DNA from: a virus
Reading direction: 5' to 3' (one strand)
IMG/VR virus record: IMGVR_UViG_3300027749_000212
Location: 1 to 41,328 of that record
Length of the DNA stretch: 41,328 bases
Shown: positions 1 to 41,328 of the stretch, in pieces
Layout of the letters: each line of letters opens with the position of its first letter
How positions within the stretch are numbered: position 1 is the stretch's first letter
Notes under the pieces: generated by a model
What the model saw: only the letters and a program-made list of their open reading frames with translations
Database searches by the model: none
What the model was told of the DNA's origin: nothing
Program-made: the position numbers and the translations under genes

Positions 1-120
1 ATACGCTGCTAACGGTATTAAATCAACATCTGTAAAAGTACTTGATGCTGCTAAAACACAGGCCATATACGCTGCTAACGGTATTAAATCAACATCTGTA
101 AAAGTACTTGATGCTGCTAA
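1..120 (+). repeat. Tandem direct repeat, period 66 bp
   Basis: Bases 1-54 recur exactly at 67-120. The period of 66 bp is 22 codons, so the repeat keeps the reading frame and encodes a tandem 22-residue unit. Further copies may lie to the left of the window. The identity at DNA level suggests recent duplication or ongoing homogenisation. Confidence 0.95.
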
Positions 121-538
121 GAATATAGGGAAAAGGGGTTATGACGCAGTAGTCGCTAATAGTGAAATGTTAAAAGGTTTTGCTAAAAATATCTGGGGGG
201 CTGTAAATAATACAGTAAACCGCTCTCTTGACAATAGCCAACAATCTTCAATGCAGTTATCTGCAAATAACCGCGATTCAGTTAATCAGCAAAATCCTGA
301 ATTAGCTGAACAAACAAAGCTTATTCAGATACAAAATCAGCTTTTAGTTCAATTGCTTACAACTTCGAAAGAACAACTTACTGTTATGAGAAAACAGAAG
401 CCTGTGTCAGTATCTGCACCATCTAACGACAACTCGTATAATAGTGTTAGCACTGATAATGCATTTAGTAACTCAAGACAAGACGGCAGATCAATGTATA
501 ACTCATCACCTTATAGCCTAAGCCCATCTTACGCTTAA
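2..538 (+). CDS. C-terminal part of a repeat-bearing tail protein (partial, 5' end outside window)
   Basis: The frame is open from the window edge, reading from base 2, to the TAA at 536-538, so 178 residues are visible and the gene continues to the left. The first internal ATG (167) is not a credible start because the same frame codes without a break upstream of it. Visible residues begin with two near-identical 22-residue units of the type YAANGIKSTSVKVLDAAK, then a Gln/Asn/Ser-rich segment with a helical stretch (LIQIQNQLLVQLLTTSKEQL) and a low-complexity Ser/Asn tail. Its position just before tail-tube/baseplate genes, and its helical repeats, would suit the end of a tape-measure or related tail protein. 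That role is inference; no family motif is visible. Confidence 0.7.
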   Translation, partial: YAANGIKSTSVKVLDAAKTQAIYAANGIKSTSVKVLDAAKNIGKRGYDAVVANSEMLKGFAKNIWGAVNNTVNRSLDNSQQSSMQLSANNRDSVNQQNPELAEQTKLIQIQNQLLVQLLTTSKEQLTVMRKQKPVSVSAPSNDNSYNSVSTDNAFSNSRQDGRSMYNSSPYSLSPSYA

Positions 539-550
539 AATACACCAATC

Positions 551-1351
551 ATGAAAAATATTGTTGAATCATATAAATGGACAACTACGACCGGTAGCTA
601 CATAAAAGAGGCTCCGAGGGTTTTTGCTACTGCGTATACTACTGATACAAACGCAATCTTCAACACTATTGAAGCATACTTCACTATTGCCAAAGCCGGG
701 GTAGGAGCAAGTGTAAATCCGTTGGAGTATTATGGTGGGTTGCATCAGACTACTGATCAAGAACGGTATGTTTTTCCATTTTTTGGGGATGAATTACGTA
801 ACTTTAATAACAGTTGGGGTGATTCATACGTCGGCTCAACAAACGGGTCTAATACAGGTACTGATTATGTTGGTAAAGTAAAGGATCTTGCAGGTAATGG
901 CATTAATTTAATGGGACAGGTAAATGCTATGGCACAAAATAAACCTGGTGCTTTATTTGAACCTCCTAAATTTTACCAATATAATCAAGACGAAGGCGGG
1001 GTAAGTGTTAGTTTTAATCTCATTAATACAGAAAATGAGGGCGATGCAGAAGACAATTACAAATTAGTCCGTGACCTCATTAATGATAACAGGTTTAAAC
1101 GAGATGACAAATTTGCACTGCTTGTTACTCCACCTAAATTATGGAGCGTGATAATACCCGGTTATAGAGCTATTCGGTGGGCTTCATGTAATGTTTCTGT
1201 TAGTATGTTAGGTATGAGACGTTATATTAACGGAAAACTAATACCAGAAGGCTATAACGTCTTACTCACATTTACACCACTTTACACCGAACCAAGCAAT
1301 TTCGATAAATATTATCAACAGGAAGAATTTAAAGATGAATCTACTCGGTGA
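551..1351 (+). CDS. Baseplate tail-tube protein, gp48/gp54-like (tentative)
   Basis: 266 residues starting at an ATG 12 bases after the previous stop. The middle and C-terminal part (about 135-255) has the pattern PPKFYQY...VSVSFNLINT and then 'LVTPPKLWSVIIPGYRAIRWA', which reads like a beta-rich tail-tube-fold protein at the tube-baseplate junction. In T4 the tube initiator/cap proteins gp48 and gp54 sit beside the tape-measure gene, and this gene lies directly before a gp53-like gene. The assignment rests on fold-like pattern and synteny, not on a diagnostic motif. It overlaps the next gene by 17 bases, suggesting translational coupling. Confidence 0.5.
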   Translation: MKNIVESYKWTTTTGSYIKEAPRVFATAYTTDTNAIFNTIEAYFTIAKAGVGASVNPLEYYGGLHQTTDQERYVFPFFGDELRNFNNSWGDSYVGSTNGSNTGTDYVGKVKDLAGNGINLMGQVNAMAQNKPGALFEPPKFYQYNQDEGGVSVSFNLINTENEGDAEDNYKLVRDLINDNRFKRDDKFALLVTPPKLWSVIIPGYRAIRWASCNVSVSMLGMRRYINGKLIPEGYNVLLTFTPLYTEPSNFDKYYQQEEFKDESTR

Positions 1352-1736
1352 ATATCAAAACAATATTGACGAGCTTAAGAAACTCGATCTTGAAAATTAC
1401 GAAAGAATATTTAAAGTATATGAAACCTTAAATAGTGATAAGTCATTTTATTATTATAATATACTAAAAAAGATTCAGTTTCCAGATATTATTAATTCAA
1501 ATATAATTAGTTTATATACAACACCGAGTATATTACCATATACAACTATCTCGTACAACATTTATCGAGATATTAGACTATGGTGGGTAATATATTTGAT
1601 AAATAAAGATACAATCAACGGTAATATTTTTACAGCACCAGCTGGAACACAGCTTAAGTATGTATTGCCACAGTATTTAGGTATAATATTTAATCAAATA
1701 ACAAAATTAATAGTTTTCAATGGCAGACATTACTGA
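1335..1736 (+). CDS. 53: Baseplate wedge subunit gp53-like
   Basis: 133 residues. The central signature YNIYRDIRLWWVIYLIN, followed by 'NGNIFTAPAGTQLKYVLPQY', matches the conserved core of the T4 gp53 wedge family, where an aromatic 'D.RLWW' stretch precedes a LysM-like 'G..L....P.Y' segment. gp53 joins neighbouring wedges when the baseplate assembles. It is shorter than T4 gp53 (about 196 residues) but keeps the core. It overlaps its neighbours by 17 bases at each end, with ATG starts at 1335 and 1720 inside the preceding genes. Confidence 0.78.
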   Translation: MNLLGEYQNNIDELKKLDLENYERIFKVYETLNSDKSFYYYNILKKIQFPDIINSNIISLYTTPSILPYTTISYNIYRDIRLWWVIYLINKDTINGNIFTAPAGTQLKYVLPQYLGIIFNQITKLIVFNGRHY

Positions 1737-3021
1737 AATTAACGGTACCAAATATGAATATGAGTATATGTTATCGAATGCAGACGGTGAGGTAAGATTT
1801 ACTGATTCTGCCGTACAAGGTTTTGATTTAACTGATAATTTCTTTGATCCATTTGTTGATGGTTCTATTCTCATTGCCAACCCGTATAATTTCATTGAAT
1901 CGTCCTTTTTACTTAAAGGTGATGGTACTGATATAGTTAAAATTAAACTAGTTCTTGTAGCTGATAAAACCAAATTTATAGAGGAAGAATTCGTTGTTGT
2001 TGCAGAGCAAAACTTTATTGATGATAAAACATCAGCTCTTAATAAAAAATCATATATAATCACCTCAAAAGACTCTTATACCTTGAAAGCTATATTCCCA
2101 TACGGGAAGCGTTGTAGAGGTAATGCTGGTGAAGTTATATCAGATATTTTTAAGCAGTTAAATTTAAAAGTTGACACAATCGAGCCAGGTAATTTTATTA
2201 TCAAAGATAATCCTGAGTTTTTATTCCCAGGATTATCGTTTAGATATCTAGATTTACTTTATTATCTACTACAGTACTACTACTATATTGACGGTGATAC
2301 AGCTGTTAAAGGGTTTTTACGTAAAAGTGAAAAGGGGTATAATATGCAGATTTTAAGTCAGCTATTTAAAGATAATAAAAAACTAGTTACTGAAACATTT
2401 ACAGCAGATGATGTTGCTTCTGGGGAAACTTCAAGATCAAATCCGAACAACTCGGAAGCTACGGCTCCACAAAAACTATATACTAGTTCTATCATTAGTA
2501 ATAGTTTAACATCTCCAGCTACACAGATTACCGACAATTTTTTTATGAATACACTTGTATCAGGGTATAATAATATATTAGGTGAGAGTGAGCTAGTAGA
2601 GATACGTATATCTGATATAAAGGAAAAATGGAAAACAAAGTTTGTTGATATTTTTAAGAATACCGCTGGTCAAGTTGAGGGATTTTTAAATTTAAACGAA
2701 ATTAAAACAAGTCAAGGATTCAAAGTAATTCGACTACCGTTTAGTACATATGATAGTGCTAAAATTATTGAGGCTGAGATGATGAGCAATTTAACACTTT
2801 TAAATATGCAGTTAACTATAAATGTGGTAGGAGATACAGGCCGTAAGCCAGGTACATTTATTGATATTTTCAAAAGTAACTATACCGGGGCAGAAAGTGA
2901 TAAGAAGCTTATAGGTAGATGGTTTGTTACTTCGGTAAGACATGTCAAAATAAGTAATACATATAGAAACGAAATATTCTGTATAAAAACATACGCTGGT
3001 CCGAAAAAAGAAAAAAAATAA
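1720..3021 (+). CDS. Baseplate hub protein, gp27-like
   Basis: 433 residues. The N-terminal region (FDLTDNFFDPFVDGSILIANPYNFIE) and the C-terminal pattern 'GDTGRKPGTFIDIF...KLIGRWFVTSVRHVKIS.TYRNEI' are typical of T4 gp27/gpD-type hub proteins, whose last domain carries a 'PG..I.......L.G.ywVt.V.H.i....Y...' signature. The hub is the trimeric adaptor between tail tube and spike. The length is near that of T4 gp27 (391). A Ser/Asn/Pro-rich loop near residues 230-250 looks like a linker. The gene runs into the next one with no spacer: TAA at 3019-3021, ATG at 3022. Confidence 0.62.
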   Translation: MADITEINGTKYEYEYMLSNADGEVRFTDSAVQGFDLTDNFFDPFVDGSILIANPYNFIESSFLLKGDGTDIVKIKLVLVADKTKFIEEEFVVVAEQNFIDDKTSALNKKSYIITSKDSYTLKAIFPYGKRCRGNAGEVISDIFKQLNLKVDTIEPGNFIIKDNPEFLFPGLSFRYLDLLYYLLQYYYYIDGDTAVKGFLRKSEKGYNMQILSQLFKDNKKLVTETFTADDVASGETSRSNPNNSEATAPQKLYTSSIISNSLTSPATQITDNFFMNTLVSGYNNILGESELVEIRISDIKEKWKTKFVDIFKNTAGQVEGFLNLNEIKTSQGFKVIRLPFSTYDSAKIIEAEMMSNLTLLNMQLTINVVGDTGRKPGTFIDIFKSNYTGAESDKKLIGRWFVTSVRHVKISNTYRNEIFCIKTYAGPKKEKK

Positions 3022-4002
3022 ATGGATAAGAAAGTAGAACGACTAAGAGCAGTAGAAACAACAACTCAACAAGTGAGTTCGTTAGTTGTTAACCTATCTG
3101 CATTAGGTGACTTTAAAGCTGTAGATTTAGATTGCATGGAGTCCTTCAAGAGCATCATGCAATTAGGTACAAATCAATTAAAGTCATTTATAGATTTACT
3201 TGATAAAGAAGGTAAGAATATTGACGAGTATAGCATATACTACTACACAAAGCAATTAACAAATGGACCTCTAAAGCTATATGTGTCAGCTTACATTGTT
3301 AATGAAGATGGTACAACAAAGAAATATTGGAAGTTGACACCAGACACACTAGGATTAATTGGTAACACAAATGTATCTCAGATAAATATACCGATTGTTA
3401 GCTTTTTAACACCGCTCACAAATATTGACACATTAACTGTGTCAAAAATGCCTCCTTTCATGCTTGAAATTGTGAGCGAGTCTGTACTTGTTACAAATAG
3501 TATGTTTACTTTCGGTTATGAGTCAACTTTACGTTATGATACTAATGGTGCTCAAAGAATACAGCTCGAAGTAGCTGGTAACTATAACAAAACACCACAT
3601 GGCAGCTATGTCGTTAGTGATACTGAAACACTATCTACATTTAAGAATTTAAATGTACCTATCCAATCTAAAGTTAAAGCTTTTATAGGTGATGAAGATT
3701 ATAGAATGTATGCTGCAAAGAGAAATTATAATCTATTTGTATCTGCGAACGTAACTACGAATACTAAAGTTAAGAGAAAGTTAGATTACACCGAAACTAA
3801 CCTAGATACAGGTAAACAAGAGCAAAAGTCTGTTATTATTGAAACAGATTTAACTGGTAATACCTTTGAAAGCGACAAGGTTAGAGAAGGTACACTAGTA
3901 ATTAAAAATTCAGCTAAAGATATAAAGCTAAAGCTACACACAGTAGAAGGTCAATTAGGTGGAATTGCAAAAATTAAAGCAGAACCTATTACAAAGAGTT
4001 AA
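3022..4002 (+). CDS. Unrecognised protein of the baseplate block
   Basis: 326 residues, not recognised. The N-terminal 90 residues look helical (KVERLRAVETTTQQV, then a Leu/Asp-rich stretch); the rest is beta-strand-like, with alternating hydrophobic and Thr/Ser residues and a Lys-rich C-terminus (KIKAEPITKS). There is no signal peptide or membrane segment. The gene starts on the base after the hub stop codon and is the last gene of this plus-strand run, so a virion or tail-assembly role is likely. Its end overlaps the convergent downstream gene by 4 bases (3999-4002). The product cannot be named from sequence. Confidence 0.6.
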   Translation: MDKKVERLRAVETTTQQVSSLVVNLSALGDFKAVDLDCMESFKSIMQLGTNQLKSFIDLLDKEGKNIDEYSIYYYTKQLTNGPLKLYVSAYIVNEDGTTKKYWKLTPDTLGLIGNTNVSQINIPIVSFLTPLTNIDTLTVSKMPPFMLEIVSESVLVTNSMFTFGYESTLRYDTNGAQRIQLEVAGNYNKTPHGSYVVSDTETLSTFKNLNVPIQSKVKAFIGDEDYRMYAAKRNYNLFVSANVTTNTKVKRKLDYTETNLDTGKQEQKSVIIETDLTGNTFESDKVREGTLVIKNSAKDIKLKLHTVEGQLGGIAKIKAEPITKS

Positions 4003-4433
4003 ACATCAATTGCACCTTCACTTCGATTTATTAACTCCTGCATGACTTCTTTTCTAGAAAGTAAGATCACTGTATTGTCTTGAGTATTAATTCTTTCTTT
4101 TGAATTAATATCCATTTGCTTAACTTCTTTCGTAGTCTTATTCTTCTCAATAGATGTATATACTTTATTGAGTGCTTCCATTGAAGCAGACGCCGCTTTA
4201 AGTAACTCAGCAAGAGCTATAACATCCTTGGAATCAGGAGCTGAGGAGATATACGCTTGAACATCATCTACTATACCTAGAGTTTTGGTTATTAGCTTTC
4301 CAGAATTTTTAATAATGAATTCTTCTAATTTTTCTTTACTAAGATCTTCTGTTGGCTCAACTCTAGATAGAGATGTTGTGTGTTTTAGTTGCGATATAAT
4401 ATCGTTAACTGCAAAATCTAAATTATCTTCCAT
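3999..4433 (-). CDS. Small helical protein of unknown function
   Basis: 144 residues, not recognised. Most of it is predicted helical: acidic N-terminus (MEDNLDFAVNDIIS), a Lys/Glu-rich middle, then 'ALAELLKAASASMEALNKVY', which could form a coiled coil, and a short C-terminal 'LLSRKEVMQELINR'. The start at 4433 is supported by an AATAAATA box 6 bases upstream, the same late-promoter-like spacing found before many virion genes here. It therefore is probably a late gene, perhaps for assembly or a minor virion part. That role is inference. Confidence 0.6.
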   Translation of the reverse strand: MEDNLDFAVNDIISQLKHTTSLSRVEPTEDLSKEKLEEFIIKNSGKLITKTLGIVDDVQAYISSAPDSKDVIALAELLKAASASMEALNKVYTSIEKNKTTKEVKQMDINSKERINTQDNTVILLSRKEVMQELINRSEGAIDV

Positions 4434-4439
4434 CAGCTA

Positions 4440-4447
4440 TATTTATT
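4440..4447 (-). promoter_or_regulatory. T4-late-like promoter box
   Basis: AATAAATA read on the minus strand, ending 6 bases before the ATG at 4433. It belongs to the set of TAAATA boxes at near-constant distance from start codons in this window. Confidence 0.55.
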
Positions 4448-4483
4448 CTTGATTTCTATAGATCAATATATTATTATCATTAT

Positions 4484-5008
4484 ATGAGTAATGATACTTT
4501 TACATACACATCAGGAACAATTACAGATTTAACTGTAAATTCAGATACAGGTCTTACCTTTCAACCTGCTCGCCGCGTAGACGCTAGACTTAAATTCAAA
4601 AGAGTTCATCCTGATGCCAAACTACCAACAAAGAATCATCCAGATGATACTGGGTTCGACGTCTATAGTGTTGAATCGAAGGTAATACCTGCTGGTGGTA
4701 GCGCTGTTGTTGATGTTGGTTTAGAGTTTGCTGATATTACACCAGGTTACTGGGTTAAGATAGAGGGAAGATCTGGATTAGGTTTTAGATATGGTATCAC
4801 ACCACATGCTGGTATTATTGACTGTGGATTTCGTGGAAATGCAGGTATCCTTCTTAGAAATTTTTCAAATGTAGATTATCAAGTTAATGCAGGTGATAGG
4901 ATTGCGCAGTTTGTTGTGTATGTTAATTACAGTGTTGATATTTCTGAAGCTGACACTGCTACATCAACTGGCAGGGGAGATAAAGGCTTCGGATCTTCTG
5001 GACAATAA
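4484..5008 (+). CDS. dut: dUTP diphosphatase (dUTPase, trimeric type)
   Basis: 174 residues. Hydrolyses dUTP to dUMP and diphosphate, keeping uracil out of phage DNA and supplying dUMP for thymidylate synthesis. All five motifs of the trimeric family are visible in order: I DTGFDVYS, II EGRSGLG, III GIIDCGFRGN (with the catalytic-site Asp), IV GDRIAQFVV and V GRGDKGFGSSG near the C-terminus. The first ~30 residues (Thr/Ser-rich) extend beyond the usual family start; the ATG at 4484 is the first in frame. The clamp-loader gene follows 4 bases after the stop, so the two are probably co-transcribed. No TAAATA box precedes it, consistent with early or middle expression. Confidence 0.95.
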   Translation: MSNDTFTYTSGTITDLTVNSDTGLTFQPARRVDARLKFKRVHPDAKLPTKNHPDDTGFDVYSVESKVIPAGGSAVVDVGLEFADITPGYWVKIEGRSGLGFRYGITPHAGIIDCGFRGNAGILLRNFSNVDYQVNAGDRIAQFVVYVNYSVDISEADTATSTGRGDKGFGSSGQ

Positions 5009-5012
5009 TCGT

Positions 5013-5933
5013 ATGTTAGATCTAAAAGGGATATGGGCAGAAAAATATAGACCGCAGAAGTTGGATGATCTCATCCTGACTGATACGGTTCGAAAGACTA
5101 TACAAGAGTTTGATGAAGAGATTCCAAACCTACTATTTGTAGGTACACCTGGAACTGGTAAGTCAACTCTGTCACGAATTATCGTCAATGACATTCTAAA
5201 GTGTAATTATATTTACATTAACGCGTCTGATGAGTCGGGTATTGATACAATTAGACATAAAGTAACAAACTTCGCTCAGACGAAGTCTTTTGACGGTGGT
5301 ATCAAGGTAGTTATTCTTGACGAGGCTGATGGTATTACTGCACAAGCACAAGCTGCTCTTCGTAATACTATGGAGTCTTTTGCGAAGTATACTCGGTTTA
5401 TCTTAACTGCTAATTACAAGCACAAGATCATTCCCGCACTACAGTCGAGATGTCAGTTTCTTGATATCAAACCCACGCTAGAAGCAGGGGTAAGACATTG
5501 TTACAGTATTCTTAAGAAAGAAGGTATTGAAATAGATGATGAACAGAAGAAGCGGTTTGTTGAACTAGTAAAAGCTAACTTCCCTGACCTTCGCAAGACA
5601 ATCAATGAAATCCAAAAACACTGCATCGATAATAAGCTCTGCATTAGCAGCATTAGCACTGATAACACTATCTTGTCTGCTATATTCGAAAAAATCAAAG
5701 CGAAAGATGTAATTGCGCTTAGAAAGTATTTGATTGAGAGTGAAGATAGGTTCTACGGTGACTACGATAACCTACTACGTGAGTTCTTGAACTATATCTA
5801 TACGCAAGAGTTACCTGATATAAAGAAAAAAGAGATGATCGCTGTAATAGCAGATCATCTCTATAAAAGTGCTTTTGTTTTGGACCACGAAATTAATTCA
5901 TTTGCGTGTTGGATTGCACTTGAGCGTATTTAA
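5013..5933 (+). CDS. 44: Clamp-loader ATPase, gp44-like
   Basis: 306 residues from the ATG at 5013; the open frame extends further upstream into the dUTPase gene but begins to look like the family only at 'GIWAEKYRPQKLDDLI', so 5013 is the sensible start. AAA+ motifs: Walker A GTPGTGKST (about 45-53), Walker B VVILDEADG, sensor 1 'FILTANY' and the SRC motif (LQSRCQF) typical of RFC-like and T4 gp44 subunits. It loads the gp45 sliding clamp encoded at 31524-32252. T4 gp44 is 319 residues. In T4 the partner gene 62 follows; here a convergent unrelated gene follows, so a gp62 is not in this position. Confidence 0.93.
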   Translation: MLDLKGIWAEKYRPQKLDDLILTDTVRKTIQEFDEEIPNLLFVGTPGTGKSTLSRIIVNDILKCNYIYINASDESGIDTIRHKVTNFAQTKSFDGGIKVVILDEADGITAQAQAALRNTMESFAKYTRFILTANYKHKIIPALQSRCQFLDIKPTLEAGVRHCYSILKKEGIEIDDEQKKRFVELVKANFPDLRKTINEIQKHCIDNKLCISSISTDNTILSAIFEKIKAKDVIALRKYLIESEDRFYGDYDNLLREFLNYIYTQELPDIKKKEMIAVIADHLYKSAFVLDHEINSFACWIALERI

Positions 5934-5934
5934 G

Positions 5935-6267
5935 TTAATGGCCTATACGGGATTCAACTTCGTCCATATCTACACCTACACGCTTAAGTGCTCCATCGTT
6001 AACTCTGTCATAAACTTTAGCGATACGAGCTTCTAATGGTGAACCATACATATTATCTAATCTCACATCTAATTGATCACTGATAGCTTGCTTAACTTCA
6101 TCCCAAGTACTACCTTTCATTTTAAATATTAAATCATATATCTTGTCGAACATACGATCTTCAAAAACAGTAGCATGTGGATTACGAGGCCAGCCGTCAT
6201 GTGATTCGGAGTATATACCTTTATATGCTTCTGCTAGCATTTCTTGATCTTGTTTCTTAAATTTCAT
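5935..6267 (-). CDS. Small acidic/basic mixed protein, unknown
   Basis: 110 residues, not recognised. I chose the ATG at 6267, one base after the stop of the upstream gene. A longer reading would need a TTG at 6282 inside that gene. The protein is hydrophilic and helical (KKQDQEMLAEAYKGIY, then KIYDLIFKMKGSTWDEVKQA), with no membrane segment or cysteine cluster. The one-base gap indicates translational coupling with the 195-residue gene upstream on the same strand. It ends one base beyond the convergent clamp-loader gene. The 'MLAEAYKGIY' opening resembles small marine T4-like phage proteins beginning with a short helical segment, but no function can be given. Confidence 0.6.
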   Translation of the reverse strand: MKFKKQDQEMLAEAYKGIYSESHDGWPRNPHATVFEDRMFDKIYDLIFKMKGSTWDEVKQAISDQLDVRLDNMYGSPLEARIAKVYDRVNDGALKRVGVDMDEVESRIGH

Positions 6268-6268
6268 A

Positions 6269-6856
6269 TTAGTATTTTTCAATATCTTTTAGATACATGT
6301 GAGTGCCAGAGGCACCAGCTTGCATAGGTGCAGGAGCTTTGTGACCTGGTAATGTTGTATTGTTTGTAGGTAAAGAAATTTCAGTATCCTTATACTGACC
6401 AGTACCTCTATCAGTCTTATTAGTGATATTATCTTGCTTTTCGTACTCTTCTGGTTTAATATTCACCTTAGATTTACGGGTGATAGCATCAGGAATTGGT
6501 GGTAGGTTAGGGTAATATGTTTCTGGAGTACCTAACTCAGGTAGAACACTAACATAGTGGGAATATCTACCACCGCCGTTGTCGAGAGCAAGCGTGAGCT
6601 CAACATCACTAGATGATGTTTGTGGGTTACCAGGATATCTCGGCGATGTAGAGTCTTTAATACCAACAACACGAACATGTAGACCGGAATCAATCATTTG
6701 ATCAATCATGTCACGAGTGTTAATTCCTAACTTCTTATAACCTTCTGTTGATTTAAAAGTTTTACCAAACTTGAATACATCTCCAACGAGAAATCCACCT
6801 CTCTCATGTCTACGAAGATACGACTCAACTAGCGTAAGATATTTCTTTGATGCCAT
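6269..6856 (-). CDS. Unknown protein under a late-type promoter
   Basis: 195 residues, not recognised. The N-terminal ~100 residues look like a compact folded domain (YLTLVESYLRRHERGGFLVGDVFKF ... VRVVGIKDS, split here by an intervening stretch). The C-terminal half is Pro/Lys/Thr-rich and probably disordered, ending in 'HMYLKDIEKY'. A GACTAAATA box ends 8 bases before the ATG, part of a divergent pair with the box for the gene at 6913. That points to late expression and a structural or assembly role, which is inference. Confidence 0.6.
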   Translation of the reverse strand: MASKKYLTLVESYLRRHERGGFLVGDVFKFGKTFKSTEGYKKLGINTRDMIDQMIDSGLHVRVVGIKDSTSPRYPGNPQTSSSDVELTLALDNGGGRYSHYVSVLPELGTPETYYPNLPPIPDAITRKSKVNIKPEEYEKQDNITNKTDRGTGQYKDTEISLPTNNTTLPGHKAPAPMQAGASGTHMYLKDIEKY

Positions 6857-6864
6857 ATTAATAT

Positions 6865-6872
6865 TATTTAGT
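6865..6872 (-). promoter_or_regulatory. T4-late-like promoter box (divergent pair)
   Basis: ACTAAATA on the minus strand, 8 bases before the ATG at 6856. It lies back to back with the plus-strand box at 6900-6907. Confidence 0.5.
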
Positions 6873-6899
6873 CTATTTTATAATATTCCTACGTAATAA

Positions 6900-6907
6900 C
6901 CTAAATA
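6900..6907 (+). promoter_or_regulatory. T4-late-like promoter box (divergent pair)
   Basis: CCTAAATA, ending 5 bases before the ATG at 6913. The spacer is TTAAC, with no Shine-Dalgarno-like purine tract. Confidence 0.55.
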
Positions 6908-6912
6908 TTAAC

Positions 6913-7194
6913 ATGGAGTTCGATTTATTAGTGGAAGAAATACTTCTTGAGAAAGAAGGCTCAAGATGTACAGGCCCAACCAAAAAAGCTCACAGTACAA
7001 GAAAGGGCAAGAAGTGGATGAAATGTGCTAAGCAATCAGATGGATCTTACAAAAGAATACACTGGGGTCAAGCTGGCGTACGTGTAACTGGTAAATCAGG
7101 TAATACAAAACGTAAAAAGTCATTTAGAGCAAGGCATAAATGTTCATCTGCTAAACCGGGTACACCTAGAGCAGCAGCATGCAATGACTGGTGA
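6913..7194 (+). CDS. Small basic four-cysteine protein, unknown
   Basis: 93 residues. After an acidic N-terminal helix (MEFDLLVEEILLEKEG) comes a strongly basic body with 'STRKGKKWMKC', 'RIHWGQAGVRVTGKSGNTKR' and 'RARHKCSSAKPGTPRAAACNDW'. Four cysteines (about residues 19, 38, 77, 89) and several His could form a metal site. Proteins with this 'KKWMKC ... HWGQ.GVRV' layout are, from memory, found as unknowns in marine T4-like phages. The gene has a late-type box 5 bases upstream. Nucleic-acid binding or a role in the virion would suit the charge, but both are guesses. Confidence 0.68.
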   Translation: MEFDLLVEEILLEKEGSRCTGPTKKAHSTRKGKKWMKCAKQSDGSYKRIHWGQAGVRVTGKSGNTKRKKSFRARHKCSSAKPGTPRAAACNDW

Positions 7195-7223
7195 TAAAAA
7201 CTACATGAAATATATATGCTTTA

Positions 7224-7231
7224 CATAAATA
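7224..7231 (+). promoter_or_regulatory. T4-late-like promoter box before the GIY-YIG gene
   Basis: CATAAATA, 8 bases before the ATG at 7240. The other homing endonuclease gene in the window carries the same octamer (38547-38554, minus strand). The box lies downstream of the alternative ATG at 7216 and so supports 7240 as the start. Confidence 0.5.
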
Positions 7232-7239
7232 AATTGTAT

Positions 7240-7821
7240 ATGAAATATGGTTTTATTTATGAAATAACAAACTTAATTAATAATAAGAAATATATAGGAT
7301 TTAAAGTTTATTCGAAGGGGTGGGAACAATATATGGGTAGTAGTCGATCGTTAAAGAGTGATATTGATATATTTGGAATAGACAATTTTAAAAGAGAAAT
7401 ACTCGAAGAATGTGATACTCTAGAAGAGTTGCAGCGTAGAGAGATTTATCACCTAGAATTAAACAATGTACTAGAAAGTGATGTATATTACAATCAATCT
7501 ATACCTCACCCTCAATTTAGAAGAATTAAAGGTGGTAGTCATAGTAATAAGGGTAAAACATGGGAAGAAATTTACGGACCTGAATATGCTGCAAAAAAAA
7601 GAGAGGATTTGAGAAATAGAATAAAGGGTAAAACATGGGAAGAAATATGTGATAATAAACATAAAGTTGAAAAAAGGTTTGTAAAGGCAAAAACCAAAAA
7701 AACAGAAGAAACTAAACGTAAAATAAGTGAAGGTAGGAAAGGTATAAAATTCTCTGAAGAACATAGAAATAACCTCAGTAAGGCTAGAATACTATATCTA
7801 CACACCAAAGCAAAACAATAA
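7240..7821 (+). CDS. Free-standing GIY-YIG homing endonuclease
   Basis: 193 residues from the ATG at 7240; an in-frame ATG at 7216 would add seven residues ahead of the domain. The catalytic module opens the protein: YGFIYEITN ... KKYIGFK is the GIY...YIG pair, followed by the conserved 'DIDIFGIDNFKREILEE' and 'REIYHLEL' (catalytic Glu region). The C-terminus is modular: two 'GKTWEEI' repeats (about residues 104-145), then NUMOD3-like segments (ETKRKISEGRKG; KFSEEHRNNLSKAR) that bind DNA in this class. No intron boundaries are evident, so it appears to be a free-standing gene inserted between two small basic-protein genes. Its Lys-rich, very AT-rich coding differs from its neighbours. Confidence 0.9.
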   Translation: MKYGFIYEITNLINNKKYIGFKVYSKGWEQYMGSSRSLKSDIDIFGIDNFKREILEECDTLEELQRREIYHLELNNVLESDVYYNQSIPHPQFRRIKGGSHSNKGKTWEEIYGPEYAAKKREDLRNRIKGKTWEEICDNKHKVEKRFVKAKTKKTEETKRKISEGRKGIKFSEEHRNNLSKARILYLHTKAKQ

Positions 7822-7825
7822 TATT

Positions 7826-8002
7826 ATGCCATACACTCGTAAAGGAAAATGCGTGTATCGTAGAGATACAGGTAAAAAAGTAGGCTGCTCTTCTTCTGTT
7901 GAAAAAGCTAAAAAGTATCTTAAAGCGTTACATATAAATGTAACTGAATCCTCTCAATTAGCACTACTAAAATGGTTAGCTGAGTGGGTGAATAAAAGTT
8001 GA
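7826..8002 (+). CDS. Small basic protein, 58 residues
   Basis: ATG at 7826 to TGA at 8000-8002, four bases after the homing endonuclease stop. The sequence opens MPYTRKGKCVYRRDTGKKVG and then CSSSVEKAKKYLKALH. This 'KGKCVY..DTGK.VGC' pattern, two strands with a Cys pair and then a Lys-rich helix, matches short proteins I recall from marine T4-like phages. The C-terminal helix 'LALLKWLAEWVNKS' is amphipathic. It looks like an intact gene now separated by the homing endonuclease from the similarly basic gene at 6913. Function unknown. Confidence 0.62.
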   Translation: MPYTRKGKCVYRRDTGKKVGCSSSVEKAKKYLKALHINVTESSQLALLKWLAEWVNKS

Positions 8003-8025
8003 GCCACACTATGCTTTAACTTATG

Positions 8026-8033
8026 ACTAAATA
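8026..8033 (+). promoter_or_regulatory. T4-late-like promoter box before gp25 gene
   Basis: ACTAAATA, ending 5 bases before the GTG at 8039 (spacer TTTAT). It supports the GTG as the real start, since no ATG in that frame lies nearby. Confidence 0.6.
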
Positions 8034-8038
8034 TTTAT

Positions 8039-8518
8039 GTGAAGTTAAAGCTTACTGATATTGAAACTACACCTCTCGAAGACGCTTCGTTAGGTAATAA
8101 CTATCTGTATAAAGATCTACAGCTCGACTTAACTAAAAAACGAACATATACTCGTGCTATCAATAATACAACATTCTTGAGTGATGTTGATAGTATATTT
8201 GACCTACAAGCTGTTACAAATAGTATAGTTACTGTATTTACTACATCACCTGGTCAGAAAATTCTCAACCCTACGTTCGGGTTAGATTTGAGAATGTATT
8301 TATTTGAACCTATAAATGAGAGTACTGCATTCTTTATTAGAGACGACATATTTAACAATCTATCTAAGTATGAACCGAGAGTGGTTGTAAAGAGAGTATC
8401 TGTTATTCCTAATATAGATGAACAACTATATGAAATTACATTACAAATAGATGTTCCACAGCTAAATATATATGGGGTATCTATTAAGAATATATTAAAT
8501 AGTGAAGGCTATATTTAA
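8039..8518 (+). CDS. 25: Baseplate wedge subunit gp25 (gpW/gp25 family)
   Basis: 159 residues, starting at GTG; the late-type box 5 bases upstream fits this start. The family signature is clear: 'VTNSIVTVFTTSPGQKILNPTFG', then 'LFEPINESTA', then 'YEPRVVVKRVSV' with the characteristic EPR. gp25 is the conserved sheath-initiating wedge protein that forms the inner baseplate core with gp6 and gp53 in contractile tails. An N-terminal extension of about 45 residues precedes the core. It is followed after 2 bases by gp6, the usual order. (Motif strings are abbreviated to key positions.). Confidence 0.92.
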   Translation: MKLKLTDIETTPLEDASLGNNYLYKDLQLDLTKKRTYTRAINNTTFLSDVDSIFDLQAVTNSIVTVFTTSPGQKILNPTFGLDLRMYLFEPINESTAFFIRDDIFNNLSKYEPRVVVKRVSVIPNIDEQLYEITLQIDVPQLNIYGVSIKNILNSEGYI

Positions 8519-8520
8519 CT

Positions 8521-10335
8521 ATGATCAAGGAACAACTGACAGATTATAAACTACCGCAAGACGCTTATGTAGCGTTTGACGCTCTCTCTTTGAAAGATTA
8601 TATCATTTCAAGATTGAGTAAGAATGAATTTTTTACTGATCAGGTTTATGAGGGAAGCAATCTATCTTCTATAATTGACATTATTGCTTATTCGTACCAT
8701 GTTCTTCTTTTCTATCTAAATGATACTGCCTCAGAATCAACATTTTCTCAAGCTACTCTATATGAGAATATGAATAAGATTGTAAACCTGATAGGTTATA
8801 AGCCTACTGGCAGACAAACTTCTATATGTTCAATTAACGCAACTGGCGGTACAGGTCTAGCAGTAGGTAATTACTACATTAGACGATTTTCATACTTCCT
8901 AGCCGATGGTATACAATATACGTTCTTAAAAGATTATAACTTTTCAAAAACAACTGCTAATGCTGAATCGTTAGAAGCGCTTAATAACAACGCTATACTA
9001 TATCAAGGTACAGTTCAACAATATCCAACATATACAGCTACGGGTATTAATTATGAAACACTCCCAATAGTTGTAACAAACATTGTAGACCAACAAGTAG
9101 AAAGGTTTATCTCTAGCGGTACTATAGCTGTATATGTAAAAGAAAAAAACAGCGGTACATATAAAGAATATCTTGAAGTTGATAACCTATATCTTTCTGA
9201 TAGTGGTAGTCGTGTATACGACTTAAGAATTAACGAGAATGGCAATTACGAAGTAAAATTTGGTAATGGTATTTTCGGAAGACGATTAGAAGAAGGTGAT
9301 GAAGTAGTTATATACTATATTCTTAGTGATAATGTTAATGGATTAATTTCTGCTAACACTTTGAATGGTAATAAGATCTTTACATATTCTACAGCTCTAT
9401 TTGAAACAATATACTCTCAAATAACAACTGAAGACTCAACTCTTGTTACTAATACAGTTAGTGCTGACATAACATTTAACAATCTTACTGATTCTACTTT
9501 CATAAGTAATTCAGAATCGGTTGATGACATAAGAAATAATGTTCCAAAATTTGTATCTTCTAATCAACGTTTAGTAACAACAGAAGACTTTACATCTTTC
9601 TTCGAAAAAGAGCTATCAAACATAGCTCAATCGGTATATGTAGCTTCTAACAAAGAATTTATTGATTCTTATGTGAAGTACTTCTACGATATTAGTGTTG
9701 ATCCGACTAAAGTAAACAGAGTATTAATTAACCAAGTTAATTTTGCAGATAGCTGTGATTTTAACAATGTTAATGTGTTCTGTGTACCTAAGTTTAGTAT
9801 AGCAAGCAACAATACACTTAACTATGTACCAACATCGTTCAAGAATCTTATTGTTGACATGGCTCAAAGTAAGAAGGTAGTAGGTATGGAGATAGTACCT
9901 CGTGATCCTGTATATGTAACATTTAAGTTTGGCATTACTAATCAGCAGATCGTTACACCAAGCATAGCAGACAGTTGTAAATTAGTTGTTGTTCGTGAGG
10001 CATCTAATAAGGTACAAAAAGATACATTAAAAAATCGTGTTGCAGGCATTATTACAAGTTTCTTTGACTTAAAGAATAACAATCTTGGTCAGAACGTCAG
10101 TATACGCTCACTTACTTCACAAATCTTAAGTGTTATGGGTGTTCGTTCTGTTAAAACTGTTAATACTGCAGAAAATGTAACATTCCAAGGTATTTCTTTC
10201 ATTGTTTGGAATCCTATTTATGCAACAGATGATATTGTAGTTATGAATCAAGATACTACACTACCATTTTTTAAATTCCCATATTTTAATTCACCAGAGA
10301 CGATAACTAACTTTATAGAAGTTGTAGATGAGTAA
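8521..10335 (+). CDS. 6: Baseplate wedge subunit gp6 (gpJ-like)
   Basis: 604 residues; T4 gp6 is 660. The N-terminal part 'FFTDQVYEGSNLSSIIDIIAY', with 'FYLNDTASESTFSQATLYEN' and 'VNLIGYKPTGRQTS', is the conserved start of gp6/gpJ wedge proteins, in which a helical bundle lines the baseplate ring. Middle 'YEVKFGNGIFGRRLEEGDEVVIYYI' corresponds to the conserved 'F.FGdg..G..p..G..v.v.Y' segment. The C-terminal third matches the dimerisation half of gp6 by position. It overlaps the next gene by 8 bases. With gp25 and gp53 it forms the wedge core. (Strings quoted are split conserved segments.). Confidence 0.92.
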   Translation: MIKEQLTDYKLPQDAYVAFDALSLKDYIISRLSKNEFFTDQVYEGSNLSSIIDIIAYSYHVLLFYLNDTASESTFSQATLYENMNKIVNLIGYKPTGRQTSICSINATGGTGLAVGNYYIRRFSYFLADGIQYTFLKDYNFSKTTANAESLEALNNNAILYQGTVQQYPTYTATGINYETLPIVVTNIVDQQVERFISSGTIAVYVKEKNSGTYKEYLEVDNLYLSDSGSRVYDLRINENGNYEVKFGNGIFGRRLEEGDEVVIYYILSDNVNGLISANTLNGNKIFTYSTALFETIYSQITTEDSTLVTNTVSADITFNNLTDSTFISNSESVDDIRNNVPKFVSSNQRLVTTEDFTSFFEKELSNIAQSVYVASNKEFIDSYVKYFYDISVDPTKVNRVLINQVNFADSCDFNNVNVFCVPKFSIASNNTLNYVPTSFKNLIVDMAQSKKVVGMEIVPRDPVYVTFKFGITNQQIVTPSIADSCKLVVVREASNKVQKDTLKNRVAGIITSFFDLKNNNLGQNVSIRSLTSQILSVMGVRSVKTVNTAENVTFQGISFIVWNPIYATDDIVVMNQDTTLPFFKFPYFNSPETITNFIEVVDE

Positions 10336-12430
10336 TATAAATTCAACATATGCGGATTTTAACGTTGTAGACTATCAAAATAACACTACATCGTTATCAT
10401 CTTACTGTCTATCTATTACACCACTGACGTTTGTACCCATTATACCGTCTAGCTTTGGTGAAAGTGTACGTGTAGTCTGGGATTTTGGTGATACACAAAG
10501 CTCTACTACACTATCACCTACACATATATACAGTACTCCAGGCGCTTATGCAGTAAAATTATTTGTTTATGATAAGTTTAATCAAGCAAACCTTGCTAGT
10601 ATATCTAAAACAGTAATCATTAAAGATTATATTGAAGATACTTTTAAAATAAACACTTTTAACTTAGCATTAAATTGTGGTAAATTATCTAATAGCATAC
10701 AAATAACTCAAACCTTACCATACTATTACACTAATTCAACAATAAATTATACAGTATCAGGCTCAAAATCAACTAGCTACTCAGAATTTGAACCATATAA
10801 GTATAACCACCTCAAGCGTTACAACTCTTTATTAACTAAGAACTTTATACCTTCAAGTAATAGCTACGAATTAGTAGAAGCTAATTCTATTAGCTTACCT
10901 TTAACTGCAATATATGTAAAATTAACTAACAATGCACTTCAACAATCACTTACGGGTGATAATAGTTCTATTATCGTAGGTTTTTCTGGTATAGGTACGT
11001 ACTATTACCGAGATGACTTACCTACTAACAAGTTTAATTTAGTTTTAAGTAGACAGTATGGTAATATTAATAATCCACTTAACGTAACTCTTTCAGGAGC
11101 TGTAGTTGAGAATAGTGACATATCTAAACTTTCAATTACGTCTAATGGCGTTGATGGTGATAGTGAACCTCTTTCAACATTTAACATCAATACTACTAAG
11201 TTTAATAACTCAAAAATACATTTTGTTATTAAGTTAAAGGATAGTAATAACAATACTATTAAGAATGTTAACCCACTCACCTTAAATGGGTTAAGTTCTA
11301 ATCAAATTCAAGTTAACTTAGTTAAAAATGGCGATGCACTAAGCACAACGACATATGTTATTAGTAGCTTACAAAGTACACTAACAGCACTGTCATCTGG
11401 TGGTTATTTTAGAGGCTACCTCGAATATACAAGTGATTTAACTGAACCACTAACAGGTGTTGCTTTAAGTGCTATAGCTACTTCAATTAAAACAATAAGT
11501 GGAACTTCAATTAATGGATCTTTTAATGGTTTATCTAATACATTTGATATATACCCATACGATTATTTTAAACTCTACAAAAAAGGTGAAGACTTCGACG
11601 GTGAGGCAATGTATAAGAGTTTGAGATTTCAAGAAACTCTACTTGATAAGGAAATATTCTTCGGTGATTTCCTTGGAAGTATATTTGGCGATGCAAACTC
11701 AGATATTGAAGCATTAAGTAAGAAGATAAATGAAAGAATATCTAATTTTGTTGATAACACTACTAATATTGACACGGCTGAAATTATAAGATTATTATCT
11801 ATGAGTCAGATGCTAGATAATTCAAATACAATTTTCGATCAAAATCTAGCTAACTTCCCTAACAAGATACAACGCTTAGTTAGCTTACTATCTATAAAGG
11901 ATAGTAAGTTGTTTGGTATTCAGAATAAGTTTGCTGAGAATTTTAATAGTCTAGGTAGAACAACAAACGACATATACGGCAGAAATCTCGGTACTAAAAT
12001 AGACCCATACACATACGTAGTGTCACCTACAGATAACATTGTAGCGTATGAAAAATTTAGTAGAAAATACATCTTACTAAACACATACCAACCATTACAG
12101 GGTGTTATTACGTCTCCAACACTTGATACTGAATCGAGTTTATCTTTATTAACTGAGAGTAATGATGATATACTAACTGAAGGAGTGTATTTTATAAAAG
12201 ACTATAACAATACATGGGGATGGCCGTTGATATTACCTCAGAACTTTACGTCAGCTAATATTGATACTTTTTATGAGTTCTATACGTTTGTTAATGTATA
12301 TGATGATAAATACATTGGTGGTGTGTTAGATATGAATCTTACAAACGTAACACCGAGTACTAATGATAATGTATACAATACAATTATACTTGATACACTA
12401 TATCAGTCGCTTTCTCTCAATACAAACTAA
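10328..12430 (+). CDS. PKD-domain baseplate protein in the gp7 position
   Basis: 700 residues. Residues about 20-98 form a PKD-like Ig fold with the hallmark VVWDFGDTQSS and 'HIYSTPGAYAVKLFVYD'. Residues 100-410 are beta-rich, Asn/Ser/Thr-rich and repetitive in style. Residues about 410-600 are different: helical and charged (KLYKKGEDFDGEAMYKSLRF, then 'IFFGDFLGSIFGD', 'DTAEIIRLLSMSQMLD'). T4 gene 7 follows gene 6 and encodes the outer wedge protein; this gene's place and size suggest an analogous wedge or fibre-attachment role. No gp7 motif is recognised. It has no TAAATA box of its own and is coupled to gp6 by an 8-base overlap. Confidence 0.68.
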   Translation: MSNINSTYADFNVVDYQNNTTSLSSYCLSITPLTFVPIIPSSFGESVRVVWDFGDTQSSTTLSPTHIYSTPGAYAVKLFVYDKFNQANLASISKTVIIKDYIEDTFKINTFNLALNCGKLSNSIQITQTLPYYYTNSTINYTVSGSKSTSYSEFEPYKYNHLKRYNSLLTKNFIPSSNSYELVEANSISLPLTAIYVKLTNNALQQSLTGDNSSIIVGFSGIGTYYYRDDLPTNKFNLVLSRQYGNINNPLNVTLSGAVVENSDISKLSITSNGVDGDSEPLSTFNINTTKFNNSKIHFVIKLKDSNNNTIKNVNPLTLNGLSSNQIQVNLVKNGDALSTTTYVISSLQSTLTALSSGGYFRGYLEYTSDLTEPLTGVALSAIATSIKTISGTSINGSFNGLSNTFDIYPYDYFKLYKKGEDFDGEAMYKSLRFQETLLDKEIFFGDFLGSIFGDANSDIEALSKKINERISNFVDNTTNIDTAEIIRLLSMSQMLDNSNTIFDQNLANFPNKIQRLVSLLSIKDSKLFGIQNKFAENFNSLGRTTNDIYGRNLGTKIDPYTYVVSPTDNIVAYEKFSRKYILLNTYQPLQGVITSPTLDTESSLSLLTESNDDILTEGVYFIKDYNNTWGWPLILPQNFTSANIDTFYEFYTFVNVYDDKYIGGVLDMNLTNVTPSTNDNVYNTIILDTLYQSLSLNTN

Positions 12431-12433
12431 ATA
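12426..12433 (+). promoter_or_regulatory. T4-late-like promoter box
   Basis: ACTAAATA, ending 6 bases before the ATG at 12440. The TAA inside the box is also the stop codon of the previous gene. Confidence 0.55.
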
Positions 12434-12439
12434 ACTTTA

Positions 12440-14563
12440 ATGCTCACACTAGGGTTTCCACCAGTTCCTTTCTCTATTACAAATGTGAATGTCGATAGAC
12501 GTTTTGCTAAGGATGGTACTAGTCCGTTTAGTTTGTTAGAGTTTATTAAGACAGTTGCTAACTTAGTTAATTCAAATAACGTTACCACTTATTATAATCA
12601 TTATATTACTACATGGAATAATTTTAAGAATAAGAAGACCTCTACTTCTGATATCTTAATTGTAGAAGGTTATCGTTCATTTGTTAAAGACTTAACTCTT
12701 AACTACAATAGTGCAGCTGAGAATAAGTTTTTATCTAACATAGATTATTCCGATCCCTATGATCTTGATGTAGCTACAAAATTTATTGCAGCTAAGATTA
12801 AATCTATAGCTGACTATTACCGTGATAAGCGTGAAGAGGTTAAGCTAGAGCCTATAAGAAAAAAGTATAAAGCTTCATCTAAAGGCTTTGTAAGTTCTAT
12901 TAAAGAGAGGATAATAGAGTTTCTTGCTAATAATGCTAATCAAACAATTGTATCAGATATTGATACAATAGCGAGTAAGCTTAACGTTAACGTTGATCCA
13001 TTATATGATGCTGAGACAGGCTACTTTAACAAACAACCTGATCAGAGCGTTTATGGTTTGTATGATAGAGATTACAATGAAGATATATTTCTCAAGAGTA
13101 ATACAGAATTAGTATCTAAAGTATTTGCAGGCTTATCAACTACTGATCGAATTTTACAAGAAGTAGATGATGTATTTGATGATAAACGTGAACTTACTAA
13201 GAAATATATGGGTACAGATTTTTTCTATATATCTGCTACGCCTGTAATTAGCAATGTACCAGTTCTTAATGTACAGTCAAATACTAGTGTTAGATATAAC
13301 ACTGAGTTTATTAAAGTACTTACAACTACTTTACCTGTATCTGCTACTAGCACTACATTACCTGCATCTGCTAGCACTACTTCACTACCTCCAGGTCCTC
13401 CAGGTACTAGCACTACTTCACCACCACCTACTTTACCTCCAGGTACTAGCACTACTTCACCTCCAACTACTTTACCTCCAGCTACTAGCACTACTTTACC
13501 TCCTCCAGCTACACTACCTCCATTTGTATTTAATGATCGTAAGTATTCATGTGTTAACTTTAACTGTCTAAGTAGAAGAGATGGTAAGTTTAAAACGAAA
13601 GCAGAATGTCAAGCTTCTTGTAAAAAACCTGAGCCACCACCACCTCCGACACCACCACCGGGCGGCGATGGTGGTAAACCACCTGGAGGCGGTGGTGGTA
13701 AACCACCTGGAGGCGGTGGTGGTTGTGGTTGTAAGAGCATTCTGCTTTTTAGTTCTGGACCGGTTACAACAGACAAAAGAAACATAGAGTGTCTTAATGA
13801 AGGTGAAACAATAGATTATTTCGTAGACGATATAGTATCGTTTACTTGTACTGATCCAAACTATAAATTCATCGACCTCCGTAAATCACCCAATGCAGCT
13901 GTCGAAACTATTGTAACTCCACATTTAACTGGCGCTAGCTATAGGCATAAGTTTCAACTTGGTTGTCTGTCAGACACTGTCAATGGTAATCCAGACATTG
14001 ATACCTCTACAATGTATGGTATGGATATTATACATGTTCCAACTAAGAAAGTAACAGGTTGTAGTTATTTTATAACAGGTGATACTGGCCACCCGTCCGG
14101 AGACGTCGCTGCCGAGCCAATAACTTATGTCGGGCCTGGTCGTAATGAGTTTATTCTCAAAAAATATAAATGCTGTGGCGGTAAGCCTAATCCAACTACA
14201 TCACCTAATCCAACTACATCAACTACTCTCTGTCCTGAGTGTGACGGGCCTCCTGATCCGCCGCCGCCACCGCCACCTGAGCCTACATTGTCACCTACTG
14301 GGTCAACCACTAATCCACCTACTGGGTCAACCACTAATCCACCTACTGGGTCAACCACTAATCCACCTACTGGGCCAACCACTGACTGTCCTCCATGCTC
14401 GGATGGTGGTAGTGGATCTGATTCAACTAAAAGAGGTAGACCTAAACCATATGTAGTAAAGGGTGACCCACCTACTCTACCACCACCAACTACGTCAACA
14501 GAACCGTCGGTGCAACCACCTAATCAACCGTACAGTAATGGTGGCCCATTCCAACTCGTGTAA
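12440..14563 (+). CDS. Mucin-like, Cys-rich baseplate/fibre protein
   Basis: 707 residues with distinct zones. Residues 1-285 are a helical/charged folded domain (IKTVANLVNSNNV; SIKERIIEFLANNANQ; DRILQEVDDVFDDKREL). Residues about 295-360 are Thr/Ser/Pro repeats (GTSTTSPP.TLPP). Residues about 366-395 hold a small Cys motif, YSCVNFNCLSRRDG then 'TKAECQASC'. A Pro/Gly linker with two GGGGKPP-type units follows, then a Cys-containing beta-rich domain (about 430-580). The tail, 580-707, is again Pro/Thr-rich, with TGSTTNPP repeats and 'CPPC'. The architecture resembles a surface stalk with flexible hinges. The N-terminal domain may anchor it to the baseplate; this is inference from position. The box at 12426-12433 suggests late transcription. 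Confidence 0.72.
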   Translation: MLTLGFPPVPFSITNVNVDRRFAKDGTSPFSLLEFIKTVANLVNSNNVTTYYNHYITTWNNFKNKKTSTSDILIVEGYRSFVKDLTLNYNSAAENKFLSNIDYSDPYDLDVATKFIAAKIKSIADYYRDKREEVKLEPIRKKYKASSKGFVSSIKERIIEFLANNANQTIVSDIDTIASKLNVNVDPLYDAETGYFNKQPDQSVYGLYDRDYNEDIFLKSNTELVSKVFAGLSTTDRILQEVDDVFDDKRELTKKYMGTDFFYISATPVISNVPVLNVQSNTSVRYNTEFIKVLTTTLPVSATSTTLPASASTTSLPPGPPGTSTTSPPPTLPPGTSTTSPPTTLPPATSTTLPPPATLPPFVFNDRKYSCVNFNCLSRRDGKFKTKAECQASCKKPEPPPPPTPPPGGDGGKPPGGGGGKPPGGGGGCGCKSILLFSSGPVTTDKRNIECLNEGETIDYFVDDIVSFTCTDPNYKFIDLRKSPNAAVETIVTPHLTGASYRHKFQLGCLSDTVNGNPDIDTSTMYGMDIIHVPTKKVTGCSYFITGDTGHPSGDVAAEPITYVGPGRNEFILKKYKCCGGKPNPTTSPNPTTSTTLCPECDGPPDPPPPPPPEPTLSPTGSTTNPPTGSTTNPPTGSTTNPPTGPTTDCPPCSDGGSGSDSTKRGRPKPYVVKGDPPTLPPPTTSTEPSVQPPNQPYSNGGPFQLV
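13403..13519 (+). repeat. 39-bp coding tandem repeats (Thr/Ser/Pro)
   Basis: Units start at 13403 and 13442, with a more diverged third at 13481. Each encodes about 13 residues of the form GTSTTSPPxTLPP. Related Thr/Pro codons extend back to about 13324. The repeats stay in frame. Confidence 0.85.
13670..13717 (+). repeat. 24-bp coding tandem repeat (Gly/Pro linker)
   Basis: Two copies, 13670-13693 and 13694-13717, each encoding a GGKPPGGG-type octapeptide. They form the hinge between the Cys motif and the following domain of the same protein. Confidence 0.8.
14297..14383 (+). repeat. 24-bp coding tandem repeat (TGSTTNPP)
   Basis: Three exact or near-exact units at 14297, 14321 and 14345 and a partial fourth at 14369. 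Each encodes TGSTTNPP. The near identity suggests that copy number can vary by slippage or recombination. Confidence 0.9.
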
Positions 14564-14592
14564 AATAATTAACCTTAGGGGTGTAATATATA

Positions 14593-14624
14593 TGTAACGC
14601 CTGTTCCCAGGTAAAGTTGTTACA
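14593..14624 (+). terminator. Possible hairpin in the longest intergenic gap
   Basis: TGTAAC (14593-14598) can pair with GTTACA (14619-14624), and inside it CCTG (14600-14603) with CAGG (14608-14611). Two further AT-rich palindromes follow: ACATTT/AAATGT (14622-14634) and AATGTACATT (14630-14639). There is no clear U-run, so this may be a weak terminator, an mRNA-stability element or a processing site. The gap 14564-14730 otherwise holds only the late-type box and a 19-codon reading frame. Confidence 0.35.
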
Positions 14625-14678
14625 TTTTAAATGTACATTATAATAATGCAATAGATAATAATTTTAATATTTATCTAA

Positions 14679-14738
14679 ATGGCACTTACTAATGCTGTAG
14701 AGATATTAGCTCTGGCTATAAATATACATAATGAGTGA
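14679..14738 (+). CDS. Possible 19-residue micro-ORF overlapping the next start
   Basis: ATG at 14679 reads MALTNAVEILALAINIHNE and stops at TGA 14736-14738, overlapping the ATG of the 1203-residue gene by 8 bases in another frame. It could be a leader peptide, a vestige of a lost gene, or chance. The promoter box at 14717-14724 lies inside it, so transcripts from that box would not contain it. Low confidence. Confidence 0.2.
   Translation: MALTNAVEILALAINIHNE
14717..14724 (+). promoter_or_regulatory. T4-late promoter, exact TATAAATA
   Basis: Perfect match to the T4 late consensus TATAAATA, ending 6 bases before the ATG at 14731. Spacer TACATA. Confidence 0.7.
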
Positions 14739-17700
14739 TGTTGTTGTAAGTAATACAATTTTAGACTACTCTCTAGTGAGGTACTATAATATACCTCACA
14801 CAACTGTAGTTAATTTTTGTGCTGGATTTTTATTTCCTAATAATAAAGATTTAGTTAAAGCTGTTTGGGATTTTGGTGATGGTAATTCTGCAGTTATAAC
14901 ACTACCAAGCTCATCATATAGCAGTATTCTCAGCTCAATAAATAATGTATCTAATTTTTTTCCTAGCTGGACTACTACTACTGCTGAAGATAAGAGTGTA
15001 CTTATACCGAAATTTGATACGATTTACACATACAATGCAGACGGCAATTATATTGTTAATGTAACACTGATAGATAGCAGCGGTGTAAGCTATACTGGTG
15101 AATCTATTACAGTAACAGTTGCATCTACTAACAAAATATACACAGTTCCAGCTAGTTGGGATACTATATCACAGACCTATACAGTAGGTACTGATGTAAA
15201 TTACTTATTAGCTGATGGTCAGCCTGCTGTAACAACAGTTGCATCTTCTGTTTCAAGCTTACCGTTAACTGTAGGTTATGAAATAAAAAATATCAACCGT
15301 TTAGATATTGATTATATTGAATGGTCTTTTGGTGATGGTACGGTAGATGTTACAAGTGTTTTTGGTTCCCCTATAACTACAGATATTTCTCGTAATAACT
15401 ACACATATAGACTTTTACCATCACAATTGGTCTATGTACCGCAGGTAACTTTATACTTTAATAATAAAACAAAGTATAAAGTTCAGGTACCAACACTACC
15501 ATTGTTAGATACATCGAATATTTGTTTCGGTATTGCTGATAGTAATCAAAGCGAGGTGCTAGCTACGGCACCTTTCAATATAACACCTGTACTTAGCTAT
15601 GATTTACCTGTTGAGGTTAAATTCATCAGTGTAATTGACAAAGGCTTAAAATATATTATATGGAATTACAGTGATAGTGAATATAATGTTGTACCTGTAA
15701 CCTATACTGATAGCCTTAGCAATATGGTACAAGTTCAGGAAGTTACTCATAAGTATACTTCAGTAAACTACTATGGATTTTATCCAACATGCTTGTTTAT
15801 ATATGATAATAATGGAAGTTATTCTGCAAAAAGCTTTAAACCATCTAAACTTCTCAACTATCAATTAGGTCTTATTAATAATAAGCCAGATAGTAACGGA
15901 AATGCTGCTACAGGCAATAATTACTATATCTTTAGTACTACTAACTACGAAAAATATCAACGAATAAGTTCATTAGTTGAATATCCACCAACTAACACAG
16001 GTTTCGCTACATTACATTTAAGATTAAGCTTAGAACTAACAGATCAAATATTATACTTTGAAAAAATTGTATGGAAAGTTGGTAATAGAAAGATTACACA
16101 AGATAAAAATACATCTGAAAGCTTTGGTAAGTTAACAATACCTAATATACCTACTTCAAGCACTTTAAATACGCCGATAGATATAACTGCTACACTATAC
16201 GGTATTCCTGCTATATTTGCTGATGCTACTGGTGATAATTTCATGGTTGAGTACGACTCTTATAGTCGTCCCGTGTATGTAAATGATAAAGATTATCAAG
16301 AGTCGATTAACGAAGAATCTAAAACTACTATAGCTCGAGGGCCAATTACTCCACCGACAATCATAACGACCAATTTAGGTGTTGAGATAATAACACCTAT
16401 TATTGACACAAATGTAGTCGTTGTAGAAGAAGAAGTGCCTGTATACATTGGTAGTAACATTGTTTTTGAAAAGTTATTCACCGCTACTAACCCTATTGGT
16501 AATTTCTTAAACAGATACTACCCTACTGTAGCGTCTTCCCCGTCTAATAACTTTGTAACTAAGCGTGTTATAGGGTTCTTTAGACCTAGTAAGACTACAC
16601 CAGTCGTTGTTGATCCTGGTAAGTTTACATTTACCATAAATCTTGAATCACTTGAATATAACAAACCTTATTACTTCCCTGACCCTTACAAATACGGGAG
16701 TAACATCGAGGTTATTGATTTCTTCTCACTTACTCAATCGTTTAAGAATAATGCTAGATTAGGTTACGCTCGTAACGAGCCGAATCAACCTGCTGATAGC
16801 GTATCTTTTTATGGTTATAACTCTTCTAAGTCAAAGAATCTCAAATCTATCGTTGATAGCGGTTATTTTCACGATGAAAAGGAAGACATTTACGGAAACG
16901 TATACGGGTTACTTAAAGATAATAACAATTTTAGACAGAATATTAATTTAACTGAAGTAAAGGAAGTTTTATACTTACAACTCAACGGTTACAAGTTCTA
17001 CGATGATATTTTTGGTGAGAATAAGAGTTTTAACTATGCATTAACAGGTATTCTTAATACTCAAACTATACGCTCAGGTCTATCTACTGTTACAAATGGA
17101 TTTTCTGCCCGCTCATCACAGTATTACACACTAAACTTTGGTGATTTTAAACATATTACTGAATTTATATCACCAACTGAGGTTATAGATATTAATACAC
17201 AGTATCTACACCCTGCTTCAGTTGGTATTCGTGATGGTGCATATTTTACACTTAACGATACCGGACGCTTACCTGATCCTATACGATCTGACTTATCTAG
17301 CTTCCCTGGAACTGGCACATATTACTTTAGTACTCTTCTCGAAGCAGGTGTAAATACAGCTGTACCATATACAAGACCAACCTTTCCTACTTTATCAGCT
17401 ACATTCACACAATCTGTTAGAGTATCTGCAAATAATGGTGTAATAGATGTTGACGGTGGTTCATTCTTAACGAATTACAACACTACAGAGAGTTTCTACA
17501 GTCTGACTGAAAAGGCTTATGTAGATAGTGTTGATCCTAAAGCTGTTACTACATACACAACTAATACTACAATATCAACTAACAGTATAGTTGAACGTAA
17601 TAGCCTATTAGGTTCTGTAGTTGTAGGTGATGCTATGGGTAATTATGATAATATACTGAGTAAGTTGTCTTACATGCAAAGTAAATACCCTCTGTCAGTA

Positions 17701-18342
17701 TATCAAAACCTAACTGCAGGTATAATAAACTTCGACTTAATATACGATACTATTATTTTACAATCAGCTAATTACTTAATATGTGATAAGATCTCTGTAG
17801 TTGATGGTGAATTTATTAATCCAAAGACATCTAATATAATTACACGTTACAGAGATGATTTATTTAATACAATTTCGAATAGATACAAGGTAAATAATAA
17901 TGTATACTTTGCTACGCTTTCTACTTACGATACACCAAACACTTCAACCGCGTTTGTGTATCCAATTATTAACAAACTTGATCTAAATACACTTAAGCTA
18001 CATCAAATATTCCCAGATACAACAATATCTGATTATACAAATGATTTTAGTATTGCAACAGATGGTGTATTATACGTGCAAGCTGATACACCACAATTAA
18101 CTTATAACTCTGACCTGAATATATTTAACATTTCGTATGTATTAAAGGATCAGAATAAATTGCCGTATTTATTTACAGTAAACTTCAGAGATAATGTTAG
18201 TGATATTATAGACTATACTTATGGTTATAAGTTTGGATCTAATAACATAACAGCCGTGTTTACATCAAGCAACACTCTAAGTTCATTCAGTACATTTATA
18301 CAGGGTGGAAGTTACTCATTCAATAATTACTTAAAGTTATGA
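14731..18342 (+). CDS. Large multi-PKD baseplate/fibre protein
   Basis: 1203 residues, the largest gene here. At least three PKD-like repeats occupy the first ~370 residues: VKAVWDFGDGNSAV (about 42-55) with 'YTYNADGNYIVNVTLID'; IEWSFGDGTVDV (196-207); and a degenerate third, IIWNYSDSEY (309-318), with 'HKYTSVNYYGFYPTCLFIYD'. The central region (about 570-800) changes character, with 'NKPYYFPDPYKYGSNIEVIDFF' and 'LTEVKEVLYLQLNGYKFYDDIF', more compact and charged. The C-terminal third is beta-rich. PKD domains are usually extracellular adhesion/stalk modules; in a phage a fibre or peripheral baseplate role follows. An exact TATAAATA precedes it, and it overlaps the next gene by ATGA. Confidence 0.75.
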   Translation: MSDVVVSNTILDYSLVRYYNIPHTTVVNFCAGFLFPNNKDLVKAVWDFGDGNSAVITLPSSSYSSILSSINNVSNFFPSWTTTTAEDKSVLIPKFDTIYTYNADGNYIVNVTLIDSSGVSYTGESITVTVASTNKIYTVPASWDTISQTYTVGTDVNYLLADGQPAVTTVASSVSSLPLTVGYEIKNINRLDIDYIEWSFGDGTVDVTSVFGSPITTDISRNNYTYRLLPSQLVYVPQVTLYFNNKTKYKVQVPTLPLLDTSNICFGIADSNQSEVLATAPFNITPVLSYDLPVEVKFISVIDKGLKYIIWNYSDSEYNVVPVTYTDSLSNMVQVQEVTHKYTSVNYYGFYPTCLFIYDNNGSYSAKSFKPSKLLNYQLGLINNKPDSNGNAATGNNYYIFSTTNYEKYQRISSLVEYPPTNTGFATLHLRLSLELTDQILYFEKIVWKVGNRKITQDKNTSESFGKLTIPNIPTSSTLNTPIDITATLYGIPAIFADATGDNFMVEYDSYSRPVYVNDKDYQESINEESKTTIARGPITPPTIITTNLGVEIITPIIDTNVVVVEEEVPVYIGSNIVFEKLFTATNPIGNFLNRYYPTVASSPSNNFVTKRVIGFFRPSKTTPVVVDPGKFTFTINLESLEYNKPYYFPDPYKYGSNIEVIDFFSLTQSFKNNARLGYARNEPNQPADSVSFYGYNSSKSKNLKSIVDSGYFHDEKEDIYGNVYGLLKDNNNFRQNINLTEVKEVLYLQLNGYKFYDDIFGENKSFNYALTGILNTQTIRSGLSTVTNGFSARSSQYYTLNFGDFKHITEFISPTEVIDINTQYLHPASVGIRDGAYFTLNDTGRLPDPIRSDLSSFPGTGTYYFSTLLEAGVNTAVPYTRPTFPTLSATFTQSVRVSANNGVIDVDGGSFLTNYNTTESFYSLTEKAYVDSVDPKAVTTYTTNTTISTNSIVERNSLLGSVVVGDAMGNYDNILSKLSYMQSKYPLSVYQNLTAGIINFDLIYDTIILQSANYLICDKISVVDGEFINPKTSNIITRYRDDLFNTISNRYKVNNNVYFATLSTYDTPNTSTAFVYPIINKLDLNTLKLHQIFPDTTISDYTNDFSIATDGVLYVQADTPQLTYNSDLNIFNISYVLKDQNKLPYLFTVNFRDNVSDIIDYTYGYKFGSNNITAVFTSSNTLSSFSTFIQGGSYSFNNYLKL

Positions 18343-18857
18343 CATCATACACTCTAAATCTTTCATCTAATCCGTCTCTAAGTAATGTTTATCTACCTAA
18401 CGTCAATTTTAGTGATATAACCTCATTGACTGTATCACTCTCGGGTATCGATAGATCTAGAATACCTACAGATGTTCGTTTTAGATGGGGTGATAATACG
18501 GCTGACGAATTTCATAACAATAATTTCTTTATTGATTATAGAGATTTATCTATTTTTGATCAAATATTGTATAATGTAAATTATACAATATTAAAAGATT
18601 ATAATCATATATACTATCCATCAGCCAACTCACTCGCAGTAAAGATTAGTTGTCAAACACTAGTAACTTATCAGGATAGTACATCTTGTAGATTTATTCA
18701 GCCAATTACAGTATATTCACCATCTCACTATGCTAAAATTGGTGACTTAAATCTTCTTAGTACAAACTACATTAATACATCACGCGATTTATTATACACA
18801 TTCTCAGCGAGTGATGGTAGTGTTATAGAATTTGTTTTTAATTCTGAAACACTATAA
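18339..18857 (+). CDS. Small PKD-like structural protein
   Basis: 172 residues. One Ig/PKD-like domain is suggested by 'VRFRWGDNTADEF' (about 47-59), where WGDNT replaces the usual FGDG, followed by 'DYNHIYYPSANSLAVKISC'. It begins inside the stop codon of the large PKD gene (ATGA overlap), which indicates coupled translation and perhaps a stoichiometric partner. No signal peptide or membrane segment. No enzyme motif. A structural role beside the 1203-residue protein is inferred. Confidence 0.65.
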   Translation: MTSYTLNLSSNPSLSNVYLPNVNFSDITSLTVSLSGIDRSRIPTDVRFRWGDNTADEFHNNNFFIDYRDLSIFDQILYNVNYTILKDYNHIYYPSANSLAVKISCQTLVTYQDSTSCRFIQPITVYSPSHYAKIGDLNLLSTNYINTSRDLLYTFSASDGSVIEFVFNSETL

Positions 18858-18861
18858 TTTA

Positions 18862-18869
18862 ATTAAATA
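18862..18869 (+). promoter_or_regulatory. T4-late-like promoter box
   Basis: ATTAAATA, ending 5 bases before the ATG at 18875 (spacer CATAT). Confidence 0.55.
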
Positions 18870-18874
18870 CATAT

Positions 18875-21070
18875 ATGCCACTTAAACAGTATAACGCTTC
18901 ATCTTTAATATCTAACCCTCTAGATATTAAATTGCGTGACGTAAGTTTACAGCAAGGACAAATTTTATTTAACGGTAACTATAAGTTCAATTTTGTTGCT
19001 GCGTTATCAGGTATAGCTGATGTACAGACAAAGAATTACAGTAATTTATATCTCACCTCAAAAAATAAGCTTAGCACATATGTAAAGCAGTCTGATGTAA
19101 TTGTAAAATCTAATAGTATCATCACAAATATTGCTTTCGGTGAGTCGTATGTTGCAGTATTACCTCTATCTAGTTCAGATACTACAAAATTTGATTATTA
19201 TTACAATGCTGGCATCTCAAATAATCCCACATACAACTTCGAAATTACTTTTATTGATGAAGAATACTGCACTATTTCATATAATGACAACACTGCACTA
19301 TATTATCTAGTTGTTGACAATAATGTATGTAAGTTTAAGAAGGCATTATTATATAACACTAACTTTACACCAACGGGGAGTCAATTCTTTAGGTATCTTC
19401 TAAATGATAATAAGATTTTCTTTTTAAAACCAGCAAATGCATTACAACTTACATCAGTTGGTGGTAAATTGTCAGCTATTTCCACAATCGGCATCTCACC
19501 TAATGCGTTTAGAGACAACTCCTTCAACATTAGCAACATAATTAACCTACAAGTTAAAGATAAGCTATCAACAGACTATATTAATTACTATAATGGCTCA
19601 CTTAGTGTTGATCTAGCAAATAGTGAGATAGATTTACCGAATAATTTCCTACTTTATAGAAATTTACATACATCTACTATAAACGACCTTAATATTGTAA
19701 CATTAAAGAATCAAATGTCTGATGATAACAGACTTGTTAGAGGTAACACTTTATCTTTAAGCTCTCACAATAGTATAACAGATCTTAGAGAATATACTAC
19801 AATATTTAACGAGATTGATACGGAGTTAGATGAAGGTCTTGAGTTAAATTACGTTACATATAACAGAAGCATAAGGATAGTACCAGGTTTAAATGAATTT
19901 ACGACTGATGCGGTAATGTCTCCGTTTACACAAATAAACATTAACGATACAAAGTTTAAAGAAGCTGGCTCATTTCCATTTAACACACCTGTATATTCAG
20001 ATAAAGTATACTATGCTGATAAGCAAGGCGACGGTAGTGAGAAGGTGTATCTATGCACTTGGTTATCTGGTAGTCCCTTCACTAACAGCAGTGTATGGGT
20101 AGATAGATACTATTACCCCAACCTTGTTACAAAAAGACAAGCTCTTTCTACTACAGCAGCGTATAATACTACATACAACACTTATCTTGAGCAACTTATA
20201 GTTTCAAACGCAAGCTTGAGTAGTTCGATATCTGTAGAACAAGTGTTTGATAAGAAAAGTGATATGGCGTTTAAGCCAAACACCCGTTATATTTACGAAC
20301 GTTTCGATATAGATAAGGTTTCTTTCGATCACTTAAACATATATGGTCAGAATTTAGAAAATTACTATACTACTATCAATAGTAATGGTGGGTTTACGTT
20401 AAAATGTACTCTAATTACACAACTTTCCGAAAATTATAAGACAATCTCATCGAAGTTTAGCGGTATTGAAGGTTATGTTTCAATAAGTTACAATAATACA
20501 ACTGTAAACTTAGAGATATCTCTATACGATCAGTCTTCTAACAGCTATAAAGTTATTGCTAACTCATTTAAACTTGTTCAGAATATAGATAACAATATAA
20601 TTCTCAATGTTGATTCAACTAGAGGTGTAATTCAGTTCTTCATTAATGGTGAAACAGCGAATATACAATACTTCTACCCTCAGTACTACAAATTACTATA
20701 TGGTGATTTCTATGCCAACGGTAATAAACTAGCAGATTATGTGAGTTATCTCGATAATGTATTTTTATCTGTATCACCGTTGCCACCTGATGATGTTATT
20801 ATACTATCTATCAAAGATTCCTTCAACTTTGCGGAAGATTTTGCTATCACACTACCATGCGGAATGAGAAATGCTACAGATAACATAACTCAGCTTAACT
20901 CATTTACATCAAATCAGAAGAGTAAGTCTAACTCTCTCAACTTAAATATATCTAACTTAGGTATTACTGATGAAGTGATGCTCACGCAAATAAAAGATGT
21001 AATAAATGCGAGTATATCTGATCTTGCACCTATTAACTCTAACATCAACCAAATTAATATTATCACATGA
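18875..21070 (+). CDS. Large beta-rich tail/fibre protein with a lectin-like segment
   Basis: 731 residues, not recognised overall. The composition (Asn, Ser, Tyr, Ile) and alternating strands are typical of fibre or baseplate-rim proteins. Residues about 480-650 read like a ConA/laminin-G-type sandwich: 'NGGFTLKCTLIT', 'VNLEISLYDQSSNSYKVIA', and 'IILNVDSTRGVIQFFINGE', which is the usual 'l.vd...g.i.lyvnG' pattern. The C-terminal ~70 residues are helical ('VMLTQIKDVINASISDLAP'). The gene is preceded by a late-type box and coupled to the next by an ATGA overlap. A glycan-binding role is inference. Confidence 0.62.
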   Translation: MPLKQYNASSLISNPLDIKLRDVSLQQGQILFNGNYKFNFVAALSGIADVQTKNYSNLYLTSKNKLSTYVKQSDVIVKSNSIITNIAFGESYVAVLPLSSSDTTKFDYYYNAGISNNPTYNFEITFIDEEYCTISYNDNTALYYLVVDNNVCKFKKALLYNTNFTPTGSQFFRYLLNDNKIFFLKPANALQLTSVGGKLSAISTIGISPNAFRDNSFNISNIINLQVKDKLSTDYINYYNGSLSVDLANSEIDLPNNFLLYRNLHTSTINDLNIVTLKNQMSDDNRLVRGNTLSLSSHNSITDLREYTTIFNEIDTELDEGLELNYVTYNRSIRIVPGLNEFTTDAVMSPFTQININDTKFKEAGSFPFNTPVYSDKVYYADKQGDGSEKVYLCTWLSGSPFTNSSVWVDRYYYPNLVTKRQALSTTAAYNTTYNTYLEQLIVSNASLSSSISVEQVFDKKSDMAFKPNTRYIYERFDIDKVSFDHLNIYGQNLENYYTTINSNGGFTLKCTLITQLSENYKTISSKFSGIEGYVSISYNNTTVNLEISLYDQSSNSYKVIANSFKLVQNIDNNIILNVDSTRGVIQFFINGETANIQYFYPQYYKLLYGDFYANGNKLADYVSYLDNVFLSVSPLPPDDVIILSIKDSFNFAEDFAITLPCGMRNATDNITQLNSFTSNQKSKSNSLNLNISNLGITDEVMLTQIKDVINASISDLAPINSNINQINIIT

Positions 21071-22788
21071 TAAGATACTTTAAGTATATAGATGCAGGTA
21101 TATTTACTCTGCAGGACGGTACTCCATACACAGGAGTGGTGAATGTTATGGGCAATAACGTTTATACAGGTAGTGTCTTTGATTCTCAATCTGTTTTACT
21201 ATCTGCAACTAGTACATTCTTTGCACAAGTAATTGAAAATAAAATAGATATAGGTCCATACTATAGCTCTAATGTACCTATCTATAAGAATAGTATATCG
21301 CAACGTGATGTTTTAACGAGTAATACGTTGCGTGATGTATTTGACACATTAAATTTAAATAACCTAAAAATTTATGCAAGTCAAGTAACATATAACCCTA
21401 GTATATTCAATACTCTTACTAAAACACAAGACAAATTAACATATACAACATGCTTAACTAGTAATTCTGATACATTTACTGGTAAGTTACTACCTAAGAT
21501 ACGCGTATCAGCTAGCAACACGCAGTATTATACAGTTAGAGGTACATCTCAAAACTCTAACACACTTTTTCTAACAACATCAGCTGGTAAATATTATTAC
21601 TTTAATGGTAATCAGCAAATGTCTGGTACTATAAACTCAAACTTATCATCAAACATAGTTGACGGACTTCAAGCACCTCTTTTTGATAATAAGTTCTTTA
21701 AGTATAACCGCTATAATAACTCACTATTTCATACAACATTTGATAAGTGTTATGTTTATAATGTCTCATATGGTGAGAACGGATCATACCTATCACTAAG
21801 TGATAGTTTCTATATATCTTTAATACGAACCCTTACAGATAGACATAATTCTGTGTACGGTCCGACCTATAGATCAGCTCTTGTACAAGAGCAAGGTAAA
21901 TTAGTATTAGAATTGTCGTATGTAAATTCACAAGAATCTATTATAACGTACAACGCATCAGATCTAGGATTTAATTCTATAAATAGAATTGTTCAACGTT
22001 TTGAAGACGATATTTTAGCTGTTATTGGTAGTATTAAAAATGTAACCTATATTAAAGTGTATGACATTTCTACATTATTAACAAATACAGATTCTATTTA
22101 CTCTTCTGAATTAAAAAATGCAAACTTAACTGATACATTTGAGTTTGCACAATTTGATTCAAATATTCTAATAAGTAGAAGGTATAAATCAGATGGTACA
22201 ATTGATATTGTAGAATTTAGAACATTAACTTCAAGTGAATATCCTATATTACAATTTTCAAACAGTAGCTCACTTGGTATATTGCAATACAATAACATAA
22301 TTAATGAACAATATGTAAATATTAATGCCGCTGATATTATTTTGCTGCAGATGGATACACCTAGCAACAATAACATTATATACGATATTCAATTTTCTTG
22401 TAGTAATACATTAAATGCAGCGTTATTTTTAAATGATAGCTTTACTATTGTTAATAATTCTACATTTCTAAGCATACCACCTACAACATTACCGAAAAAC
22501 TATGTAAGTATTGACTTATTTGATAACAGTATTGGTTTAAATATTAATAATATTACAAAAAATATACTAAGTGATGTATTGTCACTATATTCAAACAGTT
22601 CTAAGATGTATAATTATAATACAGGCGCTGTAACTGGAACAAAACCAGCAACTATTGATAGTGTTGGTGTAAGTGATTTATATATGTACGAAAATGAGTA
22701 TATAAATGTAGGCACATTAAATCGAATAATCAATGAGTTATTCAGTATTCAACAAAAACTTGCTGTTAATACTAACTCTCAAGTATAA
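21067..22788 (+). CDS. Beta-rich fibre/baseplate-rim protein
   Basis: 573 residues, not recognised. The start lies in the stop of the previous gene. The N-terminus (MIRYFKYIDAGIFTLQDGTPYTGVVNV) looks like a short attachment motif; many repeated Asn/Ser/Tyr beta-strands follow, including 'KYYYFNGNQQMSGTINSNL'. The last ~70 residues include 'YENEYINVGTLNRIINELFSIQQKLAVN', a likely C-terminal coiled segment. The stop overlaps the TATAAATA box for the following gene. Probably part of the same appendage as the 731-residue protein, judged from coupling and composition. Confidence 0.6.
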   Translation: MIRYFKYIDAGIFTLQDGTPYTGVVNVMGNNVYTGSVFDSQSVLLSATSTFFAQVIENKIDIGPYYSSNVPIYKNSISQRDVLTSNTLRDVFDTLNLNNLKIYASQVTYNPSIFNTLTKTQDKLTYTTCLTSNSDTFTGKLLPKIRVSASNTQYYTVRGTSQNSNTLFLTTSAGKYYYFNGNQQMSGTINSNLSSNIVDGLQAPLFDNKFFKYNRYNNSLFHTTFDKCYVYNVSYGENGSYLSLSDSFYISLIRTLTDRHNSVYGPTYRSALVQEQGKLVLELSYVNSQESIITYNASDLGFNSINRIVQRFEDDILAVIGSIKNVTYIKVYDISTLLTNTDSIYSSELKNANLTDTFEFAQFDSNILISRRYKSDGTIDIVEFRTLTSSEYPILQFSNSSSLGILQYNNIINEQYVNINAADIILLQMDTPSNNNIIYDIQFSCSNTLNAALFLNDSFTIVNNSTFLSIPPTTLPKNYVSIDLFDNSIGLNINNITKNILSDVLSLYSNSSKMYNYNTGAVTGTKPATIDSVGVSDLYMYENEYINVGTLNRIINELFSIQQKLAVNTNSQV

Positions 22789-22791
22789 ATA
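22784..22791 (+). promoter_or_regulatory. T4-late promoter, exact TATAAATA
   Basis: Perfect TATAAATA, ending 5 bases before the ATG at 22797 (spacer ATTTT). It overlaps the stop codon of the preceding gene. Confidence 0.68.
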
Positions 22792-22796
22792 ATTTT

Positions 22797-23372
22797 ATGC
22801 CAGCAAATTTGACAGGACAGAATATAGCAGATGTATACTCATCGTTCTTACACTTGAGTTCAGCTTCTCTATCTGTAGGTTTAGTGCCTGTTTTTGATGG
22901 GATAGGTAATAAGACTACTTTACAACTGTCAACAACAAGTGCAAGTATATCAAATCTAGATATTAACAACATATCTTACCCTCAGAGTATCGGATCAGTA
23001 CAGGGTGTTGTTGTATCAGATGGTGTATCTCAACTTTCTATAAGATCAATATCATCTGTACTGTCAAGCATAAACGCAACAGTACTTACTGACGGTACAT
23101 ACAGTGCACCTGTTATTACAGTAACTAATAATCAAGTATCTCAGATTGTTAGTTCACTTGATAATAAAACATTTTTTTACCCAACTAGAATATCAACTCA
23201 AGCAGGTCCCAGTAGAGAGCAATTACTTAGTGTTGTAAGCTGGAATTCTCCACAAGTTGGTGATAAATTAAACATACTTCAAAAAATAACAAGTAATAGT
23301 ACATTAGTAGATTTAGCTGTTAATGTATTTACTTACACACTTAGTGGTTGGGGTAATCCTGTAACATATTAA
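22797..23372 (+). CDS. Tail-fibre-associated protein
   Basis: 191 residues. It opens MPANLTGQNIADVYSSFLHL, an opening I associate with fibre proteins of marine T4-like phages, and continues with Ser/Val/Asn-rich strands and 'VPVFDGIGNKTTLQLSTTSASI'. No catalytic motif, signal or membrane segment. It heads a group of three consecutive genes (22797, 23377, 24504) behind an exact TATAAATA box; the next two are Mtd-type fibres. A role as a fibre subunit, adaptor or chaperone is inferred from context. Confidence 0.6.
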   Translation: MPANLTGQNIADVYSSFLHLSSASLSVGLVPVFDGIGNKTTLQLSTTSASISNLDINNISYPQSIGSVQGVVVSDGVSQLSIRSISSVLSSINATVLTDGTYSAPVITVTNNQVSQIVSSLDNKTFFYPTRISTQAGPSREQLLSVVSWNSPQVGDKLNILQKITSNSTLVDLAVNVFTYTLSGWGNPVTY

Positions 23373-23376
23373 TACA

Positions 23377-24498
23377 ATGGCAGATATACAAGTAATAAAA
23401 CTAAAAGTACGCCGTGGCACAAACAGCCAACGTCGTCTCGTTATTTTAGATGAGGGTGAGTTAGGGTACACTATAGATACACAACGTCTATATGTTGGAA
23501 CTGGAACATTATCTGGTGGTGTACCTGCTGCTCCTAAAATTCATGGTATACTTAATAGTTATACAGGCCTATCTACACTACAACCTGAAATAGGTGATAT
23601 TGTGTACGCAGGTAACTTGTTATATCAATACAATAGCTCTGGTTTATGGCAGTTTATAGGCTCTCAAGTTGATACTGGTACTATATCTTATGATGTCGAT
23701 AATCAACTCTCTGTTGCATTAAGCTCTATTAATAGTGCCTACTTAAATCAAGCTCAATTATCTAGCTCAAGCGTTGCTTTTGATGGTACAGGTCGTTTTG
23801 TTATTAATTATAATACAACACAATTTGGAATATCTGGAACGTCATTTGCTCTAGCAGCTAGCGCTATTAAGCCTATACATATCGACCCTTCAGTTGTTTC
23901 GAGAGGTTTACGAGGTGGTAATGGCGTAGCTCTTAGCGCATATGTTGATGGTGTTAGTATAGGATATAATAGCTCAAATCAACTAACAGTAATTGGTACA
24001 CCTATTTCCGCTATTTCTTATAGTAGCTTACTTTGCGGTTTTGAAGTTAACCCCTTTAATAACGCAGTTAGTACACTAGTACGAGGTGTCGATCCAAATT
24101 ATCTCGCTCTTTCAAGTGGTATTGTAACGTTCTCTAGTGGAGCTACTTCACCGTCAGTGAGTAGTACTCTTGTTGCTAGTGAGTTAGCTGCACCTATTGT
24201 TCAAAATGGTTTCGTTAGATCGATTGTATCGTCAATTTACGACCTACTTTCTTGTAACCTGTCTGGTAGTATTTACAATGGATCACCAGATCAGGTAAAA
24301 GCTGGATACACTCCTAGTTATGGTAGAACTACATTTACAGCAATATCATCAGATAGCACTGGAAATACAACATACCCTGTGCTATCATCAGCAGGATTCA
24401 TTGTATTTGAAGGTAATAGTAATGATACCGGTCTTAGCGCAAGAAACAACTCTAACCACATTCCAGGTAGATTTGCAATACCTGTGTTTACATTTTAA
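23377..24498 (+). CDS. Tail fibre with Mtd-type N-terminal domain (paralogue 1)
   Basis: 373 residues. Residues about 6-50 match the N-terminal domain of major-tropism-determinant-like phage fibres: KLKVRRGTNSQRRLVILDEG, 'ELGYTIDTQRLYVGTG', 'GG'. This small domain tends to anchor trimeric receptor-binding proteins. The remainder is Ser/Gly/Asn-rich and beta-structured, ending 'GRFAIPVFTF'. The same N-terminal domain occurs in the next gene, so the pair arose by duplication followed by divergence of the body. No reverse transcriptase or template repeat was seen, so diversity-generating retroelement action is not supported here. Confidence 0.75.
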   Translation: MADIQVIKLKVRRGTNSQRRLVILDEGELGYTIDTQRLYVGTGTLSGGVPAAPKIHGILNSYTGLSTLQPEIGDIVYAGNLLYQYNSSGLWQFIGSQVDTGTISYDVDNQLSVALSSINSAYLNQAQLSSSSVAFDGTGRFVINYNTTQFGISGTSFALAASAIKPIHIDPSVVSRGLRGGNGVALSAYVDGVSIGYNSSNQLTVIGTPISAISYSSLLCGFEVNPFNNAVSTLVRGVDPNYLALSSGIVTFSSGATSPSVSSTLVASELAAPIVQNGFVRSIVSSIYDLLSCNLSGSIYNGSPDQVKAGYTPSYGRTTFTAISSDSTGNTTYPVLSSAGFIVFEGNSNDTGLSARNNSNHIPGRFAIPVFTF

Positions 24499-24503
24499 TC
24501 TTT

Positions 24504-25808
24504 ATGGGTAAATCAATCGAAATTTTAGAAAATACTTTACTTAAGCTATTAGTACGTAGTGGTTCTGATAGTGATAGAAAAACTGTTGTATTAGATTCAG
24601 CAGAAATTGGTTATACAACAGATACAAAGCGACTATATGTTGGTGATGGTCTTACTGCTGGTGGTATCTTAGTAGGTAATGTATTTAAGGGTTCAGTATC
24701 TGATGTTACCACTGGCCTGACAAATCCGGCTGTAGGTGATTTAGCATACGATACTGATAATAAAATATTATATCGCTTACAAAACAGTACATATTCAAAT
24801 TTATCTAGCTGGGAACAAATTGGTGGTGTGTATGCAGCTGCTAATAATACAATAAAAGTATCCTCAACTAATACAGTTAGTGTTTGTGCTATTTCAGCTT
24901 ATAACATTTCTTCTAATGCTCTAGGTAATTCTTTAACTCTAGATACCGGCAAGGTAACATTATCTTCTACTATAGCTATAGATAAAATCATACCTAACAT
25001 AAGCACTTATGTCACATTGCCGAGTGCTCTGAATATTAACACAATAAATTACAAGTTTCCGTCTAGTGCATTATCTTCTAATACAGTTTTAACTACAGAT
25101 AGTTCAGGTAATTTGAGTTGGGCAAGTTTTAATTCATTCATGCCAGCTGCTTCTGGTTCATCTACTATTACAATACTTTCATCTACTGTTACAGTAGGCC
25201 CAGGTTTAACTGCTTTATTACCTTCATCTACTATAACAATACCTTCAACTAATATTACAGTAGGTCAAGGTTTAACTGCTACAGTTAACGGTTTATCAGC
25301 CACGACATTCAATGCAATTTCAAGTGGTAATGTGCAGATAGGTGGATTATTTGTACCAAAGGCACATGCTACATTTACACAAGCAGGTACCGTTACGAGA
25401 AAGGCTAGTGTTGCAAGTGTATCAGCTGTAAACTTTAGTTATGTAAGTACTCAAGTTAGTAATACATTATTTGGGTTTACACCAAGACAGACTGATTCTA
25501 ACTTAGATTACCGTGGAGCTTCTGGGTACTTAATTACAACTACTGATACATTTGATCCAACAACAGTTGTAATTGATGTCGTTGCTAAAAATGCAGCTCA
25601 CTCTTGGACTAACAACTACTACAAATATGGTGAAGATCCGACAATTAAGCCATATTATAAAGCAATTGGACCACCTGGCGTTCCAACAAGTCAAATACTT
25701 GTATTCTTTTACACAATACCAATTGGTGCTTATGGTCAACCACAAGGACCTGTAGTAACATCCGGCTACGTTAGTAACGATACTAGATTTAGTGTTACTG
25801 TGTATTAA
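24504..25808 (+). CDS. Tail fibre with Mtd-type N-terminal domain (paralogue 2)
   Basis: 434 residues. Residues about 10-55 repeat the fibre anchor domain of the previous gene: LLKLLVRSGSDSDRKTVVLD, 'AEIGYTTDTKRLYVGDGLTAGG'. The middle contains 'SSNTVLTTDSSGNLSWAS', a motif typical of trimeric phage fibres (VLTTDG.GNLSW). Residues about 219-262 are a tandem repeat rich in Thr/Val/Gly. The C-terminal domain (FDPTTVVIDVVAKNAAHSW ... ILVFFYTIPIGAYG) is compact and probably carries receptor binding. Likely the receptor-binding fibre or an alternative to its paralogue. It starts 5 bases after the preceding stop. Confidence 0.76.
   Translation: MGKSIEILENTLLKLLVRSGSDSDRKTVVLDSAEIGYTTDTKRLYVGDGLTAGGILVGNVFKGSVSDVTTGLTNPAVGDLAYDTDNKILYRLQNSTYSNLSSWEQIGGVYAAANNTIKVSSTNTVSVCAISAYNISSNALGNSLTLDTGKVTLSSTIAIDKIIPNISTYVTLPSALNINTINYKFPSSALSSNTVLTTDSSGNLSWASFNSFMPAASGSSTITILSSTVTVGPGLTALLPSSTITIPSTNITVGQGLTATVNGLSATTFNAISSGNVQIGGLFVPKAHATFTQAGTVTRKASVASVSAVNFSYVSTQVSNTLFGFTPRQTDSNLDYRGASGYLITTTDTFDPTTVVIDVVAKNAAHSWTNNYYKYGEDPTIKPYYKAIGPPGVPTSQILVFFYTIPIGAYGQPQGPVVTSGYVSNDTRFSVTVY
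25158..25289 (+). repeat. 66-bp coding tandem repeat in fibre gene
   Basis: Two diverged copies begin at 25158 and 25224. Each encodes 22 residues of the type STITI.S..(V/I)TVG.GLTA. The same 66-bp period, with unrelated sequence, occurs at the left window edge. Confidence 0.7.
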
Positions 25809-25818
25809 CACTTATAAC

Positions 25819-25826
25819 ATTAAATA
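25819..25826 (+). promoter_or_regulatory. T4-late-like promoter box
   Basis: ATTAAATA, ending 5 bases before the ATG at 25832 (spacer TATGT). Confidence 0.52.
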
Positions 25827-25831
25827 TATGT

Positions 25832-26053
25832 ATGAAGATCAGCGAAAAAGCTAAGGCTTTTTGTGAAGAGTTTTCTGATAATGTCATATGTGATCGCACA
25901 CGACATAGTATTATCGTCAACATTGAACCTGAATATCTTAGAGTAGTTAAAAAAGAAATGGCAAAGATGGAATATAACATAGTCTTCTCTAAATACTTTA
26001 AAGTGTTAAATACAATAACAATCTGCTTTCAACAACATGCCTTACCCAGCTGA
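25832..26053 (+). CDS. Small protein upstream of the lectin-like gene
   Basis: 73 residues, not recognised. A charged helix (MKISEKAKAFCEEFSDN) is followed by 'HSIIVNIEPEYLRVVKKEMAKM' and a hydrophobic strand 'ITICFQQHALPS'. This could be a small alpha/beta fold. It has a late-type box 5 bases upstream, and the lectin-like gene begins 17 bases before its end, so it may be translated together with that adhesin and serve as its chaperone or as a minor subunit. That is inference. Confidence 0.55.
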   Translation: MKISEKAKAFCEEFSDNVICDRTRHSIIVNIEPEYLRVVKKEMAKMEYNIVFSKYFKVLNTITICFQQHALPS

Positions 26054-26711
26054 CATACTACTACCAATTACTGCAAAGTGTTTTTCTTTCAAGAATAACA
26101 CTGCGTATAATTCTAATTATGATATAACGTGGTCATATTCGTGTTTAGTATCTAGTGTTTCCGCTCAATACGGATTTTGTACATATTTAACTACACTAAG
26201 CACGTCACCACTTTCTGCGCTATCTGGCCAGTACATAGGATCCAACATTCCTTATAACATAGCATCTGTAGCATTTGATACTACAGGTTTATTTGCTCTA
26301 TCTTCTGATATTAGACCAGGCGTCTCACTAGATCGAATAAAAGTTTACTCACTTGTTGTTAGAAACAGTAGTAATCAAGTAATATACAATCAAAGCTTAT
26401 CTGGTACTAATTTTAGCTTCTATAATACTCAGCAAGTAGTGAGATGTAGATTTAGCAACCCTCAACAGTTACTTGTAATCGATTATAGAAAGAGTACAGA
26501 TCCTAATTTCACTACGTTAGCATCTGTACCATTTAGCGCTTCTATCAGCAACCCATCTAACTTAAATAATGTATATGTAGGATTTTCTTTCTGTACACCT
26601 ATTTCAACAACAAACACCAGCACTGCTTCTGCGTTTGTATATAATTTTCATACAGATGGTGTAAGAAACAACACTGCAGTTGAGACGATTACATCTTTAC
26701 CTTTGACTTAA
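26037..26711 (+). CDS. Lectin-like structural protein
   Basis: 224 residues. The order of segments is reminiscent of legume (L-type) lectin sandwiches: 'YGFCTYLTTLSTSPLSAL', 'NIASVAFDTTGLFAL' (where lectins have 'AVEFDT'), 'RIKVYSLVVRNSSNQVIYNQ', 'QQLLVIDYRKSTDPNFTTLA' and 'NNVYVGFSFCTPIST', the last resembling the 'vyvGFSast' strand. There is no signal peptide, as expected for a virion protein. A carbohydrate-binding adhesin at the end of the fibre cluster is the best guess; metal-binding residues cannot be confirmed by eye. Confidence 0.6.
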   Translation: MPYPADILLPITAKCFSFKNNTAYNSNYDITWSYSCLVSSVSAQYGFCTYLTTLSTSPLSALSGQYIGSNIPYNIASVAFDTTGLFALSSDIRPGVSLDRIKVYSLVVRNSSNQVIYNQSLSGTNFSFYNTQQVVRCRFSNPQQLLVIDYRKSTDPNFTTLASVPFSASISNPSNLNNVYVGFSFCTPISTTNTSTASAFVYNFHTDGVRNNTAVETITSLPLT

Positions 26712-26722
26712 TTAAAGTACAT

Positions 26723-26730
26723 AGTAAATA
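26723..26730 (+). promoter_or_regulatory. T4-late-like promoter box
   Basis: AGTAAATA, ending 5 bases before the ATG at 26736 (spacer CGTAT). Confidence 0.5.
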
Positions 26731-26735
26731 CGTAT

Positions 26736-27623
26736 ATGAGAAAACTCACTATAGGTATGTGTACCTACGATGATTTTGATGGAGTGTATTTCACTATACA
26801 ATCTATTAGAATGTATCATAGTGAAGTTTTGGATGATATCGAATTTATTATTGTTGATAATAACCCCTTGAGTAAGCATGGTGAGAGTCTGAAACACTTT
26901 ACAACAAGCATACAAGAACCATATCAATATATACCATTTACCGATTATACATCGACAACGATAAAAAATATTGTATTTGAGAAAGCTAATACACCATATG
27001 TTTTATGTATTGATTGTCATGTATTGCTTGAAGCTGGTAGCATTAAAAAATTAATAGAGTTTTATGATAAAAATGCTGCACGTGGGTTATATCATGGTCC
27101 TTTATTATACGACAATTTAGAAGATATCAGTACTCATTTTAATTTAACATGGAGTAGTCATATGTGGGGTCAGTGGGGAACAGATTCAAGAGGCTTTGAT
27201 AGAGATAATGAACCATTTGATATACCTGCTCAAGGCTGTGGTCTGTTTACTTGTAGAAAAGCTGATTGGCTAGGCTTTAATCCTAACTTCCGTGGCTTTG
27301 GTGGTGAAGAAGGTTATATACACGAGAAATACCGTAGAAATAACAGAGAGGTTAAATGCTTACCGTTTTTAGGTTGGTGTCACCGATTTGGAAGACCTAA
27401 TGGTATACCTTATACAAATACCTATAATGATCGGTATCGCAACTATATAATTGGTGCTCTTGAGATCGGACTAGATACAGACGCAATTGAAGATGCTTTT
27501 CTAACTGTAATACCTGAAGATACACGAGAGTATATAAAAGATGAGGTAGTTCAGATTTTTGAAAAAGACGAGGTAGTTGAGATTTTTGATACACCTAAAA
27601 CGAAGTGTAATTGTAGGTCTTAA
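26736..27623 (+). CDS. Family-2-like (GT-A) glycosyltransferase
   Basis: 295 residues. N-terminal 'KLTIGMCTYDDFDGVYFTIQSI' and 'IEFIIVDNNP' are the nucleotide-binding strands of GT-A/GT2 enzymes. 'TPYVLCIDCHVLL' occupies the place of the DxD metal site, in the unusual form DCH. 'FRGFGGEEGYIHEKYRRNN' matches the acceptor-side segment of galactosyltransferase-like enzymes, and 'HRFGRP' follows. The C-terminus is an acidic repeat (DEVVQIFEKDEVVEIF) ending in CNCRS. It transfers a sugar from an activated donor; the acceptor is unknown. Its place immediately after the adhesin gene, and its own late-type box, suggest modification of virion or fibre proteins late in infection. Confidence 0.78.
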   Translation: MRKLTIGMCTYDDFDGVYFTIQSIRMYHSEVLDDIEFIIVDNNPLSKHGESLKHFTTSIQEPYQYIPFTDYTSTTIKNIVFEKANTPYVLCIDCHVLLEAGSIKKLIEFYDKNAARGLYHGPLLYDNLEDISTHFNLTWSSHMWGQWGTDSRGFDRDNEPFDIPAQGCGLFTCRKADWLGFNPNFRGFGGEEGYIHEKYRRNNREVKCLPFLGWCHRFGRPNGIPYTNTYNDRYRNYIIGALEIGLDTDAIEDAFLTVIPEDTREYIKDEVVQIFEKDEVVEIFDTPKTKCNCRS

Positions 27624-27862
27624 AGTCTTCCTAATTTTTGCTCAACTGTAAGATCGTGAAGCATTGAATGATACCGCTCGTCGATATATTTCTTAAATGC
27701 TAGTGGCTGAATCCAGTTATCATTATCTGGACTTATACCAAGAATACATGATTGTTTTGATACTTCTTCAATCCCTTCAATCAAGCAGGCCCAACGGGTG
27801 ACTTCTTGCAAGGTCATTTCATGCACTTTATTATTCTTTAGTTTAAATTGTATGTTCTTCAC
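27620..27862 (-). CDS. Small unknown protein
   Basis: 80 residues, not recognised, starting at GTG 27862; no in-frame ATG is near. N-terminal 'KNIQFKLKNNKVHEMTLQEVT' reads like a strand-strand-helix, and the C-terminus 'YHSMLHDLTVEQKLGRL' is helical. It is the last of three minus-strand genes read from 28612, 14 bases after the membrane-protein gene, and overlaps the convergent glycosyltransferase by 4 bases. Function unknown. Confidence 0.52.
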   Translation of the reverse strand: MKNIQFKLKNNKVHEMTLQEVTRWACLIEGIEEVSKQSCILGISPDNDNWIQPLAFKKYIDERYHSMLHDLTVEQKLGRL

Positions 27863-27876
27863 TATACACTATTATA

Positions 27877-28278
27877 TTACTGTTCCTTTGATTTAAGGAA
27901 GTTGTAAGCATTTTCAATGTTAAGCGGCTCTGTTACTAACACAGACTCATACGACAAATCAACTCTAAACTTACTACTGCATTTAGTACACACAAACTCG
28001 TTGTTAATACCAAAGAATACAGGAGACTTCGAAACAATATGAGTACATGGACATGCAATCTCAACGGTCTGTAGATCAAGTAGTTGTTGAGCTTCGTTAC
28101 TCTCAACTTGTTCGGTTTTAGGAGTTCTAAAGAACGCAATACCGTAAGATGCAATAAACTGTACAATAATTGTAGCAATAAACCCTTGCCAGAAGCCTAT
28201 AAAGTTCGCTAAAACGAAACCAACACCTGCGCTTATAGCAAGTACAATTGCGAGAGAGACTGTTATTAATTTAAGCAT
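27877..28278 (-). CDS. Membrane protein with C-terminal zinc-ribbon-like motif
   Basis: 133 residues from the ATG at 28278; a TTG at 28284 is a less likely start. Two hydrophobic segments lie at the N-terminus (LITVSLAIVLAISAGVGFV and GFIATIIVQFIASYGIAFF), separated by a short turn, giving a hairpin in the inner membrane. The soluble part has CPCTH and, about 20 residues later, CTKC, a Cys4 pattern like a zinc ribbon. It lies 13 bases after the gene at 28292-28612. A phage membrane protein with a metal-binding domain might act in lysis control, superinfection exclusion or host takeover; none of these is shown by sequence. Confidence 0.62.
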   Translation of the reverse strand: MLKLITVSLAIVLAISAGVGFVLANFIGFWQGFIATIIVQFIASYGIAFFRTPKTEQVESNEAQQLLDLQTVEIACPCTHIVSKSPVFFGINNEFVCTKCSSKFRVDLSYESVLVTEPLNIENAYNFLKSKEQ

Positions 28279-28291
28279 ACTCAATTGTATG

Positions 28292-28612
28292 CTATAGATT
28301 CAATTTATCAAGCTGTTCTGGGATATCCATTAAAATCTCTTTACCGATATTCTCGATTATGCTGTTGATTGCTGCTAATGCTTGTTTGTTTGCTTTAGGT
28401 TGCATTGCTGTTTTTTCAACAGCTTTACGCATATCTAAAAGTTTTTCATAGATATCGCTTAAAAGTTCCATTGAGCTATCTAATGTAAAAGGCTGTATTA
28501 ATGGAGCCTTTTGCTTTGCTTCTTCTTCTTTATAGCGGTCTATTTGAGTACCTACATCCATGTTAAGCTTTGGACTCGATGTAGTAAAAGTAGTTTTGTA
28601 TGGAGAATCCAT
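28292..28612 (-). CDS. Small helical protein under a late-type promoter
   Basis: 106 residues, not recognised. The N-terminal ~45 residues are polar; the rest is helical and likely coiled coil (SMELLSDIYEKLLDMRKAVE; ALAAINSIIENIGKEILMDI). An AATAAATA box ends 6 bases before the ATG, back to back with the box for the gene at 28645. It heads a three-gene minus-strand unit that interrupts the plus-strand virion genes. Probably a late gene; function unknown. Confidence 0.6.
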   Translation of the reverse strand: MDSPYKTTFTTSSPKLNMDVGTQIDRYKEEEAKQKAPLIQPFTLDSSMELLSDIYEKLLDMRKAVEKTAMQPKANKQALAAINSIIENIGKEILMDIPEQLDKLNL

Positions 28613-28618
28613 TATAAT

Positions 28619-28626
28619 TATTTATT
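28619..28626 (-). promoter_or_regulatory. T4-late-like promoter box (divergent pair)
   Basis: AATAAATA on the minus strand, 6 bases before the ATG at 28612. The 32-base gap between the two divergent starts holds both boxes and nothing else. Confidence 0.58.
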
Positions 28627-28631
28627 GCTAG

Positions 28632-28639
28632 ACTAAATA
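28632..28639 (+). promoter_or_regulatory. T4-late-like promoter box (divergent pair)
   Basis: ACTAAATA, ending 5 bases before the ATG at 28645 (spacer ATTGT). Confidence 0.58.
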
Positions 28640-28644
28640 ATTGT

Positions 28645-29064
28645 ATGACAAAATTTGAGAAGAGATTCTTTCACGTCTTACACGAACAAGATGCAGATAG
28701 AGAAGCTATGCTATCTACATTAGATCAGGATACTAACCCTGATGACTTTAATGTAAATACTGCTCCTCCAGCAGACTCCGCAAATACTGCTGTATCTCAA
28801 GCTATTACTGATCGAAATAATCAAATGGTTCAGCAAATAAAGGGTTGGATCTCTGAGATGGAGCAATTTCGTGATATGTTAAATGGTACAGAAAACTCAA
28901 TTCAAACAGCTCTTGCTTCCGCTGAACCTGATACAATCTTGGATAAAATGAGAAGCTCTGAGCAAAGAAAGATTGCTCGTGTTGCTACTGAGCTTGCTGC
29001 TCTTACTGAGACATTTAAAGGGTACTTATCTCAAGCCGGTGATGCTTCACTCAAGTATGTATAA
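28645..29064 (+). CDS. Helical, probably virion-associated protein
   Basis: 139 residues, not recognised by function. After 'TKFEKRFFHVLHEQDADREA' there is an Asp/Asn/Pro-rich linker, then long amphipathic helices (NQMVQQIKGWISEMEQFRDM; KIARVATELAALTETFKGYL). This pattern resembles small structural or scaffold-associated proteins of marine T4-like phages. A late-type box 5 bases upstream agrees. It converges on the primase gene with a 14-base overlap, marking the border between the late plus-strand genes and the minus-strand replication block. Confidence 0.6.
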   Translation: MTKFEKRFFHVLHEQDADREAMLSTLDQDTNPDDFNVNTAPPADSANTAVSQAITDRNNQMVQQIKGWISEMEQFRDMLNGTENSIQTALASAEPDTILDKMRSSEQRKIARVATELAALTETFKGYLSQAGDASLKYV

Positions 29065-30100
29065 GTCGCTTTATATTAGCTAATCTCAAAACACCTTCTA
29101 TACCATTATACGTATGCTTTTTTATAAAGTCGTGAGATATTTCATCGATCTTACACTTCATACAAATGTCGTTAAAGTCTTTAAATTGTCTACCAAACTT
29201 TTCTGGCCATATGAATACACTATGACCATCCTTGAGTAAAATTTCTGACTTAACGAGTGATGTATTGTCAATCCACTGGCTATCTAAAACCCAAATTTTG
29301 TTATACCATTTTAGTGTATTATCAATTTGCTGCTGTTGCTTTAAGGTAAATGTGTTTTTACCTTTGTCAGTAATACCTGCGACAGCAACACTATTTTTCG
29401 TAAAGAATGCGTTTACTGGACCTTCAAATACATAGACAGTATCGTAATCAGAACTAACTTGATTAATGTTGAATAGGGTCTTCTCAGCGTTAATCTTAGA
29501 TATATACTTTGGCCTTGTCTTTAAATCCTTTTCTAGGAAACCACGTGTCTGGTAGAACGCTATATTGTCTTTTTCATCTACGAATGGTATTACAAGTCTG
29601 TTTTTATGATTAAAATCTGCAAGAGAGATATATAGACTTGATGGTCTATTAACAGCTGTATCTAGTCGTCGTTTCTTAATTAACTCAAGACACTTCTGTA
29701 CTACCTCATTACCTTTATAGAAGTTTAGCTGTATACTATCAGACAGATTAATACTGTCTTTCGGCAAAGTACTAGACTGTACTAACTTCGGTACTTCTTC
29801 CTTATCCGTAAAGGTGATTTCTTCATAACCATAATCCTTTACTTCTTCGATAATATCGATGTTCTCACACCTTGATATCTCCTTTATCCACTTGAACGGT
29901 TTGCTAGACCAACCGCAATTGTGACAAAAAATAATATCCTTTGCAGGTATATAGAAACACCTTCTTTTCTTACCTAAAGATTTACCTTCCCTACATATAC
30001 AACAACCACCTTGATATGTATTATTATACTTGTTGTGCTTTGGTTGGTGTGTATACTGGAAGAACTTTGATACGATGTAGTCTACCGGTAGTGAGATCAT
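29051..30100 (-). CDS. 61: DNA primase, gp61-like
   Basis: 349 residues (T4 gp61 is 342). The N-terminal zinc-binding domain shows CCICREGK followed by CFYIPAKDIIFCHNCGWS, i.e. CxxC-type pairs about 30 residues apart. The TOPRIM-like core has 'YVFEGPVNAFFTKN', with the catalytic Glu, then 'AVAGITDKG' and 'IWVLDSQWID', in which the usual second acidic residue of a DxD is replaced by Gln. 'RLVIPFVDEKDNIAFYQTRGF' is the conserved segment before TOPRIM in phage primases. It makes RNA primers for lagging strands with the gp41 helicase encoded at 36970-39881. Start and the exonuclease stop overlap as ATGA, so the two are coupled. Confidence 0.88.
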   Translation of the reverse strand: MISLPVDYIVSKFFQYTHQPKHNKYNNTYQGGCCICREGKSLGKKRRCFYIPAKDIIFCHNCGWSSKPFKWIKEISRCENIDIIEEVKDYGYEEITFTDKEEVPKLVQSSTLPKDSINLSDSIQLNFYKGNEVVQKCLELIKKRRLDTAVNRPSSLYISLADFNHKNRLVIPFVDEKDNIAFYQTRGFLEKDLKTRPKYISKINAEKTLFNINQVSSDYDTVYVFEGPVNAFFTKNSVAVAGITDKGKNTFTLKQQQQIDNTLKWYNKIWVLDSQWIDNTSLVKSEILLKDGHSVFIWPEKFGRQFKDFNDICMKCKIDEISHDFIKKHTYNGIEGVLRLANIKRLIHT

Positions 30101-30966
30101 TCAAAAAGTAATCTTAGCTTATGTTTTACGAAAAACAAGTTATACCAGTTATCTTTCTTACTTAGAATATTATTCAGCTTATGATCTATACATAGCTGAA
30201 TGAAAGTATTGTAATTGGGGAGCAACGAGCTGACATCACTAAGCTGCTTGTCGAGCCATGTACGTTCAGATTCACAATTTTCATCTTTATATCTATTAAG
30301 TCTAAAGAGCTCATAATTTCGTGTATATATTTCAAGCTGCTCTTCTGTTAAGAGTATTTTATTTTCTAAAAATGCTTGGACTTTATTTTTACCGAATCTA
30401 GGGATACCTGGAACGTTATCAGACTTATCTCCTTGTAGGCACTTAATGAGTACAAATTCTTCTTTAGAGCATTTTGCTACTCCCTCAAAGTTATCAAGTG
30501 TACAATATACTTTAGAGATAGGACTATATAGAGTTACGCTCTCATTAACAAGCTGTAAAAAGTCTTTATCTACAGATACAATAACACTCTTACCCTCTAG
30601 TGTATCGCATAGATATGACACACAATCATCAGCTTCTAACTTTTCAGGATAAATAGAAGGTATACCGAGATGCACCAGAAACTCTTTAATAAGGGAATTG
30701 TTCTGATGAGGTGTAGTGTCACCTGAACGATTACCCTTATAATCACTGTAGATAGATTTGCGTTCGTTTATATGGTAATTAGGCTTTTCATCCCAACACG
30801 CATATATTCTATCTGGCTTAAACATATCAACATAACTTTTAATTGCGTTAAGAGTGAAGTAAACATGAAAGCTATTCAGTTTTTCTAAGTCATCGCCTGC
30901 AGCATTTTTAGCTGTCCAGTGAGTTCGATGGATCAAATTGTTCGCGTCTAGGATTAGATTTTTCAT
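30097..30966 (-). CDS. rnh: RNase H / 5'-3' exonuclease (FEN-like, T4 rnh type)
   Basis: 289 residues (T4 RNase H is 305). Motifs of the flap-endonuclease superfamily appear in order: LILDANNLIHR, 'ACWDEKPNYH' with 'YKGNR', LEADDCVSYL, VSVDKDFLQLV, and the helix-hairpin-helix 'GDKSDNVPGIPRFGKNK'. The acidic residues that hold two metals are all present. It removes primers from Okazaki fragments during lagging-strand repair. It sits directly before primase with a 4-base overlap and begins 59 bases inside the small upstream gene. Confidence 0.93.
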   Translation of the reverse strand: MKNLILDANNLIHRTHWTAKNAAGDDLEKLNSFHVYFTLNAIKSYVDMFKPDRIYACWDEKPNYHINERKSIYSDYKGNRSGDTTPHQNNSLIKEFLVHLGIPSIYPEKLEADDCVSYLCDTLEGKSVIVSVDKDFLQLVNESVTLYSPISKVYCTLDNFEGVAKCSKEEFVLIKCLQGDKSDNVPGIPRFGKNKVQAFLENKILLTEEQLEIYTRNYELFRLNRYKDENCESERTWLDKQLSDVSSLLPNYNTFIQLCIDHKLNNILSKKDNWYNLFFVKHKLRLLFE

Positions 30967-31210
30967 TTACTTTGTATTGATCTACAGCGGTGCTTACGAC
31001 ATATTGTGGTACTCGCTCAACAAATTTAATTATACCCTTGTTCCTTGCGTTCTCAAATACTAACTTAGAGACTTCTCTATTTTCCATTTTTGGAATAGAG
31101 AGAAACTGATACACGTCCTTATGAGTCTTTAAATATATTAAGATCTCACCAGCATATGTGCCTGTGTGCACGGCGTAGCTATCGCCGTGCACCAATCCAA
31201 TCTTAAACAT
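30908..31210 (-). CDS. Small replication-block protein, unknown
   Basis: 100 residues. Beta-rich N-terminus (FKIGLVHGDSYAVHTGTYAG), then 'YLKTHKDVYQFLSIPKMENR' and 'GIIKFVERVPQYVV', a pattern seen in small unknown proteins of T4-like cyanophages as far as I recall. The C-terminal ~20 residues are charged, overlapping the exonuclease start by 59 bases; a frame conserved over such a long overlap suggests both are translated. Two bases separate it from the gene upstream. No catalytic residues are evident. Confidence 0.6.
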   Translation of the reverse strand: MFKIGLVHGDSYAVHTGTYAGEILIYLKTHKDVYQFLSIPKMENREVSKLVFENARNKGIIKFVERVPQYVVSTAVDQYKVNEKSNPRREQFDPSNSLDS

Positions 31211-31212
31211 AA

Positions 31213-31527
31213 TTACACTTCAGGTTGTATTTGTGGGACACCCTTCTCAATTAACGCCGTTACAATAACTTCCATAGATGAAGTTTTGATAGAAAAGTTG
31301 CGAGGGAATAAACGAGATCCATCATTGAACTCAAACATCTTTTCGCTCTTATAATCTCTGTTTTCGTAGCAAGTAATGTAAATAGAAGTATTGCCTGGAT
31401 CTACTAAGATAGTCCATTTACGTGGATCAGATTCAGCGTACTTGTCATACATCTTCCATGTAGTAAATCCACAATCCTTCAATCTCTTTACAAAATACGA
31501 TAATGTAGTTATTTTATTCTTTATCAT
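31213..31527 (-). CDS. Small unknown protein coupled to the sliding clamp
   Basis: 104 residues, starting in the clamp stop codon (ATGA). N-terminal 'LSYFVKRLKDCGFTTWKMYD' is helical; then strands 'KWTILVDPGNTSIYITCYEN' and 'SEKMFEFNDGSRLFPRNFSI'. It resembles a small alpha/beta protein with no recognised catalytic motif. Coupling to gp45 suggests a replication or late-transcription accessory role, which is inference from position only. Confidence 0.6.
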   Translation of the reverse strand: MIKNKITTLSYFVKRLKDCGFTTWKMYDKYAESDPRKWTILVDPGNTSIYITCYENRDYKSEKMFEFNDGSRLFPRNFSIKTSSMEVIVTALIEKGVPQIQPEV

Positions 31528-32252
31528 TGTGTTAGTGTAGTTATTATATATTTTAATTTAGTGCTGCTATTGCAAATATCAACGATATTAACACCTACAT
31601 TTGTATTGATACCGAAATGAATAACATCATCAATACAATGCAATAGTCTCACGTTATCTAAGTTAAGAATAACAGGATCTAACTCAAAATCAACTGTACC
31701 CAATGTTAAAGAGTACATATCAGTATTGTGCTTTGATCTATCTGTTAGCTCAGCTCTCAAATCAGTCCCATCTGTAAATAAATAGACTTTGCTTGTATCT
31801 GTAGCAAACGAGCTACCTTTGATAATGCTTGTCAATACTTGCTTTGTGAACTTGAAATTTACATCACACTTAAGCTCCATTACCTTGTTTACATTAATTG
31901 ACGGCTTGCTAAGATATCCATCATCGAAAAGATGATACTTAAACTTAACACCTGAGCCCTTGTATTCAATGCTGTTGTTATTAAGAGTAAACTCAATACT
32001 TTCTGTATTGATATTATCAACTACTCTCATTAACTTGTTAATGTCCGGTATATTAAGTGTAGCATTTATAGTGCTATACACATTATTAATTTCACCGTAC
32101 AGAATAAGATTTTGATCCGGAGACGCTACCAACGAAGTGAGCGTACCATTGTCTGATACGCTCACTATAGCTGAATTATTTATTTTTGAAATAGCGTCTA
32201 AAAACCTCAACCAGTCAATCCTTGATTGTATTTTTAGCTTTTGATTTGACAT
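31524..32252 (-). CDS. 45: Sliding clamp, gp45-like
   Basis: 242 residues (T4 gp45 is 228). There are no catalytic motifs, as expected; identity rests on length, the beta-alpha clamp pattern ('WLRFLDAISKINNSAIVSVS', 'STINATLNIPDINKLMRVVD', 'VYLFTDGTDLRAELTDRS', 'VILNLDNVRLLHCI') and its place between gp32 and replication genes. It tethers the polymerase to DNA and, in T4, also activates late transcription together with gp33 and gp55. That fits the many T4-late-like boxes in this window. It begins 38 bases inside the upstream small gene and overlaps the next by ATGA. Confidence 0.78.
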   Translation of the reverse strand: MSNQKLKIQSRIDWLRFLDAISKINNSAIVSVSDNGTLTSLVASPDQNLILYGEINNVYSTINATLNIPDINKLMRVVDNINTESIEFTLNNNSIEYKGSGVKFKYHLFDDGYLSKPSINVNKVMELKCDVNFKFTKQVLTSIIKGSSFATDTSKVYLFTDGTDLRAELTDRSKHNTDMYSLTLGTVDFELDPVILNLDNVRLLHCIDDVIHFGINTNVGVNIVDICNSSTKLKYIITTLTQ

Positions 32253-32622
32253 TACTTTCTTTAAGTATAACTGCTATCTTAGTTAAATTCAAATTAATTT
32301 CCTTCAATTGTTCTAATATTTCTTCGTTACCTAAGAATGACCCAATTGGCTGATATGCAGGTGGCTCTCTAAATACGAGTTCCAACTGTGTTTCAGCTTG
32401 AGACGGTTCAACCGTCGCGGGTGGGTGATATTGAGTATTATCCTGCGCATTCGGTACAGTTGGCATTTGCATCGCCTGCGCAAAATGTTGTTGAATATTA
32501 TTACTAACAGGCTGTAAGAATTGAGACTGACCAACAATCATCTGGTCAGTTTGCTTTGCTTGAGCGTGTGTAGTGCCTAAGAACTGCAACAACGCAGATT
32601 TTTCTTGTTCGGTCATTTGCAT
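32215..32622 (-). CDS. Small Gln/Pro-rich protein between gp32 and gp45
   Basis: 135 residues, not recognised. N-terminal 'MTEQEKSALLQFLGTTHAQA' is helical; a Gln/Pro-rich, probably disordered middle follows (about 35-90), and the C-terminus is a helix ending in a Lys-rich tail (ILEQLKEINLNLTKIAVIL). Start ATG at 32622, one base after the gp32 stop; another ATG two codons later is possible. A disordered linker with terminal helices would suit an adaptor binding two partners, but this is speculation. Confidence 0.55.
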   Translation of the reverse strand: MQMTEQEKSALLQFLGTTHAQAKQTDQMIVGQSQFLQPVSNNIQQHFAQAMQMPTVPNAQDNTQYHPPATVEPSQAETQLELVFREPPAYQPIGSFLGNEEILEQLKEINLNLTKIAVILKESNVKSKAKNTIKD

Positions 32623-32623
32623 C

Positions 32624-33478
32624 TTACAAGTCCTTTAGTAGTTCATCAATATCATCATCGATAGAAGTTTCATCTACCGAAACGGGTGATATAGTATTAG
32701 TTGCAGCGGGTTGCCACGGGGCTGACTCAGTCTTGATAGCTGGTGCATCTGCGACTGCTTGGTCACTTCCGGTCTTACATAGATAATGCTCATCGAACAT
32801 CTTCTTAAGATCGTCATAAGACTTCAAGCTATAAACCTTAGTAAGATCGAATGCCTTACCATAGATTTCATTCTGTTCCGCTTCAGAAAACTTAAGCTTG
32901 CCTGAAGCAGTAAAGCGAGATGAAACATATGTAGGAAACTCACCTTGATTTTCACACTTAATCTTGAAGTTGACACCATCTGGACCCAGATCAAAGATAC
33001 GTGAACCGAATTCCTCAGCATCTTCACCCTCAATAGCTTCAAGGATGATCTTCTGAAGCTGCTTACCATAACGGAGGATTTTCACCTTACCATTATTTTC
33101 AGGATTACTTGGATCATCAATAACGTACACGTTAACAAGAAACTTGTTGACACGTTTGATAGCCTTAACCTTTTCCTTTTCATCTTCACTACCAGTACGA
33201 AGAATCTTGAATCTTTCTTCTGCAATTGGATCTCTCTCACCGAATGTCATAGGTGAAAGCGCTTGAACGTATTGACCAGTTGCAAACGAAACCCAGCCAT
33301 GATTGAAGTATTCAAAGAAAGTATTCTTTGGATCGGATGGTAGCGGTAACAGCCTTACTGTATAAGTATTACCTGGGGTTGTCTTAAGAACTTCAGTGTA
33401 GGTACTATTACCTGCAGCTTCATTCTTGTTTAGTGCATCCTTAATGGATTGAAACATCGACATATTGTATTGGCTCAT
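32624..33478 (-). CDS. 32: Single-stranded DNA-binding protein, gp32-like
   Basis: 284 residues (T4 gp32 is 301). N-terminal basic/helical segment for cooperativity, then the OB-fold core with 'GNTYTVRLLPLP', 'RVNKFLVNVYVIDDPSNPEN' and 'KVKILRYGKQL', the clearest gp32 signature. The C-terminus is acidic (SIDDDIDELLKDL), as in gp32, where it contacts other replication proteins. Between residues 60 and 90, where T4 gp32 has its His/Cys zinc site, there is no cysteine (YVQALSPMTFGERDP), so the zinc site appears lost. It follows the possible gp59-position gene by 23 bases. Confidence 0.92.
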   Translation of the reverse strand: MSQYNMSMFQSIKDALNKNEAAGNSTYTEVLKTTPGNTYTVRLLPLPSDPKNTFFEYFNHGWVSFATGQYVQALSPMTFGERDPIAEERFKILRTGSEDEKEKVKAIKRVNKFLVNVYVIDDPSNPENNGKVKILRYGKQLQKIILEAIEGEDAEEFGSRIFDLGPDGVNFKIKCENQGEFPTYVSSRFTASGKLKFSEAEQNEIYGKAFDLTKVYSLKSYDDLKKMFDEHYLCKTGSDQAVADAPAIKTESAPWQPAATNTISPVSVDETSIDDDIDELLKDL

Positions 33479-33501
33479 ATTATTTTAGTTTATTGTTTAT
33501 T

Positions 33502-34167
33502 TTATTGTATTTGTTGTTTTTTATTTTGCAATAATTTATTTTCAATTATTGTAAAAGCTTTTCGAATCACATGTTTTAATTTAGATGATTTTTGAAAATT
33601 TATTCTTGTAGTATTTAGTATATCTGTAAAATCTTTAATGATGAAGTTGAGTATATCAACCTCCACTCTATTTATATTTTGATCGCAATTTAGACCATGG
33701 ATTGTATAAAAATTAATTCTATGATCTTTCAGATGTTGTAATAGTTCGGGCACCGAGCCTGTTGTATAAGTCTTATATTCTTCAAGTGTTAGATTGTTAT
33801 CTGCGCAGAAATTATAGATAAAAGCGCAAGCCGATTTACACTCATTTATAGTAGTATCATTATCTGGATCCTGCGTTTCTTTTTGTCTCTGGTATAGAGA
33901 GAAGCATTTAATGGCTTTTACTGTAGTGTAATACTGAAGATCAAAATATTCATCAGCACCGTAATACTTATATGGTGCTATAAAATAATCGTTCATTTTT
34001 ATATGCGGATACTTATTAAAGAATGCATATAATTTCTTAATAAGAATATAAGAAGTATCATCAAACTTAGAGAAATCTTTTCTGAAAGTGAACGGTTTAT
34101 TTTGAGCTTGACGTCCAGTTGCAATAAAAGTATTGTATATTTGTTTTTCAGTTGCTGTCAATGACAT
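33502..34167 (-). CDS. Replication-block protein in the gp59 position (unconfirmed)
   Basis: 221 residues. Predominantly helical, with conserved-looking aromatic segments 'KYPHIKMNDYFIAPYKYYG' and 'YFDLQYYTTVKAIKCFSLY', a middle Cys-containing segment and a basic C-terminus (HVIRKAFTIIENKLLQNKKQ). In T4, genes 33-59-32 are consecutive; here a 96-residue gene, this 221-residue gene and gp32 are consecutive on one strand, and T4 gp59 is 217 residues. I could not see gp59 sequence motifs, so the helicase-loader assignment is only positional. Its start overlaps the upstream gene by 10 bases. Confidence 0.6.
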   Translation of the reverse strand: MSLTATEKQIYNTFIATGRQAQNKPFTFRKDFSKFDDTSYILIKKLYAFFNKYPHIKMNDYFIAPYKYYGADEYFDLQYYTTVKAIKCFSLYQRQKETQDPDNDTTINECKSACAFIYNFCADNNLTLEEYKTYTTGSVPELLQHLKDHRINFYTIHGLNCDQNINRVEVDILNFIIKDFTDILNTTRINFQKSSKLKHVIRKAFTIIENKLLQNKKQQIQ

Positions 34168-34448
34168 AAACGCCGTCTGTTAATGTACTTTGTGACGTAC
34201 TTACTCTTTGTTATCGTAGGATCGTAGTCTAAAAACATTTTAACGATATCTTGATCAGAATCAACTCCTGAAAGGCTTTTTAGTAATTCTTTTAGTTTTG
34301 CGTCTTCTAATGTTAATATAAACACATTTTGAAAGGATAACTTTTTACCTTTTAGTAAAGTGCAGTATGAACAAAATGAAAGTAAGATATGTTCACTTTC
34401 TCTATCTATAATGCTTTGTGCAGGGCTTACGCAGACGTTAATGTACAT
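34158..34448 (-). CDS. Small protein in the gp33 position (unconfirmed)
   Basis: 96 residues. 'SEHILLSFCSYCTLLKGKKL' contains a CxxC pair, followed by 'FQNVFILTLEDAKLKELLKS' and a basic end (KYINRRRLCH). T4 gp33, the late-transcription co-activator, is 112 residues and lies directly upstream of genes 59 and 32, as this gene does. No gp33 motif, such as its hydrophobic clamp-binding C-terminus, is present here, so the identity is doubtful. It overlaps the DHH gene by 11 bases and the next gene by 10. Confidence 0.55.
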   Translation of the reverse strand: MYINVCVSPAQSIIDRESEHILLSFCSYCTLLKGKKLSFQNVFILTLEDAKLKELLKSLSGVDSDQDIVKMFLDYDPTITKSKYVTKYINRRRLCH

Positions 34449-35322
34449 ATGTGAGAGTTTTTGTAAAGTTTAAAAATTTATCTGTGATTTTGCCGCCAGC
34501 GGCATATTGATGACCTCCACCATCACACAATAACTCTGCTAACTTAGCTAAGTTAATGTCACAAGTATCTTTATTTTTTCTTATAGAAATGGTTTGTGTG
34601 TTTAACATCACTATAAATACAATATCAGCTTTGAATTTCTTTAAAGCTTGATGAGCAACTTCATTAATACCGAAGTCCGCAGTACAGCTAATTACTTTAT
34701 AACCCTTGAGTGTGCCTGAGTAATATTCCGCTCGTTCAAGCTGATCTTTCAGCTTATTAAAGTATAGCTTAATGGCATTTTGCTCTTGTATGTTGAAAGG
34801 TACAAATCCTTCTTCGTATCTACTAATAAACTTATCAACCTTAGGTTTGTTAAAGTTATGATACACAGCATTTAACTTTAGCGTTTCGCTAAAATTTAGT
34901 TGGTAAGAATCGTAGTCGTTTACTATATCAAATAGTGCCTGTAATTCGAGACTAATGTTTGATAAAACTTTACTAAAACGTTCTTGTATTAATTTAACAC
35001 ACGATGGATATGTCTTAATGCATACAGAAGCTATCTTGTACCTATCTTTTACTTCTAGATGAGAAGAATGATGATCAATAACAACAACCTTCTTTTTATC
35101 CACGTGAGGTATTAGCTTATCAGGTACAAATAAATCAGTAATGAAAATTAAATCATATTGATCGTAATTAGCGTCAATCCACGCTTTAAAATAACCGACT
35201 AACTCGTAATCACTTACCTCTCTAATATAGATTTCTTCAGCTTTATTTTTATAGACGTGTCTAAGTGCTAGAGCAGAGCATGCTCCATCTAAATCATTAT
35301 CTGTCCATATAGCAATCTTCAC
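34438..35322 (-). CDS. DHH/DHHA1-family phosphoesterase
   Basis: 294 residues from the GTG at 35322. Motif I is TDNDLDGACSA, motif II an Asp in 'LIFITDLFVP', motif III VVVIDHHSSH (the DHH), motif IV an Asp in 'DIVNDYDSY', and the DHHA1 domain ends in GGGHQYAAGG. All metal ligands are present, so activity is expected on short RNAs, ssDNA ends or cyclic/linear dinucleotides (RecJ, NrnA and GdpP belong to this superfamily). An ATG at 35328 overlaps the TATAAATA box; a decayed second copy of this region (36871-36955) keeps the GTG but not that ATG. This supports GTG as the start. Confidence 0.88.
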   Translation of the reverse strand: MKIAIWTDNDLDGACSALALRHVYKNKAEEIYIREVSDYELVGYFKAWIDANYDQYDLIFITDLFVPDKLIPHVDKKKVVVIDHHSSHLEVKDRYKIASVCIKTYPSCVKLIQERFSKVLSNISLELQALFDIVNDYDSYQLNFSETLKLNAVYHNFNKPKVDKFISRYEEGFVPFNIQEQNAIKLYFNKLKDQLERAEYYSGTLKGYKVISCTADFGINEVAHQALKKFKADIVFIVMLNTQTISIRKNKDTCDINLAKLAELLCDGGGHQYAAGGKITDKFLNFTKTLTYVH

Positions 35323-35336
35323 ATGCATATTTATAC
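35251..35336 (-). repeat. Direct repeat copy A: promoter and 5' end of DHH gene
   Basis: Aligned by hand with 36871-36955: 74 of 86 columns identical, with one base missing in copy B. Copy A is the functional one, covering TATAAATA and the first ~24 codons of the DHH gene. Weaker similarity ('TTAARTAATCAA') continues on the promoter side of both copies. The two copies bracket two glycosyltransferase genes. Confidence 0.88.
35328..35335 (-). promoter_or_regulatory. T4-late promoter, exact TATAAATA
   Basis: Perfect TATAAATA on the minus strand, ending 5 bases before the GTG at 35322. Confidence 0.68.
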
Positions 35337-35338
35337 CA

Positions 35339-36088
35339 CTATTTTAAATAATCAATAACACCCAATTCTTTATGTATTATATTAATTGGTTTTTGTGTAT
35401 TTTTATACATTGTACTTAATTCTACAAACTTACAATACTCTGACCACTTAGGTATTATTTCGTAACATGAATCAACACTATATTCTTTATTACATTTTAC
35501 AGCTTCATTAGTCATATCATGCTCTGTACTATACGTAGCATGGTAGTTTATCCCTCCCCAGTTGTACACATAATCTATATTGTTTTCATCTTTTTGATTA
35601 AACTTATTATCAATTCTATTGTAAAAGTCTACATCTTCACCTTTTGTTATATCAGCATAACCACCACATCTAGCCCAACCTTCTCGCTTGAGAGAACCAG
35701 CGCTACTCGAACAACCAGAAACATAGAACTTGTCTTGCGTTACATAATATGCTGCTGTGTTCCAGTAAAAAAATGCATCAGGGTGACTAATGTGAAATTT
35801 TACGTGATTTGATATACGACTAGGTAGAAAAATATCATCATCATCATAATGCATATATAAATCGTAATGACCAAACGAAACACCTATATTACGCTTACTA
35901 CCTAATGTTATTTTTTTTGTTAGATTTAATACATGAACATTTTCAATATCACATGTTAACTGTACATTTTTATCATCGTTAATAAAAATCAACTCTTTAT
36001 CGGTGTGATCTTGATCTAAGAAACTTGCTAAAACTCTACCTAATAAAGGTAGTCTACCGTAAGTTGGGCATATTACTAATACTTTCAT
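35339..36088 (-). CDS. Family-2 glycosyltransferase
   Basis: 249 residues. N-terminal KVLVICPTYGRLPLLGRVLAS and 'ELIFINDD' form the nucleotide-sugar fold; 'LGSKRNIGVSFGHYDLYMHY' leads into DDDD (the metal-binding DxD equivalent) and 'IFLPSRISNHV'; later 'KREGWARCGGYADITKGEDVDF' provides the acceptor-side ED motif. The donor and acceptor sugars cannot be told. It starts 10 bases after the fucosyltransferase-like gene stop and ends next to the DHH promoter. With that gene it forms the inserted block between repeat copies A and B. Confidence 0.87.
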   Translation of the reverse strand: MKVLVICPTYGRLPLLGRVLASFLDQDHTDKELIFINDDKNVQLTCDIENVHVLNLTKKITLGSKRNIGVSFGHYDLYMHYDDDDIFLPSRISNHVKFHISHPDAFFYWNTAAYYVTQDKFYVSGCSSSAGSLKREGWARCGGYADITKGEDVDFYNRIDNKFNQKDENNIDYVYNWGGINYHATYSTEHDMTNEAVKCNKEYSVDSCYEIIPKWSEYCKFVELSTMYKNTQKPINIIHKELGVIDYLK

Positions 36089-36098
36089 ATTTTATTAA

Positions 36099-36839
36099 TT
36101 AAACATCGTGTTTTATAATTTTATCATGATAAATGTCAGTAGCTTCACTATTATTCACGAACCACTTGGAAGGGAAATAAGATGTTTTATTGCCAATCAA
36201 AGCAGCCCACCAAGAAAAAGTGGAGTTGCTGCCGACTAATGTATCACACTTTGCCATGCATGCAAGCTCTTTAATATCGAAACTTGATTTTAAGATATCG
36301 AATTTATATTTGGCGAACTCATTTATTACATGATTTGGATCATCAGTAAATATTTTAATGTTTTTATTTTTAAATTTCTCAAAGAAATATTCAAAATATT
36401 CTGTATGACACACGTAGTGTATGGTTGGATGATTCAAATAATCACCCCGCCTAATATGAAATCCCACCTCAATTTTTACATCGTCGTTGATTTTGGGCAA
36501 GTCCAATAAAGATATAAATTCATCTTTAACATCTTCGAAATATTTTAAAGATTGAAAGTATCCATTTAATGATACATCTCCATCATAATATGGCAATTCA
36601 TCGTAGTTAAATCTTTTCTCTTGTATTATTGTGACATCTTCGGTGATGTAATTTCCATATTCGAAATTTTTAAATATTGTGTATTCGTATGCCAAAGGAT
36701 CTGTGCCTTGACTAGCAAACCAATTATTGGGATTTACAATTAATTTTTTACCATATTTTTTGGCGTATGCGTATCCAGCAGCTATTTGAAATAGCTGATT
36801 ACCCACACCACCAATGACATTTACATAACAATTATTCAT
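36099..36839 (-). CDS. Alpha-1,2-fucosyltransferase-like enzyme (GT11)
   Basis: 246 residues from the ATG at 36839. Family 11 motifs: VIGGVGNQLFQIAAGYAYA near the N-terminus, GFHIRRGDYLN in the middle (the HxRRGD motif that binds GDP-fucose) and 'LVGSNSTFSWWAALIG' near the C-terminus. The open frame continues upstream to an ATG at 36878, but those 13 extra codons lie in the decayed DHH copy, and family similarity starts at MNNCYVNVIGG, so 36839 is chosen. It would transfer fucose (or a related sugar) to a galactose-containing glycan. The likely promoter is the TATAAATA of the decayed copy, 107 bases upstream. Confidence 0.87.
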   Translation of the reverse strand: MNNCYVNVIGGVGNQLFQIAAGYAYAKKYGKKLIVNPNNWFASQGTDPLAYEYTIFKNFEYGNYITEDVTIIQEKRFNYDELPYYDGDVSLNGYFQSLKYFEDVKDEFISLLDLPKINDDVKIEVGFHIRRGDYLNHPTIHYVCHTEYFEYFFEKFKNKNIKIFTDDPNHVINEFAKYKFDILKSSFDIKELACMAKCDTLVGSNSTFSWWAALIGNKTSYFPSKWFVNNSEATDIYHDKIIKHDV

Positions 36840-36870
36840 TTTAAAATTGAAATAATATAATTTTGTCTTT

Positions 36871-36941
36871 ATAGACATGTCTTAGTGCGAGAGCTAAGCA
36901 AGCACCGTCTAAATCATTATCTGCCATATAGCAATCTTCAC
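36871..36941 (-). pseudogene. Decayed 5' fragment of the DHH phosphoesterase gene
   Basis: Beginning with GTG at 36941, the reading matches the DHH gene start (VKIAIW), but one base is missing shortly after TGG, so the frame hits TAG within 11 codons. Allowing for the lost base, it continues as DNDLDGACLALALRHVY. The fragment then merges into the fucosyltransferase leader. It is a relic of duplication, not a functional gene. Confidence 0.85.
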
Positions 36942-36946
36942 GTGTG

Positions 36947-36954
36947 TATTTATA
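36947..36954 (-). promoter_or_regulatory. TATAAATA retained in the decayed copy
   Basis: Exact TATAAATA, with the same 5-base gap to the dead GTG. It has escaped the decay seen in the coding part, so it may now drive the two glycosyltransferase genes. Confidence 0.55.
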
Positions 36955-36969
36955 CGGGTTCTTAAGTAA

Positions 36970-37386
36970 TCAACCTTTACTCAAGAATTCCAATGATGAG
37001 AATGAACTATCACCAGAATCAAAATCTACATCTTCTGTCTGTGTGATTGTTAGTGTAGTATAGTCAATACTCATAGGTTGAGTATGTCCTCGTGGGCCAT
37101 ATCGATTCTTCATCATACCAAGTCTAATAATATTGAGCTCTCTGTCTTCTTCATTCTGGAAGATGGACACAATAACGTCAGCTGTAGCTGCGAGGCCGAC
37201 ACTTTCTGAGATAGTAGCTAAGTCAGGGTTATCGTGGCCAAATCCACTATTATGTGTTAGTATATTATTTGCATAAAATAAATTATCATCAGATACAGAT
37301 ATATCTACAGTTACTGTCTCACCAACATCAACTATGCTAACAATTTCGTCATATTCCCAAGAATGCTTTACATTTGTTAATTTCAT
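36970..37386 (-). CDS. 41: Replicative helicase gp41-like, C-terminal half with split-intein C-part
   Basis: 138 residues. Residues 1-46 are the C-terminal intein fragment: 'DVGETVTVDISVSDDNLFYA' and then NNILTHN, the penultimate His and final Asn needed for splicing, followed by Ser47 as the +1 nucleophile. Residues 47-138 are the end of a DnaB-type RecA domain: SGFGHDNPDLATISESVG, 'ADVIVSIFQNEEDRELNIIR', 'KNRYGPRG' (arginine-finger region), and an acidic C-terminus (DVDFDSGDSS). It has no N-terminal helicase part and would be useless without ligation to the product of 38568-39881. Its start lies 38 bases inside the homing endonuclease gene, in another frame. Confidence 0.93.
   Translation of the reverse strand: MKLTNVKHSWEYDEIVSIVDVGETVTVDISVSDDNLFYANNILTHNSGFGHDNPDLATISESVGLAATADVIVSIFQNEEDRELNIIRLGMMKNRYGPRGHTQPMSIDYTTLTITQTEDVDFDSGDSSFSSLEFLSKG
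37249..37386 (-). other. Split intein, C-terminal fragment (46 residues)
   Basis: Encodes MKLTNVKHSW... to the HN at the splice site. Block F-like 'VDISVSDDNLFYANNILTHN' is close in style to known gp41-type split intein C-parts. Cleavage is predicted between Asn46 and Ser47 (Ser codon 37246-37248). Confidence 0.92.
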
Positions 37387-38539
37387 TATTTTTATCTATT
37401 CTATAATCTTTTTCCCATATTACAAGCACATCGTAATTTTTTGTAGTTGCTTGTTTAATTTTAATTTCATCATAATACCACATTTCTTCACAGGTCCTGT
37501 TCTTTTTATATGGATGCGGAGTATCTGTGATACTATAAATAGTAGGGTTACCATGAAATATATCACCATTAAATTCTATTATTTTTTTTGTTTTAATATT
37601 AACATAATCAAAAAAATATACACCTGTATCTGTATTCATTACAAATTCTTTATTTTTAGTTGCATAATAAACATACGGATTTTGACTATCCAACATATCA
37701 AAAAGTTCCTGTGATATTTTTGAGTAAGATGATACTCCTAAAGCACTAGTAGACAACCAGTTTTCGTATTTAGATTTTCCTTCTAATTCACCATAACGTA
37801 ATATATAACTTTCGAGAGTATTATTAAAACGTTTTTTAGCAATAAATTTATTATATCGATATAAACCATTATCTACACCGTATCGTTTTTGATAGCTTAG
37901 TAATGACGTATTATTTTTTGATTCCTTTATACGTTTTAATCCATCAACCTCGCCATATTTAGAAACAAAACCTAGCGTGGAAGCGCCGAAATTTAGCGCA
38001 GAAATTTTTTTCTCGTAAATCTTACAACCTTCACCTTCCCCGTATTTAGATATAAAATAATCTTTAGTACCTTTATTTTTTTCTTTATGTTTTAAATTAT
38101 TAAATTTTATTACACCTTCTTCTTTACCATACTTTTTAATAAATCTGTCAATAGTCTTATTACCTTTATTTTTCAAACAAAAACTATTATATCTATCTAA
38201 TCCTTCTAAATAACCATATCTTCGTATAAATGATTCACGTGTATTGCTTTTTAAAAATTTGTTATTTTTATACTTCAATAATCCCTCTTCGATACCATAC
38301 CGTAATTGAAATAGTTCAAGTGTATGTTTACCACCATATATTTGTATATACTGAACAACTTTAGAATATGCATCTAACCAATTTCCTTTTAAATCTACCT
38401 CACAAAATTCTGCAATAATTCGTATTTGATGTGATTTTATCTTAAATTGATGTATAATTTGTTGAATCTGATATAGTTGTTCTTGATTGGGAGTTTTTTG
38501 TGTAAATTTTTTCCATATCTTTGTTTCATAAATATTCAT
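37349..38539 (-). CDS. Vsr-like (EDxHD-type) homing endonuclease with seven RYG repeats
   Basis: 396 residues. The C-terminal ~90 residues carry the nuclease: 'KIIEFNGDIFHGNP' (Glu322, Asp326, His329), then 'MWYYDEIKIKQA' and 'YDVLVIWEKDYR', the pattern of the homing endonuclease family found in fractured phage genes and related to Vsr repair nucleases. Residues about 77-265 are seven repeats of (F/Y)xxRYGxxEGxxRY, with YG at 81, 108, 137, 166, 194, 220 and 249, probably DNA-binding modules. It lies between the two helicase halves on the same strand, so it is the mobile element that splits the gene. A CATAAATA box stands 7 bases before its ATG. Confidence 0.88.
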   Translation of the reverse strand: MNIYETKIWKKFTQKTPNQEQLYQIQQIIHQFKIKSHQIRIIAEFCEVDLKGNWLDAYSKVVQYIQIYGGKHTLELFQLRYGIEEGLLKYKNNKFLKSNTRESFIRRYGYLEGLDRYNSFCLKNKGNKTIDRFIKKYGKEEGVIKFNNLKHKEKNKGTKDYFISKYGEGEGCKIYEKKISALNFGASTLGFVSKYGEVDGLKRIKESKNNTSLLSYQKRYGVDNGLYRYNKFIAKKRFNNTLESYILRYGELEGKSKYENWLSTSALGVSSYSKISQELFDMLDSQNPYVYYATKNKEFVMNTDTGVYFFDYVNIKTKKIIEFNGDIFHGNPTIYSITDTPHPYKKNRTCEEMWYYDEIKIKQATTKNYDVLVIWEKDYRIDKNNEINKCKAFLGI

Positions 38540-38546
38540 ATTAATA

Positions 38547-38554
38547 TATTTATG
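38547..38554 (-). promoter_or_regulatory. T4-late-like promoter box of the homing endonuclease
   Basis: CATAAATA on the minus strand, 7 bases before the ATG at 38539 and just after the N-half stop. It would uncouple endonuclease expression from the early helicase transcript, as known for T4 homing endonucleases with late promoters. Confidence 0.58.
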
Positions 38555-38567
38555 TTATCGTCTCAGT

Positions 38568-39881
38568 TTAAGTCAATTTTTTAACCATCAGTTGATTACC
38601 TATATTTAAACCACTACTAATCGACTGTATCCCGTTTTTTGTTGGAAAGAGGTGTTTACTACTGCAAATAATTTCTTTACCGGATTTCGTTGTTATTTTA
38701 TAGCACTTCTGAATTTCACGCGGGTATACATAACGAACTGTAACAAAACTACCCTTACCTGAAATTTGATCACCTGCTTTAATATTACCAAGAGTTTTAA
38801 CACCTTCTGTTGTTATAATCTCTGTATCTATATCTAAACAACGATTCAACTGAGTAGCAGAAATAAATGGACAGTTAAAGACATAGCTCATCGCTCTGAC
38901 TTGCTCAGTAACGTTCTTTACACGTTCGTATGAGTTAGTACCAATAGGCGAATGTATCAAGTTAAGATAGTCAACAACTACAGTATCAATTTTAATTCCT
39001 TGATCTGTAATTTTCTTGATGAATGCCTTGAGTTGATTCGGTGTAATTGTACTTGGAGGAAATTCCTTAATAAATAACTGACCTTTGCCCTGAGACTCTC
39101 GTTCTCTAACAGCTTGTCTTAGAGCATGAGTATTGAAACTCAGATCTTTCAGAGGTATCTTACTTACATTAGAGCAAATACGCTTTGCATATAGTAACTC
39201 AGACATTTCTAGAGTTATAAGCAAAACATTTTTACCTTGGTTCGCAATATTAGCAGCAATATTACCTAGAAAGATAGATTTACCAATGTTAGTCTCACCT
39301 GCAAATACATAAAGAGCTCGTCCGTTCTCCATGAAGCCACCATTTAGAGCTGTATCAAGCCATTCCCATGTACTTGGAATACTCTTTTGTACATTAGTCA
39401 AATCATCAATAAGAATCTCAATGTCTCTATGTAGATTAAATCCTAAATCAGTAACAAGATTAATGTTACAAGATTTTTCAAACTTATCTAACATCTTAGC
39501 TGTATCGATACTACCCTTAGAAAGATCACTGGCCATTTCAAGCATTGTAACATACACAGCTTTCTCTTTTAGAAAGCGCTCTGTATTCTCATATAGCTCT
39601 TCCTTGTCGATATTCTTATCAATATCAGAGAACGAATTGACTAATTGCTTAAAAGAGTTACGCAACTCTTCTGTAGTCAGGTAAGTCTTTACTTCTGTGA
39701 GCGTTGGTAACTTACCACGTCTATCGCTAAACTCAGATATAATATTGAATACAGAAGCAATATTTTTATCTTTGAAATACGTAGGTTTGACATGATCTAC
39801 AATCGTCGTCAGATATGTAGAATCAAAAAGTGCTTTATAACAAAGCACTTTTTCAAAATAATCAGTATTTAAATCACTCAC
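38568..39881 (-). CDS. 41: Replicative helicase gp41-like, N-terminal half with split-intein N-part
   Basis: 437 residues, starting at GTG (39881). Residues 1-150 are the helical N-terminal domain; residues about 165-347 are the RecA-like motor, with Walker A GETNIGKS (195-202), 'VLLITLEMSELLYAKRI' and Walker B VVVDYLNLI (301-309). The extein stops at 'FISATQLNR' (residue 347), in the conserved DnaB-family motif ending QLNR, a known intein site. Residues 348-437 are the intein N-fragment. The extein halves add up to 439 residues, against 475 in T4 gp41. Spliced, it unwinds DNA ahead of the fork and works with primase. Confidence 0.93.
   Translation of the reverse strand: MSDLNTDYFEKVLCYKALFDSTYLTTIVDHVKPTYFKDKNIASVFNIISEFSDRRGKLPTLTEVKTYLTTEELRNSFKQLVNSFSDIDKNIDKEELYENTERFLKEKAVYVTMLEMASDLSKGSIDTAKMLDKFEKSCNINLVTDLGFNLHRDIEILIDDLTNVQKSIPSTWEWLDTALNGGFMENGRALYVFAGETNIGKSIFLGNIAANIANQGKNVLLITLEMSELLYAKRICSNVSKIPLKDLSFNTHALRQAVRERESQGKGQLFIKEFPPSTITPNQLKAFIKKITDQGIKIDTVVVDYLNLIHSPIGTNSYERVKNVTEQVRAMSYVFNCPFISATQLNRCLDIDTEIITTEGVKTLGNIKAGDQISGKGSFVTVRYVYPREIQKCYKITTKSGKEIICSSKHLFPTKNGIQSISSGLNIGNQLMVKKLT
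38571..38840 (-). other. Split intein, N-terminal fragment (90 residues)
   Basis: Begins with Cys348 (TGT 38838-38840): CLDIDTEIITTEGVKTLGNI carries block A, and 'KSGKEIICSSKHLFPT' is block B with its His. It ends 'GNQLMVKKLT', the usual end point of gp41-type split N-parts. Splicing is therefore expected in trans with 37249-37386. Confidence 0.93.
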
Positions 39882-39888
39882 GTTGTTA

Positions 39889-40557
39889 TTATAGCTTACC
39901 TCTCCATTTGCTCAAGAACCATTCTTGACCCTTTAGAAACTCCGGAGTAAATTCTCTTAACCCAGGAGAATTATGTGTAATTAAAATATCAGATACCCCA
40001 ACCTTAAACCCAGCTTGATGACACTGTAAACTATAATCCAAATCATAATAGTGGTAGCCTGCTGGGTTACTTTCATCAAATCTAATTTGCTCAAACACTC
40101 TACGATGAATAGCCATAAAGACACCATCAATCAAAACTACTCGTTTTGGATATGGTCCAAATGACGTCATATGTTTTTGATCTGCATTTCCATGAGCTAC
40201 AGCTCCATGCAGTTTGCCTCCTTCAAATCCACCTCCCATGATATGCCAAAGTGCAGGCTCTTGCAACTTACACTCTGTTGTACCTGCTACACCAACAATA
40301 TCAAAATCACTTCGGAGAATATCTGGTAGTTTGTATGGCACATCAGATTCAATAATTACATCATCATGGCATATAACTAAATAATCCTTTTTACCTTTAA
40401 TTGCCATATCAATGGCTTTGTTGTATACAACAGGAAGAGGCTTTGTATTATTTTCTGCAAAGAAGAACTTATTGTAACTAGATGTATTTTTAAATAACAG
40501 AGTATCACTTTTTGAACCCTTTGTTGCAGAGAAGTAGAATGTTTTTTGTATTGACAT
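39889..40557 (-). CDS. Glycosyltransferase, GT2 (StrF-like) type
   Basis: 222 residues. 'DYLVICHDDVIIESDVPYKL' has the DD metal motif; 'FDIVGVAGTTECK', 'LIDGVFMAIHRRVFEQIRFD' and 'YHYYDLDYSLQCHQAGFKVG' with 'ITHNSPG' follow in the order of the StrF-type glycosyltransferase family (Glyco_tranf_2_5). This small cytoplasmic enzyme transfers a sugar; donor and acceptor are unknown. It starts 3 bases after the amidotransferase stop and ends 7 bases before the helicase N-half, in one apparent minus-strand unit. Confidence 0.85.
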   Translation of the reverse strand: MSIQKTFYFSATKGSKSDTLLFKNTSSYNKFFFAENNTKPLPVVYNKAIDMAIKGKKDYLVICHDDVIIESDVPYKLPDILRSDFDIVGVAGTTECKLQEPALWHIMGGGFEGGKLHGAVAHGNADQKHMTSFGPYPKRVVLIDGVFMAIHRRVFEQIRFDESNPAGYHYYDLDYSLQCHQAGFKVGVSDILITHNSPGLREFTPEFLKGQEWFLSKWRGKL

Positions 40558-40560
40558 ATA

Positions 40561-41226
40561 TTATATAAATAAGAATGGTGATTTTGTTTTGAATTGATTA
40601 ACTTTTACCCAACGACTATGATCTACTAACATCATGATATCCCCTTCTGGAAGTTCCTTATAACCTTCACCAGGTAGTGTAGAACAATCACCGAGGTCAT
40701 TATAGTGTAAAATAGATCCTTGTCTTGCAATATATACATCATTACTATCTGTATCTATAATACACAGAGCAAATGTACCTTCAAGTAACTCTAGTGTACG
40801 TCTAATAATTTCATGACCTAAGCATTCACCTACACACTCTTCAGTAAATTTTTGCAGTAAGTCAGGTATAACTGACGTATCAACTGTACTAGTATTATGA
40901 CTAACATGCTTAGCTTTTAAAGCATCACTATTAGTGAGTACACCGTTATGAATAACGGCCCAAGATGTTGATTCAAATGGATGAGATGTATCATATTTCC
41001 ACTTTTTGTTAATTGATGTAGGAGCTTGAACATGTCCGACATAATAATCACTAGTAGCTTCAAGTGGATACTTATTGAAATCAAGGGTACCAGCCTTCTT
41101 CAAAATTAACTGATCACTAGTACCTTCAAGACACATTACACTCGAGGCAAAATTACCCCTTTCTTGATTTATTTGATAGAGTATCTCAAATTTGCTTAGG
41201 TTGTTAGCTGAAAATATTGCACACAT
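40561..41226 (-). CDS. Class II glutamine amidotransferase (glutaminase domain only)
   Basis: 221 residues from the ATG at 41226, which places Cys at position 2 (MCAIFS). Removal of the Met exposes this N-terminal nucleophile, a rule of the Ntn family that fixes the start; the longer frame from TTG at 41277 would bury it. Further family motifs: 'YVGHVQAPTS', 'VIHNGVLTN' (oxyanion hole Asn-Gly) and 'VDTSVIPDLL' (glutamine binding). There is no isomerase or synthetase domain, so it may supply ammonia to another subunit or act alone. Neighbouring glycosyltransferases hint at amino-sugar metabolism, but that link is inference. Confidence 0.88.
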   Translation of the reverse strand: MCAIFSANNLSKFEILYQINQERGNFASSVMCLEGTSDQLILKKAGTLDFNKYPLEATSDYYVGHVQAPTSINKKWKYDTSHPFESTSWAVIHNGVLTNSDALKAKHVSHNTSTVDTSVIPDLLQKFTEECVGECLGHEIIRRTLELLEGTFALCIIDTDSNDVYIARQGSILHYNDLGDCSTLPGEGYKELPEGDIMMLVDHSRWVKVNQFKTKSPFLFI

Positions 41227-41230
41227 TGTA

Positions 41231-41328
41231 TTATAGGTATTTTCGTCTATCTTTTGGAATTCTCCAGAAGAAATCAATTTTATCTGTTAAAGTATTTGTT
41301 GCTAGAGCGTATGAAGGATATTCAATAC
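41231..41328 (-). CDS. C-terminal end of an upstream gene (partial)
   Basis: One minus-strand frame is open from the window edge to TAA at 41231-41233, giving 31 residues: IEYPSYALATNTLTDK, then IDFFWRIPKDRRKYL. It ends 4 bases before the amidotransferase ATG, the tight spacing typical of this block. The other two frames close early. Not recognised; the gene continues beyond the window. Confidence 0.5.
   Translation of the reverse strand, partial: IEYPSYALATNTLTDKIDFFWRIPKDRRKYL

Follow-up and report, generated by a model that had tools for sequence, protein, structure and literature searches.

The product of gene A, in the 41,328-base record of an uncultured virus analysed here (the window), is probably a tail or baseplate protein of the virion, in which a docking N-terminal domain is followed by a C-terminal stalk of about 430 residues that displays disulfide-stabilised cysteine modules. 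It would have arisen by the splitting of an ancestral protein at one junction, and its length and module number would change by duplication and deletion. A wider proposal, which is advanced tentatively, is that the four-cysteine module is an undescribed mobile unit common to uncultured viruses and exported bacterial proteins, and that one viral lineage split a core tail protein, with the junction fixed, so that it could bear an extensible stalk in which modules are gained, lost and exchanged, a surface display tunable in length and number.

Gene A is an ORF for 707 residues on the plus strand (12440-14563, ATG to TAA) that coincides exactly with the coordinates of the original prediction, and the same ORF was found in an independent contig (L001). 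An analysis carried out with the Tandem Repeats Finder software has revealed four in-frame tandem arrays inside the gene, which include the predicted 39- and 24-bp repeats and an additional 18-bp array, and the YSCVNFNC...CQASC motif and the further cysteine domain that had been described were both located (Table 1). The protein contains 16 cysteines (2.3 per 100 residues) versus 0-5 in the other tail-region ORFs counted, with 0-1.2 per 100 residues in 13 of those 14 ORFs and 2.2 in the ORF at 26037-26711. Proline makes up 12.6% of the product, the GC content of the gene is 39.5% versus mostly 29-38% in the other tail-region ORFs counted, and the combined density of threonine, proline and serine was reached by none of 2000 shuffled proteins. 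Gene A thus has the long Pro/Thr/Ser-rich tandem repeats by which mucin-type sequences are defined, and its product matched no Pfam or PHROGs family. The DNA identity among the repeat copies is 100% in the TGSTTNPP array (77% expected) and 95% in the 13-residue unit GTSTTSPPxTLPP (71% expected), values that none of 2000 synonymous-codon shuffles reached in either case. This identity is above what the protein requires, and therefore both repeats are DNA-level duplications.

Table 1. Position of gene A, its parts and neighbouring genes in the window.
Feature	Position	Strand	Description
gp25 homologue	8039-8518		Upstream of A; Pfam/PHROGs
gp6-like wedge protein	8521-10335		Upstream of A; Pfam/PHROGs
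PKD protein	10328-12430		Upstream of A
A, conserved N-domain (aa 1-265)	12440-13234	+	Predicted helical; ends in KKYMGTDFFYIS; alignment of 20 relatives
A, Thr/Pro stalk 1 (aa 293-361)	13316-13522	+	Contains the 39-bp repeats
Array in stalk 1	13397-13503		39 bp, 2.7 copies, 94%; encodes GTSTTSPP[P/T]TLPP; Tandem Repeats Finder
A, four-Cys module (aa 369-394)	13544-13621	+	YSCVNFNC...CQASC; module alignment
A, Pro/Gly linker (aa 397-428)	13628-13723	+	Contains the 24-bp GGGGKPP repeats
Array in linker	13654-13723		24 bp, 2.9 copies, 93%; encodes GGGGKPP; Tandem Repeats Finder
A, second Cys-rich domain (aa 429-579)	13724-14176	+	8 Cys, bracketed by CGC and CC
A, Thr/Pro stalk 2	14180-14398	+	18-bp and 24-bp repeats; two C-P-x-C pairs (aa 598-601, 650-653)
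Array in stalk 2	14186-14225		18 bp, 2.2 copies, 95%; encodes PNPTTS; Tandem Repeats Finder
Array in stalk 2	14292-14383		24 bp, 3.8 copies, 98%; encodes TGSTTNPP; Tandem Repeats Finder
Gene B	14731-18342	+	PKD; downstream of A
B, first 570 aa	14731-16440	+	PKD-containing; found only in the split lineage
B, aa 571-1203	16441-18342	+	Homologous to the C-terminal part of the relatives' one-piece protein
Two Mtd_N-domain tail-fibre proteins	23377-24498, 24504-25808		Downstream of A
Four glycosyltransferases	26736-27623 (+), 35339-36088, 36099-36878, 39889-40557 (-)		GT2, GT2, GT11, Glyco_tranf_2_5

The order of genes in the tail cluster is gp25, gp6-like, PKD protein, A, B (a PKD/tail protein) and the Mtd_N fibres. 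As in T4-type baseplate/tail clusters, the series starts with gp25 followed by gp6, both of which have Pfam or PHROGs matches, and the gp6 of the window has distant relatives in Synechococcus phages. Unlike these two, neither the N-domain of A nor the B part matched a PHROGs or Pfam family, with the exception of PKD in B. Modelling of the whole A protein with AF2 without relatives gave a pLDDT of 35, which is unusable beyond a weak hairpin-plus-helix sketch of the four-Cys module, and the AF2 model of the N-domain (pLDDT 60) found no structural match in a fold search against the PDB. A short distance upstream of the gp25 gene lies an ORF (7216-7821, plus strand) that resembles by eye a GIY-YIG homing endonuclease. 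Repeats were also observed in other genes of the window, namely a 66-bp tandem repeat (25157-25280, 1.9 copies, 87%) within the second Mtd_N tail-fibre gene and a 27-bp duplication (27536-27589, 92%) at the 3' end of the first GT2 gene.

Relatives of A were drawn from IMG/VR contigs. In 67 of the 71 loci with readable architecture, the C-terminal part of B is fused to the N-domain of A in one protein, mostly of 880-1050 residues where complete, and the two are encoded by separate genes in the other four (the near-identical contig L038, L040/L012, L014 and L042), a count that leaves out seven loci whose ORF reaches the end of the stretch. One of these seven, L041, is very probably split like L042. 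The two-gene state, with the stalk on the first gene and the PKD stretch on the second, is confined to the lineage of the window. In the fused protein of L015 the N-domain (aa 7-278) continues directly into the B part (278-869). The N-domain of A is homologous to that of the one-piece family and is closed, as there, by a GTDFxYxS-type motif in the alignment of 20 relatives, whereas the N-domain and B are not joined in one polypeptide in the window. The split loci were grouped together in the gp6 tree with moderate support (85/87) and fused L015 as sister, under a long-branch warning for the latter. With a fused outgroup, the split looks derived, and A looks like one half of a split ancestral protein. 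The recurrence of the split in L012/L040, L014 and L042 argues against an assembly error. These relatives, together with the composition and the gene order, support the earlier description of A as a flexible stalk in a baseplate-region protein, since its N-domain belongs to a one-piece tail-operon protein in 67 of them.

From the fused relatives we infer that an insertion event is the simplest reading of the split. The ancestral gene, which would have coded for about 900-1050 residues, would have received the stalk and its Cys modules together with a stop, a second start and the first, PKD-containing part of B, all at a single junction directly after KKYMGTDFxYxS. No intermediate between the fused and split states was seen among the relatives found. 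In L018 (7091-12046) and L021 (8001-12437) a similar N-domain is followed by very long extensions of other kinds, with TPT-type repeats in the former and InlB-like repeats in the latter, so the junction region looks permissive. A tblastn search of a phage collection with A, the fused protein and the modules found no relatives in cultured phages, returning two chance-level matches only (E 3-4), and no N-domain relatives were found in bacterial genomes. The gap between A and B measures 167 bp in the window and about 30 bp in L012 and L014, and a frame of 19 codons, MALTNAVEILALAINIHNE, at 14679-14738 overlaps the start of B. The sequence TATAAATA at 14717 in this gap was considered as a late promoter for gene B and dropped, being no commoner than in shuffles.

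The stalk takes different forms in the split relatives. About ten four-Cys modules are carried on TTRPPP linkers in L042, several W-x-C...C-x3-C units accompany poly-Pro in L014, and a CYC-type Cys stretch, Pro linkers and a CC...CC domain make up the stalk of L012, the last with a layout similar to that of the second Cys-rich domain of A, which gave no database match. The N-domains of L041 and L042 are identical at 257 of 276 positions (93%), and these two proteins differ in their linkers, where gaps reach 31 residues, with one module fewer in L041 at one place and with 15- and 18-bp arrays detected by Tandem Repeats Finder in the linkers of both. These differences in linkers and module number demonstrate copy-number change between close relatives, as anticipated when it was suggested that the length can vary. 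In the population of the window itself no such variation was seen, as L001, the one near-identical contig compared, has the same copy numbers, with 7 SNPs in 11.3 kb and none of them in A. The stalk is a swap zone for modules and linkers, and tandem duplication or deletion would then alter both its length and its number of modules.

The four-Cys module follows the pattern Aromatic-x-C-x(2-14)-C, then G-x-[FYH]-x-T-x3-C-x3-C, to which the window copy conforms, and four cysteines, one glycine and one threonine were invariant across 12 aligned copies. The window copy was one of the seeds of the module profile and thus its HMM score is not independent. No significant Pfam or PHROGs match was obtained for the module, and nothing relevant to such a module in phages was found in the literature, for which open-licence papers were covered. 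A DNA pattern for the second half (G-x-Y-x-T-h-E-E-C-x3-C) matched 30 stretches of viral contigs, and the first half ([YWF]-x-C...C), which was not part of the search, lay upstream in 21 of these 30 hits versus 12 of 176 background G-x-Y-x-[ST] sites, among which there are true modules as well. Near-duplicates are present among the 30 hits, and the first half was found in 15 of the 21 distinct sequences. Three hits (L131, L138 and L145) resembled sigma factors on visual inspection and were set aside as chance. The same module recurs in unrelated viral proteins, with tandem copies in L121, L126 and L133 and Thr/Pro linkers in L133 and L142.

Six pattern hits were obtained in 84,980 bacterial and archaeal genomes. 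Three of them look like real modules, two of which lie in proteins with an apparent signal peptide (by eye), L152 from Cryomorphaceae, whose end resembles by eye a sorting domain for type IX secretion, and L149 from Paceibacterota. Both proteins show the same four-Cys pattern as the window, in tandem copies, with Thr-rich linkers in L149 (Thr- or Pro-containing), although they are cellular exported proteins and A is a tail-region protein. Disulfides are the usual state of cysteines in exported bacterial proteins, and the presence of the module in such proteins supports an oxidised, extracellular, disulfide-bonded state. The predicted disulfide stabilisation therefore gains indirect support from bacterial proteins with apparent signal peptides, and the bonds themselves are presumed.

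The DNA-level duplication of the repeats and the poor conservation of the stalk sequence among relatives would also be expected of a neutral spacer, a low-complexity filler arising from replication slippage in a gene end that tolerates it, devoid of binding function. This explanation is unlikely, because the four cysteines, the glycine and the threonine of the module are invariant while the linkers drift, and because the same module is carried by unrelated proteins. Marginally less probable is a mucin-like stalk whose threonines are O-glycosylated by the phage glycosyltransferases, with the glycans, in shielding or recognition, as its point. The Thr/Pro-dense repeats and the four glycosyltransferase genes of the record are consistent with it, but the longest linker of L014 is poly-Pro with little Thr and no glycosyltransferases were detected in the partial records of split L040 and L042. 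Glycosyltransferases were dropped as a marker of stalk glycosylation because relatives that lack the stalk carry counterparts too. GT2 matches downstream of the tail genes were also found in the L014, L047 and L048 records.

It is rather improbable that the cysteines bind metal instead of forming disulfides. The distal C-P-x-C pairs would then hold zinc or iron like zinc ribbon knuckles, and the other cysteines may follow. CPEC and CPPC are spaced like two knuckles in A, and CDPC and CPLC occur at comparable places in L012. However, a repeat array of changeable length separates the two pairs in A, and the four-Cys module is found in exported bacterial proteins, where disulfides are usual. With respect to known folds, the last cysteine pair of the module, C-x3-C after G/N-x-F/Y-x-T, resembles the C-terminal half of Kunitz/BPTI domains (PF00014), whereas only four of the six cysteines are present. 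The module scored 12.0 bits (E 0.26) with the Kunitz/BPTI Pfam profile, below the gathering cut-off of 21 bits, and a sequence search of solved structures gave just weak Kunitz matches among chance hits. The resemblance is weak and partial, and membership is not claimed. It is very improbable that the module is a truncated Kunitz domain directed against host proteases, since its best matches in Pfam and the PDB, although they are Kunitz proteins, score below the cut-off and cover 12-36 positions, and the first two Kunitz cysteines and the inhibitory loop are absent.

We infer that the A protein is present in virions, with its stalk exposed and its cysteines in disulfides. In this tail protein the N-domain would dock in the tail like its counterpart in the one-piece ancestral protein, and the C-terminal part would be a flexible, protruding Thr/Pro/Gly stalk that holds the Cys modules off the particle. 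The disulfides would form after lysis, and the modules would probably bind weakly to the host surface or to glycans on it. Such an adhesive role is suggested by analogy with modular phage adhesins with Ig-like, PKD and BACON domains (T4 Hoc), in which the displayed domains gave adhesion to epithelial cells (PMC13370021). Those adhesins are likewise mosaic surface proteins of phages with PKD among their domains, whereas the protein of the window would display a Thr/Pro stalk with four-Cys modules beside a PKD protein in the tail operon. One tail-gene junction has thus been pinpointed at which phages of the window's group insert and vary surface modules, and a sequence signature has been gained for a small Cys module missed by Pfam and PHROGs. 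The questions are raised of whether host attachment is tuned by the length of the stalk and the number of its modules, and of whether virion proteins synthesised in a reducing cytoplasm use post-lysis disulfides.

Outside the tail cluster, the coding sequence of a gp41-like helicase is interrupted (36970-39881, minus strand). Its N part (38568-39881) ends by eye in an intein-like segment that starts with CLDIDTEI, the stretch at 36970-37386 reads by eye as the C part of an intein ending in NILTHNS and then helicase sequence, and a separate ORF between both parts (37349-38539) is endonuclease-like by eye. Together these pieces resemble a split intein of the gp41 type, its halves flanking an endonuclease-like gene.

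What the first reader, a model, noticed from the sequence alone, without database searches (positions are those of the whole stretch)
36970..39881. Fractured gp41 helicase: split intein with an endonuclease gene between the halves
Seen: the N-half ends in an intein N-part starting at Cys348; the C-half begins with an intein C-part ending HN|S; a Vsr-like endonuclease gene lies between them on the same strand. Known: this 'fractured gene' layout was described from environmental metagenomes, including gp41 helicases. Inference: the endonuclease targets the uninterrupted helicase gene, and helicase activity depends on trans-splicing. Here the endonuclease gene also has its own late-type box and overlaps the C-half start by 38 bases, which would tie its expression timing to that of the C-half.
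Basis: partly seen in the sequence, partly recalled or inferred. Interest (0 to 1): 0.85.

Follow-up and report, generated by a model that had tools for sequence, protein, structure and literature searches.

The report
Mobile split-intein cassette breaking phage helicase
A phage's DNA-copying helicase gene has been cut in two by a parasitic cassette (two halves of a self-splicing protein with a DNA-cutting enzyme gene between them), and a nearly identical phage without the cassette suggests that it arrived recently and brought a few bases of its donor with it.

Summary
On the minus strand lie a gp41-type helicase N-half plus IntN (38568-39881), a Vsr/EDxHD-type endonuclease (37349-38539), and IntC plus the helicase C-half (36970-37386). 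This is a "fractured gene", a kind named in 2009 (Dassa et al.). The intein sits at QLNR|S; its nearest relatives are other fractured gp41 loci at the same site. New evidence found here: (1) contig L032 is an almost isogenic intact allele (99.8% over 4,868 bp), so the cassette is exactly 1,592 bp. Eight of the ten differences lie within 150 bp of the junction, and three consecutive bases (CCA) match another occupied allele (L070) in a form absent from 64 distinct intact junctions. This is what homing with co-conversion should leave. (2) The nuclease is seven ~29-aa bihelical repeats plus a Vsr-like domain; its relatives sit between intein halves in dozens of phage contigs and in cultured phages. 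(3) Its gene carries the phage's own TAAATA start box, the only one in the replication gene cluster. (4) The nuclease/C-half overlap occurs in 27 of 29 related cassettes, so it is generic. New member of a known kind; splicing, cleavage, homing and timing remain inferred.

The parts
38568..39881 (-). gp41/DnaB-type helicase N-half (GTG start) fused to IntN
   Evidence: DnaB_C E 1e-22; ORF
38571..38840 (-). IntN, 90 aa, starting at Cys348
   Evidence: gp41-1 intein 6qaz E 2e-19; TIGR01445 just below its cut-off
37249..38840 (-). Whole mobile cassette, 1,592 bp (IntN, nuclease, IntC), absent from the almost isogenic allele L032
38547..38552 (-). TAAATA late-type box, 7 nt before the nuclease ATG
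   Evidence: that it is a promoter is inferred
37349..38539 (-). Endonuclease, 396 aa: bihelical repeat array plus Vsr/EDxHD-like domain
   Evidence: model pLDDT 94.6; fold matches; relatives
37733..38329 (-). Seven ~29-aa repeats (residues 71-269), presumed DNA-binding
   Evidence: DNA binding is inferred
37352..37723 (-). Vsr/EDxHD-like catalytic domain (residues 273-396; invariant D311, E322, G325, conserved H329)
36970..37386 (-). IntC fused to helicase C-half
37249..37386 (-). IntC, 46 aa, ending HN before Ser+1
37235..37243 (-). C-extein positions that differ from the intact allele (37243, 37237-37235); CCA at 37237-37235 as in occupied allele L070
38841..38841 (-). Last N-extein base, CGT here, CGA in the intact alleles L032 and L003

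Best explanation
A mobile fractured-gene cassette. The nuclease, read late in infection from its own box, recognises and cuts intact gp41 genes of co-infecting relatives at the QLNR|S codons. Repair from the occupied copy inserts IntN-nuclease-IntC and converts a short flank. The two helicase halves are made separately and joined by intein trans-splicing, so an essential gene tolerates the insertion while imprecise loss would be harmful. Shown here: the anatomy, a precise insertion in an otherwise almost identical genome, a donor-type flank, site-specific relatives, a Vsr-like fold, and a start box beyond chance. Inferred: splicing, cleavage, homing and timing.
For: Intein halves with all splice-junction residues. 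Intact allele L032, exact 1,592-bp insertion, 8 of 10 differences within 150 bp of it (p 2e-7 with runs counted once). CCA at +12 to +14 shared with occupied L070; CCAC there in none of 64 distinct intact junctions. 119 intact loci against the window and L070/L071 occupied. Same-site cassettes with homologous nucleases, 31-48% identity. Intein tree groups by site. Nuclease fold Vsr / I-Bth0305I. Box statistics.
Against: No cleavage, splicing or homing assay exists for this locus. One intact near-isogenic contig only, and it begins 123 bp upstream of the site. The three outer differences (+105, +141, +150) are not all donor-like; at +105 the window base matches no allele compared. No complete genome, so a second gp41 is not excluded.
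Confidence: 0.85

Rival explanations
1. The cassette is old and vertically inherited, with a nuclease that no longer homes; L032 is a precise loss, or recombination with an intact relative, rather than the ancestral state.
For: Loss by recombination with an intact co-infecting phage would also give clustered differences around the site. L032 is a single contig.
Against: L003 (88%) and all other examined relatives of the lineage are intact, and L032 shares L003's bases at +12 to +14 while the window carries the L070-type bases. The nuclease ORF is intact with its conserved residues.
Confidence: 0.1
2. The clustered changes beside the insertion are adaptive or mutational (better splicing context, repair errors) rather than donor sequence; homing happened but the flank is not co-converted.
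For: Most changes are synonymous or conservative; tract short; outer differences not donor-like.
Against: Three consecutive changed bases equal those of L070 in another background and CCAC is absent from 64 distinct intact junctions; synonymous changes cannot improve splicing.
Confidence: 0.15
3. The arrangement is an assembly chimera.
For: Metagenomic contig; no second contig with exactly this nuclease leader was found.
Against: Exteins are in frame on both sides and together match the intact protein; independent contigs and cultured phages have the same order.
Confidence: 0.02

Closest known systems
Fractured genes with split inteins and Vsr-like homing endonucleases (Dassa et al. 2009, doi 10.1093/nar/gkp095; paper not held, known from citing papers and memory)
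   Same: Conserved replication gene broken by a split intein with a free-standing endonuclease gene between the halves; nuclease of the Vsr-like class; phage setting
   Different: No new layout. Added here: near-isogenic intact allele, donor-type flank, repeat-array model of the nuclease
gp41-8-type split intein loci (L073/L075)
   Same: Same insertion site QLNR|S in a gp41/DnaB helicase; intein parts 52% identical
   Different: Unrelated 498-aa nuclease ORF with DUF7487 between the halves
gp41-1 split intein (PDB 6qaz)
   Same: Intein fold and sequence, 45% over IntN+IntC
   Different: Inserted three residues downstream (RSGY|SSSD); site-B cassettes carry other ORFs, some with NUMOD3 or HNH
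I-Bth0305I (EDxHD homing endonuclease) and E. coli Vsr
   Same: Fold of the C-terminal domain
   Different: Here preceded by a seven-repeat bihelical array; I-Bth0305I is intron-encoded
I-TevI and other T4 intron endonucleases
   Same: Late promoter inside an early/middle gene, immediately before the nuclease (PMC2988022)
   Different: Group I intron, GIY-YIG nuclease; an RNA hairpin control is only hinted at here
Aeromonas phage Aes508 gp43B and Tenacibaculum phage PTm1 DNA polymerase
   Same: Split gene, VSR endonuclease between the halves, homologous nuclease
   Different: Host gene is a DNA polymerase, not a helicase

Membership tests
Fractured gene (split intein plus free-standing endonuclease) | Enzyme gene in two ORFs, N-part ending in IntN and C-part starting with IntC | tested here: met
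Fractured gene (split intein plus free-standing endonuclease) | Separate endonuclease gene between the two halves | tested here: met
Fractured gene (split intein plus free-standing endonuclease) | Halves trans-splice to an active enzyme | not testable with these tools
   junction residues C1, H63, HN and S+1 are present
Mobile (homing) element | Intact target allele exists and the insertion is precise | tested here: met
   L032, 1,592 bp
Mobile (homing) element | Co-conversion of flanking sequence from a donor | tested here: inconclusive
   +12 to +14 match L070 and the differences cluster, but the actual donor was not found and the outer differences are not all donor-like
EDxHD/Vsr-type homing endonuclease | Vsr/I-Bth0305I catalytic fold | tested here: met
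   1cw0 probability 0.96-0.98, 3r3p 0.77-0.84; E-values weak (0.04-1.8)
EDxHD/Vsr-type homing endonuclease | Conserved acidic and His catalytic residues | tested here: met
   D311 and E322 invariant, D326 and H329 in at least 90% of 55 relatives; correspondence to named catalytic residues was not superposed
EDxHD/Vsr-type homing endonuclease | Site-specific cutting of the intact gene | not testable with these tools
   needs purified protein
gp41-8-type intein allele | Insertion at QLNR|S of gp41/DnaB | tested here: met
   that L073/L075 are gp41-8 alleles rests on a remembered sequence
gp41-8-type intein allele | Same nuclease class in the cassette | tested here: not met
   L073 ORF shows no similarity to the window nuclease
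T4-like late-promoter control | TAAATA box before the nuclease, shared with other genes of the phage | tested here: met
   13 of 43 starts, 0.44 expected; 10 of 29 related cassettes; promoter function itself not tested

The most novel reading that the evidence does not exclude
The nuclease family (array of ~29-aa bihelical repeats followed by a Vsr/EDxHD-like domain) is the phage counterpart of eukaryotic organellar HPR/OPR-RAP and FASTK proteins, which have the same order of parts (helical repeats, then a Vsr-like RAP domain). The repeats would be a modular nucleic-acid-reading array whose number and residues set the homing target.
Probability: 0.08. Interest if true: 0.8.

Novelty: new member of a known kind. 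Interest (0 to 1): 0.52.

Why it matters
Fractured genes are the source of fast split inteins used in biotechnology, but their mobility has, as far as I know, been argued mainly from layout. An intact and an occupied allele 99.8% identical, with donor-type bases at the junction, give a natural before-and-after pair: a ready substrate for cleavage and homing tests. If the flank is co-converted, the cassette can bring its own C-extein start with it; that would matter because 28 of 64 distinct intact junctions have a +1 residue (Ala, Gly, Gln) unsuited to splicing. The repeat-array nuclease is a possible modular DNA-binding scaffold.

Tried and rejected
Pfam, NCBIfam and PDB sequence searches with the nuclease alone gave nothing useful; a nuclease query without an alignment gave one weak locus. 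A scan of 84,980 bacterial and archaeal genomes with the nuclease alignment found no relative; the search is pattern-limited. An exact search for this cassette's nuclease leader in viral contigs found no other copy. An RNA hairpin at the nuclease start, as in I-TevI, is possible in the window and in L072 but not beyond shuffles, so it is not claimed. TATAAATA counts over the whole window are not above chance; only the position relative to start codons is. TATAAATA at 36947-36954 lies in a duplicated gene start and is not a gp41 element. Overlap of nuclease and C-half as a specific timing device was rejected, since 27 of 29 cassettes have it. Dassa 2009 could not be read. No Rfam match and no tRNA in the window.

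Full report
CHECK. The three ORFs are as described. The N-half is a DnaB/gp41-type helicase (DnaB_C E 1e-22) that runs into IntN at Cys348. IntN matches the solved gp41-1 intein at E 2e-19. The C-half opens with IntC (TIGR01443) and continues as the DnaB-like helicase C-terminus (PHROG 19, 4e-10). Nuclease and C-half overlap by 38 bases. The record is a 41,328-bp viral fragment with one gp41, one intein and one such nuclease.

INTACT ALLELE. A search with the N-half gave 30 viral loci, of which 29 read straight through at this site. L032 is 99.8% identical to the window over 4,868 bp, plus 123 identical bp upstream, and lacks exactly 1,592 bp (37249-38840). Ten positions differ. One is the last N-extein base; four lie in the first 14 C-extein bases; three more are at +105, +141 and +150; only two lie far away (35538-35539). 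Counting runs as single events, five of six right-hand events fall within 150 of 4,868 bp (p 2e-7 under a uniform model). The 88% relative L003 shares the L032 bases at +12 to +14 (TAG), while the window has CCA, as does the occupied allele L070. A second survey gave 119 intact loci with 64 distinct 24-nt junction sequences; none has CCAC there. The nearest intact relatives of L070 (91-93% in protein) mostly read AGFDQDNP, a few SGFDQDNP, against SGYDHDNP in L070. Both occupied alleles thus carry the same His codon in different backgrounds. The simplest reading is gap repair from an occupied donor with a short co-converted tract. The tract supported by donor match is about 14 bp; the outer three differences are not explained by L070.

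RELATIVES. A search with an IntN alignment gave 286 candidate loci, 80 kept. They sort into three main gp41/DnaB sites: A, QxNR|S (the site here, and of the gp41-8-like loci L073/L075); B, RSGY|SSSD (gp41-1 type); C, SE|S(F/A)GL. Equating L073 with gp41-8 and B with gp41-1 rests on remembered extein sequences plus the PDB match. A tree of intein parts groups largely by site and puts the window with L069, L070, L072, L074 and L144. Closest intein parts: L069, L072 and L070 at 61-62%, gp41-8-like L073 at 52%, gp41-1 at 45%. The helical-repeat Vsr nuclease is in 28 of 33 site-A, 0 of 30 site-B and 3 of 7 site-C cassettes; the site-A number is inflated because part of the set was found with the nuclease as query. 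Cultured phages with homologous nucleases in split polymerase genes include Aes508 (annotated N-intein, VSR, C-intein) and PTm1. Shigella phage ESh36 has a fractured gp41 at site C with a different gene between the halves.

NUCLEASE. AlphaFold with 55 sequences gives pLDDT 94.6: a superhelix of seven ~29-aa bihelical repeats and a C-terminal domain. Modelled alone, that domain matches Vsr-DNA 1cw0 (probability 0.96), I-Bth0305I 3r3p (0.77) and, slightly better, two chains of the T. gondii mitoribosome, 9i05_Xv and Xl (0.99, 0.98). Literature: the T. gondii mitoribosome holds five RAP-domain proteins (PMC11742926); RAP domains have a restriction-endonuclease-like fold modelled on 1vsr and 3r3p, and some RAP proteins have helical repeats before it (PMC8190603); FASTKD4 is Vsr-like (PMC11879112). 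I could not check that these particular chains are RAP proteins, and all matches have E above 0.001, so this is a lead only. A different repeat-plus-EDxHD/Vsr architecture (CapR-like modules) was reported in phage group II introns (PMC12350094).

EXPRESSION. TAAATA stands 5-8 nt before the start codon in 13 of 43 window genes, 0.44 expected, p 4e-16. Nine of these are plus-strand genes; that strand carries the baseplate gene. In the replication cluster (29051-41277) only the nuclease has the box. It recurs before the nuclease in 10 of 29 related cassettes but before the C-half in 1 of 29. I read it as a late promoter brought in with the cassette, comparable to I-TevI (PMC2988022). The helicase halves would come from the early operon transcript, with extra C-half made late; this is inference.

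VERDICT. A fractured gp41 helicase with a site-A split intein and a repeat-array Vsr-type homing endonuclease: a new member of a known kind, with unusually direct sequence evidence for recent homing. Splicing, cleavage and timing are inferred.

Noticed in passing
window, 13 gene starts, e.g. 14719-14724, 22786-22791, 28619-28624: A TAAATA motif sits 5-8 nt before the start codon in 13 of 43 genes (0.44 expected), so close that transcripts would be almost leaderless if it is a late promoter.
   Followed up: partly
window 35248-36973: Two ~106-bp direct repeats (83% identical) of the start of a DHH-family gene flank two glycosyltransferase genes (GT11, GT2). The 88% relative L003 lacks the two genes, L032 has them: a second insertion polymorphism next to gp41.
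   Followed up: partly
L062 1-10000: One contig appears to carry several broken genes with split-intein halves: gp41 (Vsr-type nuclease between), an RNA-ligase-like gene (another ORF between) and a C-part of a third.
   Followed up: no
L095, L096, L098 (430 bp) and L130 (423 bp): Split inteins at sites A and B whose halves are separated by too little DNA to hold a nuclease: nuclease lost, or not yet gained.
   Followed up: no
L188 840-3420: IntN and a Vsr-type nuclease lie in one continuous reading frame at a QQNR|S site, a possible link between whole inteins and fractured genes.
   Followed up: no
L033 (Shigella phage ESh36, ON528746.1): A Tequatrovirus record with a fractured gp41, annotated only as two DNA primase/helicase ORFs around a hypothetical protein; a possible laboratory model. 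The record is marked UNVERIFIED.
   Followed up: partly
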